This document shows positions 1 through 43,588 of a stretch of 43,588 nucleotides of DNA, one piece after another. This DNA comes from a virus. The stretch covers positions 1 to 43,588 of IMG/VR virus record IMGVR_UViG_3300047548_000671; one strand, given 5' to 3'. The stretch's first letter is position 1. The number at the start of each line of letters is the position of its first letter. A model generated the notes under the pieces. It was not told where the DNA came from, ran no database searches, and saw nothing but the letters and a program-made list of their open reading frames with translations. The position numbers and the translations under genes were made by a program.

Positions 1-679
1 TTTCAATCTCAGCTCTTTTTTTAAGAAGCATATTGATTTTAGCTTGATTAGGATTTGGTTTTGAAGCTTGAGGTTTTGGAGCATCTTTTTTAGCTCTCAT
101 TGCCATAAGAATAGGATCATTTATATCTAGCTCTTCTAGTTCACCACTTCCTTTTTCATAGGTATTAGTAAACCAATCATAGCTATCTTCATCATCATCT
201 TGCTCTTCAGGTTCAAATTCAGGAAACATTTCTATTCCTTTTTCTGTCCATGACCAAGCAGGGAATTTAGCTATTACATCACCAATAGTATTTACCTGCA
301 ATTTATTCCATCTGTTACCTAACCCATCAATTACATTTATGGAAAAAGTACCTGTTAAAGGTTCAAAATAAATATTAGAATCAGTTTTTGTATCTGTACC
401 AATATGCACTTTATTCTCTTTAACAAACTTGCTTAGCTCTTCAAATAATTGTTTGTAGATAAAACCGCCTTTTGTTGGACGGTTAGGTATTGATTCAGCG
501 TCTGTCCAATCGCTTGGTATAGCTTTGCTTTCTTTTTTTACTTTCTTACGAACTACTTTTTTTGTAGCCCTAGGCGCAGTTTGTTCACCAGTACCAGGAG
601 TAAAAGTAGCTCCAGTGCCAGTCATAGACATTTCTTGGCGTAGTTTTTGAGTAGCAAATTGATTATTAAAATTAGCCAT
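1..679 (-). CDS. Partial protein of the head module, function unknown (3' end cut by window edge)
   Basis: An open frame runs from an ATG at 679 down to base 1 without a stop, about 226 codons, so the C-terminus lies outside. It starts MANFNNQFATQKLRQEM, followed by a Thr/Gly-rich stretch and a lysine-rich patch (KKVVRKKVKKESK, about residues 44-56). A middle region is predicted to be folded, and an acidic run (EEQDDDEDSYDW) leads to a helical Lys/Ala-rich tail. The start overlaps the stop of the upstream gene by 8 bases, so the two are probably translationally coupled. Its place directly downstream of terminase and portal suggests a head or scaffold component, since T4 has protease, scaffold and capsid genes after gene 20. 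I do not recognise the family. Confidence 0.8.
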   Translation of the reverse strand, partial: MANFNNQFATQKLRQEMSMTGTGATFTPGTGEQTAPRATKKVVRKKVKKESKAIPSDWTDAESIPNRPTKGGFIYKQLFEELSKFVKENKVHIGTDTKTDSNIYFEPLTGTFSINVIDGLGNRWNKLQVNTIGDVIAKFPAWSWTEKGIEMFPEFEPEEQDDDEDSYDWFTNTYEKGSGELEELDINDPILMAMRAKKDAPKPQASKPNPNQAKINMLLKKRAEIE

Positions 680-1526
680 TATCGTTATTTTTTAGCTCAT
701 CAATTAAATCACAATACTGAAGAATACCAGTTATAGTCTCATCTTTGATGGTCTGATTTTCTTTTATTGGATTAATGAATTTAATTACCTCATCTAATTT
801 GATCTTAATAACCTTGTCTTTTGAAGACTCTTTTATGCTAACTAACTCATCTTTAATTGAGGTTAGTTGATCATTCAAATAGTCCTTTAGATTTTTAGTA
901 TCAGACACATTTGTTATATATTCTTTTAATATGTCTTTCTGCCTTTCAGACATATTCTGATACTTGTTATTGAACTTTTCGACCAGTATTTTGTAAGCTA
1001 AAAGTCTAATCTCCTTGTCTTCTTTCATGAACTCTTGAACCAATGACTTAGGTGCAGACGAGTTTAAAGAAGACTGGGTTACATGTTCGAGAAGGTTTAT
1101 CTTATTTAATAAGACTTGTTTAGTATCAATAGTCTTAATATGTTGAGACTCAAATATAGTGTATATAGACGCAAAAGGTTTATAGTTGTCTATTTTGGCC
1201 TTAAAGAAATTATCCAAGTCGTAGCTCTGCTTAATCTCTTTAATCAAGTTGTACTTAGACTTGTTGATCTTTTCTCTATCTAACTTGTTATACTGCTCTA
1301 ATACAGTTGAAATTAATATCTCAGCTTTAGCCTCTGATAATTTAGGACTGGTAGTAATAGCGCTGTATAAGCTATATTCTTTACCTAACTCTGTATTAGT
1401 AAAATACTTTTTCAGTATCTTAACAGCTTTTGAGTCCTGATTATTAATTAAATCAGAGGTAGTTTGCCTTACCAACAGTTCAAATAAAATGCCAGTATTG
1501 CGATATTTAGAATGTTTTATGGCCAT
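672..1526 (-). CDS. Conserved T4-like phage protein next to the portal, function unknown
   Basis: This 284-residue, largely alpha-helical and lysine-rich protein has no visible signal peptide or membrane segment. The N-terminus, KHSKYRNTGILFELLVRQ (residues 4-21), resembles a family I associate with head modules of marine T4-like myophages. That recall is from memory and was not searched. It sits 39 bases downstream of the portal stop and overlaps the next gene by 8 bases, so it belongs to the packaging/head operon. The long leader (1527-1565) carries an ATATTTAT-type motif at 1552-1560. A role in prohead assembly is possible by position only. Confidence 0.85.
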   Translation of the reverse strand: MAIKHSKYRNTGILFELLVRQTTSDLINNQDSKAVKILKKYFTNTELGKEYSLYSAITTSPKLSEAKAEILISTVLEQYNKLDREKINKSKYNLIKEIKQSYDLDNFFKAKIDNYKPFASIYTIFESQHIKTIDTKQVLLNKINLLEHVTQSSLNSSAPKSLVQEFMKEDKEIRLLAYKILVEKFNNKYQNMSERQKDILKEYITNVSDTKNLKDYLNDQLTSIKDELVSIKESSKDKVIKIKLDEVIKFINPIKENQTIKDETITGILQYCDLIDELKNNDNG

Positions 1527-1551
1527 AGTTTTTATGCGGGATTCGCTAGTA

Positions 1552-1560
1552 ATAAATATC
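1552..1560 (-). promoter_or_regulatory. Candidate late promoter motif GATATTTAT
   Basis: The minus-strand sense sequence reads GATATTTATT, starting in the intergenic gap 26 bases before the ATG at 1526. The same motif in the same sense orientation recurs upstream of genes on both strands of the window. The assignment as a promoter is inferred. Confidence 0.45.
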
Positions 1561-1565
1561 TACTT

Positions 1566-3479
1566 TTAATCTAAATCACTTATTATATTGTCTTCACTCA
1601 AAAGATCAGATTGCTCAAACAATTGTACTTTTCTTTGTTGATTTTTACTGAACATTTTGTTAAGAGAGTTTTTATTCTTAAGGTACTCTCCCATAGTGCT
1701 TTCAAGAGCTAGTGGGCTGCCTCCTTTGTAGTTAGGCTTCATACTATTCTCTCCTGCTTCAGCGTCTTTATTGTATGCATCTGAGCCAATAGGATCTCGA
1801 CCAAAAGCAGATCTATCAGTACCTATGTTAGAAGTTACAGACTTAGGTCTACCAGGTTTATTCTCATCATAGCCATAAGGAACGTTTAAGACTGAATCTT
1901 CCTTACCTCCATATAGACTAGCTATCTGATGAGGTGTGCCGTATGCTTGGCCTGATTCTGCAGGATCATTACCTTCTTCGGCTATTTGTTTATACCTAAA
2001 GTCTCTTTTCTTGTCTTCGATAACCATATCTTCAAGCTCTGCATATTGATCTTCAGAGAAGTGGAATATCTTGTCATAGATAAAGTCTCTAGGTAAGAGT
2101 GATCCTTCCATTGCTTGTTTAGCCAAGTCAATCTTCTCTTTGAAGAGTGCAATCCTTTCTTGATCATAAATGATAGATGGATTAGTCAATGAAAGGCTAA
2201 AGTTAGCAGCAGATTCATTGGTATAACCATGAGCATACAAGTGAACTAATGCAATCTTAGTCAACTCACTAATGATAATCCTCTGTAGTCTTTCGATAGT
2301 TCTAGCAAAACGAATATCTTCAGCAGCAAGTGTAGCTTTACCAGTCAGGTCTTTTTCATAGCCCATGAAAGCCTTAGGTATCTTAAGGGCGGCAAACAAC
2401 TTCTCACGGAAGTATGCTACGTCTTCGATACCATTATAATCAAGGCCTTTCGCTGTATCTATTTTAGTAGAAGTATCGTTACCTCTTACAGGTATAAAGA
2501 AGTCCTCAAGTAGATTCTGCTGGTTGTATTTAAGGTTATAGTTACCAGTATTTGGATCGATAAGAGGAGTCTTCTTCATCTTATTGATCATCTTTTGCAT
2601 GTAGTTATCAACCTCTTGTGGAGGAATTGCGCCTACATTTACGTAGAAAATACGTCTTTCTGGAGCTCTTACAATACGATGAATTAACATTGCATCTTCA
2701 ATCAATACATACTGCTTAAACAACTTACGAGCAGGCTCTAAGTAAGATCTACCATAAGGAAGATAGTTAACATCACCAGTCAATCTGAAGTGCGCCATCT
2801 CAAAGTTATCAAACCAGATGCCAGAATCGTTATTCTGTAAAGAGCTATAACCAGTTGATGATGCTAGGGCTGCATTTGGATCATACTTAAACCTAACCTC
2901 TTGTGGGTTTTCAGGGTTATATCCTTCTTGACGAACTATATTGTAGGCCGAGAATGGAATAACATTATAAACACCATAGTTTTCAGCGATCTCTAATTTG
3001 AGGTAGAAGTCGCCGTACTTAGCCATGTTACGAACCCAAGACCAAAGATTAAATTCAATATTAAGTACAGAATAAAATAAGTTATAGAGGAGCTTTTGAA
3101 TGTTTTCGTCAGAAGACCTAATTTGTAATACTTCACCTTGTTCATTTTTAAGTGTACACTCATCTGCTACAATATCCAATGCTGAACAACAAATAGCATC
3201 GGTATCCATAGCATCGTAGTCTGCATATATTTGAACCCTTGCTGATTGATAGTTCTGTGCTAAGTTAAGGTTTACACCATATGCTGTTGAGGTAGTATAT
3301 ACCTTATTGAACCTATCAATAAGAGAGTTCGTTTGAATTACACCAGACCTTTGAATAGTGTCTGGATCCATTACTTTAAGCATGTCTCCACCTTCATTAC
3401 GAATGATGACGTCAGTAGAAAACAAACGTCTTAAAGTAGAGAATAGATTATTTTGTCTTTGTGGTTGCTGTTCTGCCAT
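1566..3479 (-). CDS. gp20: Portal protein, T4 gp20-like
   Basis: At 637 residues this is somewhat longer than T4 gp20 (about 520). The portal is the dodecameric ring at the capsid vertex through which terminase pumps DNA and to which the neck attaches. The sequence shows the portal core pattern: an Asp/Ala-rich segment (YADYDAMDTDAICCSALDI, about residues 86-104), a WSWVRNMAKYGDFYLKLEI stretch (about 145-163), and a C-terminal helical part with FREKLFAALKIPKAFMGYE (about 362-380). After about residue 540 the tail is Gly/Asn/Asp-rich and looks disordered, which accounts for the extra length. It starts 9 bases after the terminase stop. The terminase-portal order is as expected, although T4 has the sheath and tube genes between them. 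Confidence 0.93.
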   Translation of the reverse strand: MAEQQPQRQNNLFSTLRRLFSTDVIIRNEGGDMLKVMDPDTIQRSGVIQTNSLIDRFNKVYTTSTAYGVNLNLAQNYQSARVQIYADYDAMDTDAICCSALDIVADECTLKNEQGEVLQIRSSDENIQKLLYNLFYSVLNIEFNLWSWVRNMAKYGDFYLKLEIAENYGVYNVIPFSAYNIVRQEGYNPENPQEVRFKYDPNAALASSTGYSSLQNNDSGIWFDNFEMAHFRLTGDVNYLPYGRSYLEPARKLFKQYVLIEDAMLIHRIVRAPERRIFYVNVGAIPPQEVDNYMQKMINKMKKTPLIDPNTGNYNLKYNQQNLLEDFFIPVRGNDTSTKIDTAKGLDYNGIEDVAYFREKLFAALKIPKAFMGYEKDLTGKATLAAEDIRFARTIERLQRIIISELTKIALVHLYAHGYTNESAANFSLSLTNPSIIYDQERIALFKEKIDLAKQAMEGSLLPRDFIYDKIFHFSEDQYAELEDMVIEDKKRDFRYKQIAEEGNDPAESGQAYGTPHQIASLYGGKEDSVLNVPYGYDENKPGRPKSVTSNIGTDRSAFGRDPIGSDAYNKDAEAGENSMKPNYKGGSPLALESTMGEYLKNKNSLNKMFSKNQQRKVQLFEQSDLLSEDNIISDLD

Positions 3480-3488
3480 ATTATATAA

Positions 3489-5084
3489 TTATAAAAGCCA
3501 AGTTAAATTTTGTGTTTCATCACCCATTGGGGTAGTAACATTCATAGCCCAAGGATTTTGATTGTAGTGAGTATTCGCATTATATGAAATACTCGTATCC
3601 TGTGTTTTAGTGAAACTGTTTAATGCTGCATAAGTCAAATTCTCTGCGGTCTTTCTGTATCTAAGACTAGTTTCTCTTAAGTACATTCCGATAGCAAATG
3701 CCATAACTAGATCGTCATTGTAACTCTGCATTGCTTGAGCTTTACCATTCTTCCAGATAAATACTCTAAGCTCTTCTAACAGTCTTATTGACCTTATAGT
3801 AACAACCTTGTTCTCAACAAAGTCTCTCATCTTCTCTATAACCAAAGGCCTAGTCTTTTCTGTTGTACTAAATCCTGGAACTAAACCATCAGGTTTATTA
3901 TAACTATCTATATATTTTGAAAACTCAGTGTTTTGACTATGTTTATAACTATAGTGCACATTATTATAGCCTCTTTCTAATACTGTTTGAATTACGTCCC
4001 AACCTATATTAGCGTTCTCAATCACGACTAAAGCATTATTATATTCTGCTGCAGTACTAAGGATAATATTAGCATAGTCTCTAGTATCAACTTGAGATTT
4101 ATATTCTGCCACTTGGGTTAATGTTTCTATGTCTATAACATGGAAGCCAGAATAGTCATTACCATCACCACGCGCTACGTCAGCTATTAAGGCATAATAT
4201 TTTTGTGGATCCGTATATTCCCATATCCACAATGCCTTATCTAAACCACGCCTTTCTATTGGCTCTGAGATCATATTCTCTTCATACCAAGTAAGTATAT
4301 CTGGTTCGATAACAGTATTACCTGAGGTGGCAAAGTCACAATCACACTCTTGAGCGGCATTTCTTTTACCTAGTACTTTGTCTTGATCATCTCTCCAGTC
4401 TTGATTACGTTCAGGATGAACTGTCCAAGGAAGTGATATCGGTAAGAACTTGTTCTTTTGTTCTTGAGCAGAAGTATAAGTTTTGTGAAACCAGTTACCC
4501 ACACCATTAGGAGTAGACAAGGCTATACAACCACCACCTGTTGCCAATGTTTGTTGGGCGGCTGTAAAGATAGTCTCAATATTATCAATGAACGCAGCCT
4601 CATCTATAACTAGTAGAGATACAGCTTCAGAACGACCAGCATCACCAGCGGCTGATACCGCTTTTACTTGTGAACCATTAGTAAGTCTTAGACTTAACCT
4701 GTTGTCTTCTGATGCAGGTATTTTTAACCATGTAGGTAAGTTCTGGTAAGCAAACCTTACTTTAGTTACCATGTTCTTGGCAGTATCTTGCTTAGTTGCA
4801 ATAACAAGAACGTTCTTGTCTTTGTTAAACAGCATCAACCATAATGAGTATGCAGATACTAATGTAGAGATACCTAACTGCCTTGACTTATTTATGATTG
4901 AGTAGTCATTCTTTTGGAATAGTCTTAAAACCTTTTCTTGGAATGGATAGAGATCAAATAACTGTCTACCTCTCTGAGGATGCTGGATCATGTAATACTT
5001 CTTCATAAAGTACACAGGATCTGTTGCGCATTTTATAAACTCCTCTCTTATCCTCTCTTTTATATTTACTTGAGCTTCTGGCAT
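3489..5084 (-). CDS. terL: Terminase large subunit (ATPase-nuclease DNA packaging motor)
   Basis: This 531-residue protein is a T4 gp17-type packaging motor that translocates DNA into the prohead and cuts concatemers. The ATPase domain shows an adenine-binding-type Q segment (YPFQEKVL, 46-53), Walker A variant SRQLGIST (67-74), Walker B plus catalytic Glu LLVIDEAAF (157-165) and coupling motif STPNG (190-194). The RNase H-fold nuclease domain shows its acidic residues in ADVARGDGNDYSGF (301-314), VVIENANIG (353-361, Glu356) and YNDDLVMA (455-462). All catalytic positions are intact. The ATG overlaps the upstream stop codon by one base (TAATG), which suggests translational coupling. No small terminase subunit is obvious nearby. 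Confidence 0.97.
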   Translation of the reverse strand: MPEAQVNIKERIREEFIKCATDPVYFMKKYYMIQHPQRGRQLFDLYPFQEKVLRLFQKNDYSIINKSRQLGISTLVSAYSLWLMLFNKDKNVLVIATKQDTAKNMVTKVRFAYQNLPTWLKIPASEDNRLSLRLTNGSQVKAVSAAGDAGRSEAVSLLVIDEAAFIDNIETIFTAAQQTLATGGGCIALSTPNGVGNWFHKTYTSAQEQKNKFLPISLPWTVHPERNQDWRDDQDKVLGKRNAAQECDCDFATSGNTVIEPDILTWYEENMISEPIERRGLDKALWIWEYTDPQKYYALIADVARGDGNDYSGFHVIDIETLTQVAEYKSQVDTRDYANIILSTAAEYNNALVVIENANIGWDVIQTVLERGYNNVHYSYKHSQNTEFSKYIDSYNKPDGLVPGFSTTEKTRPLVIEKMRDFVENKVVTIRSIRLLEELRVFIWKNGKAQAMQSYNDDLVMAFAIGMYLRETSLRYRKTAENLTYAALNSFTKTQDTSISYNANTHYNQNPWAMNVTTPMGDETQNLTWLL

Positions 5085-5776
5085 TATTTATTTGTTATTA
5101 CGAATCCTACTGCAGCTGCTCCTACAAGAATGTTTGTTATCTTACTAAACTTTAGCTTCTTGTTATACTTTTTAATGTCGGCCTTCAACAACTCTAACTG
5201 CTTCTCATAATTAATCTGCTGTTCTAACCTTAGACTATCCATATTCTTGTAGTTGAACTCTTTCATCCTCAAAGAAGATATAACGTCTTCTCTATTCTTT
5301 AGAAACTGTTCTAGATTATTGATAGTACTATCTTGAGCTTTAACTATGGCTTTATTAATATCAGCCTCTTCTAAATCTATAATGATTGATCTTGCTACTT
5401 GTACAGGAATAAAAATAGTATCTTGTAATGCAGGAACATACTCTCTTGAGTATCTGTCGATAAAGAAGCTATCAACTTGCTGAGGAGTATATACAATACC
5501 TGTTTTGGCCTTTTTCAGTTGATCTTTCAGGTCTGTAATTCTATACTTAAGGTTTTCATTCACAGAAAACAAAGAGTCTTTTTCGTACTCTAGATAGCTT
5601 ATAAATGTTTCTAGACTATCATTCTTATAACTTAGTATACTAATCTGAATATTAAGAGAATCGATCTTGCCTTGATAAGGTTTTAGATCTACAGGTTCTT
5701 CTTTTGGTAGAATATACTTCCAAAAAATGAATGCCAATAAAACTATAACAACTAGAGTAGTAACAAATTTGTTCAT
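5084..5776 (-). CDS. Membrane-anchored coiled-coil protein (possible inner-membrane spanin-like)
   Basis: This 230-residue protein has an N-terminal transmembrane segment (about residues 5-23, FVTTLVVIVLLAFIFWKYIL) followed by a long heptad-rich coiled coil. The coil includes a recurrent S-L-x-x-x-I pattern and ends in a short hydrophobic stretch (TNILVGAAAVGFVIT, about 214-228). An N-terminal anchor with a periplasmic coiled coil is the architecture of i-spanins (Rz), which fuse inner and outer membranes at lysis. No outer-membrane lipoprotein partner was seen beside it. An alternative is a membrane scaffold for assembly. The stop overlaps the terminase ATG. Confidence 0.75.
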   Translation of the reverse strand: MNKFVTTLVVIVLLAFIFWKYILPKEEPVDLKPYQGKIDSLNIQISILSYKNDSLETFISYLEYEKDSLFSVNENLKYRITDLKDQLKKAKTGIVYTPQQVDSFFIDRYSREYVPALQDTIFIPVQVARSIIIDLEEADINKAIVKAQDSTINNLEQFLKNREDVISSLRMKEFNYKNMDSLRLEQQINYEKQLELLKADIKKYNKKLKFSKITNILVGAAAVGFVITNK

Positions 5777-5788
5777 TATTATTTACTT

Positions 5789-5796
5789 ATAAATAT
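5789..5796 (-). promoter_or_regulatory. Candidate late promoter motif ATATTTAT
   Basis: The sense strand reads AATATTTATAAG, starting 12 bases before the ATG at 5776 and abutting the stop of the upstream gene. It is one of the recurring sense-oriented ATATTTAT motifs. Confidence 0.45.
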
Positions 5797-6045
5797 TTAA
5801 GCATCTAATAAATCATCTTTTGAACTTACCCTTCTAAAAGGTCTAGTCAATTCTAACCACTTGTCGTAGTTATATTTTACTCCGTAAATGTAATATTCGT
5901 CTGATTTACCATGCTCTTTAGAATAGAATATGGCAGGTCCTGTTACAGAATGAGGTTTAACTACACTTTCTTCATTCTCAAATACATGAAGAACTGTTCC
6001 GTCAACAGTTGTAATAGTTCTAAAAGTATTGTTTTTATTTGCCAT
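5797..6045 (-). CDS. Small phage protein with GPAI/YYIYG repeat-like core, unknown
   Basis: This is an 82-residue soluble protein. The central part reads SVTGPAIFY then DEYYIYGVKYNYDKWLEL. It resembles the short beta repeats of many phage hypothetical proteins, where a 'dGPA' turn is followed by a Tyr/Trp-rich 'yyvnGk' strand (related in style to MORN-like repeats). I know no enzymatic function for such proteins. It is preceded by a 53-base AT-rich gap without a clear hairpin. Confidence 0.75.
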   Translation of the reverse strand: MANKNNTFRTITTVDGTVLHVFENEESVVKPHSVTGPAIFYSKEHGKSDEYYIYGVKYNYDKWLELTRPFRRVSSKDDLLDA

Positions 6046-6098
6046 AAACTTAATTTCTATACAATATACAAAAAATAAATGAAATAAAAAAATTTATT

Positions 6099-7697
6099 TT
6101 AGAATAAATTAATCTTTATAACTGGCTTGTCTATACCACCAGTTGCATTTCTTATATTAACATCAGCTCTTTTTAGTCCTAGTTCTGAATCCTCTAGTGG
6201 TATTCTAATAGTAGCTATTTTTGTAGACTTGCTTGGGTACTTAACGAATATACCACTAGGAGTGCCTAATAGTTTATTTGTCTTTGCTGCTGAATTTATA
6301 TTAATGATTTTAATATCACCACCTGGTATTTCACGTATATAATAGTAGCCGTAATCTATAGCTGAGCCTAATAGTTTTTTTACTAAATCTATATCACCAT
6401 TAGTTTGAACAAAATCAGTATCAGACCCTTTTTGATTGATATAGTTATTTAATCCTGCAACTATCTTTTTAGGATCTACACCTAACACTTCTAATATCCT
6501 TTTAACATCTTCATTTGAGTCAAATGATTCTTTATCAAATACGATCTTAGTCTTATCTTTATTGTATATGATTCCAGGTATTATTCCACCATTGTATATT
6601 CCAGAACCAGATACATTCTTTATTGATAAGTAGTACGGCTTATTTCCGTAGTTGATTATAATGTCAGATATCTTTTCGCCTCTATTTTTAGGACCGTTGA
6701 AGTTTAAAGGCCTTTTTGTATCCGTTTCTCCAGCCGCTACTATATCCTCTGCTGATAATTGAGATGCGTCTATTCCTAATTCCTCAATTATTTTTGCTAC
6801 CATAGGGTCTTGTATATCTTCATTTTCTAGACCAGCTACAGCTTTAATTCTACCAACTAAATCTTTTTCAAACTTGCTACCTAGATTAGCGCTTGCTCCA
6901 CCACTTAAAATAAGAGATGCTTCTCCTTCTGGTGTATCAAATACAAACATGCTGAATTTGCTGCTATCATTAGGTCCAGACTTTGGTCCATATACCTTTA
7001 GCTTTTTTGGCTTTAGTACCTTATCAATAATAGTTTTAAACTCATCTGCACTCATCTTTTCTTTATTGGCTATCCTATTAGGATTAGACTGAGGTTCAAA
7101 TTTCTTAGGGTACTTCTTTATGATAGCATTTACAGCATATCTATTTGCAGCAGTTTTAGATGCTTCATGTATAGAGATAATACCCTCTAATACTTTAGAC
7201 TCAGTCAACTGCTCACCACCTTCTTCTGCTTCAGGTGCTGATGTTTCTGCTGGTGGAGTTGGTCCTGCTTCTTCATCAGGTCCTTCTTGGTCTCTAGTAC
7301 CTTGTTCAGCTCCATCAGGTCCTTTAGTCTTTAAAGGACTACCAAACCTTAGGAGTCTTGATATAGCAATCATGCACCTTTCTTTCTCACCGATAGTCAT
7401 TAGATAGTATTTCTTGCCTTGTACAGTTGCTTCATAAGCTTTGCCCATGAACTGCAAGAAGAATATCTGACCATTATGTAAGAGGATTTTAAATGTAGTT
7501 GGTTTTGGAGCAACTACAAATATGCCTGTTATGTATTCTTTGAATGATGGAGTCATTAAGTATTCAAGAGTTGTATTAAGTCCTGCATACTTCTTTAATA
7601 TAAACTCCATAGGATCTTCCTCAAAGGTAGACTGATCTACTGGAGATAGTTCTTGTAATAAGATTGACTTTAATATATCTTGATTTGACACCGGCAT
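6099..7697 (-). CDS. Large unknown protein with candidate PD-(D/E)XK nuclease domain
   Basis: This 532-residue protein has three visible parts. An N-terminal domain (1-120) opens with a hydrophobic-acidic helix (ILKSILLQELSP). A Pro/Glu/Gly-rich acidic linker spans about 122-165. A C-terminal region (about 180-532) follows. Within the last part, GSKFEKDL (Glu277), SDIIINYG (Asp345) and YYLSIKN (Lys360) are spaced like the E...D...(x)xK active site of PD-(D/E)XK nucleases, with Ser in place of the usual Glu. That would make it a metal-dependent DNA endonuclease, but it is inferred from a pattern only. The linker end carries LTESKVLEGIISIHEASK, which looks like prohead-protease-type sites. It starts 8 bases after the stop of the gene before. 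Confidence 0.85.
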   Translation of the reverse strand: MPVSNQDILKSILLQELSPVDQSTFEEDPMEFILKKYAGLNTTLEYLMTPSFKEYITGIFVVAPKPTTFKILLHNGQIFFLQFMGKAYEATVQGKKYYLMTIGEKERCMIAISRLLRFGSPLKTKGPDGAEQGTRDQEGPDEEAGPTPPAETSAPEAEEGGEQLTESKVLEGIISIHEASKTAANRYAVNAIIKKYPKKFEPQSNPNRIANKEKMSADEFKTIIDKVLKPKKLKVYGPKSGPNDSSKFSMFVFDTPEGEASLILSGGASANLGSKFEKDLVGRIKAVAGLENEDIQDPMVAKIIEELGIDASQLSAEDIVAAGETDTKRPLNFNGPKNRGEKISDIIINYGNKPYYLSIKNVSGSGIYNGGIIPGIIYNKDKTKIVFDKESFDSNEDVKRILEVLGVDPKKIVAGLNNYINQKGSDTDFVQTNGDIDLVKKLLGSAIDYGYYYIREIPGGDIKIININSAAKTNKLLGTPSGIFVKYPSKSTKIATIRIPLEDSELGLKRADVNIRNATGGIDKPVIKINLF

Positions 7698-7705
7698 TTA
7701 TTATT

Positions 7706-8428
7706 TTACTTTTTAGTCTTGAGAAGATCTTCCATCATAGATTGGAGAGTCATATCATCTACTGGCTCTTCTTCATTACCTACAGGAAGTTCATCCATAC
7801 TATGTTCATCGTTATGATATTCATGGTAGTTCTTTGAAGCCTGATTGATGTAGTTCTCTGCATTAGTAATATGATCTTGAATCCAAGCCGGGATATCTTT
7901 CTCATCTTGGCCTAACATATTCATCAATTGACTTGCTGAACTTACAATAGACTTAAGGCTATTATGTGCCATTGATACTTCATGGTCTTGACTTTCAAAT
8001 ATGTCAGGGAATTCACCTGACATATCATACTTACATTTAGCATATCCAGCTTTATATCCTTGATCGTAAGCCGATTTTAGATCTGGTCTTATTTGATCTG
8101 AGTTCATATCTGCTTCTGTTTTCATCACAGGAACTTGACCTTCTTCTGATGCCATTTTATAGTAGCGATCAAACATATCGTAGTCTTTTTCATCCCATTC
8201 TCTTTCTGGTTTTTTAGACAGATAGAAATCAGGACCCATTATTTGAGCCATGATTTTGTGTTTTGGAGTATCACCCTCTTTAATGTCTTTCTTTTTACGA
8301 AGCGCTGCAAAGTCTGCACCAGTAATTTTACCTTTAGGTTTAGCTATGTCAAGTTTCTTTTGTCCGCCTTTAAGCTCTTCGTCTATTTCTTTCATTAAAA
8401 GAGCTTTGTAGAATGAGATACTATTCAT
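7706..8428 (-). CDS. Conserved T4-like phage protein with C-terminal helical 'WIQDHITNAENYI' domain
   Basis: I place the start at the ATG at 8428, 1 base after the upstream stop. An upstream GTG in frame would overlap the neighbour by 65 bases. The 240-residue product begins MNSISFYKALLMKEIDEELK, an amphipathic helix rich in Leu and Glu. A charged middle follows, then a Gly-Tyr-Ala turn (YDQGYKAGYAKC). The C-terminal helical domain contains LMNMLGQDEKDIPAWIQDHI (about 170-190) and then AENYINQASKNYHEYH. The last domain recurs, in my recollection, in several small proteins of marine T4-like phages. Its function is unknown. A possible IFE|S processing site separates the middle from the helical domain. 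Confidence 0.85.
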   Translation of the reverse strand: MNSISFYKALLMKEIDEELKGGQKKLDIAKPKGKITGADFAALRKKKDIKEGDTPKHKIMAQIMGPDFYLSKKPEREWDEKDYDMFDRYYKMASEEGQVPVMKTEADMNSDQIRPDLKSAYDQGYKAGYAKCKYDMSGEFPDIFESQDHEVSMAHNSLKSIVSSASQLMNMLGQDEKDIPAWIQDHITNAENYINQASKNYHEYHNDEHSMDELPVGNEEEPVDDMTLQSMMEDLLKTKK

Positions 8429-8429
8429 C

Positions 8430-8717
8430 TTATTTTTTCTTTTTAGATTTGCTTGCTTTTTTCCATAGACTCTTGTCAGCTTTTCTTGCTCCACCTTTGC
8501 CTGTTACAAATGAGTTTACTCTGCCCATTGCCCATTGGTGTTGACCAACTCCAGGACGGTGTCCTGTTTTCCAAGCCGCCAAACCTTTAGCATAGACGCT
8601 TTTAAGTATAGTTTTAGATATACCAGTAGATTTGGCTTTGTTTGCCAATGCCTTTTCTACTTCAGCATCGTACTCAAGAATAAGTATCTGCCTTAATATA
8701 TTTAATTTATTTATCAT
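8430..8717 (-). CDS. Small basic phage/virus protein ('GHRPGVGQHQWAMGRVNSF' family), unknown
   Basis: This is a 95-residue, strongly basic protein. The N-terminus (MINKLNILRQILILE) is an amphipathic tag-like helix. The core reads SGISKTILKSVYAKGLAAW and then TGHRPGVGQHQWAMGRVNSF, ending in a Lys/Ser tail. I recognise the core as a conserved domain of unknown function that appears as a small module in phages and some large eukaryotic viruses. I am not certain of its Pfam number. It overlaps the upstream gene by 4 bases (ATGA-type junction) in the run of small genes. Confidence 0.85.
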   Translation of the reverse strand: MINKLNILRQILILEYDAEVEKALANKAKSTGISKTILKSVYAKGLAAWKTGHRPGVGQHQWAMGRVNSFVTGKGGARKADKSLWKKASKSKKKK

Positions 8718-8989
8718 TTCTTTTTCTTTTTATCTAGTTTCTTTTTAACTATCTCTCTAGTCCTGTCCATTTTCCTTGCGTAAGCAGGATCATCTTTACG
8801 ATTAAAATTAGCTTGTTGGTTTAATGAGCCAGTTATTTTGCTCATATTACTGTTTCTGGTCCTTATTAACCAATTAGCTAACTTCTCTGCTGACAATTCT
8901 TTGAATTTTCCTTTTGCATCTGGTGCATTAGAATGATGAAACTTAAGTCTCTTTTCAACTAGCTGTTGTAATAGTTCTTGTAGTTTCAT
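8714..8989 (-). CDS. Small basic phage protein ('FHHSNAPDAKGKF...ANWLIRTRN' family), unknown
   Basis: This is a 91-residue basic protein. It has an N-terminal helix (MKLQELLQQLVEKR), then FHHSNAPDAKGKFKELSAEK, LANWLIRTRNSN, a SLNQQANFNRKDDPAYA segment and a lysine-rich end. The core is a widespread small domain of unknown function that I recall from phages and giant viruses. It may bind nucleic acid, judged from charge only. One base of its ATG is shared with the upstream stop at 8989, and it overlaps the downstream gene by 4 bases. Confidence 0.85.
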   Translation of the reverse strand: MKLQELLQQLVEKRLKFHHSNAPDAKGKFKELSAEKLANWLIRTRNSNMSKITGSLNQQANFNRKDDPAYARKMDRTREIVKKKLDKKKKK

Positions 8990-9519
8990 CAGTTTTCTTT
9001 TTTACCAAACCTTTTTTCGTAAGCTGATGTTGCCGCACTCTTCTTAGTCTTATATTTTTTAGTCTTAGCCTTGTCTGCATAATCAGCTTCCCATTTACCA
9101 TAGGCAGAAGGATCATCAGACTTTAGCTTCTTTACTCTATTGATCTCTTTTTTCATTGCCGCTGCATCTTTGGTTAAGTATGCAGGATTGACTTTACCTT
9201 TTTTCTTTGCTTCACTTACCCTAACACAGTTAGGAACCATTTTACTTCCTTTCTTTTTCATACCCTGCTTCTCGTATCCATCCCAACAAGCTTCTTCAAG
9301 AGGTTTTAAGTCTAACTCATTTCTTATTGAATCAAACTCTTCGTACTCCATGCCTAAAAGCTCCTCTTGCACATCTTCTTTAGACATTAGTTCATGGTAA
9401 GGGAACACCGCTTTAGATACTAATTCTGGGTTTTGATCATATAGATCTAGAATAGGTTGAATTGTCATCATTCCCATTTCTGAGATAACCTCGTTTAATA
9501 TGTCTTTAAGCTTAATCAT
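8989..9519 (-). CDS. Two-module small phage protein with N-terminal tag, unknown
   Basis: This 176-residue protein starts with MIKLKDILNEVISE, the clearest example of the shared N-terminal helix in this cluster. Two small modules follow. One is ACWDGYEKQGMKKKGSKMVP (77-96) plus NCV. The other is a Lys/Ala-rich helical module beginning NPAYLTKDAAAMKKEI (111 onwards) with a K..DDPSAYGKWEADY segment. Both modules are familiar from marine phage proteins and have no known function. The tripeptides LEE|A (74-77) and VSE|A (101-104) fall exactly at the two module borders. It overlaps the upstream gene by 4 bases. Confidence 0.85.
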   Translation of the reverse strand: MIKLKDILNEVISEMGMMTIQPILDLYDQNPELVSKAVFPYHELMSKEDVQEELLGMEYEEFDSIRNELDLKPLEEACWDGYEKQGMKKKGSKMVPNCVRVSEAKKKGKVNPAYLTKDAAAMKKEINRVKKLKSDDPSAYGKWEADYADKAKTKKYKTKKSAATSAYEKRFGKKEN

Positions 9520-9833
9520 TTATTTCTAATTATTAGTTCACCTAATACTTCTAGTCTACCAACCTCTCTTTGAAATTCTGTCTGAGTCATATTCAGAGAT
9601 ATGCTTTTATATGTTTTGCCGTATTCTTTCTTAGCCTCTTCAATATTAAAATCACCTTGTTTAGCCTTCTTATAATAAGGAAGCTTAACTATAAAGTGAT
9701 TATAAGTAAGCATAGACAATCCACCCTTTTCTTTTGCATTGTTTGCAATCTTCTCTGCACCTTTCATTCTAGTTTCTGCGAACTCTATGAAAGACTCTTT
9801 TATTTCTTTTAAAATATCTAGAAGCTTTGTCAT
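9516..9833 (-). CDS. Small phage protein with N-terminal tag, unknown
   Basis: This 105-residue protein begins MTKLLDILKEIKES, nearly the same N-terminal pattern as the next gene. The rest is conserved in style with marine phage proteins: GGLSMLTYNHFIVKLPYYKKA (about 46-66) and a C-terminal QTEFQREVGRLEVLGELIIR helix. No catalytic motif is visible. The stop overlaps the next ATG by 4 bases. A sense-oriented GATATTTAT motif lies 6 bases upstream of the ATG. Confidence 0.83.
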   Translation of the reverse strand: MTKLLDILKEIKESFIEFAETRMKGAEKIANNAKEKGGLSMLTYNHFIVKLPYYKKAKQGDFNIEEAKKEYGKTYKSISLNMTQTEFQREVGRLEVLGELIIRNK

Positions 9834-9839
9834 ATGAAT

Positions 9840-9848
9840 ATAAATATC
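9840..9848 (-). promoter_or_regulatory. Candidate late promoter motif GATATTTAT
   Basis: The sense strand reads GATATTTATATTCATATG, with only 6 bases between the motif and the ATG at 9833. If it is a promoter with T4-like geometry, the transcript would be almost leaderless. Confidence 0.45.
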
Positions 9849-10469
9849 TTATTTTTCACTTTGATTTATATCATAATAAAAAGAATCAGAGTCTTCAGAC
9901 ACCCATTTATCAGATATAGATTCTACATTTAGTAGTTCAGTATCTACCTTAATCATCTTTGGATCAATAGGGAAGTCCTTTGTTATCCAATTAGAATCCT
10001 TCCAATAGATTCTATTATTAGGCATACACAGTAGATATCCATCGTCGGCTACTAAAATATGGCCACATTTATAGTCTGATGGTTCATTTGAATACGTGTT
10101 ATTTTGCCAATCTATAGTCATTAGATATGTGGCCCAGACCATAGTTTTGTCTCTAAGTATGACTTTACATCTTTTGTCTTTTAGAAAGTCATATTTTATA
10201 ATAGCTGCATCTGAACCGAAACAATCCCATAATTGTTTAAAATAGTAAGGTATGTCTTTAGTGGGAGGTTTTAAATATATTTCAGACATAGGAACTCTAG
10301 ATCTAAGCATCCCATAATCTGTCATGACATGAAAAGTTAGTATCTTTGCATCTACAGATTGAACTCCAAAGGCGTAACAATTATGAAATATGTTATCGTC
10401 TTTTTTGTCTTTTGTAAAATAAGACTGTTTAACCAAGCACTTAAATGCCTCTATATTATAATTTAACAT
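9849..10469 (-). CDS. Conserved phage protein of the 'QLWDCF...TIDW...PNNRIYW' family, unknown
   Basis: This is a 206-residue soluble protein, probably beta-rich. Recognisable segments are CYAFGVQSVDAKILTFHVM (about 31-49), a KQLWDCFGSDAAIIKYDFL block (about 78-96), YLMTIDWQNNT and LCMPNNRIYWKDS. I recall the same chain of motifs in conserved hypothetical proteins of T4-like marine phages. I know of no assigned function. It is followed immediately by the motif at 9840-9848 and starts 7 bases after the stop of the gene before. Confidence 0.82.
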   Translation of the reverse strand: MLNYNIEAFKCLVKQSYFTKDKKDDNIFHNCYAFGVQSVDAKILTFHVMTDYGMLRSRVPMSEIYLKPPTKDIPYYFKQLWDCFGSDAAIIKYDFLKDKRCKVILRDKTMVWATYLMTIDWQNNTYSNEPSDYKCGHILVADDGYLLCMPNNRIYWKDSNWITKDFPIDPKMIKVDTELLNVESISDKWVSEDSDSFYYDINQSEK

Positions 10470-10476
10470 ATTTTAT

Positions 10477-11199
10477 TTACCACTTTCTACATGACCAATA
10501 CCTGGCTTTCCATCTTGGTCCTGGATTAGTGTCGCAATGATGCCTGGCTCTAAAACTTTTTCTTCTTTTAGGATTAGACTTTTTGATCTTCATGTTAGGG
10601 TCTCCGAAGTTTACCTTAACAACATTTCCTTTATCGTTCTTTACATATACCTTAAACTTTTTAACATCGCCTCTCATAGGCTTACCTAAAGGTACTTTAC
10701 GACCTTTATATTCTGCTTCTTGTAGAGAGTTTATATTCTCTCTTATATATTGAGCTAGACATTGTGGGCAGAATTCGCCTTCATGTAATTCTTCTATCTC
10801 TTTTATACCGGCTATATGTCTTCCTTCATACTTATCTTGAAGATAGTTAACCATTTTAGCATTCATATTAAAATCAGGTTCTAAAGGTTTATCATCTGGC
10901 TCACTATCTATAGTCTGAGCTATCATTTTCATGAATCCATTTTCTACAGTATCATCTACAATAGCAGACATTTCATCGTCAATGTCAAGACGGTCTAACC
11001 AGGTCTTTGTTTTTTTAACATCAGGTTTTGAAACTGCCGCTTTAATAAAATCAAATGTAGTTCTTGCAGCTTCTAAGCCAGGCACCAATCCCACTACAGC
11101 ATCTAAAGCAACTCCGGCAACCTTCTCACCTTTTTGCTTTAAAGAAATAGCTTTTATAGTCTTTTTTAAATCGCCGTATGTTTTAAGTTCGATAGCCAT
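10477..11199 (-). CDS. Two-domain conserved phage protein with CxxC motif and basic C-terminal module, unknown
   Basis: This is a 240-residue protein. The N-terminal domain (1-130) has a hydrophobic Gly/Val stretch (VALDAVVGLVPGLEAA, 30-45), then LDRLDIDDEMSAIVDDTVE (68-86). A CPQC motif at 144-147 could be half of a metal site. The C-terminal module (163-240) starts at YKGRKVPLGKPMRGD and continues through VYVKNDKGNVVKVNFGDPNM. It ends in a very basic Cys/His/Trp-rich tail (RARHHC...YWSCRKW). That module occurs, as I recall, in other phages and large viruses as a separate domain of unknown function. The border between the domains contains LQE|A (159-162). The start overlaps the upstream stop (TAATG). 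Confidence 0.85.
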   Translation of the reverse strand: MAIELKTYGDLKKTIKAISLKQKGEKVAGVALDAVVGLVPGLEAARTTFDFIKAAVSKPDVKKTKTWLDRLDIDDEMSAIVDDTVENGFMKMIAQTIDSEPDDKPLEPDFNMNAKMVNYLQDKYEGRHIAGIKEIEELHEGEFCPQCLAQYIRENINSLQEAEYKGRKVPLGKPMRGDVKKFKVYVKNDKGNVVKVNFGDPNMKIKKSNPKRRKSFRARHHCDTNPGPRWKARYWSCRKW

Positions 11200-12260
11200 T
11201 ATGCTAGACTTTGAGTTCTTTTATTGAATATATCAGTAGATGCTTTTATAGCAGGTCCTACTGATCCTTTTCCTAACTTATCGATTATTGAATTTACTAA
11301 TGCTACAATTCCTTTAACCTCATTCACATCTATACCTTTTACTGTAGGTATTTTAGTTGCGAGGTCTTTAAGATAACGTTGAATTTCTGGGATGCTGTCT
11401 ACTACATTTTCTGCTTCAGCAATTTGCTCTTGCCCTCCTACGATAGTCTCATAATCATTCATAGAAAGAGTCATTCCAGATTGGGATAATGCAATGGCTT
11501 TCTCTGCTACATTGTGAAGATCCATATCTGTCTTGGCGTCTTCTCTAGCATATTCTAATAGTCTAATGAAAAGAGGAACATCTAAAGATACTTTATCAGT
11601 AGGATTTATCCTCTCTTCTAACTTATCTTTTTTTTTATCGCTTTTTTCGTCTTCTACTGTCTCGACGTTTTTCTTACTCTTCTCGATTCTTTCCATCTTA
11701 GACATAAGATCATCGATCTGTGTAGCAATCTTAGCGATATGTTCTTTGTGCTGAGAAGCATTCTTAGGATCTTCTTTAGCCATATCAAGATGCTCTTTAC
11801 GCTTCTTTTCAAGATGGTCGATAGTCTTTTTCAACTTGTCACCAACCTTACCTTTTTTCTCTTCTAGAGCTTGAACTTCTTTAGTATATGCATCATATAC
11901 CTCAGCAGCAATCCTTTGGGCCTCTGATTCATCATGAACTACGCTGTGAACATCATCTTGCATAAGATTAAGAGGTTGAATACCTTCTAGAGGATTTAAT
12001 TCCATTACCAAACCTGAAGCATCTAGATTATCTATAGCTTTTCTAACTACATACATCTTAGTAGGATTATAGTCTTCTTTTTTAACCTTTTTAGGAAGTC
12101 CTTTATGTTTAGTTGATGCAAAGTCTTTTACATCTTTTGGATCCATTGATTTAGCCATTTCTTTTGCTTTTTTTGATACTTTAGATGGTTCTATATCTCC
12201 TTTTTGAAGAGCTCGAACAATACCCATTAATTTTTGTTGTTGCTTAGATGCTGAGGGCAT
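11199..12260 (-). CDS. DUF3008-type N-terminus fused to coiled coil and conserved phage helical domain
   Basis: I start it at the ATG at 12260 (product MPSASKQQQKLMG..., 353 residues). The in-frame TTG 18 bases upstream overlaps the previous stop. The first about 60 residues match DUF3008: SKQQQKLMGIVRALQKG, then a Lys-rich helix and DVKDFASTKHKGLPKKV. A long charged coiled coil follows (about 120-210). Next comes a helical domain, VSLDVPLFIRLLEYAREDAK and MDLHNVAEKAIALSQSG, which recurs in marine phage proteins. The C-terminus after IAE|A is another small helical part. The function of all three parts is unknown. A GATATTTAT motif lies 17 bases upstream of the chosen start. Confidence 0.85.
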   Translation of the reverse strand: MPSASKQQQKLMGIVRALQKGDIEPSKVSKKAKEMAKSMDPKDVKDFASTKHKGLPKKVKKEDYNPTKMYVVRKAIDNLDASGLVMELNPLEGIQPLNLMQDDVHSVVHDESEAQRIAAEVYDAYTKEVQALEEKKGKVGDKLKKTIDHLEKKRKEHLDMAKEDPKNASQHKEHIAKIATQIDDLMSKMERIEKSKKNVETVEDEKSDKKKDKLEERINPTDKVSLDVPLFIRLLEYAREDAKTDMDLHNVAEKAIALSQSGMTLSMNDYETIVGGQEQIAEAENVVDSIPEIQRYLKDLATKIPTVKGIDVNEVKGIVALVNSIIDKLGKGSVGPAIKASTDIFNKRTQSLA

Positions 12261-12274
12261 ACTAAATAGATTTA

Positions 12275-12853
12275 TCAATAAATATCTGTCTTCCTAAACT
12301 CTTCTATCTTTTTTTTCAACTCGCTATATATTTGAGTCTTGTCACCACCTTGCCAACTCTCAATATCTCCTTGCTCAGTTACGAATGTGTCTTTTTCCTC
12401 AAGCCATGAATCTAATGCCTGCTCAAATTCTTCTAGGCTAGCATTCTTATTCATATTAAGAATGTTCTTCTCATACTGTTCGTACTTACCTTCAACCTTG
12501 AGTTTAGCTTCCATATCAATAACACAGTTTAAACAAGTTTTATGTATTGAGTACATCTTCTTATTTAGCTCGTCTGTCTTCATGGGTTTATGGCAACTAG
12601 GACAAGTAAGAGGCATGTTAATTAAGTGCTTAAACTTGTCTAGCTTTGTAATAGACTGTTTAATACCATTCTTAATGGTCCACTTCTTTCCATCCTGCTC
12701 CCAAACGTCTCCTTCTTTATGCTCTTCTACTTTACTTTCCCAACCTCCTAATACCTGAGTTCTATCACCAGTTTTGCCGGTGATAATGTTTCTCATCCTT
12801 TGAACATCGCTCTTCTTGAACTCTTTCTTTAACGTAGACTGTTTTGGTGTCAT
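12275..12853 (-). CDS. Zinc-ribbon conserved phage protein, unknown
   Basis: This 192-residue protein has a WEQDGKKWTIKNGIKQ segment (about 51-66) followed by a four-Cys zinc-ribbon pattern, CPSC (about 84-87) and CLNC (about 107-110). An acidic helical C-terminus comes next. I recall the same order in hypothetical proteins of T4-like marine phages. Zinc binding is likely. A nucleic-acid or protein-binding role would be a guess. The stop (TGA, 12275-12277) reads through the neighbouring ATATTTAT motif. The start lies 2 bases after the previous stop. Confidence 0.82.
   Translation of the reverse strand: MTPKQSTLKKEFKKSDVQRMRNIITGKTGDRTQVLGGWESKVEEHKEGDVWEQDGKKWTIKNGIKQSITKLDKFKHLINMPLTCPSCHKPMKTDELNKKMYSIHKTCLNCVIDMEAKLKVEGKYEQYEKNILNMNKNASLEEFEQALDSWLEEKDTFVTEQGDIESWQGGDKTQIYSELKKKIEEFRKTDIY
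12278..12286 (-). promoter_or_regulatory. Candidate late promoter motif GATATTTAT
   Basis: The sense strand reads CAGATATTTATTGA. The motif is embedded in the last codons of the upstream gene and lies 17 bases before the ATG at 12260. Confidence 0.45.
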
Positions 12854-12855
12854 AA

Positions 12856-13749
12856 CTATTGTATGTTAAGTTTATTTAATATGTCTTTTGTCTTATCTAT
12901 ATCTTTATGCATTATTGCAATACCTCCTAATGCTTTCCATGGAGCTAGGTTTGGCCAATAGTCATCTATTAGCATAGACCTTTTAGGGTCCATAGTCATC
13001 ATGGAATGTTTATCTCCTGTCTGAGCAAATAAGATTCTTTTGGGTTTAGGGTTTAAGTTAGCCTCTACCCACATCCTCTTTCCTTCTTTAGCAAACTCAA
13101 ATTTACTTGGGCTAGTTAGAATATATGGCTTATATTTACCTATGATAGACCATAGTTCTTGGCCACCTGGCATCCAGTTCATCTTAGACCAGAAGTCAAT
13201 CCCGGCTTTGTTTACAGCAACTTCGAATGCTTTAGAACCTTTCTGAGTATAGTATTCTTTTGGAAGCTCACCATAGAAGTGTTCGAATCTAGAATCAAAA
13301 TCACACAACACACCATCCATATCACAATAGATCTGTACATCTCCAGACTGTTCTACCTCATATATCTGTTTAAGACTAGGAAGTAGTGCCTCATAAATAA
13401 GATCATTAGTCTTACCATAGTCTCTCATTATCATACCTGCAAAAGCATTGGCTTGATTCTCTATACCAGAACCAGTTTCTCCTGCTTTAGCATGTAGTTG
13501 GCCTAGTTCATTTTGTTTATGATGAACTAATTCATGGCATAGTGTTCTAAATATATCGGCCAAATTTCGGTTCCCTACATAAACGTCTAAGTGCTTTTTA
13601 GTAGGATCATACTGGCCAAAACTTCTTTTATCAGTAGCCCATTCACGATCATATATAAACTTTATTGTAGGCAGATTATTTATATCAAGCCGTATCTTAC
13701 AATACTGTACGAAGTCTTTAGTAATGTCCTGTTTTTGTTGTTCTGTCAT
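12856..13749 (-). CDS. Metallopeptidase-HAD (5'(3')-nucleotidase-like) fusion
   Basis: I start at the ATG at 13749 (297 residues), because the upstream in-frame GTG would overlap the previous gene by 38 bases. Residues 1-120 look like a small zinc metallopeptidase: CHELVHHKQ (71-79, HExxH) and a downstream ENQANAFAG helix (97-105) that may give the third ligand. Residues 138-297 are a HAD-superfamily phosphatase of the 5'(3')-deoxyribonucleotidase type: DMDGVLCDFD (143-152, nucleophile and acid Asp), LTSPS (211-215, motif II) and LIDDYWPN (260-267, motif IV). A nucleotidase would turn dNMP into nucleoside. The linker has LIYE|A and VEQS, and the HAD part sits beside nucleotidyltransferase domains in the upstream gene. 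Confidence 0.9.
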   Translation of the reverse strand: MTEQQKQDITKDFVQYCKIRLDINNLPTIKFIYDREWATDKRSFGQYDPTKKHLDVYVGNRNLADIFRTLCHELVHHKQNELGQLHAKAGETGSGIENQANAFAGMIMRDYGKTNDLIYEALLPSLKQIYEVEQSGDVQIYCDMDGVLCDFDSRFEHFYGELPKEYYTQKGSKAFEVAVNKAGIDFWSKMNWMPGGQELWSIIGKYKPYILTSPSKFEFAKEGKRMWVEANLNPKPKRILFAQTGDKHSMMTMDPKRSMLIDDYWPNLAPWKALGGIAIMHKDIDKTKDILNKLNIQ

Positions 13750-13753
13750 TTTA

Positions 13754-16228
13754 TTATCTTTGAACAGCTCTATTTGCTGCGGTAAATCCACCTCTATTTA
13801 CTAATTTGATAGGACCAGAAGGATCTGATATCACGTAGCCTTCACCACCTGGTTGATCTCCTATTGAAGCTTTTACTCCAAGGTCTTGAGAGTCTAATTG
13901 TGCTATTATCGAGTTCTTCAGATTGTTTATAGCTTTGACTGCATTAAACATACTGTCTATAGTAGAACTGTTTTGTTTAGAGTACTCTATCATCTTAGTC
14001 TTTTTTACAGAGCTAATGCTGGGCTCATTGCTTATAAAGTTTATGAATTCATCAGCACTGAGAGAATCCATATCGCTAGCCTTTGAGTTAGTAAACTTGT
14101 AGATAACATCTGCATAGTCAGACATTTTTTCTGCACTTAGCTTACTTCTATCTAATAGCTTATCTACAGATTTTGCACTAGATATACTAGACTTAGCTTG
14201 ACTCATTAAGTTACTGTCAAGCTTTATTCCACCTTTAGGAAATATAGGTGAGAAAACCATTAGGCCTCCTTCAGGATCAAAGTTATAGTCTTTTGCAGTC
14301 TTAACCGATTGTTCTTTACCGTCTAAAGATTGGTAAACATGTGGTATTACTCCGACTTCGCTGTTTGATATCTGAGTACCTAACTCACTATCAACAGGTA
14401 TTTTGTATGTAGTTATGTTTGGTTTAAAAACATATTCACCATCCACTATTTCAGGTCTATCTTGATATAACAAATCACCTTTGAAATATCCAGTCAATCC
14501 TTTAGGCCAAGACCTTTTAAACACTTCGTATGCTTTTGCCATACTTTTTGCAAATGTAAAGTCAGGTTTATTTCCAGACTTTTCAGCAGACTTTATGGCT
14601 CTATTCTTAAACATATCTTCTACCTCTTTTGAGCTTTTAGCCTTGCCATCATATCCTTTGGCTATAAAACCACCTTTGTCTGTAAGAATAAAATTACCAT
14701 TTTCATCTACACCGAATACTACGGCTGGTGATCCGTCCCATTTTACAGAGGTAGTTGATGGATCTTTTACTGCCTTACTTATGATATCTAAAGCTCTTTT
14801 AGCTCCAGAAGATCCTTCCCAATATATCAAGTCTTCAGGATGTTGAATCCTTGCTGATGCTGCTTCTAATAATATAATCAGCTCTTTTATAGACTCATTT
14901 AGTCCTTTTTTTTTAGGCAGTTCTAAATTGTCTTTTGCCAGGTCTTCTTTAGCCTGTTTAACCCACTCTTCATATTCTGGCTTATCTTTTATCGCTTTGA
15001 TTATAGCTTCAACGCTAACTAGATCTTCAGCTTTTGCTTCTGGTCCAATTAGTCTAGTTGCTATTTCATCAGGGTTCTTACTGACAGTCTTATTAGTCGC
15101 CCTATCTACAAGTCCATTTAGATATGACCATTTAAGTCCTTGAGCTTTAGCAATACTGGCAAGTAGGAGATGCTTATGAACACCTTTGTAAGGACTATCT
15201 TTTGCTCCTCCTTGCATAGAGAACTTCATGAAGTCTACATCATCATTAAACATAAAGTCAGTCTGTACAAATCCTTTCTCAGGATCACCAGCTATCGGTG
15301 TCTTTACATGTACATTAGTGCCAGACTTTTTGATGTCGGCCTTCTCTATCCCTTTAGCAATAAGCTTTGTGATTAGAGCATTTTGATCTACCTTGTTCTT
15401 ATCTACTCCAAGGTCTAGGTCACCACTGTCAGCCTTTTTGCCCGTAGTTCCAAGCATATTGTCTTTGAGTGGCAGTTCAGATTTGTCTTCAAGCCAATCT
15501 ATAGTTGGTTCTATGTCTGCCAAATTTATCCTTTGAGTACCATCAAATACATTACCTCCTTCAAACAATATGCTACGAATCAACGTAGACATTACTGCCC
15601 TTTCTTCTATAGTCTCATATATAGGTTTAGCTTCTTTTACTTGGCCTGTAAACTTTTGATATAGCATAGAATGTATTCTTTCATCATACCAACCAAAGAT
15701 GTCAACGAATTGATCTTTTGTAAGGTCTGGATTGCTTAATGCTTTTCTTATATTTGTGCCACTCATTTCACCTACACCGTCTATGTTATAAGAAACGTGT
15801 GGAGCTACAATCAGATAGCCGTGTTTTAAGTATGAGTCCATAGGCTGACCTTCTTCGTACTTTTTAAAGTAGGATGGGCTACCGTCTTTTTTTGGCTTCA
15901 TCTGGAATCTAGGATCATCTTGCATATCCTTTTCTCCTACCATAAAAACAACTGCAGTATTTTCAGGATCAAACCTAGATGTAATCTCCTCTGCATTATA
16001 AGGATTCTTTACCTGTACTATTTGTGAGTCTATGTTGTACTTATTAGCGACTGCTTTCTTTTCATCAAAGTCTAAAGGACTTTTAGGAGGGTCTACTTTA
16101 TTAGACGTGGCTATAAAAGTATTATCCTTACCAAATTTACTTTGCAGCCATTGAAATGCGTCAAAATGGTGTCTACCCATAGGTTGAAATCTGCCAGGGT
16201 ATATTGCTACTATATTCTTATTTTCCAT
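13754..16228 (-). CDS. Three-domain protein: NMNAT-like, pol-beta-type nucleotidyltransferase and KxDG ligase-like domain
   Basis: This is an 824-residue protein. Domain 1 (1-195) is a cytidylyltransferase/NMNAT fold: YPGRFQPMGRHHF (10-22), in which HxGH is altered to GRHH, and MSGTNIRKAL (155-164), the ISSTxxR motif. Domain 2 (about 225-440) has a minimal-nucleotidyltransferase signature, TTGKKADSGDLDLGVD (261-276), plus the third carboxylate in VQTDFMF (321-327). Domain 3 (about 460-824) has VKWDGSPAVVFG (495-506), a KxDG motif like the covalent AMP site of DNA/RNA ligases, and GYFKGDLLYQD (580-590). It resembles the phage family I recall as DUF6267. The domain borders carry LFE|GG (222-226) and LLE|AA (453-457). 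All three activities handle nucleotides, but substrates are unknown. Confidence 0.88.
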   Translation of the reverse strand: MENKNIVAIYPGRFQPMGRHHFDAFQWLQSKFGKDNTFIATSNKVDPPKSPLDFDEKKAVANKYNIDSQIVQVKNPYNAEEITSRFDPENTAVVFMVGEKDMQDDPRFQMKPKKDGSPSYFKKYEEGQPMDSYLKHGYLIVAPHVSYNIDGVGEMSGTNIRKALSNPDLTKDQFVDIFGWYDERIHSMLYQKFTGQVKEAKPIYETIEERAVMSTLIRSILFEGGNVFDGTQRINLADIEPTIDWLEDKSELPLKDNMLGTTGKKADSGDLDLGVDKNKVDQNALITKLIAKGIEKADIKKSGTNVHVKTPIAGDPEKGFVQTDFMFNDDVDFMKFSMQGGAKDSPYKGVHKHLLLASIAKAQGLKWSYLNGLVDRATNKTVSKNPDEIATRLIGPEAKAEDLVSVEAIIKAIKDKPEYEEWVKQAKEDLAKDNLELPKKKGLNESIKELIILLEAASARIQHPEDLIYWEGSSGAKRALDIISKAVKDPSTTSVKWDGSPAVVFGVDENGNFILTDKGGFIAKGYDGKAKSSKEVEDMFKNRAIKSAEKSGNKPDFTFAKSMAKAYEVFKRSWPKGLTGYFKGDLLYQDRPEIVDGEYVFKPNITTYKIPVDSELGTQISNSEVGVIPHVYQSLDGKEQSVKTAKDYNFDPEGGLMVFSPIFPKGGIKLDSNLMSQAKSSISSAKSVDKLLDRSKLSAEKMSDYADVIYKFTNSKASDMDSLSADEFINFISNEPSISSVKKTKMIEYSKQNSSTIDSMFNAVKAINNLKNSIIAQLDSQDLGVKASIGDQPGGEGYVISDPSGPIKLVNRGGFTAANRAVQR

Positions 16229-16232
16229 GATT

Positions 16233-16241
16233 ATAAATATC
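16233..16241 (-). promoter_or_regulatory. Candidate late promoter motif GATATTTAT
   Basis: The sense strand reads TAGATATTTATAATCATGG. The motif overlaps the TAG stop of the nuclease gene and ends only 4 bases before the ATG at 16228. If it is a promoter, transcription would begin at or after the ATG. Confidence 0.42.
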
Positions 16242-19200
16242 TAGCCTATATGTTGTACATTAGACCTACCGTCTATCTTGTTAATCTCAATATGATGATC
16301 TACTGCATCTCGCATTGAATCAATATGAGATATGATCATAATGAACTTAAACTGATTCTTAAGATGATCAAAATAAGAGACTATGCTACCTAGGTTACCA
16401 TTATCTAACGCACCAAAACCTTCATCTATGGCTATAAAATTAGGCCTTGGAAGAGTTGATATGTTAATCAATGAAGACCTAATTGCTAGACTGGATACAA
16501 ACTTCTCCATGCCAGAAGTCAATTCTATTGGCCAATACCTATCTTTATCATAGGCTATATAAGCATTGATGTTCTTATCATCAGGGTGAAGTATGATCAT
16601 AAAATCAACTAGCTGTTGAAGTATAGAATTGATCTCATCTTGCAACTGAGGAATAGTGTCTGATATCAACTGATGAGGTACTCCGTCTCTATGTACAGCT
16701 TCATTGTACATCTTATACAGATCGTACTTTGATTGCAGATTTGTGTATTCGATAAGGTTATTTGAATAAGAGTCTCTTTTAGTACTCAAAGTATTAATGC
16801 TAAGTAGATCCTCAGTCAATCTATCATTTATGTTCTTAAGAGAAGCTTCTACATCTTTATGCTCTAGTTCTAGCCTGTCTATCCTCTCTTGAACTGTTTT
16901 ATTCTTTTGTATCTTATTCTTCTCTTTTCTATACTCGTCTATATCTGCTTCCTTATCTTTTATAGTCTGCTTTATTTTTTGCTCTTCAATCTGTATCTTT
17001 TGAATGTCATTCTGTATTTTAAGAATACTTTTCTCTTGATCATCAGACAGTTTAGTAAGTAAATTAAATTGAGTTATGTCTTCATTAACAGACTCTAGAC
17101 TCTTAATCTGGTCTAGTATTTTATTATGCTCAGAAGTCAAAGTATCTTTCTTTATGACTAACTCATCGAACTGTTGCTTTGATGATATAGCATCTTTGAC
17201 AAAGACGTTGTTCATACAATATTCACAGTTCTCATCATACTTTAATTCTGACAACTTGTCTATCTTGTCTTTCTGATGGCTAAAGTGAATGTTCAGCTTG
17301 TCTAATTCTTTACCTAACTTTTTTTCACTGTCTTGTACTTTTTTAAACTCTTTTAGTCTGACAGTAATATCATCGGGATCTATCTGAGACAGTTTAGCTT
17401 TAGTGTCTTTTAGCTTCTCCTTTTCAGAATTAAGCTCTAAAATTAAAGCAGCCTCTTCTTTAACTATTGCAGAAAGTTTAGTCTCTAATGATACCACTTC
17501 TAGTCTTACCTCGTCTTCATTTATAGTCTTAGCATTTACAGGCTCTAACAAGATATGCTCTTCAAGTATCCTTTTATTGATAGACTCTTTCTCAATATTT
17601 AAGTCTTGCTTCTTTATTTTCAGAGAATCAATATTATCATTTAAGGTCTTCTTCTCACCGTCTATCTTTTGTATTTCATAGGCATAGTCTGTCTTTTGAT
17701 ACTGCTTCATTACCGCAGACAGATCTTTCATCTCTGTATTAGACAGTTCATACATAGTCTCAAATACGTTGATGTCTAAGAACTTACTCAACAGTTCTTT
17801 CCTGTCTTTTTGATTCATATCTATAAAGCCAGAGTTAGCACCTTGAGCACTAAGCGCAGTCAATGTAAAGTCTTCATAACTGCCTAGAATAGATCTGATG
17901 TTTGCATTAGTATCGAACCTCTCTTTACCATTCAGAGATATTTTGCTGCCTAGATCATCAGTATAATAAAAGTCTACGTCAACTCTAACATTACCACTCT
18001 TTTCTCTTAAACCTTTCCTCTCGATTGAATAAGTCTTATCGTTTAGTTCAAAGTCTAATTTGCAATAGAATGTGTTTGATGCACTATTCAATACTTGTGA
18101 AGACCTGTGAGTTTTAGAACACTTATCAAATACGCAATAGCTTAGAGCATCTAATAGAGTTGATTTACCAGAAGCATTGGCAGCAAATAGGCCATAAGTT
18201 CCAGCCATGGTTGAAAAGTCAATAACGTTATTCTTTCCATAGCTAAACATGTTATCAAACTCAAACCTTTTTGGTATCCATACTACATTTCTGGTATGGT
18301 CTACTTTAGGAAGTTGCTGATTTATAGATGCGTTTATAGTCTTGATCTGTTGCTTTTGTTCATCAGTCAGATTATATTTTGAAGACAGATACTTTTCTAT
18401 CAACTGGTTCTGCTGTTGCTCATTTCTAACATCAGTATAATTAAGATTCTTATTAGCAAGGCTTGGGTTATCAGTAGCATTATTAATCCTCTGTATCGAC
18501 TGCTCTACAATATTCCTGTCCTTTTTGAACTCAGATATAACCTCTCTAATAACGGTCTTATTAGTATCTGTATGTCGAACCCTAAGGTATACGTTTTTAG
18601 GTAGTGATTCAGGTATAGGATCGTGAGCTCCATTATTTACGTACAAAGTATAAAAACAAGTATCATTAGGAATAGAAACATACTCACTAGTCTTGTCTTT
18701 TACATTCCATATTAATATACCATGGTCTAATGACTCACCATGATTCTGCTGTATCAAAGATCCTGGGTAGGCTATAGTCTTCTCTTCATTTAAGTATTGA
18801 AGCTTATGAATATCACCTAGCAGTACTAAGTCAAAGCCTGAGAAATGTTTGGTGTTTATTTTACTATTCTCTAGTTTAAACCCGACTTCTGTCATGGCAT
18901 TTTGAACAGGCCCATGAAACATACAGACTTTATAACTAGAGTCTATCTCACTAGCATTGGTGTAATTGTTATCAAATACAGACCAATGACAGAATGAAAT
19001 ATTACCAACCTGGAATACTTCACTCATGGTAGAGTAGTACAGATTAGAATGATTAATTGCATCAACTATAGGAGTCAATGCATCCATCCTATGACTATTG
19101 TTTAGATTAGCGTCATGGTTACCAGGGATCAATACTGTAGGAGCAATGTCACTTAATGACTTTAACAACTCTTGTACTTGGAATACCAACTCAGGAGTAA

Positions 19201-19393
19201 CGTCTGTTTTAGAATGAACAATGTCTCCTGTTAATACGATAATAGATTTGTCAGTTAAAGTAGATTTAATAGTAGACTTTAGATTGTCAAAAACTCTACG
19301 ATACTCATCATGCCGTTTAAAATTACGAATATGAATATCGCTAATATGATATATCTTTTCAACCTCTTGTAAATCAAACACCTTTTTAATCAT
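16241..19393 (-). CDS. Fused SbcD-SbcC (gp47-gp46-like) recombination nuclease
   Basis: This 1050-residue single chain contains both subunits of the Mre11-Rad50/gp47-gp46 complex, which resects DNA ends for recombination-dependent replication and host DNA breakdown. The N-terminal part (1 to about 340) is a calcineurin-like nuclease with SDIHIR (18-23), TGDIVH (55-60), PGNHDA (90-95), FHGP (159-162) and GDIHKL (193-198). The ABC-ATPase part begins near 375 with a split Walker A (AANASGKST, about 400-408). It continues through two coiled-coil arms with a CEYC zinc hook (about 721-724). The signature-like TSGMEKFVSSLAIRSSL (about 957-973) and Walker B FIAIDEGFGALD (about 984-995) close it. All active-site motifs appear intact. 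The start overlaps the primase stop by 4 bases. Confidence 0.95.
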   Translation of the reverse strand: MIKKVFDLQEVEKIYHISDIHIRNFKRHDEYRRVFDNLKSTIKSTLTDKSIIVLTGDIVHSKTDVTPELVFQVQELLKSLSDIAPTVLIPGNHDANLNNSHRMDALTPIVDAINHSNLYYSTMSEVFQVGNISFCHWSVFDNNYTNASEIDSSYKVCMFHGPVQNAMTEVGFKLENSKINTKHFSGFDLVLLGDIHKLQYLNEEKTIAYPGSLIQQNHGESLDHGILIWNVKDKTSEYVSIPNDTCFYTLYVNNGAHDPIPESLPKNVYLRVRHTDTNKTVIREVISEFKKDRNIVEQSIQRINNATDNPSLANKNLNYTDVRNEQQQNQLIEKYLSSKYNLTDEQKQQIKTINASINQQLPKVDHTRNVVWIPKRFEFDNMFSYGKNNVIDFSTMAGTYGLFAANASGKSTLLDALSYCVFDKCSKTHRSSQVLNSASNTFYCKLDFELNDKTYSIERKGLREKSGNVRVDVDFYYTDDLGSKISLNGKERFDTNANIRSILGSYEDFTLTALSAQGANSGFIDMNQKDRKELLSKFLDINVFETMYELSNTEMKDLSAVMKQYQKTDYAYEIQKIDGEKKTLNDNIDSLKIKKQDLNIEKESINKRILEEHILLEPVNAKTINEDEVRLEVVSLETKLSAIVKEEAALILELNSEKEKLKDTKAKLSQIDPDDITVRLKEFKKVQDSEKKLGKELDKLNIHFSHQKDKIDKLSELKYDENCEYCMNNVFVKDAISSKQQFDELVIKKDTLTSEHNKILDQIKSLESVNEDITQFNLLTKLSDDQEKSILKIQNDIQKIQIEEQKIKQTIKDKEADIDEYRKEKNKIQKNKTVQERIDRLELEHKDVEASLKNINDRLTEDLLSINTLSTKRDSYSNNLIEYTNLQSKYDLYKMYNEAVHRDGVPHQLISDTIPQLQDEINSILQQLVDFMIILHPDDKNINAYIAYDKDRYWPIELTSGMEKFVSSLAIRSSLINISTLPRPNFIAIDEGFGALDNGNLGSIVSYFDHLKNQFKFIMIISHIDSMRDAVDHHIEINKIDGRSNVQHIG

Positions 19394-20322
19394 ATAGATA
19401 AAGCCATTTTTTTAAATACCAGTTCAGAAAATGTTAGTGGTTTTGCTGTATGCAGTAACTTAGTCATATCATTAAAACCTAATTCAGAAGGGTCTTTGCC
19501 TTCTAGTTCTATTAAGTATACCTCTTTGCCTAAATTAATAAGGCTTTGGGCATGGTCTATCGCTTGTTTAAAAGCATCTTTATCCAAAGCAAGATAAACT
19601 GTTTTTACTTCAGATGTAACTAGTTTAATCATCAGTGACTCAGGTATAGTTTTACCAAACAGTGGAATAGCATTACGCCTGATTGCTATAGCATCAAACA
19701 TACCTTCGCAAAGTATTACGGGAACAGACCAGTTAATAAAGTACTCTAGTCCTATAAGTTGATTCTTATTACAACTAGGTGCATCATACTTACGACCAGG
19801 ATCAGATTCAAATGATCTGGCGATAAAATAGTTTATGTCACCATTTTTATCGTAAGATGGTACTATGATTCTATTTCTATATCTGCCAGTTTTACAATAG
19901 CCTATATTATACTTCAGTATGTCATTTAAAGTAATAGACCTTTTTTTGAGGTATGATATAGCATGCCTGTACTCTAATGAATTGTCTTGTTCTGAGAGAG
20001 AAATAAACTCTTTGGGTAAGGTTACCTTATCGTACTTTAGAGTATCAATCTTAGTATTGTCACCTTCGAAGTAAGACTTCATTTCCACTATCCTATCTAA
20101 AGGCGCATCTATTTTCTTGAACAGAGAAACAGGCGTTTTACCTTTAGTGGCAGGATGACAAGTCCAGCAGTTGTATTGACCAGACTTAATGTTTACTATC
20201 AACTTTGGATTATGATGCTTACAGACAGGGCAATAAAAGGCATAGTCCATAGTGGTCTTAGAACCTTTACCCTTACCTAAAACCGTTTCTAGTAAACCTA
20301 ATACGAGCATCTCCTTGTCCAT
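19390..20322 (-). CDS. DnaG-type primase (zinc finger plus TOPRIM)
   Basis: This 310-residue protein synthesises RNA primers for lagging strands. A four-Cys zinc-binding domain (CPVC 31-34, CWTC 52-55) recognises template. The TOPRIM part shows ILCEGMFDAIAI (203-214, Glu206) and VYLALDKDA (242-250, the DxD pair). No helicase domain is attached, so it is like T4 gp61 with a separate helicase expected elsewhere. It is the first gene of the minus-strand block, preceded by a TATATTTG promoter-like box, and overlaps the SbcCD start by 4 bases. The coupling suggests co-expression of replication and recombination functions. Confidence 0.92.
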   Translation of the reverse strand: MDKEMLVLGLLETVLGKGKGSKTTMDYAFYCPVCKHHNPKLIVNIKSGQYNCWTCHPATKGKTPVSLFKKIDAPLDRIVEMKSYFEGDNTKIDTLKYDKVTLPKEFISLSEQDNSLEYRHAISYLKKRSITLNDILKYNIGYCKTGRYRNRIIVPSYDKNGDINYFIARSFESDPGRKYDAPSCNKNQLIGLEYFINWSVPVILCEGMFDAIAIRRNAIPLFGKTIPESLMIKLVTSEVKTVYLALDKDAFKQAIDHAQSLINLGKEVYLIELEGKDPSELGFNDMTKLLHTAKPLTFSELVFKKMALSI

Positions 20323-20326
20323 TTAT

Positions 20327-20334
20327 CAAATATA
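20327..20334 (-). promoter_or_regulatory. Candidate Bacteroidota-type -7 box (TATATTTG) before primase
   Basis: The sense strand has TATATTTG, an exact match to the Bacteroidota -7 consensus TAnnTTTG, 4 bases before the primase ATG. A T-rich tract with TTTG about 16 bases upstream could serve as the -33 region, although the spacing is short. The geometry predicts a nearly leaderless mRNA. Confidence 0.45.
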
Positions 20335-20383
20335 AGACAAAAAAACGAAACAAAAAAATAAAAGATAAAATATTTTTTTATGT

Positions 20384-20393
20384 CAAATATTTG
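20384..20393. promoter_or_regulatory. CAAATATTTG palindrome in the divergent intergenic region
   Basis: A perfect 10-base palindrome lies between the divergent transcription blocks. Each strand reads ATATTTG, similar to both the host -7 box and the phage ATATTTAT motif, so it may be a bidirectional promoter core or an operator. On the plus strand it lies about 12-20 bases before the candidate structured RNA. Confidence 0.35.
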
Positions 20394-20404
20394 TTGTATA
20401 TTAG

Positions 20405-20600
20405 TCAAACTAACGACGCGTACTCAGGCTCTATGCCATAGCTTGGTTAAATTCCATGAGTGAGTTTTAGAATGAGTAAGTAACGCGTCTACCAGGAGCT
20501 AAGACTAAGATATGCTTCAGGTATATAAAAATAGTAGGTAGTGAAAGCCTAAAATAATATCGGTCATGGCCGACGGTTTAGTCCGCTAAAGGGTTTTAGA
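20405..20600 (+). ncRNA. Candidate structured non-coding RNA or long structured leader
   Basis: The 20323-20671 gap has no ORF of note but holds a series of hairpins on the plus strand. Stem 1 pairs GACGCGT (20415-20421) with ACGCGTC (20483-20489), extended by ACTCA (20422-20426) with TGAGT (20473-20477). Hairpin 2 is ATATGC-TTCAG-GTATAT (20510-20526). Hairpin 3 is TAGG/CCTA (20535-20551). Hairpin 4 is TCGG/CCGA (20560-20573). Hairpin 5 is TTTAG-TCCG-CTAAA (20577-20590), with a UNCG-type loop. It is less AT-rich than its surroundings. tRNA, tmRNA, hammerhead and group I intron signatures were looked for and not found. Boundaries are approximate, and it may be the 5' leader of the gene at 20672. 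Confidence 0.5.
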
Positions 20601-20671
20601 TATAAGCTACAGATGAAAAACAAAGTCGATCTCACTCTAAACAAAGGCTAAATACCTTTAAACTAGCTATT

Positions 20672-20836
20672 ATGCAAGATGAAATTAAAATAGATAATGA
20701 TACAATAACAGAAGAACAACTAAATGCATTGTATATCTATCTATCAATGACATGGGATACAATGAACGATAGCGAAAAAGAAACATGGAATAAATTAATG
20801 GAACAAATAGATAAAAACTTTTATGAAATCGATTAA
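20672..20836 (+). CDS. Small acidic protein, unknown
   Basis: This 54-codon ORF begins MQDEIKIDNDTITEEQLNAL and ends in KLMEQIDKNFYEID. It is strongly acidic and probably helical, with a WDTMNDSEKETW segment. It follows the structured intergenic region, and an AAAGG...CCTTT mini-hairpin (20643-20659) lies just before its ATG. It overlaps the glutaredoxin-like gene by 14 bases. Coding status is supported by the overlap and the absence of any other gene here. No function is recognised. Confidence 0.62.
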   Translation: MQDEIKIDNDTITEEQLNALYIYLSMTWDTMNDSEKETWNKLMEQIDKNFYEID

Positions 20837-21143
20837 CTTAATTACTTTAGACGGATGCAAAAGGTGCACAAAATTAAAAAGTATTTTAGATCAAAGTAGT
20901 CTAGAATACAAAGTGTATAGTTGTACTGATTTTCCCGATATTTGCGATGAAGTAGAGTTTATTACAGCAATGGAAAATTATCCTATTGTAAGAATAATAG
21001 ATTCTACGAAAGAAGTAGATACGTTTATATATCTTGGAAGTAGTTATGAAGAACTAGGAAAAGAAAAAGAATTAAATGGTGGGCATATAGGAATACCTGT
21101 ACACTATGTAGATAATATGTTACAATACATAAATAATGATTAA
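20823..21143 (+). CDS. Glutaredoxin/thioredoxin-like protein
   Basis: This is a 106-residue protein. Residues 3-17 form the first strand and active site, INLITLDGCKRCTKL, with a CxxC (CKRC, 12-15). NYPIVRI (about 52-58) provides the cis-proline strand, and a C-terminal helix follows. Phage glutaredoxins typically supply electrons to ribonucleotide reductase, but no reductase genes are in the window. A region of YEELGKEKELNGGHIGIPV near the end replaces the usual GG loop context. It overlaps the small gene upstream by 14 bases, so the two are probably cotranscribed. Confidence 0.8.
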   Translation: MKSINLITLDGCKRCTKLKSILDQSSLEYKVYSCTDFPDICDEVEFITAMENYPIVRIIDSTKEVDTFIYLGSSYEELGKEKELNGGHIGIPVHYVDNMLQYINND

Positions 21144-21152
21144 ATTTAAAAT

Positions 21153-21332
21153 ATGAAATACAAACAATTGATAGTAAGAAAAATCGGTGAATTAAAAAAC
21201 TATTTAGTAGGACAAAAGTCTCTTATATCTACTAATAGGTCTAGAGAAGAAATTTTTGCTCAAATAGAAAAAATAGAAGACAAAATAAGAGAGATAGAAG
21301 TCTTAATTAATAGCGAGCAAGATTCATTTTAA
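21153..21332 (+). CDS. Small coiled-coil protein, unknown
   Basis: This 59-codon ORF (MKYKQLIVRKIGELKNYLVG... to ...LINSEQDSF) has a heptad-like Ile/Glu/Lys-rich second half (EEIFAQIEKIEDKIREIEVL) that predicts a short coiled coil. It lies 9 bases after the glutaredoxin-like gene and 17 bases before the HD hydrolase, with an A-rich leader before the ATG. No family is recognised. Confidence 0.65.
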   Translation: MKYKQLIVRKIGELKNYLVGQKSLISTNRSREEIFAQIEKIEDKIREIEVLINSEQDSF

Positions 21333-21349
21333 TATAAAAAAAATAAGTT

Positions 21350-21985
21350 ATGAAAAGTTTAAGCCCTGAGCAAATGATTGAGAATCTGTCTAAGTTCTAT
21401 TCTTTGATAGATAAGTATATTTCTGGTGAAAGGAAAGATAAGCTTCTGGAAATGTACAAGGATATTGAAGAGACTTTGACTACTTCTCCTGCTTCAACAA
21501 GAGTTAATTTTCACAATGCATTTCCTGGAGGTTATTTAGATCACGTTATCAGAGTAACTGAAGCAGCTTTGATATTTGAAAAGGTTTGGGATAAATTTGG
21601 TCAGAGTAAAAACTATACAACTGAAGAGCTAGTATTCTCAGCAATTAATCACGATCTTGGTAAACTAGGTACTAATGAAGAACCTGTTTATATTCCTAAC
21701 CAATCACAATGGCATAGAGAGAATCAAGGTCTTATGTACAATTATAATCCTGCTTTAATTCATATGAGAATTGCTGAAAGAAGTCTGTTCGTTCTTCAGA
21801 AGTACAGCGTACCAGTTACAGAGAATGAGTTCTTGGCTATTAGGCTACATGATGGATTGTATGAAGAAGCAAACAAGCAGTATTATATTACCTACAATAA
21901 GGAATCAGAATTGAGGTCTAATATAGCTTACATACTACATCAAGCAGATTTGATGTCTTGTAAAATTGAATCACAAATAAACTAA
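21350..21985 (+). CDS. HD-domain metal-dependent phosphohydrolase
   Basis: This 211-residue protein has the HD superfamily signature in order: His65 (in GGYLDHVIRV), HD at 101-102 (INHDLGKLG), His167-Asp168 (RLHDG), and His197/Asp200 (ILHQADL). Such proteins bind two metals and hydrolyse phosphoester bonds of nucleotides or nucleotide second messengers. I recall HD proteins of this layout in T4-like marine phages. The substrate cannot be read from the sequence. Options include dNTP/dNMP turnover and degradation of (p)ppGpp or a cyclic nucleotide defence signal. The gene lies in the early-looking part of the plus-strand block, 6 bases before a small membrane protein. Confidence 0.88.
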   Translation: MKSLSPEQMIENLSKFYSLIDKYISGERKDKLLEMYKDIEETLTTSPASTRVNFHNAFPGGYLDHVIRVTEAALIFEKVWDKFGQSKNYTTEELVFSAINHDLGKLGTNEEPVYIPNQSQWHRENQGLMYNYNPALIHMRIAERSLFVLQKYSVPVTENEFLAIRLHDGLYEEANKQYYITYNKESELRSNIAYILHQADLMSCKIESQIN

Positions 21986-21991
21986 TATATC

Positions 21992-22264
21992 ATGACATTA
22001 GGAATTATAGCTATAACAGTTTGGGTTGTATCCATTATAGGATACGTAATTTGGAACCTATTCCAAAAGAATAAAAAACTAGAAAGGATGGCAATATCTC
22101 AACAAGTCTTTATTAGCAATATTAAAGACTGCATGAAAGAGATTAACAATTGCGCTAATCAAATCGATTCTAAATTGTGGGTACAATCTGATCCTGAGTT
22201 TTTGAGTCTAATGGAAAGTGTTAAAGAAATGCAAAACCGAATAAACGAATTTATAGAAGAATAA
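21992..22264 (+). CDS. Small membrane protein with C-terminal helix
   Basis: This 90-residue protein has one N-terminal transmembrane segment (about 2-23, LGIIAITVWVVSIIGYVIWNLF). A helical cytoplasmic or periplasmic part with regular Ile/Met/Leu spacing follows. It has one base between its stop and the sigma factor ATG and so is in the same operon. Its function is unknown. It has no second membrane segment, so a classical holin is less likely. Confidence 0.78.
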   Translation: MTLGIIAITVWVVSIIGYVIWNLFQKNKKLERMAISQQVFISNIKDCMKEINNCANQIDSKLWVQSDPEFLSLMESVKEMQNRINEFIEE

Positions 22265-22265
22265 T

Positions 22266-23018
22266 ATGAGTGATGTACTAGTAGCAGAAGAGACAGTATT
22301 ATTAACTAAGAAAGGAGAGCCTAGGAAACGAAAGCCAAAAAAGAAGAATAACTATTTCACAAAAGAAACAGAAGACGCTATTTTAAGGTATCGCAATTCT
22401 AAAAAACAGGCAGAAAGAAATAGAATCTATAATGAGCATATTCATTATGGCTTTTATAAACTAGTAGAGAATATTATTCACACGTTTAAGTTCTATTATA
22501 CTGAAGTTGATAATATTGAGGACCTGAAGTATGAGGTTATATCGTTTCTCCTACAGAAGTTAGACCTTTATGATCAATCAAAAGGTAAGGCCTACTCTTA
22601 TTTTGGTACTATTGCCAAAAGGTATTTGATTATATACAACCAAAAGAACTACAGGAAATTAGTAAATAAAACAGATATTGGAGAACAGCAAGACGACAAT
22701 TCTATCGTTAATAGCATAATAGTTAAAGAACCAGAGCCAGAGCTAGATAAGCTAGACGTGGTCGAGCTTTTTATCAAATATGTAGATGACAATTTATTAG
22801 AGCTATTTGACAAAACAGAGGATCTAAAAGTGGCTGATGCTATCCTAGAGATATTCAAGAAGAGAGAGAATATCGATATATTCAATAAGAAGGCAGTCTT
22901 TATATATGTTAAAGAAATGACCGATGCTCAATCTAATACTATTACAAAAGTAATTAAGAGGCTAAAAGTAATATACAAAAGGATTCTAGATAACTACTTA
23001 GAAAATAGTGACTATTAA
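22266..23018 (+). CDS. gp55: Late transcription sigma factor, T4 gp55-like
   Basis: This 250-residue protein directs RNA polymerase to late promoters. After a basic N-terminus it shows a region-2-like helical block, DLKYEVISFLLQKLDLYDQS (about 79-98), followed by GKAYSYFGTIAKRYLIIYNQ. This matches the region of gp55-type sigma factors that binds the polymerase clamp and the -10-like element. It is longer than T4 gp55 (about 185), with an added acidic C-terminal helical part. The sense-oriented ATATTTAT motifs in the window are candidates for what it recognises. It is followed by such a motif at its own stop (23018-23025). Confidence 0.85.
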   Translation: MSDVLVAEETVLLTKKGEPRKRKPKKKNNYFTKETEDAILRYRNSKKQAERNRIYNEHIHYGFYKLVENIIHTFKFYYTEVDNIEDLKYEVISFLLQKLDLYDQSKGKAYSYFGTIAKRYLIIYNQKNYRKLVNKTDIGEQQDDNSIVNSIIVKEPEPELDKLDVVELFIKYVDDNLLELFDKTEDLKVADAILEIFKKRENIDIFNKKAVFIYVKEMTDAQSNTITKVIKRLKVIYKRILDNYLENSDY

Positions 23019-23025
23019 TATTTAT
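23018..23025 (+). promoter_or_regulatory. Candidate late promoter motif ATATTTAT
   Basis: The plus strand reads TTAATATTTATTTTAAAAAG, starting at the last base of the sigma factor stop and ending 11 bases before the ATG at 23037. It could open a baseplate-gene transcript. Confidence 0.45.
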
Positions 23026-23036
23026 TTTAAAAAGTC

Positions 23037-23396
23037 ATGGAATTAGATAAGGAAATATTCAAAGGAAAAACAATCGGAGATTTAGTAGAAGAGGTTTACA
23101 ACAAGCATAAAAATCAAGACTCAACATTAAAACAAGAGATAATGAGGCTTGCTGATATGATTGAAACTCCTGGTGATGCTATAGTTGTTGTGCCTTTATT
23201 AAAAGGCTTTTTTGATTCTAGCCTAAAAAATGATGAAGTTTTAATGAAGCTATTGTCTCTATTTCAGAAATCTGCAGACAGTAAAAAAGATGGTGCTGAA
23301 GATAATGGTCTATTGACAGAAAAAGACATAGAACAGCTTTTCTCTGAGGTATCAAATATTAAAATCAAAGATCCTAAACAACTACCTAGCGCATAA
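23037..23396 (+). CDS. Conserved small phage protein upstream of spike genes, unknown
   Basis: This 119-residue acidic helical protein includes DAIVVVPLLKGFFDSSLKND (about 52-71) then EVLMKLLSLFQKSA. I recall a family with this 'PLLKxxx...KNDevLxKLxxlxQ' layout preceding baseplate genes in marine T4-like phages. It may be a small structural or assembly factor. The stop overlaps the following ATG by one base. T4 gp33 (late co-activator) was considered because of the neighbouring sigma factor, but no specific match is visible. Confidence 0.8.
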   Translation: MELDKEIFKGKTIGDLVEEVYNKHKNQDSTLKQEIMRLADMIETPGDAIVVVPLLKGFFDSSLKNDEVLMKLLSLFQKSADSKKDGAEDNGLLTEKDIEQLFSEVSNIKIKDPKQLPSA

Positions 23397-24289
23397 TGGG
23401 ATTATTTGACGTATATACTGGCGGTAATAATAATGGTGCTGGCTACTACTATCAGATAGGTAGAGTTAAGTCTGTTGTTATGGGTCCTTATAAAGGTGGT
23501 ACTAAAGAGGTAGATTTAGACTACAATGATCCATCAGATATAGGATCTATTAAATATGAGCTACTATATTCGTCATTAGGAATATCAAAGTCAAATGAAG
23601 TATCTGAACCAGCCTATCCCATATTTAGCTTTATAAAACAGTATCCTCTCATAAATGAGATAGTCCTGATATTAAAAGGACCTACTGAAGGTTTAAATGA
23701 CAGGTCAGATAGGCAAAAGTCATACTACTTTCCTCCATATGATTTGTGGAATCATCCTAATCACGGTGCATTTCCAAACATGGAAGAGTGGAAAGACTAT
23801 TTAAAAGATACAGTAGTACCTGCTCAATATAATGGTCTAGCAGTAACAGGATCTATTCCTTTAGGCTATGCAGTGTCTGAGAAACAATCAGTCAAGCCGT
23901 TAAAACCATTTGAAGGAGATACTGTCATACAACCTAGATGGGGACAGTCTATAAGATTTAGTAGTACTATAACTACAATGAAGACTTCAAATACTTGGTC
24001 TAATTCAGGTACTGAAGGAGATCCTATCACGATTATAGTTAACTCACAAGGTAAAAGAATTACTAGGAGTCCATTTGATCCTATAGTAGAAGACATAAAT
24101 AAAGATGGATCGTCTATATATCTTACCTCTACACAAGAGATAAACTTGACTGATATAAACAACTTTCCTTTGTCTTCATTTGGCGTCAAGATAGATCCTA
24201 TAGCTCAGAATATTGTAGAGGTTCAGAAAACACCTACCTCTGACGAAATACTGTCTGCTCAATTCCAAGACGAAAATATTCCTAGATAA
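23396..24289 (+). CDS. Baseplate hub/spike protein, gp5 OB-fold-like part
   Basis: This is a 297-residue protein. The block PFEGDTVIQPRWGQSIRFSS (about 171-190), then a WSNSG turn and GDPITIIVNSQG (about 209-220), is the conserved core I associate with gp5-type central spike proteins of T4-like marine phages. No lysozyme domain or catalytic Glu/Asp/Thr set is visible, so it lacks the cell-wall cutting domain of T4 gp5. The following 143-residue gene looks like the C-terminal beta-helix part. The two may be one T4 gene 5 split in two. The stop overlaps the next ATG by one base. Confidence 0.78.
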   Translation: MGLFDVYTGGNNNGAGYYYQIGRVKSVVMGPYKGGTKEVDLDYNDPSDIGSIKYELLYSSLGISKSNEVSEPAYPIFSFIKQYPLINEIVLILKGPTEGLNDRSDRQKSYYFPPYDLWNHPNHGAFPNMEEWKDYLKDTVVPAQYNGLAVTGSIPLGYAVSEKQSVKPLKPFEGDTVIQPRWGQSIRFSSTITTMKTSNTWSNSGTEGDPITIIVNSQGKRITRSPFDPIVEDINKDGSSIYLTSTQEINLTDINNFPLSSFGVKIDPIAQNIVEVQKTPTSDEILSAQFQDENIPR

Positions 24290-24720
24290 TGTACGCACCT
24301 CAATTTCCATATAAAGGTAATCAGATAATTCTATCATCAGATAGAGTTATGTTACATTCTAAGAATGATGCTATATTCTTGTTTGGTAAACAAGCCGTAT
24401 CTTTATCGTCTCCAAAAACAATCAATCTAGATGCAACAGAAAAAATACTGTTGTATTCTACTACAATAGAATTAGGTCCTGATGCTAAAAAGTTTGGTGA
24501 ACCTGTAGTATTAGGTAATAGACTTAATGATCAACTGTATGTTCTTACTAATGCTATATTAACTGCAGGGCAATTATTAAATCAAGCATCAGAAAGCGAT
24601 TTAGGTGCTAGTATGGAATATATAAGAGACGCAGGTAAAATTCTATATAATGCAGCTCAAGACTCAAAAGCATATATAGATAATAGAGCTATTTTATCTC
24701 AAAACACATTTACAAGATAA
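24289..24720 (+). CDS. Spike tip/beta-helix-like baseplate protein
   Basis: This 143-residue protein has short strand repeats in the first 80 residues (NQIILSSDRVMLHSKNDAI, AVSLSSPKTINLDATEKILL, TIELGPDA) with a period of about 10-16. These look like a small beta-helix, as in the C-terminal needle of gp5/VgrG-type spikes. A helical C-terminus follows (LNQASESDLGASMEYIRDAG). The tight overlap with the OB-fold-like gene (one base) supports a joint spike. A trimeric needle is inferred from the family, not shown. Confidence 0.72.
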   Translation: MYAPQFPYKGNQIILSSDRVMLHSKNDAIFLFGKQAVSLSSPKTINLDATEKILLYSTTIELGPDAKKFGEPVVLGNRLNDQLYVLTNAILTAGQLLNQASESDLGASMEYIRDAGKILYNAAQDSKAYIDNRAILSQNTFTR

Positions 24721-26561
24721 TGGAAAAGATTGGAGATAATATAGTAAACTTAGGTGGAGATAAATTAAATATCAATACTACTACGGCTAAAGGCCTAGAA
24801 AAAGTCATTGGTATCATAGCCAGTTTTATTATAAAATCTCAAGACAGTACAAATAAAATTATATACGGAGACCCAAGAAAGAAGTTTAAAAACAAAACAA
24901 ATAATAAAGGCGATGTAAATCAAGCCCTAAATAATGGTCTTTTATATGTTGTAGATACTATAGCCTCAGTTGATTTGTGTAATATCATTAACTATGCACT
25001 ACAACAAATCCCTGGTGGCCAACCTTTTGATCCTACAAAACCACCTCCTACAGATAGTGTTGTAGAAAGATCCAAATGGACTTTGCAGAAAGCAGCTTAC
25101 GATACTCAGATATTCATAGACAATTACTATACTACTTATACTGATTCAAACAATATACAAAGTAGGATTGGTTTATCTGACTTGGTTACTCAGGTAAGTA
25201 TATCATTACAAGAAATAACTTCTACCATTTCAGATGAAAGGTCTAATCCGGTATTATTAAAGTCTTATCCTGAGCTTTCAGTCTTAAACAATTTTATAGA
25301 TAACGCCGTAGGATATTTTAACAAGTATACAAACATAAGATCTATACCTACAGAAGAGGTTCAAAAGATCATATCTTATATAGATAAAACAAGAAATGTT
25401 TGTATAGCTATACAAGGTATAAATTCTCCTGCATCATTAATAAACTTTGCAGATAGCACATTTAATATTGGTATTCAAGAGCAGATTAAAAGAGTAGAAA
25501 AGATAATAAATCCTGCTAGATTAATACCGTTATTAAAATCAATTTTAAAGACTGCTAACAATATAAATAGTATTGGAAGAAAAGTACTAGGATACATAAC
25601 TACTGCAAGAGCTATTATAAGAATAGCCGTTTTACTGTTAAAGGTATTTAAGATAATAATAAAGTTCTTGAAGTCTCTACCTATTCCTTTAACATTTTTG
25701 ACGCTAGGAATAAACTTAATAATCTCTGATGCCCTTCAAGAAAAGATAAATAAATTCGTAGAGAAAACAATAAATAGGTTAAATCAGATTAATGCTGTAT
25801 TAACTTTAATAGTTATATTTGTAACCAATCTATTAGTAGCAATAGACAGAATTATACAAGCTCTTAAGCTTATGCTTATGAATCTAGATGCTTGTAACAA
25901 TACAGACCCCACATTAATAAGAGACATTAATGATACGATAGATAATTTAAATGGTACTAGAAATGAACTGCAGTCTTTTATAGACATATATAATAATAAC
26001 GCTAATCAAGTTAATAAGAAGTTTGGTAAGTACACAATAGAGATAATTACTGAAGAAGTTACTGATGAAGGTATAAATTTAAAGAGAAGATATGGTGTAG
26101 GAATAAGCCCTGAAAATACTGTCGTTGTTCAGTCAACTCCTACATTTGCATCACTAGATCAGATAATAATAAATGAGGTAAAAGTATTATTAGTATCAAA
26201 TGGTTTTGTTGATTCTGATTTGCAATCACTAACTCCTGACCAGATACAGATATTAACAGAATCGTTAAACTATTTAGAAGAAGGGGATATTAATATACAA
26301 GAGATAGAAACATCTATAACAGAAGCTGATTTTAATAGTGGGTTAGATACTGAATTAGGACTAACTGAATTTGTAGATAACTTAGCTGGTGGTAAAGCAT
26401 TGAGAAAAAGAGTTAGAAAGAAAATGCAAAAACGTAGTCAAGAGTTTAAACAAGAATTAAGTGATTCAGATCCTAATGGCAAATATTCTGCATCAATAAT
26501 TAATGTTGCAGACAAATTATCAGGACCTGATCCAGATGCTAAAAAGAAAAATACTAGATAA
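24720..26561 (+). CDS. Large helical structural protein of the baseplate/tail region (hub or tape-measure candidate)
   Basis: This 613-residue protein is mostly helical. A strongly hydrophobic stretch lies at about 290-385 (RAIIRIAVLLLKVFKIIIKF, then PIPLTFLTLGINLIISDAL and LTLIVIFVTNLLVAIDRII). The C-terminus is Lys/Arg-rich and ends in a charged, probably disordered tail. T4 gp29 (tape measure/hub, about 590 residues) and other hub proteins sit in an equivalent place, and tape measures usually carry hydrophobic segments. I cannot confirm homology. It overlaps the spike tip gene by one base and is followed by a 41-base gap with an ATATTTAT motif. Confidence 0.72.
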   Translation: MEKIGDNIVNLGGDKLNINTTTAKGLEKVIGIIASFIIKSQDSTNKIIYGDPRKKFKNKTNNKGDVNQALNNGLLYVVDTIASVDLCNIINYALQQIPGGQPFDPTKPPPTDSVVERSKWTLQKAAYDTQIFIDNYYTTYTDSNNIQSRIGLSDLVTQVSISLQEITSTISDERSNPVLLKSYPELSVLNNFIDNAVGYFNKYTNIRSIPTEEVQKIISYIDKTRNVCIAIQGINSPASLINFADSTFNIGIQEQIKRVEKIINPARLIPLLKSILKTANNINSIGRKVLGYITTARAIIRIAVLLLKVFKIIIKFLKSLPIPLTFLTLGINLIISDALQEKINKFVEKTINRLNQINAVLTLIVIFVTNLLVAIDRIIQALKLMLMNLDACNNTDPTLIRDINDTIDNLNGTRNELQSFIDIYNNNANQVNKKFGKYTIEIITEEVTDEGINLKRRYGVGISPENTVVVQSTPTFASLDQIIINEVKVLLVSNGFVDSDLQSLTPDQIQILTESLNYLEEGDINIQEIETSITEADFNSGLDTELGLTEFVDNLAGGKALRKRVRKKMQKRSQEFKQELSDSDPNGKYSASIINVADKLSGPDPDAKKKNTR

Positions 26562-26589
26562 ACAAACGAAATAAAAAAGTATTAAAATA

Positions 26590-26597
26590 ATATTTAT
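26590..26597 (+). promoter_or_regulatory. Candidate late promoter motif ATATTTAT
   Basis: The plus strand reads ATAATATTTATAAGATATGG in the gap before the ATG at 26603, with 5 bases between motif and ATG. It precedes the gp25/gp6 wedge genes. Confidence 0.45.
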
Positions 26598-26602
26598 AAG
26601 AT

Positions 26603-27043
26603 ATGGGACAAGTAGATGCACTTAGAAAGTTAATCAGAGAAGAACTCAGAGCAGTTCTTAAAGAGGAGCTTCCTAAAATATTAAAGGAAGTAAAATCTCC
26701 TGTTATATCAGACCCTAAAAAGAGTTTACAAGAGCAGGTTAAATCTAAGATACCAGGTACATTGAACACTTCTGTACCAAAGCCTGTTAAGTTTGCAGGA
26801 AATAATCCTTTAGCAGCATTCTTAAATGATACTGCTCAAAGTATGTTAAATGAAGACTTTAATATGACAACAGATAATGTCCATCCAGGTCTTGCATTTC
26901 AACCTAAAGAAGTAAAAGTAGGTAGTGTAGAAGGTATGTTAGGAACAGCTAGACCTAGTTCAAATATAGATGCTGTTCAAATAAATGAGGTTCCAGACTT
27001 TACTGGTCTTATGTCTAAACTAAAAGCGAGAGGTGAAATCTAA
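26603..27043 (+). CDS. Small protein preceding gp25, with Leu/Glu helical N-terminus, unknown
   Basis: This 146-residue protein begins with an amphipathic helix, VDALRKLIREELRAVLKEEL (4-23). The rest is low in regular structure: a Pro/Lys-rich segment, FAGNNPLAAFLNDTAQSML and a C-terminal MSKLKARGEI. Similar short proteins precede gp25 in marine T4-like phages, as I recall. The N-terminal helix resembles the tag seen in the 6-16 kb cluster. It overlaps gp25 by one base (TAATGG) and is therefore in the wedge operon. Confidence 0.78.
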   Translation: MGQVDALRKLIREELRAVLKEELPKILKEVKSPVISDPKKSLQEQVKSKIPGTLNTSVPKPVKFAGNNPLAAFLNDTAQSMLNEDFNMTTDNVHPGLAFQPKEVKVGSVEGMLGTARPSSNIDAVQINEVPDFTGLMSKLKARGEI

Positions 27044-27456
27044 TGGCATACGGATTAAAAAAGATATCGCCACTAGACCTTAAACCTTCAACAGCAATTG
27101 GAGTTAAAATACCATTTCAGGCTCAGAGTGTTTTTACTTCAGTATATACTACAAAAGACCAGTTAAAATATAATATAATAAACTATTTATTAACTGATCC
27201 TAGAGAACTACCTTTTAATCCTAACTTTGGTGCTGGATTAAGAGCTAGGTTGTTTGAACAAATAGATCAGTACACTTTTGAAGATATGAAGCAATCTATA
27301 AGGACTCAGATTGAAAATCAGTTTCCTCAGATTCAAATAACGACATTAGATATAATAGGTAACCCAGATTATAATTCAATAAACATAAAATTTAGTTATA
27401 AGCTATTAAGATCAAACGAAAACGATTCGGTTATATTGACTATACAAAATATGTAA
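27043..27456 (+). CDS. gp25: Baseplate wedge protein, T4 gp25-like
   Basis: This 137-residue protein matches the usual gp25 length (about 130). gp25 joins the wedge to the sheath and templates sheath assembly, and it has a lysozyme-like fold without enzymatic activity. The pattern includes YNIINYLLTDPRELPFNPNF (about 44-63), then GAGLRARLFEQID and a Phe/Pro-rich IENQFPQIQI segment. It begins one base inside the stop of the gene before and ends one base before the gp6 ATG, the same order (25 then 6) as in many contractile tails. Confidence 0.92.
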   Translation: MAYGLKKISPLDLKPSTAIGVKIPFQAQSVFTSVYTTKDQLKYNIINYLLTDPRELPFNPNFGAGLRARLFEQIDQYTFEDMKQSIRTQIENQFPQIQITTLDIIGNPDYNSINIKFSYKLLRSNENDSVILTIQNM

Positions 27457-27457
27457 A

Positions 27458-29314
27458 ATGGCTAATCAGATTGATATAAAGTATTTAAATAAGGATTTTA
27501 GTTCATTTAAAGCAGATTTGATTGAATATGCCAAATCGTATTATCCAACTGTGTATAATGACTTTAGTCAAGCTAGTCCAGGAAGTATGTTCATTGAGAT
27601 GGCTAGCTATGTTGGAGATGTTTTATCGTTCTATTTAGACAATCAACTTCAAGAGACATTTTTACAGTACGCAAAACAGAAGAACAATCTGTATACATTA
27701 GCTTATATGTTAGGTTACAGACCTAAGATAAGTTCAGCCGCTATTGTTAATTTAGACGTATATCAACAAGTTCCTTCTGTAACCTCAGGACCTAATACAA
27801 CTCCGGACTTTAGCTATGCTATGACCCTTTTACAAGGAATGCAAGTAAAGTCTAGTGTTAATAGCTCAACATTATTTTACGTTCCTCAAAAAGTAGATTT
27901 TGCAACCTCATCATCATATGATCCAACAACAGTAGAAGTTTACGCAGTTAATGGGTCTAATGTACCTACAAGCTACTTGTTGAAAAAAACTGTTCAAGCA
28001 ATATCAGGACAGGTTAAAACACAAGACTTTACATTCAGCAATGCTCAAAGGTTTGCTACAATCACTATACAAGATACTTCAATAATATCGATATTAGACG
28101 CTAAAGATTCAAGCGGAAATACATGGTATGAAGTACCGTATTTAGCACAAGATTATATATTAAAACCAGTTCAGAATACGGCTGCTAACTATCCTAGTTT
28201 GTATCAATATTCAAATCAGGTACCATATATGATTCAAAAGCTTCAAGTGCCTAGAAGATTTGTATCTAGGTTCAGAAGTGACGGTATACTTGAAGTTGAG
28301 TTTGGACCTGGTATTAATAGTGTTGCCGATACTGCTATATTACCTAATCCAAATACAGTTAGTGTAGGTTTAACTGGAGGAGGTTTGAGTAGCTTATCTA
28401 GCTCATTTGATCCTACTAATTTTGTAACTACTCAGACTTATGGACTTGCTCCAAAAAATACGACCATTACCTTCCAATATTTAGTTGGAGGTGGATCAGT
28501 ATCTAATGCCTTGTCTAATGAGTTAACTAGTATCGTATCCTATACTGCAACAGGAAATACTACATATCAAAATACATTAGCAGTCAATAACCCAGACCCA
28601 GCTTCAGGTGGTGGTGATGGTGATTCTGTTGAAGAGTTAAGGTTTAATATAGCTAATGAGTTCTCAAGCCAATTAAGGGCGGTTACTCAAGAAGACTATT
28701 TAGCTAGAACTCTTAGCATGCCTGGTCAGTTTGGTAAAGTATCAAAGGCTTATATAACTAAGGATGATGCAACATTCAATAGCTATATGCAAGGAGATGT
28801 TAGTCAGAAAGATCAAGTATTAGTTAGCCTATATGTATTAGGACTAAATACCTTCGGTCAATTAGACTATCCTTCACCAGCTTTACTACAGAACATACAA
28901 ACGTATCTGTCTGAATATAGAATGATGACTGATGCTGTTAATATAAAGCCTGCATACATAATAAACATAGGCTGTAATTTTGATATAGTTATAAGGCCTA
29001 ATTTTAATGGCCAAGATGTAATAGCTAGATGTATTGTTGCATTACAGAACTATTTCAACTTAGGTAATTGGCAAATAAACCAGCCTATTATATTAGGAGA
29101 TATATACTCTCTATTAGACATAGTTGAAGGTGTTCAGACCGTAAAAAATATCAATATAGTAAATAAATCTGGTGAAGCATTAGGCTATTCTAAATACTCT
29201 TATGATATATCAGCAGGTAGTATAAATGGAGTAATCTATCCATCTTTAGATCCATCTATATTTGAGGTTAAGTATCCAAATACAGACATTCAAGGTCGAG
29301 TAGTAACAAATTAA
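27458..29314 (+). CDS. gp6: Baseplate wedge protein, T4 gp6-like (baseplate J family)
   Basis: This is a 618-residue protein, close to T4 gp6 (660). gp6 forms the inner ring of the baseplate together with gp53 and gp25. The N-terminus shows DFSQASPGSMFIEMASYVGD (about 36-55), then a DNQLQETFL helix, typical of the family. The middle has the GDGDSVEELRFNIANEF loop (about 388-404) and a TQEDYLARTLSMPGQ stretch (about 412-426), characteristic of baseplate J-like proteins. The C-terminal domain ends with wedge-like strands. It starts one base after gp25. Confidence 0.92.
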   Translation: MANQIDIKYLNKDFSSFKADLIEYAKSYYPTVYNDFSQASPGSMFIEMASYVGDVLSFYLDNQLQETFLQYAKQKNNLYTLAYMLGYRPKISSAAIVNLDVYQQVPSVTSGPNTTPDFSYAMTLLQGMQVKSSVNSSTLFYVPQKVDFATSSSYDPTTVEVYAVNGSNVPTSYLLKKTVQAISGQVKTQDFTFSNAQRFATITIQDTSIISILDAKDSSGNTWYEVPYLAQDYILKPVQNTAANYPSLYQYSNQVPYMIQKLQVPRRFVSRFRSDGILEVEFGPGINSVADTAILPNPNTVSVGLTGGGLSSLSSSFDPTNFVTTQTYGLAPKNTTITFQYLVGGGSVSNALSNELTSIVSYTATGNTTYQNTLAVNNPDPASGGGDGDSVEELRFNIANEFSSQLRAVTQEDYLARTLSMPGQFGKVSKAYITKDDATFNSYMQGDVSQKDQVLVSLYVLGLNTFGQLDYPSPALLQNIQTYLSEYRMMTDAVNIKPAYIINIGCNFDIVIRPNFNGQDVIARCIVALQNYFNLGNWQINQPIILGDIYSLLDIVEGVQTVKNINIVNKSGEALGYSKYSYDISAGSINGVIYPSLDPSIFEVKYPNTDIQGRVVTN

Positions 29315-29325
29315 AATAAACAGAA

Positions 29326-30429
29326 ATGGCCGTATATAAAATATTCGCTTCAGCAGATGCTTCTCTATACTCTTCAAAACCTGCACTAAATGCTGGTTTA
29401 GATGAAATATTAGAGATAGCAGTTAAAAACAATGAAGCACCTTTAAATAATTTTGTAGATCCGGTACCATCAGAGCCTATTATATCAGATGATCTAAGAA
29501 GGTCTTTGATACTATTCTCTGATTCTGATTTAGCAATATTAAAATCGTATACTACAGGTTCATGGAAGACTTACTTACGCCTGTATTTAGCCAATGCTGA
29601 AAATCTAACAACTAATTACAATCTAGAAGTTAGACAAGTATCTCAGTCTTGGGCAATGGGTACAGGTAAGTTTTTAGACTCACCTGAGACTAGAAACGGT
29701 GTTTGTTGGTATAATACGCAGTCTTTCTATAGTACTACAAGTGATTGGGCAAATGGTTCATATTACCTAACTCCTGGTGGTGGTTCTTGGTCAGGTTCAT
29801 TTGTCACTCAGTCATTTGGCTATGCTGATGATAAAGATATTAACGTAGATGTTAGTACAATAGTTAATAGGTGGTTTAGTGGTTCTGCAAATAACGGCTT
29901 TATATTAAAGCATCCAGATGGTATTGAACAGAATTCAGGTAGCTATATTGCACTAAGTTTCTTCTCAGTTGATACTCATACTATCTATCCTCCAACATTA
30001 GAAATAAGGTGGGATGATAGTTCATATACAACAGGCAGTTTAAATGTACTATCAAACTCTGATAGCGTAATAACATTGTCTAACAATTTAGAGACTTACA
30101 AATACGGAACTCAAAAGTACAAGTTCAAGATTAATGCTAGAGACAAATATCCTGCTAGAGCATTTACAACATCTTCTGTATATTTGACAAATAAAGCTTT
30201 ACCTCAAACATCTTATTGGGCCATTCAAGATGCTAAGACCAATGATATGGTAGTAGATTTTGACACTTCGTATACAAAGATTAGTTGTGACGGAACAAAT
30301 AGTTACTTTAACCTGTATATGAATGGACTTGAGCCAGAAAGATATTATAAGATATTGATTAAAACAGAATTATCTGATGGTGAGATCTATGAAATAGATA
30401 ACAACCTCATATTTAAAATAACTAGATAA
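29326..30429 (+). CDS. Tail/baseplate structural protein with DNRLRE-like domain
   Basis: This 367-residue beta-rich protein has a first domain (1 to about 235) that resembles DNRLRE/carbohydrate-binding-like beta sandwiches: TYLRLYLANAENL, LEVRQVSQSWAMG, DVSTIVNRWFSGS and NGFILKHPDG. The second domain (about 240-367) looks like an extra beta domain ending in a short strand pair. Proteins of this type in T4-like marine phages lie after gp6. They may be outer-baseplate (gp7/gp8-like position) or surface-binding components. It overlaps the next gene by one base. Confidence 0.75.
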   Translation: MAVYKIFASADASLYSSKPALNAGLDEILEIAVKNNEAPLNNFVDPVPSEPIISDDLRRSLILFSDSDLAILKSYTTGSWKTYLRLYLANAENLTTNYNLEVRQVSQSWAMGTGKFLDSPETRNGVCWYNTQSFYSTTSDWANGSYYLTPGGGSWSGSFVTQSFGYADDKDINVDVSTIVNRWFSGSANNGFILKHPDGIEQNSGSYIALSFFSVDTHTIYPPTLEIRWDDSSYTTGSLNVLSNSDSVITLSNNLETYKYGTQKYKFKINARDKYPARAFTTSSVYLTNKALPQTSYWAIQDAKTNDMVVDFDTSYTKISCDGTNSYFNLYMNGLEPERYYKILIKTELSDGEIYEIDNNLIFKITR

Positions 30430-30767
30430 TGGCAAATGTAGATTTAGTAAAAGAAATTTACGGTATAAACACTTATACAAAAGCCATACCTATTCAGTTT
30501 ACAGAGCTAGTAACTCCTACTGAAGAGGCTGCTCCTGATCTAATAACTGTAGATAAGTTCTTCGAGTATTATGATCAGCTTTTCTTTCAAATCCCTGTAG
30601 ATGGAACTATAAACTCTCATACGTATTTGGTAGAAAGAAGTCAACAATATATAGGAGGTTCTGTACTAGATGCTGAGAAACAGGCTTTGATAGAAGAGAT
30701 TAATTCATTAAGGCAACAGCTTTTAGACCTTAATCAAACGTTTACAAATATTAACGATATACTATAA
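30429..30767 (+). CDS. Small structural protein with C-terminal coiled coil, unknown
   Basis: This 112-residue protein has an N-terminal extended part and a FFEYYDQLFFQIP segment. A C-terminal heptad helix follows (AEKQALIEEINSLRQQLLDL, about 80-99), likely oligomeric. It overlaps both neighbours by one base and so is translationally coupled to the big tail gene. It may be an adaptor or a trimerisation chaperone. Confidence 0.75.
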   Translation: MANVDLVKEIYGINTYTKAIPIQFTELVTPTEEAAPDLITVDKFFEYYDQLFFQIPVDGTINSHTYLVERSQQYIGGSVLDAEKQALIEEINSLRQQLLDLNQTFTNINDIL

Positions 30768-33700
30768 TGGAATTAGTCAACATTACATATGCTGGTGAAG
30801 GTGTTCAGAATCAAGACTTATCGCCATTAGATAAACAATTAGTCAATTCAAATTTTATAAACAGTCAATTTGGAGCAGCTAATGATTATCTTGAGCTATA
30901 TATCTATGATGAGAATGGTAACCTGTTAGACTTTGATTATGACGGATCAGACTACTATCCATATATAACTAACAATCCTCAAAACGACACCTATTCAAAC
31001 TTAACACTAGATCCAGAAAAAGATCTTAAGAATAGAGGATTCAATAGAGGCAATTTAAATATCCAATATAACTTTTACAAGAAGCTATTTAACTCTGGGT
31101 TTGGTACTCAATATTGGATAAAAGAAATATCAACCTCAAGAACAGAATTAAAACTAGCATCTCAGGTTTTAAGTACTAGTGCTATAAGAGACGGTTTTGC
31201 TCAATACCAAAGCTATATAAGTAGCAAGAATTACTATCCAGTATTCTATCTGAATTTTGGTTCTAATCAAACAATAATAGCATCAAATGTAGCTTATACA
31301 GAAGATGATTCTGGTGGTTACTTGCTTATAAAACTATATGAGCCTTTACCAGATACGTTTGATCTTAAGACTCAATTGTGGATTATAGACAAGGTAGCCG
31401 AGTCTGTAAGTTTTGATGTTAGTATAACTGTACAAGTAGAAGACGTTCAACAAGATAATAGACTTAGAGGTCCTAACTTCAATATAAAGATAAACAATAA
31501 AACAGGCCAGTCAACTCCATACTATAACTATAGCAATTTATTAACTAGTCCTATAAGTTCATCGTATCAAAAGTTATTGAGTTATTATGAAGATAAATCT
31601 GTAGCTATTAATGTAGACTATAGTGATTTTAGTAACTTTATACACTTCTCAAGCGCTGTTGAAAGAGTTAATAATTTTGTCTATAAGTTAGGACTAATAG
31701 AAAATTATACTAGTCAAATTTATAATCAGTCATTAGTTGCTGGTGGTTCAGGAAATGTTACAATCGTATCTTCTTCAATAGGTGTAGCTCAAAGTGCAAT
31801 CAATAACATTATAGAGAAGTTTGATACGTACGAATACTTTTTGTACTTCCAATCATCTAGTTGGGCATGGCCTAAAAGTAATAGTACTCAGCCATATACT
31901 CTATACTCTGTAACATCATCTCAGGCTAGTAACTTTTTAGGTACAGTTGATACTATTCCTACACCTACTACCCAATCTTTATTATGGTCTGCATCTTATT
32001 ACGATGCTACTAATAAAGATCTACTCCATAACTCTGTACCTCAGTACTTATTAGACGATTCAAACAATCAGCCTTACGTGACTTTCCTTGACATGATAGG
32101 TCAGCACTTTGATAATATTTGGCTCTACTATAAAGATCTATCTAATAGGTATAACAATACAAACAATCCTCAAACAGGCATATCCTTAGACGTTGTTGGA
32201 GACGCATTACGAGGTTTAGGTACTGAATTATATACGAATTCAAATGTATCTGATAACCTATATTATTCATTGTTTGGAATCAATCCAGATGGATCTCTGC
32301 TGCCTCCAACAGGGTCAGAAAAAATAACTGCTATTGGTGGTAAGTACGTTACTTCGAGTTTGAGTACTCTTCCTGCAGATACTATACAAAAAGAGATATA
32401 CAAAAGACTCTATCATAACCTTCCATACTTACTTAAAACAAAAGGTACCGAAAGAGGAATCAAAGCATTGATTAGCACTTTTGGTATACCTGATGACATA
32501 CTTACAGTAAGAGAATTTGGAGGTACATCTATATCTACAGTTGATGGTATATTTGATCTAGATTCATCAGTAAGTAAACTAACAATAGCCACAGGAAGTG
32601 CTGGTATAGTTACAGGTAGTTTGACATTGTCATCTAGCCTACTATCTCCATATACTAGTATTCAATATTATCAAAATACAAATAGGATTAATACAACAGA
32701 TATTGAGGTAGGATTTTCACCGGCTGATACTATCAACAATAATATAACAAGTTCATTAGGTTATTTTAATATAGATCAACTAATAGGAAATCCTTTAGAC
32801 CAGTATTCTGCGTCTTATTCAGGTTTAGAGTCTGTTAAAAACAGTTATTTTGCATCCTATACTCAACGTAGTAGCATTTGGGAATATATAAGACTGATTA
32901 AGTTTTATAACAACTCTCTATTTAAAATGATTAGAGACTTTGTACCTGCAAGAACTAATCTCTCTACAGGTATAATTGTTAAGTCTCACATGTTAGAGAG
33001 AAACAAATATGCTCGTCATGAGCCTGAAGTTTTAATCAATCAGTATTCCCAGTCTATTGATACTGCATTTATATCTGGATCATCAGGAGGTTCTGTTTCA
33101 GGATCCACTTCTTGGTCAGGAAGGATAATGACTATATCAGGATCAGTACCATATAGTAGTAGTCAAGGAGTCGAGAGATTTAATGGTGAGTTTAGTGGGT
33201 CTAATATAGTAGTTACTGATGGTTCTGCATTCTCTCAAAATGAATATTCAAGCCTTCCAGGAACGGCTTCATATTTTACTACATACTCACTAGGTGCATT
33301 ATATCAAAATGTAACTACACCTGTAAGGTCTCAAATATTTTGGGATTTAGATTATTCAGGTAATCAATTACAGCCTGTTAATCTGAATATAATTACAGAA
33401 TCAATTAATAATTCTCAGACAAATAATTACAACACATATACGAATCCAAATAGCCCGTACGCTTATGTACAAGACTATAACTATAATTTACAAAGGTCTA
33501 TAATACCAAGATATAGCGGGTCTTATATATCTAGCAGACTATATAATGTATATACTCAAGGAGATATATCATACGGTAAAACTGCTACAATAGACAAAGG
33601 AAAATATCAGTATGCATATCTTATCGATATATATGGTGCATCACAATTCTTGCCTAACAGATCAAATGCCCAAATAAAGTATCTTATAGATAATGATCAA

Positions 33701-35008
33701 AATGTGCTTGATCTAACCAAAGCAAATAACAATATATTCCAGGTTCAGAACATATACAAATCAGGAGAGACTACTGACATATCCTTATTCGAATATGATG
33801 AAAAGAATCCTTACTCACAACAGTTGGTAAATAATCCAACTCTACAAATATATGAAGGAGGATTTAGATATCTACCTATACTACATAATTTAAGTGGTTC
33901 TGCTGCATATCAAAATTATATATTAAACAATCCTGAAAGCATAACTGTAACAGTATCTGCTGAAGGTGGAGGTGCTACTCCTACTGATGATGTATTACAA
34001 TCATCAAACTGGTCTGTTAACTGGTATATAATAGAAACAGAAGTAGAGCCCGGTTGTCCAGGTACTAGTAATTATCTGGCCAGATTTTACGTTTCATATA
34101 ACTTAGGAACCGTACCATATACTGTAACAGTGGGCGTATCAACCTATATGTCAGCAGAAGGCGCTTGCGGAGCTGAATTAAGAACTGCTAATGTAACTAT
34201 ATCCTCTGGTGATTCTGATAACTATAGTGTTCCTATATTTTCTTTATCAGGATATAGCAATACATGTAATGGAACCGGTAATAGTTTTGGATATGGATCA
34301 CTACACTGGCCTTCAGGAATACCTGATTGTACATATTATATAGCTAGCGTATCTACCGCAGGTGGTGGAAGCGGAGGTGGTACAGGTGGTAGTAGTACTG
34401 CAACATACTTTACTAGCAATATAACTAGTTCTCAAGCTTGTCTATATTATATATCTGAATCAAATCAGTTTGTATTCAATGATGTTATATCATATTTTTT
34501 TGATAGGAATGGTATAACATTTGATTCAACTAGTGATTCTGCTTGGACTAGTTCTTTACTACCTACAGCAGTACTTCCATTTACAATAGGAATTGGAGAT
34601 AGGATATCTATATATGATTCTGCATCAAGGCTTGGTTGGAATGAAGGTTCAGAATTTGTAGTAAGAAACTATTCTATAACAGGATCTGGTTTAACAGGAT
34701 CTAGACTATTAGTAGAATTAGATACGCCTGTTAACTTAGCACTTTTGTCATCAGGATCTACTGTACCAACTGAGAGTTTTACAGGAACTCCATGGAGGGC
34801 GTGTAGATATATTGTTTGGAAACATGTACCAGATGAGACTAATGTAATGTTAAGATACAATCCAAAAGATTCAGAATTAATTGAAAATGGACTACTATTC
34901 CCACAGTATATCAATCCAGATGTAAAAGAAAATGCTGGTAATACAGTCAAAGCATTAAGACAACAAAACTTAATCAATCCTGATACAAATACAATAATTT
35001 TCCAATAA
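30767..35008 (+). CDS. Giant tail/baseplate protein with inserted Cys-containing domain
   Basis: This 1413-residue, Ser/Tyr/Asn-rich beta protein is probably the largest baseplate or fibre-attachment component. Residues about 545-585 (LYHNLPYLLKTKGTERGIKA... GIPDDILTVREFGG) resemble the P2 gpI-type tail protein region, in which 'LPxLLKxKGTxxGIxxL' is conserved. A second Gly/Ser-rich section lies at about 770-830. From about 1065 to 1210 there is a domain bounded by Gly-rich linkers (AEGGGATP and AGGGSGGGTGGSS) with several Cys (PGCPG, GACGA, NTCNG, PDCTY), unlike the rest. The C-terminal 200 residues resume the normal composition. No chaperone or enzymatic motif is seen. Confidence 0.8.
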   Translation: MELVNITYAGEGVQNQDLSPLDKQLVNSNFINSQFGAANDYLELYIYDENGNLLDFDYDGSDYYPYITNNPQNDTYSNLTLDPEKDLKNRGFNRGNLNIQYNFYKKLFNSGFGTQYWIKEISTSRTELKLASQVLSTSAIRDGFAQYQSYISSKNYYPVFYLNFGSNQTIIASNVAYTEDDSGGYLLIKLYEPLPDTFDLKTQLWIIDKVAESVSFDVSITVQVEDVQQDNRLRGPNFNIKINNKTGQSTPYYNYSNLLTSPISSSYQKLLSYYEDKSVAINVDYSDFSNFIHFSSAVERVNNFVYKLGLIENYTSQIYNQSLVAGGSGNVTIVSSSIGVAQSAINNIIEKFDTYEYFLYFQSSSWAWPKSNSTQPYTLYSVTSSQASNFLGTVDTIPTPTTQSLLWSASYYDATNKDLLHNSVPQYLLDDSNNQPYVTFLDMIGQHFDNIWLYYKDLSNRYNNTNNPQTGISLDVVGDALRGLGTELYTNSNVSDNLYYSLFGINPDGSLLPPTGSEKITAIGGKYVTSSLSTLPADTIQKEIYKRLYHNLPYLLKTKGTERGIKALISTFGIPDDILTVREFGGTSISTVDGIFDLDSSVSKLTIATGSAGIVTGSLTLSSSLLSPYTSIQYYQNTNRINTTDIEVGFSPADTINNNITSSLGYFNIDQLIGNPLDQYSASYSGLESVKNSYFASYTQRSSIWEYIRLIKFYNNSLFKMIRDFVPARTNLSTGIIVKSHMLERNKYARHEPEVLINQYSQSIDTAFISGSSGGSVSGSTSWSGRIMTISGSVPYSSSQGVERFNGEFSGSNIVVTDGSAFSQNEYSSLPGTASYFTTYSLGALYQNVTTPVRSQIFWDLDYSGNQLQPVNLNIITESINNSQTNNYNTYTNPNSPYAYVQDYNYNLQRSIIPRYSGSYISSRLYNVYTQGDISYGKTATIDKGKYQYAYLIDIYGASQFLPNRSNAQIKYLIDNDQNVLDLTKANNNIFQVQNIYKSGETTDISLFEYDEKNPYSQQLVNNPTLQIYEGGFRYLPILHNLSGSAAYQNYILNNPESITVTVSAEGGGATPTDDVLQSSNWSVNWYIIETEVEPGCPGTSNYLARFYVSYNLGTVPYTVTVGVSTYMSAEGACGAELRTANVTISSGDSDNYSVPIFSLSGYSNTCNGTGNSFGYGSLHWPSGIPDCTYYIASVSTAGGGSGGGTGGSSTATYFTSNITSSQACLYYISESNQFVFNDVISYFFDRNGITFDSTSDSAWTSSLLPTAVLPFTIGIGDRISIYDSASRLGWNEGSEFVVRNYSITGSGLTGSRLLVELDTPVNLALLSSGSTVPTESFTGTPWRACRYIVWKHVPDETNVMLRYNPKDSELIENGLLFPQYINPDVKENAGNTVKALRQQNLINPDTNTIIFQ

Positions 35009-35011
35009 CAC

Positions 35012-35019
35012 ATATTTAT
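35012..35019 (+). promoter_or_regulatory. Candidate late promoter motif ATATTTAT
   Basis: The plus strand reads CACATATTTATTTAAAAGC in the 27-base gap before the ATG at 35036, 16 bases from the motif end. Confidence 0.45.
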
Positions 35020-35035
35020 TTAAAAGCTATCTTAT

Positions 35036-35695
35036 ATGTCATATTTAAGTAACACATCAGTAGTAGTAGATGCTATCCTCACCAAAAAAGGAAGAGAGTT
35101 GTTAGCACGAAATGATGGATCATTTAGAATCACTCAGTTCTCTCTAGCTGATGACGAAGTAGATTATACTTTGTACAATCCTAACCATCCATCTGGATCT
35201 GCATTTTATGGTGAAGCTATTGAAGCTATGCCTATTATCCAAGCATATCCTAATGATATGGAGATAATGAAATATAAGTTGATAACTCTTCCAAGAGGTA
35301 CAGCTAAAATACCCGTCCTTGATTTGGGATATAGTACAATCAGAATTCGTCAAGGTGCTTCTTTGGCTATTACTCCTCAGACGCTTAACTATCTTGGTGC
35401 TACTTCTACATTTGAGCAATCAGGATATGTAGCTACTATAGGTGATGTAAGAACCATGAGTTCATTCAACGGTGTTGGTATCAATACACCAGAAGCAACA
35501 GCTCTTAATTCTACAACTACTATAGGTACTAATGTAAGTAAGACTGTCGTAGGAACCACAATCAATATAACAGCAACTACAGTCAATACACTATTTGGGT
35601 CAAATACTGCACTATACACTACATTGGTAGTAGTTGGTCGTGATTCTGGTGCTAGGATTAGTATACCTGTAACAATTATAAAAGTAAACTCGTAA
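35036..35695 (+). CDS. Conserved T4-like tail structural protein, unknown role
   Basis: This 219-residue protein has a conserved-looking N-terminus, VVVDAILTKKGRELLARNDG (9-28), then FRITQFSLADDEVDYTLYNP (30-49). This start is shared by a family I recall in marine T4-like phages. The C-terminal half is Thr/Asn/Val-rich beta structure, like a fibre or decoration domain (ITATTVNTLFGSNT). No enzyme motif is seen. It lies 27 bases after the giant tail gene and 11 before two paralogous-looking proteins. Confidence 0.8.
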   Translation: MSYLSNTSVVVDAILTKKGRELLARNDGSFRITQFSLADDEVDYTLYNPNHPSGSAFYGEAIEAMPIIQAYPNDMEIMKYKLITLPRGTAKIPVLDLGYSTIRIRQGASLAITPQTLNYLGATSTFEQSGYVATIGDVRTMSSFNGVGINTPEATALNSTTTIGTNVSKTVVGTTINITATTVNTLFGSNTALYTTLVVVGRDSGARISIPVTIIKVNS

Positions 35696-35706
35696 TAAAC
35701 TAAAAT

Positions 35707-36738
35707 ATGTCATTTACAAGATTAGATCCGACAGACTTCGTAGTATCAGCTGATTCTATAACAGCTCCTGCATGGAGTAATAATGTCACTACATTAACAA
35801 CATTTTTTACTCCTACAACCGGGACTAGTAGCTATTACATACCTGTTTATGATGGAGCTTTAACTTCTCCATCTGCGTCTATACAATTTGCAGTAGCCTA
35901 TGGTCATGCATTAGGATCAGGATCTTTGCCATTAAATAGTCTAGTGCCAGGAATTAGTCCTACTAGGATTAACTTTGGTCAATATAGGAATTTAATTTAT
36001 GGAGATGCAGAAACGCCAATTAACTTTGGAGGTTCTACGACTGCTTCTCTAAGCATAGCTGTTATTCAAGTCGATAGGAATAGGTATAAAGAAGCTTTAT
36101 TCCCTGGTACATTTAATCTAAAAGTATCTAATGGTGGTACTACGATTAACCTGACTGATAATTCTAAAGATATAACTACTGTTACTTATGTAGATGGTGG
36201 TAGACTATTTGATATAGTTTCAGGATCTAATGGAACTGCAGTAAATTCACCTATTCCAACAGGAGCCTCTGCAAAAGGATATACTTCTGCTGGTAGCTAT
36301 GGATTCTTTTTACCTGATATGGGTCTAATAGTATTAAACCCTGCTGCATTAGCTTTACTTTCAGGAGCTGGTGGTATTGGACTAACTACTTTTAGTCTAC
36401 TAAATACTCAAGCTGCAGGTGATGCTAATAACAGATTGATATACACTATCATAAATGCAGGAGCTAGTTTTCAGTTAAACTCTCAAGAGACTATCTCATC
36501 TGACTACGTATTTGTTAGGGTTAAAAACGGAGACTATAACTACACAACTAATCCTTCATTCATAACAGGATCAGGTGAGTTAATATATTCTAACTTTATC
36601 AATAGTCCTCAAACATATCCAACATCAGTAGGACTATACAATGATAATAATGAATTATTAGCTGTAGCTAAAATGTCAAAAGCATTGGTAAAAGATTTTA
36701 CTAAAGAAGCTTTAATCAGGGTGAAGTTAGATTGGTAG
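35707..36738 (+). CDS. Tail structural protein with shared 'VGLYNDNNELLAVAKMSK' C-terminal domain
   Basis: This 343-residue protein is beta-rich in its N-terminal and middle portions (TTGTSSYYIPVYDGAL, LNSLVPGISPTRINFGQYRN). The C-terminal domain (about 265-343) has VFVRVKNGDYNYTTNPSF, then SVGLYNDNNELLAVAKMSKA and a final RVKLDW. The next gene ends with the same scheme, so the two are paralogues or share an assembly domain. An outer-baseplate or tail-fibre connector role is possible by position. Confidence 0.8.
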   Translation: MSFTRLDPTDFVVSADSITAPAWSNNVTTLTTFFTPTTGTSSYYIPVYDGALTSPSASIQFAVAYGHALGSGSLPLNSLVPGISPTRINFGQYRNLIYGDAETPINFGGSTTASLSIAVIQVDRNRYKEALFPGTFNLKVSNGGTTINLTDNSKDITTVTYVDGGRLFDIVSGSNGTAVNSPIPTGASAKGYTSAGSYGFFLPDMGLIVLNPAALALLSGAGGIGLTTFSLLNTQAAGDANNRLIYTIINAGASFQLNSQETISSDYVFVRVKNGDYNYTTNPSFITGSGELIYSNFINSPQTYPTSVGLYNDNNELLAVAKMSKALVKDFTKEALIRVKLDW

Positions 36739-36761
36739 TAAAATACTACAATAATTTATAA

Positions 36762-37571
36762 ATGGGATTAGCAAAAAAAACTCTTGACAGATCTGATATT
36801 TCTACCTATCCAATAAAGGTAAAATACTCTGGGTCTTTTGCAAGCGCGTCTGCGACAAGTTATGGTATTACATTTAATACCGGTATAAATACTTCTTATC
36901 AGGCAAATGGCGCTCAATATCTCAATTATAAACTAGCCCAACAATTATACTATAACTATTATCTTACAGGATCTTTAGCCACATCAGCAAGTGGTTGGGA
37001 TCCTGTATGGCAATCTACTGCAGCGTCAGGATCTTTGGACGATGACTACAGATATTTTCCTAATGCAGCGTCTTCTCAAATAAGACTGTTTGCAATACCA
37101 AGAACCATATTTGGAGAGAACATAAGTAGGAATAGTCTAAACATTACAGCAGGATCATATAACCTTATAGATGATGGTAATGGAAATGTAAGAGACGCTA
37201 ATAGTAGCTTTGTCCATGTTGGAAACGTATTCTATTCTCAAGGCATAATAGTAATAACAAACCCAAGCTATCAAGGAACTTTTTCAGGTTACACTATAAG
37301 ATTAAAAGGTGAAACTACTATATATCAAAACGAAGTACGGTGTAAAGTTAGTGAGAATGATTTTAACTACTCGCAGAATCCTAGTATTACCAAATTAGGA
37401 ACTACAGGATCTTATATAGATGCAGTAACAGGATCTGACTATCATCCTTATGCTACTACTGTTGGATTATATAATGATGCTGATGAGTTATTAGTCGTAG
37501 GAAAATTATCAAGAGCATATCCGATCCCTCCAAACACAGATATATCGTTCAATATTAGATGGGACAGTTAA
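36762..37571 (+). CDS. Tail structural protein, paralogue of the preceding gene in its C-terminal domain
   Basis: This 269-residue protein has a Tyr/Asn/Ala-rich N-terminus (YLNYKLAQQLYYNYYLTGSL). Its C-terminal domain (about 185-269) parallels the previous gene: VRCKVSENDFNYSQNPSI, TVGLYNDADELLVVGKLSRA and a final NIRWDS. It starts after a 23-base gap. The shared domain probably mediates attachment to the same partner. Divergence outside it points to different exposed surfaces. Confidence 0.8.
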   Translation: MGLAKKTLDRSDISTYPIKVKYSGSFASASATSYGITFNTGINTSYQANGAQYLNYKLAQQLYYNYYLTGSLATSASGWDPVWQSTAASGSLDDDYRYFPNAASSQIRLFAIPRTIFGENISRNSLNITAGSYNLIDDGNGNVRDANSSFVHVGNVFYSQGIIVITNPSYQGTFSGYTIRLKGETTIYQNEVRCKVSENDFNYSQNPSITKLGTTGSYIDAVTGSDYHPYATTVGLYNDADELLVVGKLSRAYPIPPNTDISFNIRWDS

Positions 37572-37582
37572 AAAAATAAAGT

Positions 37583-38038
37583 ATGAATAAATGGTTGTAT
37601 TTCGATACTCTAGGAACTACTAGAGAGTTTAATTCAATAGAAGACTTTCCTGAAGGTGCAATTGGATTTATATATAAGATTGTGAATCTTGTCAATGGCA
37701 AATTCTATATAGGTAGAAAGGTCTTGTATAATAATAACAATAAAGCATTAACCAAGAAAGAGATAGCGGAATGGAACAAACCTGGGCGCGTCCCACGCAA
37801 GAAAAAGGTGGTTAAAGAATCTGATTGGTTGTCATATCATGGAAGTAATAAACTTATCAATCAAGAAAGGAAAGAACATACGGACGATATCTTTAGTAGA
37901 GAGATCTTAAGAGTATGCTATACTAAAAAGCAGTTGACTTATTGGGAAGTGTACTATCAAATGCACTATGACGTTTTAAGGGTAGATTCATACAATGATA
38001 ATATCCAAGGTAGGTTCTATCGAAAGGATGTAGAATAA
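37583..38038 (+). CDS. GIY-YIG-like nuclease domain protein at the end of the tail operon
   Basis: This is a 151-residue protein. GFIYKIVNLVNGKFYIGRKV (about 28-47) fits the GIY-YIG core (IYK and YIGRK). A basic middle (KKKVVKESDWLSYHGSN) and a YWEVYYQMHYDVL helix follow, in which the Glu could be the metal ligand. It is the last plus-strand gene, with no separate promoter and a composition like its neighbours. I recall similar proteins conserved at this place in T4-like marine phages, so it may be a resident nuclease rather than a mobile homing enzyme. Confidence 0.78.
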   Translation: MNKWLYFDTLGTTREFNSIEDFPEGAIGFIYKIVNLVNGKFYIGRKVLYNNNNKALTKKEIAEWNKPGRVPRKKKVVKESDWLSYHGSNKLINQERKEHTDDIFSREILRVCYTKKQLTYWEVYYQMHYDVLRVDSYNDNIQGRFYRKDVE

Positions 38039-38065
38039 AAAAAGCCCTGGCACTTGCCGAGGGCT
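38037..38065 (-). terminator. Rho-independent terminator for the minus-strand block
   Basis: On the minus strand a stem AGCCCT/AGGGCT with an inner GGC/GCC stem (38043-38065) is followed by seven T residues (38037-38043). The plus strand has no T-run after the hairpin, so it acts mainly on transcripts coming from 38671. The plus-strand gene stops at 38038, right at the T-tract. Confidence 0.8.
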
Positions 38066-38092
38066 AATCATGGGCATGCAAGGGATATTTTA

Positions 38093-38671
38093 TTAGGACT
38101 TAGCCCAATTTATTAAGCTTGGTTGTACTTGGAAGTTCTTACCTCCTACCCTAAGGTAACCATCATTATTTAGAATATCGTCTTTGGTAAACATAGCTAG
38201 AGTACCTCCAGTATTAGGATGCCCCACTCTTATTACTTCTTCACCAGCATCATTTGTTCCAGTATCTACCACTAGTCTAGCCTTATTTCCTTGTTGATCT
38301 ACAGTATTCCAGTCAAAGGATTGAAATTGGCCTCCAGCTTCTTCAAGGTTATCATAGTCACTGAATACTTGATCATACATATCAATACCTGTCATAAGGA
38401 AGTTCTTGATATCTTCATCGTCAAATCCGTCTTGTCTAAGCGCATCGATAGCACTTTTCAATTGCTGACCTGCAAGACCCCAAGCTCTACCATAAGTTTC
38501 ATTTTCGTCATCTTCATCTGATACTAATGAAGGAAATGGATTTGGGCTATCATCGGTATACATTGACGCCTCAGCTTCTTCCATAGGTTTAATATCTCTG
38601 TATCCACCAATAGATTCGTTAAGTAAAGGATTGTTCCTGATGAACTTGTTTAAATTAAAATTATCTGCCAT
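38093..38671 (-). CDS. Acidic phage protein with 'FNLNKFIRNNPLLNES' N-terminus, unknown
   Basis: This is a 192-residue acidic protein. The N-terminal 21 residues (NFNLNKFIRNNPLLNESIGG) resemble the short capsid-targeting-like start found in marine T4-like phages and end in LNE|S. A helical middle, LAGQQLKSAIDALRQDGFDD (about 70-89), follows. The C-terminal beta part (RLVVDTGTNDAGEEVIRVGH) is introduced by an LEE|AGG sequence at about 111-116. A GATATTTAT motif precedes it, so it may be expressed late although it lies among accessory genes. Its function is unknown. Confidence 0.82.
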   Translation of the reverse strand: MADNFNLNKFIRNNPLLNESIGGYRDIKPMEEAEASMYTDDSPNPFPSLVSDEDDENETYGRAWGLAGQQLKSAIDALRQDGFDDEDIKNFLMTGIDMYDQVFSDYDNLEEAGGQFQSFDWNTVDQQGNKARLVVDTGTNDAGEEVIRVGHPNTGGTLAMFTKDDILNNDGYLRVGGKNFQVQPSLINWAKS

Positions 38672-38689
38672 TTTAAACTATTTTTATTA

Positions 38690-38698
38690 ATAAATATC
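38690..38698 (-). promoter_or_regulatory. Candidate late promoter motif GATATTTAT
   Basis: The sense strand reads ACGATATTTATTAATAAAAA, 18 bases before the ATG at 38671, and lies in the gap after the small membrane protein. Confidence 0.48.
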
Positions 38699-38701
38699 GT
38701 A

Positions 38702-38986
38702 TTACTTTGTAAATATGTTCTTTATCGTATACCAAATAGTAACTAGAGGAGACACTACTATTAGCGTAATTAAGTAGCTTATAAGCGCAATAAAAAACAG
38801 TAGCACTAATACTGTAACGCATATACCTACTATAGAGAGGCCTATACTCAAACTCAAAGGAAGTACTATGAGTCCTATAACAGCTAGACAAGCCATAAGG
38901 ATCCAAACGTTGATCAAAATCCACTTGATCTTCCAGATAATGAAAGCCATAATAAGACAGCCTAGTATAAACAATAGGTAATACAT
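38702..38986 (-). CDS. Polytopic small membrane protein (holin-like candidate)
   Basis: This 94-residue protein consists of three or four hydrophobic segments (YYLLFILGCLIMAFIIW; VWILMACLAVIGLIVLPLSL; IGLSIVGICVTVLVLLFFIA; a fourth near residues 70-85). Such a small, multi-pass protein could be a holin that permeabilises the inner membrane. No endolysin is nearby, so the assignment stays open. I preferred it to an overlapping GTG-start frame at 38673-38924, which is not hydrophobic. A TAnnTTTG-like TAAATTTG (39023-39030, minus) lies upstream. Confidence 0.72.
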   Translation of the reverse strand: MYYLLFILGCLIMAFIIWKIKWILINVWILMACLAVIGLIVLPLSLSIGLSIVGICVTVLVLLFFIALISYLITLIVVSPLVTIWYTIKNIFTK

Positions 38987-39027
38987 ACGTACAATTTAAG
39001 GAGGGTGCTAAAAATATATTTACAAAT

Positions 39028-39168
39028 TTATCTCTCTACTACATATCCCATTCTCTCTAGTAAACTAACGACCATAGCATAGATTTGATTATAGTCATTC
39101 TTTTGAAAGTTATGGCCTAACCAATATTCAATATGGCTAATGATCTCGTCTTCAGATATTTTCTTCAT
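39028..39168 (-). CDS. Small acidic helical protein, unknown
   Basis: This is a 46-codon ORF (MKKISEDEIISHIEYWLGHN... to ...GYVVER). It overlaps the upstream GIY-YIG-type gene by 17 bases and starts with a plain ATG. Codon use and helical content look normal (Ile/Glu/Tyr-rich). No family is recognised. Confidence 0.6.
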   Translation of the reverse strand: MKKISEDEIISHIEYWLGHNFQKNDYNQIYAMVVSLLERMGYVVER

Positions 39169-39664
39169 TCGTAAAGTGTTTTGGCGTGACAGTTAATTTT
39201 TCTCCTAGCTCCTTTATTATACCTATCGCAATATTGGATTCTATTTCAAAACCTTCACGTTTAGGATTTATCCTATGGCCTAACCCCTCTAAATGTTGAT
39301 GAACCGCCTGTTCTAAGATTCGGCTATTAATGCACTTGTATTTAAAAACAGGGAACCAAGGGGTTATTACGCCAGTGGCAGAGTTAATCTCTCTAACCCT
39401 TTGAGTCACACTAGTGGTAGTCATACCAATCTTACAGATCCCAGGAATGGTCTTGTTAACCAAGACGTAGACCCACTCAGGTTTTTTGACGCTAAGTGTT
39501 GGGTCTAGTATACCTTCGCCATAGTAGGTAACGTCTTCCCAGCCCTCAAACCCAGGATCTGTTGATGGAGTCAAGGTAAATGCAACTGCCTTTCTACACC
39601 TATAAGGATCTCCTTCTTCTAGCTTGATATAGTAGTGTGCTTCCTCTAGAGTGATTCTTTTCAT
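39152..39664 (-). CDS. T5orf172/MUG113-type GIY-YIG domain protein
   Basis: This is a 170-residue protein. The core PEWVYVLVNKTIPGICKIGM (about 61-80), followed by TTTSVTQRVREINSATGV and the ILEQAVHQHLEGLGHRINPK helix, matches the T5orf172/MUG113 branch of the GIY-YIG superfamily. In that branch VYVL...KIGMT replaces GIY-YIG. Catalysis would use the Tyr, the Arg in QRVRE and the Glu in ILEQAVH. Members may be DNA nucleases, but their biological role is poorly known. It overlaps its upstream neighbour by 4 bases and its downstream one by 17. Confidence 0.85.
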   Translation of the reverse strand: MKRITLEEAHYYIKLEEGDPYRCRKAVAFTLTPSTDPGFEGWEDVTYYGEGILDPTLSVKKPEWVYVLVNKTIPGICKIGMTTTSVTQRVREINSATGVITPWFPVFKYKCINSRILEQAVHQHLEGLGHRINPKREGFEIESNIAIGIIKELGEKLTVTPKHFTNEENI

Positions 39665-39882
39665 AGATCCAGGTATGAATAAATAAGGTCAGTACCATTC
39701 TCTACCACGAACGCAACTGGTGTACCTTCTTCTAGCTTTTCCTTTACAACCTTATCTACATATGCCGTAGGATATTTAATCGAACCACGCGATTCTGGTA
39801 ATGCCTGGTGGTAGTAGAAGGTTAGGTTAGAACCTCCTGGGAGATTGGACAACGGGTTTTTGGTGAATTGTTGAGTTTTCAT
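39661..39882 (-). CDS. Small protein, unknown
   Basis: This is a 73-residue protein: MKTQQFTKNPLSNLPGGSNL, then TFYYHQALPESRG, YPTAYVDKVVKEKLEEG and a C-terminal FVVENGTDLIYSYLDL. It is soluble with no catalytic pattern. The sense upstream sequence contains ATAAATAT, the T4-like orientation of the motif (opposite to the other sites), 5 bases before the ATG. It overlaps the next gene by 4 bases. Confidence 0.7.
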   Translation of the reverse strand: MKTQQFTKNPLSNLPGGSNLTFYYHQALPESRGSIKYPTAYVDKVVKEKLEEGTPVAFVVENGTDLIYSYLDL

Positions 39883-39955
39883 GTTTTTATATTTATAGTT
39901 TAAAGTTGATTAAAATTTTTCCCGGGCTCTTGATTTAGTTTTCTTGTTTTATGGG

Positions 39956-40162
39956 CTAATTACTAGGTTGGGAATCATTAGCCTCTTTCTCAAGTCTCTC
40001 TATGTATACTGTCTTTATGAAAGCGGAGACTATCCACATCATACATACTAGAGGCCAACGGTAGTCTAGCCCTTCTTCATAACAGACTTTGATACCTACC
40101 CCGGCTGACAGGAAAGCTAGGGCCATAAAAAATTTTTCTAAAAGGATGATAGTTTTGGTCAT
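39956..40162 (-). CDS. Small two-pass membrane protein, unknown
   Basis: This is a 68-residue protein with two hydrophobic segments (LEKFFMALAFLSAGVGIKV, about 8-26, and WPLVCMMWIVSAFIKTVYI, about 36-54) and a charged tail. It is preceded by an A/T-rich leader (AAACCAAAATAAATATG). A holin or superinfection-exclusion role would be a guess. The gap before the next gene (39883-39955) shows nothing but AT-rich sequence. Confidence 0.68.
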   Translation of the reverse strand: MTKTIILLEKFFMALAFLSAGVGIKVCYEEGLDYRWPLVCMMWIVSAFIKTVYIERLEKEANDSQPSN

Positions 40163-40192
40163 ATTTATTTTGGTTTATTAAATTTCGTTACC

Positions 40193-40387
40193 TCAACTTA
40201 GTCCATACATTAGGTCGTAGTGCGCATACCCTGATGCACTAAACAAGTCGGTCCCTTCTTCTAGCATTATGTTAACCAATGCTATGTATTCTTCGATTAG
40301 ACCTTCTTTATTAAGCTCTGATATCTCTTTCAATACTTGATCAAACTCTTCTGGGGTCAATGTTTTGGATAAAGCTAGGATGTCCAT
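40193..40387 (-). CDS. Small acidic helical protein, unknown
   Basis: This 64-residue acidic protein (MDILALSKTLTPEEFDQVLK... to ...HYDLMYGLS) has two predicted helices, and its LTPEEFDQVLKEISEL segment looks like a helix-hairpin. No family is recognised. It is the first gene after a 176-base intergenic region that holds a repeat array. Confidence 0.68.
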   Translation of the reverse strand: MDILALSKTLTPEEFDQVLKEISELNKEGLIEEYIALVNIMLEEGTDLFSASGYAHYDLMYGLS

Positions 40388-40438
40388 ATTATTTACGTAT
40401 ATATTTTATTGGGTAGAATCAAAAATTCCCTGGTGTGT

Positions 40439-40545
40439 GGGAAAGGCTAAGCCTTATCCCAGATACTAGCAAGTTGCTATCTACCATAACTAGGTCTTTA
40501 CCAGGTTGCTAATGGATAAAAGCAAGGCACTAGCATGTTGCTAGT
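40439..40545. repeat. Hairpin plus three CANGTTGCTA repeats at 32-base spacing
   Basis: In the 40388-40563 gap, the heptamer GTTGCTA (with CAN before it) occurs at 40473, 40505 and 40537, exactly 32 bases apart. Copies one and three are inside inverted repeats (TAGCA-AGT-TGCTA and ACTAGCA-TGT-TGCTAGT). Copy two is degenerate. A further hairpin, GGGAAAGGCT...AGCCTTATCCC, lies at 40439-40460 and could end the upstream minus-strand transcript. The function may be operator, iteron-like or RNA structural. Confidence 0.6.
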
Positions 40546-40563
40546 ACCCCGCGTTATCGTTGC

Positions 40564-41358
40564 TTAGTTCAAGTAGCTGTCCGCCAACTGCCACAAGCCT
40601 TGGTTGATATTGAAGTCCTCAACAGGGTTATTGATAGCCCTAGCTTGACGGTTGTTCAATTGGAAGCCACCCTTGATCAGGTTCTCTTGAACTGTGTTGA
40701 ATGTGTGCCACAAGGTAGGTTGTTCGTCTACCTTACGCTTAGCTGTAAGGATATCCATGATCTCGTACTGTTCAGCTTGCCTGTCTGTACCGATCCTAAG
40801 AGCCAATGCATCCATAGCAAAGTTAAACCTTTGTTTGTCTGTCATCTCTTTCATATTCCATTGGCTGATCTTGCCTACAACTTCTTGGAGTCCAGATACC
40901 TTTTGATCCATCAGGTTCTTTACCTCTTGGAAGTTAAGCTTGGTGTGACGCTCTCTAAAGGAGCCAAGGTCTTGAGACTTAATAACCAAACCATTCTCAC
41001 ATACAAGACGGAAGAGTCCCATCTCAAATTGGATTGGCCTAGTGCCATCATGAGAGTTGATCAATACAACTTCAGGCCTGGCTTCGATCATACCCTGTGG
41101 GTCTTTAATGTAAAGGTCAGGGTGCTGGAACCTGGTAATGTGTATGCCCCAATTCTTACGGAGCTCTACATTACTCTTTGATTGCTTTACTCCTGTCAAG
41201 ACGTAACCCATATCTTGCATGTGCTCGATAACCTCAAACGTAGGAGTGAACTGGTACTTCGGACTTTTGATAGTCGGTGCAGGTGAAGTAGCGAAAATAG
41301 CTGGAGCGATTGACTTAGCAGCGTCGAGAGAAATAGATGTAATGTTGTTCAAATTCAT
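40564..41358 (-). CDS. DUF932-family phage/plasmid protein
   Basis: This 264-residue protein contains VVLINSHDGTRPIQFEMGLF (about 97-116) followed by RLVCENGLVI and SFRERHTKL. These are the hallmark segments of the DUF932 (phage/plasmid-like) family. The C-terminal half is helical with a Gln/Arg-rich portion. No enzymatic function is established for the family. Plasmid and phage members are often in early accessory regions. It has an A-rich leader (ATATAAAATCAAGGTT before the ATG) and is richer in GC than the tail genes. Confidence 0.85.
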   Translation of the reverse strand: MNLNNITSISLDAAKSIAPAIFATSPAPTIKSPKYQFTPTFEVIEHMQDMGYVLTGVKQSKSNVELRKNWGIHITRFQHPDLYIKDPQGMIEARPEVVLINSHDGTRPIQFEMGLFRLVCENGLVIKSQDLGSFRERHTKLNFQEVKNLMDQKVSGLQEVVGKISQWNMKEMTDKQRFNFAMDALALRIGTDRQAEQYEIMDILTAKRKVDEQPTLWHTFNTVQENLIKGGFQLNNRQARAINNPVEDFNINQGLWQLADSYLN

Positions 41359-41414
41359 AACCTTGATTTTATATTGTAATTTAATTAAATAATCTGACGT
41401 GGTAAAATTTATTT

Positions 41415-41678
41415 TTAGAGTGCAAAAAGATTCTCTCTCAGCATCTTGGCTTCTTCCATAGCACCATACCTTAAGCCGATCTGAAAGAAGTCAGTTGGAG
41501 TACCCACTATTTCGAAGTGGGACAGACTTCCATCCTTATCATATACGTCCTTGAACTCAACCCTGTCTGCAGCGAATATCTCATTGCCATACAGGTTATC
41601 ATTGACTGCACTAACGGCTTTGGACAGGGTAGCATAGGATCTGGTAGAGGAGAGGAGCAGGGTTGTTCTTTGTGACAT
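41415..41678 (-). CDS. Small protein, unknown
   Basis: This is an 87-residue protein (MSQRTTLLLSSTRSYATLSK... to ...AKMLRENLFAL) with FAADRVEFKDVYDKDGSLSHF in the middle. It is a soluble alpha/beta fold by appearance. It is separated from the DUF932 gene by a 56-base AT-rich gap and has a leader AAAATAAAAGTT, like its neighbour at 42038 (AAAATAAAGTTT). Confidence 0.72.
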   Translation of the reverse strand: MSQRTTLLLSSTRSYATLSKAVSAVNDNLYGNEIFAADRVEFKDVYDKDGSLSHFEIVGTPTDFFQIGLRYGAMEEAKMLRENLFAL

Positions 41679-41738
41679 AACTTTTATTTTAATATTTTTA
41701 GTAAGATTAGTTAAGGCAGGTGTGGCTCAGTCATTGAA

Positions 41739-42038
41739 TCACTCTGCGTCAAACATGTGCGTAGTAACTTCGCACTCCATTTTCCTGAACTCGTCAGGTC
41801 CTAAGAAGACTTTAACCTGGTCGCAAGGCATGGTAACCCTAAAGGTACCAAAGTCAGAATTTCTCACAGTCACGCCAGCCATATTCTCACCGCGGTTATG
41901 GGCCATGGTATAGTCAGCAGCCATGTTAATCCAGAAGATAGCACGATCACGACTGATAGGGTCGGCTTTAGAAACGAAGTACCTAGCGATGTCGATCATG
42001 TCCATGTGTGTGTTAGAAGAGATTTGAGTTGATGTCAT
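41739..42038 (-). CDS. Small protein, unknown
   Basis: This is a 99-residue protein. Features are DMIDIARYFVSKADPISRDR (about 13-32), AIFWINMAADYTM and FGTFRVTMPCDQVKVFLGPD near the C-terminus. It is soluble and has no metal-binding pattern. The leader is very similar to that of the following gene (AAAATAAAGTTT and AAAATAAAAGTT just before the ATG), suggesting the same mode of translation initiation. Confidence 0.72.
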   Translation of the reverse strand: MTSTQISSNTHMDMIDIARYFVSKADPISRDRAIFWINMAADYTMAHNRGENMAGVTVRNSDFGTFRVTMPCDQVKVFLGPDEFRKMECEVTTHMFDAE

Positions 42039-42086
42039 AAACTTTATTTTAATTAGGTTTGAAATAATGAGAAGAGTGAGAAGAGA

Positions 42087-42392
42087 CTACCAACCCCATG
42101 TGGCAGGTATTCTCTTTTGGCAGCCCTCGACGATCTCTTTGTAGAGGCTCCTGGACATGTCAGTGTTGTCTTCTTTACGTGGGCGAGATTGAACTTCCAA
42201 CAGGATAGCAAGTCTAAGTCTGTTGCCGGCGATCATGGTAGACTCGTCGACCCTGCCTGATCCGTAGTGGGTCTCGTAGGCCTTAAACAGATTGTCGGCC
42301 AGGTTTTTCCAACCGCGGTTGCGGAGTTCGGTAATAACGTAGGCAACAGAGAGGCGGGTGGTAGAAGGATCGAGGGTGATGATTTGAGACAT
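42087..42392 (-). CDS. Small helical protein, unknown
   Basis: The start is placed at the ATG at 42392 (101 residues). The in-frame TTG 39 bases upstream lies in the putative promoter. The product begins MSQIITLDPSTTRLSVAYVI, continues with ELRNRGWKNLADNLFKAYE and ends in KRIPATWGW. It is helical with an Arg/Lys-rich middle. The sense strand upstream has TATATTTA (near the TAnnTTTG box) about 23-30 bases before the ATG. It is the first gene of the accessory block after the repeat-containing gap. Confidence 0.7.
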   Translation of the reverse strand: MSQIITLDPSTTRLSVAYVITELRNRGWKNLADNLFKAYETHYGSGRVDESTMIAGNRLRLAILLEVQSRPRKEDNTDMSRSLYKEIVEGCQKRIPATWGW

Positions 42393-42506
42393 ATTCGTTA
42401 TTGATTTGTTACATTGTAAATATACTAACAATATCTGATACTTGGCACCTTTTACTGAACTATTTTAAAACTTTTTGTTTCATTTAGTCGGTAGGCCTAT
42501 ACTCTG

Positions 42507-42549
42507 AAGATTCTTCAATGGATCTGACCTGGGGCTAAAGATTCTTCAA
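42507..42549. repeat. Two AAGATTCTTCAA direct repeats, 31 bases apart
   Basis: The dodecamer AAGATTCTTCAA occurs at 42507-42518 and 42538-42549. Each copy contains the small inverted repeat AAG-ATT-CTT. The spacing equals three turns of B-DNA, as expected for a dimeric repressor or initiator binding the same face. They lie upstream of the 42392 gene, in the 42432-42599 gap. Confidence 0.5.
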
Positions 42550-42561
42550 CCGGACCCTAAG

Positions 42562-42578
42562 TGATTGATTTTCAATCA
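42562..42578. other. Perfect 7-bp hairpin TGATTGA-TTT-TCAATCA
   Basis: An uninterrupted inverted repeat lies just downstream (minus strand) of the 42600 stop codon. It has no long T-tract on either strand, so it is a weak terminator candidate or part of the neighbouring regulatory array. Confidence 0.5.
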
Positions 42579-42599
42579 GTTATGGAAAATGGCTAGATT

Positions 42600-43355
42600 T
42601 TAGGTATCTGGGAGGCCTTTGGATAATAATCTGGTATCTGATAACTTTATTCTTTGATCAAAAAATATATCTATCCTATCGATCTTTTTGATACTATTTA
42701 TATGCTTAATAAAGTTTTTACCTTGATAACGAATACTTCTTTCCCAATTGTCATATTGTCCTTTTAATTTATTATAACTTATTTTTTTTCCATTTCCTAG
42801 TATATATAGCATTATGCTATATTTTTTACATACTAGACTTAAACTAGTTTTTAATTTTTTTGTATTAAATCCTGCGTCACTAAACATCATTAATAAAAGA
42901 TTGTAAATAGAAATTAGTTCGTCTAGATATAAATTATATAAAGTATCTATAGGTAATTTTCTAATAAGAAGCAACTCATATAATTCTTGTACAATATGAG
43001 GCTTATATATCTGATTTTCAAATAGTTCAATAGTTTTATTTTTATTAGGATTTAAAACTATATTAAGAAGAATATTTTCTTTATCACCTGAAGTATACGC
43101 TTTTATCCAAAATTTTTCTGCTACGTCTAAGCTTTTTTCATCATAACAAGTTTCTATTACTTCTATCTTAGGTACGAGATTTTTATTACGAAGATTATAT
43201 ATCCATTTTTGTTTAGCTGTGGCTATAGGTAAATTACCATATCTGTCAGATTCATTTATATGCCCTTCTAATCTCTTATTAATAGGTTGGGTTGTTTTTC
43301 CTATATAGTGGATTTTATTTGTAACAGGATCAATTAATTTATAAACAAAATACAT
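42600..43355 (-). CDS. GIY-YIG homing-type endonuclease
   Basis: The start is at the ATG at 43355 (251 residues, MYFVYKLIDPVTNK...). The frame extends upstream only through a TTG. The N-terminal domain shows FVYKLIDPVTNKIHYIGKTT (3-22, GIY-YIG as VYK and YIG) followed by NKRLEGHI. Glu77 or Glu81 within SLDVAEKFWI is the likely metal ligand. The rest is a basic, Ile/Lys/Asn-rich region, probably DNA binding. It is much more AT-rich than the surrounding accessory genes, which suggests independent acquisition. A long leader with a hairpin precedes it (see findings). Confidence 0.85.
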   Translation of the reverse strand: MYFVYKLIDPVTNKIHYIGKTTQPINKRLEGHINESDRYGNLPIATAKQKWIYNLRNKNLVPKIEVIETCYDEKSLDVAEKFWIKAYTSGDKENILLNIVLNPNKNKTIELFENQIYKPHIVQELYELLLIRKLPIDTLYNLYLDELISIYNLLLMMFSDAGFNTKKLKTSLSLVCKKYSIMLYILGNGKKISYNKLKGQYDNWERSIRYQGKNFIKHINSIKKIDRIDIFFDQRIKLSDTRLLSKGLPDT

Positions 43356-43426
43356 AAAATAAAAATGACCCAAAAAAACAAAGGAGCTCTAACCTTCCTA
43401 AGTTTAAATGGGCCAATAAGTTTTCA

Positions 43427-43462
43427 TATAGATAAACTAGTTAGAGTAGTTTCCTATCTATA
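43427..43462. other. Leader hairpin upstream of the GIY-YIG gene
   Basis: TATAGATA (43427-43434) pairs with TATCTATA (43455-43462) over 8 bp. After a 3-base bulge AACTA (43435-43439) pairs with TAGTT (43447-43451). In the minus sense the hairpin starts directly after the GATATTTAT motif. Confidence 0.55.
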
Positions 43463-43471
43463 ATAAATATC
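43463..43471 (-). promoter_or_regulatory. Candidate late promoter motif GATATTTAT before the homing-type endonuclease
   Basis: The sense strand reads ATGATATTTATTATAGATAG. This site is 107 bases upstream of the ATG, unlike the other copies, and is followed at once by an inverted repeat. Confidence 0.42.
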
Positions 43472-43482
43472 ATAGAAATAGA

Positions 43483-43516
43483 AAAAGTAAAGCCCAGGAT
43501 AAAGATCCCAGGCTTT
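43483..43516 (-). terminator. Terminator-like hairpin after the edge gene
   Basis: In the minus sense AAGCC and GGCTT pair around an inner GGAT/ATCC stem (43490-43515) with a CTTT loop and a symmetric TG/TG internal loop. TTTACTTTTTC follows. It lies 25 bases after the stop at 43541 and would end that transcript. Confidence 0.6.
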
Positions 43517-43540
43517 TATAACAAATAATAAGTGACTAGT

Positions 43541-43588
43541 TTACTTAGCCAAAGACAATAGCTTACTTACTTTGACTGCATTACTCAT
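43541..43588 (-). CDS. C-terminal end of a gene running in from the right edge
   Basis: Fifteen codons and a TAA stop are visible (MSNAVKVSKLLSLAK). The first ATG is exactly at the window edge and may be internal or the true start. Too little is present to name it. The hairpin just downstream supports that a real gene ends here. Confidence 0.45.
   Translation of the reverse strand: MSNAVKVSKLLSLAK

What the first reader, a model, noticed from the sequence alone, without database searches (positions are those of the whole stretch)
6099..16228. Possible set of capsid-targeted cargo proteins with shared N-terminal tag
Several unrelated proteins start with a very similar short amphipathic helix: MIKLKDILNE (8989-9519), MTKLLDILKE (9516-9833), MKLQELLQQLVE (8714-8989), MINKLNILRQILILE (8430-8717), a looser MNSISFYKALLMKE (7706-8428) and DILKSILLQE (6099-7697). 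T4 internal proteins (IPI-III, Alt) carry a short N-terminal capsid-targeting sequence that is removed by the gp21 prohead protease after an (L/I)-x-E site. The cluster lies beside terminase and portal. I infer that it encodes proteins packed in the head and injected with the DNA, an arsenal whose members are mostly uncharacterised.
Basis: partly seen in the sequence, partly recalled or inferred. Interest (0 to 1): 0.8.

Follow-up and report, generated by a model that had tools for sequence, protein, structure and literature searches.

The report
Shared address tag on phage-head cargo
Uncultured relatives of phage T4 put a nearly identical ten-residue address label on more than a hundred unrelated proteins, most likely so that these are loaded into the virus head, have the label cut off and are injected into the host; only a handful of such proteins were known from T4.

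Summary
Six adjacent genes (6099-9833, minus strand) encode unrelated proteins that begin with a short helix ending in [LI]xE. In the window alone this is not significant; comparative evidence carries it. In relatives a near-identical tag, M-I-K-L-x-D-I-L-x-E, starts 358 distinct bodies in 101 unrelated families. N-terminal enrichment is 18% against 4% internal or shuffled; phages without T4-like heads show none. Synonymous codons vary, so the peptide is selected. All 11 relatives tested encode a gp21-type protease, with catalytic H, S and D conserved and a T4-like LLIE start. Their capsid protein has LxE at T4's cleavage column in 21/21. A score trained on the six tags ranks T4 gp22, gp24 and gp21 1st, 3rd and 6th of 48. 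In cyanophage S-SM1, a cytidylyltransferase found in virions by mass spectrometry (PMC3037559) starts MKKFSAFLNE|A. New features: a carrier with swappable payloads joined at a second tag, and internal tags that would split a polyprotein. Most likely a large T4-type capsid-targeting system; packaging and cleavage are untested. Payload functions are mostly unknown.

The parts
9804..9833 (-). N-terminal tag MTKLLDILKE of the 105-aa cargo protein
   Evidence: Tag Glu invariant in 45/45 orthologues; length varies just after it
9516..9833 (-). 105-aa tagged cargo, all-helical, no known family
   Evidence: AF2 pLDDT 93; no PDB match at E<=0.001; no Pfam match for a 97%-identical orthologue
9490..9519 (-). 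N-terminal tag MIKLKDILNE
   Evidence: 22/23 orthologues keep [LIVMF]xE
8989..9519 (-). 176-aa tagged cargo with the CWxGYxxxGxKxKxxxxVPNC module
   Evidence: PHROG matches; module shared with a P-HM1 cyanophage protein annotated cytitidyltransferase
8954..8989 (-). N-terminal tag MKLQELLQQLVE
   Evidence: An orthologue starts MRLIDILTE in front of the same body (L016); 12/12 keep LxE
8714..8989 (-). 91-aa basic tagged cargo (pI 10.6)
8673..8717 (-). N-terminal tag MINKLNILRQILILE
   Evidence: 16/16 orthologues keep LxE
8430..8717 (-). 95-aa basic tagged cargo, DUF5824 (pI 10.6)
   Evidence: PF19141 E=3e-17; matches the C-terminus of phrog_3041 cytidyltransferase
8387..8428 (-). N-terminal tag MNSISFYKALLMKE (looser)
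   Evidence: 66/83 related N-termini keep LxE
7706..8428 (-). 240-aa acidic tagged cargo, unknown family
   Evidence: no PHROG or Pfam match; pI 4.9
7650..7697 (-). N-terminal tag MPVSNQDILKSILLQE of the carrier-payload protein
   Evidence: 39/43 keep LxE
7347..7616 (-). Conserved carrier domain (residues 28-117)
   Evidence: First 135 residues identical between homologues with unrelated payloads; folded in AF2
7173..7208 (-). Internal second tag and predicted cleavage site QLTE|SKVLEGII in a disordered linker (residues 118-178)
   Evidence: L164 and E166 invariant; pLDDT below 50 in 118-178; payload switch lies just after it
6102..7160 (-). Variable C-terminal payload (residues 180-532)
   Evidence: One of at least 4 unrelated payload families; PHROG_8438; homologues in Synechococcus phages
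13754..16228 (-). 824-aa predicted polyprotein: NadM-like, GGNVF nucleotidyltransferase-like, DUF6267
   Evidence: PF19782; architecture
15560..15589 (-). Internal tag and predicted cleavage site STLIRSILFE|GGNVF
   Evidence: Free-standing homologues start MIKLKDILLE|GGNLF, MIKLISIVKQILME|GGNVF or M|GGNVF
14864..14899 (-). Second internal tag-like site NESIKELIILLE|AASARI before DUF6267
   Evidence: Conserved in homologues
3489..5084 (-). Large terminase (gp17-like)
   Evidence: PHROG_2 E=3.7e-49
1566..3479 (-). Portal protein (gp20-like)
   Evidence: PHROG_213 E=6.4e-67
38093..38671 (-). Protein with another N-terminal tag type, MADNFNLNKFIRNNPLLNE
   Evidence: Same type as immuto MADNFNLRSFLTEN and MENFDLKKFLVEN proteins

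Best explanation
The tags are capsid-targeting propeptides. Each cargo protein is made with an N-terminal amphipathic helix that docks it on the prohead core or scaffold. After assembly a gp21-type serine protease (Peptidase_S77) cuts after the Glu of [LI]xE, freeing the mature protein inside the head. It is packed with the DNA and enters the host with it. Any body that acquires the tag becomes cargo, so a fast-changing set of proteins shares one label. Internal copies of the tag split larger precursors: the carrier from its exchangeable payload, and NadM from the nucleotidyltransferase and DUF6267 in the 824-aa polyprotein. Shown: shared tag, unrelated bodies, protease in relatives, capsid cleavage site, synonymous freedom, payload swaps. 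Inferred: docking, cleavage, packaging, injection, host-directed action.
For: Tag on 358 distinct bodies in 101 unrelated families. Degenerate DNA pattern for MIKLxDILxE gives at least 120 stretches, with 147/149 matches at starts of ORFs of 45 aa or more; codon-permuted control gives 3. 142/781 families against 4% expected. Control phages at background. S77 protease in 11/11 relatives and 17/34 tagged contig fragments. Protease H85, S140, D168 and the LLI of the N-terminus conserved with T4 gp21. Capsid protein E65 column is E in 21/21, and 18/20 capsid proteins start with the tag pattern. T4 substrates score above other T4 ORFs (p=0.013). S-SM1 virion cytidylyltransferase starts MKKFSAFLNE|A (PMC3037559). 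P1 is Glu in 138/158 in loci not chosen for it. Exact E|GGN junction both after N-terminal tags and inside the polyprotein.
Against: No virion proteomics of this lineage. Residues after the Glu are mostly I, A, V, M, whereas the T4 sites seen here have mostly A or S. T4 IPI-III themselves score low with the trained matrix. Some tagged genes lie far from the head block. Half of the tagged contigs show no S77 gene; they are fragments, and a portal search of these was uninformative. Some orthologues lack the tag (M|GGNVF in immuto). The protease gene is not in the window, which ends just before its expected place.
Confidence: 0.82

Rival explanations
1. The tags address proteins to the prohead, but the cargo acts only in head assembly or DNA condensation and is never injected or host-directed.
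For: Two window cargos are small and very basic (pI 10.6), like DNA-binding core proteins; scaffold-like C-terminal motifs recur.
Against: Tagged bodies include ADP-ribosyltransferase (ART-PolyVal, 1.3e-27 and 2.1e-10), zeta-type kinases, NUDIX, exonuclease and cell-wall hydrolase, which would be odd assembly factors; cargo families differ from one relative to the next.
Confidence: 0.12
2. The helix is a general amphipathic N-terminus with another role, such as membrane attachment, dimerisation or stability, and its place beside head genes is incidental.
For: Some tagged genes lie far from the head block; the helix is short and simple.
Against: Near-strict Glu at the end (138/158), the tag on the capsid protein itself, the protease match, T4 substrates scoring high, and absence in control phages.
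Confidence: 0.05
3. The repeat is a DNA element, for example a recombination or regulatory sequence at gene starts, and the peptide is a by-product.
For: The core GAC-ATA is over-used compared with the same genes' bodies (ATA at codon 7: 213/231 against 46%; GAC at codon 6: 58% against 19%), which points to DNA-level descent or exchange.
Against: 265 distinct DNA sequences encode 134 peptides, third positions vary elsewhere, and no upstream consensus is seen beyond A-richness. Peptide selection and recombination are compatible.
Confidence: 0.03

Closest known systems
T4 capsid-targeting sequence with gp21 prohead protease (IPI-III, Alt, gp22, gp24)
   Same: About 10-residue N-terminal propeptide ending in [LI]xE, S77 protease, gp23-type capsid with LxE site, cargo unrelated in body.
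   Different: T4 has a handful of such proteins; here 101 families in one sampling. Sequence MIKLxDILxE rather than MKTYQEFIAE. Internal tags, polyprotein and carrier-payload forms were not found described in the papers searched.
Ejection proteins of giant phages phiKZ, 201phi2-1 and SPN3US
   Same: Many head proteins cut after Glu by a gp21-related protease and packaged with DNA (PMC9026906).
   Different: phiKZ uses an S/A-x-E site; no shared short tag on so many unrelated bodies was found described in the passages read.
Polyvalent proteins (Iyer et al. 2017, PMC5512222)
   Same: Predicted virion-packaged effectors with ART, kinase and other domains; two tagged proteins match ART-PolyVal.
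   Different: No shared N-terminal tag was found in the passages read; domains here are mostly separate small proteins.
Polymorphic toxins (architecture recalled, not tested as a family)
   Same: Conserved N-terminal carrier with exchangeable, unrelated C-terminal payload, swapped at a fixed junction.
   Different: Delivery would be by the phage head, with cleavage by a prohead protease; toxicity untested, no immunity gene sought.

Membership tests
T4-type capsid-targeting (CTS/gp21) system | Short N-terminal propeptide ending in [LI]xE on several unrelated proteins | tested here: met
T4-type capsid-targeting (CTS/gp21) system | S77 (gp21) prohead protease with catalytic residues | tested here: met
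   In relatives, not in the window itself: 11/11; H85, S140, D168 invariant
T4-type capsid-targeting (CTS/gp21) system | gp23-type capsid protein with LxE cleavage site at the T4 column | tested here: met
   In relatives: PF07068; Glu in 21/21
T4-type capsid-targeting (CTS/gp21) system | Sequence similarity of the tag to known T4 gp21 sites | tested here: inconclusive
   gp22, gp24, gp21 rank 1, 3, 6 of 48, p=0.013; IPI-III score low
T4-type capsid-targeting (CTS/gp21) system | Cargo present in virions with the propeptide removed | not testable with these tools
   Indirect only: S-SM1 GC190 cytidylyltransferase, tag MKKFSAFLNE|A, detected in virions (PMC3037559)
Polymorphic toxin | Near-identical N-terminal region with unrelated C-terminal domains | tested here: met
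   135/135 identical residues, DNA 94-96% over about 530 bp, then none
Polymorphic toxin | Toxic activity and cognate immunity protein | not tested
   Payload has no Pfam or PDB match
PD-(D/E)xK nuclease (window payload) | Nuclease core fold | tested here: not met
   Best PDB matches at E>0.07, none a nuclease of this fold; motif-like D345...SxK360 only

The most novel reading that the evidence does not exclude
A whole lineage of uncultured T4-like phages uses one mobile, roughly ten-residue peptide as a universal head-loading label. It has spread by recombination onto more than a hundred unrelated proteins, and is also used inside proteins to make self-dividing precursors and carriers with swappable payloads: a modular, protease-activated injected arsenal.
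Probability: 0.6. Interest if true: 0.86.

Novelty: new variant of a known kind. Interest (0 to 1): 0.77.

Why it matters
If true, the first residues of a gene tell which proteins of uncultured T4-like phages are head cargo. That turns hundreds of 'hypothetical proteins' into predicted injected proteins, among them ADP-ribosyltransferases, kinases and NUDIX enzymes, and marks a promising place to look for new takeover and anti-defence functions. The carrier with swappable payloads suggests that phages diversify their injected proteins by recombination at a fixed junction. The prediction can be tested directly in the cultured relative immuto.

Tried and rejected
PD-(D/E)xK nuclease for the window payload: suggested by motif, not supported by fold search or PDB profile search. 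Fold of the 105-aa cargo: confident model, no PDB match. Significance from the window alone: not reached with a strict pattern. Portal_T4 search in tagged contigs lacking S77: nothing rang, uninformative. DNA-element explanation: not favoured, but a GAC-ATA skew remains. Search of papers for the tag letters gave no relevant paper among those listed. The Baltic Flavobacterium phage paper does not mention immuto and gives no virion mass spectrometry.
Full report
What the window is. The window is a 43,588-base fragment of an uncultured virus, 34% G+C. Its portal is 56% identical to that of Flavobacterium phage immuto, a cultured 160-kb phage, and 47% to that of Microcystis phage Mel-JY01. It ends, at position 1, just after the portal and one further head-block gene.

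The observation. They sit on unrelated bodies beside terminase and portal. In the window alone only two of the six match a strict amphipathic pattern, which is not significant (2/14, p=0.12). The case therefore rests on relatives.

Enrichment. I gathered relatives by the portal, by the 105-aa cargo and by the 824-aa protein, called genes and clustered them. A pattern H..HH.E (H = hydrophobic) occurs in the first 22 residues of 142 of 781 families (18%), against 4.0% of internal windows and 4.4% of shuffled N-termini. In three larger genomes, a matrix trained on the six window tags finds tags more often near the portal than elsewhere: 7/40 vs 10/206, 4/32 vs 5/189 and 4/35 vs 3/193 (p=0.010, 0.027 and 0.012). 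Four phages of Bacteroidota without T4-type heads show only background (12/277) and no strict tag, against 106/930 and 17 in this lineage.

A transferable tag. Of 149 matches, 147 start an open frame of 45 aa or more. A codon-permuted control gave three stretches. With all loci pooled, 358 distinct bodies in 101 families unrelated at E<1e-3 carry the tag; in L148 several consecutive genes have it. The 290 tag copies use 265 DNA sequences for 134 peptides, so the peptide is what is kept. The core codons GAC-ATA are over-used compared with the same genes' bodies, as expected if tags also spread by recombination; copies are not independent, so the p-values overstate this. In loci not chosen by the tag, the last position is Glu in 138 of 158.

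The protease and its known substrates. Peptidase_S77 is found in 11 of 11 relatives. In the relatives closest to the window it follows the portal in the order portal, three genes, protease, scaffold, capsid. Against T4 gp21, H85, S140 and D168 are conserved, and so is the LLI of the MNEPQLLIE start, which a review notes as a possible self-cleavage site. The capsid protein has Glu at the T4 E65 column in 21/21, and mostly starts with a tag itself, such as MANLVQSLLTE|S. T4 gp21 cuts after [LI]xE (PMC9026906). The window-trained matrix ranks T4 gp22 (MLKEQLIAE|A), gp24 (MAKINELLRE|S) and gp21 at 1, 3 and 6 of 48 T4 ORFs; nine gp21 substrates score above the rest (p=0.013), although the internal proteins MKTYQEFIAE score low.

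Independent virion evidence. Sullivan et al. found a putative cytidylyltransferase, T4-GC190, in purified S-SM1 cyanophage virions, together with gp21 (PMC3037559). That protein (SSM1_190) starts MKKFSAFLNE|A, and was the only gene in the two S-SM1 stretches (about 96 kb) that matched the tag pattern. Modules of the window's cluster are found in the same cyanophage neighbourhood: DUF6267, and a homologue of the window payload next to a cytidyltransferase that starts MKNFFQFLSE|A. This supports packaging by analogy, not directly.

Second tag types. Other N-termini end the same way: RMQxLAGIxxE (22 proteins) and FDLKKFLVEN. The motif [RK]..LAGI is about eight times more frequent per protein in N-termini than per 40-residue internal window, and also forms the C-terminus of the scaffold, RWQKLAGIK. 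A cargo that copies the scaffold's C-terminal motif could bind the same site; this is inference.

Carrier and payload. The 532-aa window protein has a tag, a conserved carrier (residues 28-117), a disordered linker with QLTE|SKVLEGII, and a C-terminal payload. Several homologues have N-terminal regions identical over 135 residues and payloads without detectable similarity. Their DNA is 94-96% identical for about 530 bp and then unrelated, the switch lying just after the second tag. At least four payload families with 7-14 members exist, plus singletons, and carriers also occur alone. The window payload has no PDB match; I looked for a nuclease fold and did not find it. Related uncharacterised proteins occur in Synechococcus phages.

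Polyprotein. In 13754-16228 the sequence STLIRSILFE|GGNVF precedes a nucleotidyltransferase-like domain (my reading of its conserved residues, not a database match). Free-standing homologues start MIKLKDILLE|GGNLF, MIKLMDLLKE|GGKLF, MIKLISIVKQILME|GGNVF, or simply M|GGNVF in immuto. The same Glu-Gly junction behind an N-terminal tag and inside the long protein is good evidence that the internal copy is a processing site.

Cargo functions. Pfam places tagged proteins in ART-PolyVal, zeta-toxin-like kinases, NUDIX, RNase_T exonuclease and cell-wall hydrolase; most families tested have no match. T4 Alt, also packaged, is an ADP-ribosyltransferase (PMC5512222).

Limits. No virion of this lineage has been examined, as far as I found. 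Residues after the Glu are often I, V or M. Half of the tagged contigs searched lack S77, but they are fragments. Some tagged genes lie far from the head block. Gene starts were assigned by a simple caller. Injection and action on the host are inferred.

Verdict. The system works like, and meets the sequence-testable defining features of, T4 capsid targeting; its scale, internal tags and swappable payloads make it a new variant.

Noticed in passing
window 38093-38671; L082 22632-23932: A second N-terminal tag type (M..F[DN]L+KFL..N) on several proteins of this lineage, away from the main cluster in the window.
   Followed up: partly
L082 16676-17140; L002 4160-4534 and 16481-17503: Motif RMQxLAGI at the N-terminus of cargo and at the C-terminus of the scaffold (RWQKLAGIK); cargo may imitate the scaffold.
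   Followed up: partly
tagged genes in L002-L341: Codons 6-7 of the tag are GAC-ATA far more often than the genes' own codon usage predicts; cause unknown, perhaps recombination between tags.
   Followed up: partly
L082 (NC_055915) 17262-17576 and neighbours: The immuto record names a tagged cargo 'tRNA(Ile2) C34 agmatinyltransferase'; a window-lineage orthologue has no Pfam match, so the product name looks unfounded.
   Followed up: no
L298 7021-7677 and two further genes: Three tagged proteins with leucine-rich-repeat-like sequence in one locus, apparently a local expansion of one cargo family.
   Followed up: no
L246, L248, L316, L329: Tagged proteins with a 'YHFT' motif near the body start that look like ADP-ribosyltransferases by eye, but have no Pfam match.
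   Followed up: partly
window 42600-43373 and 37583-38038: Two proteins whose starts (VYKLIDPVTNKIHYIGKT, IYKIVNLVNGKFYIGRK) look like GIY-YIG endonucleases by eye.
   Followed up: no
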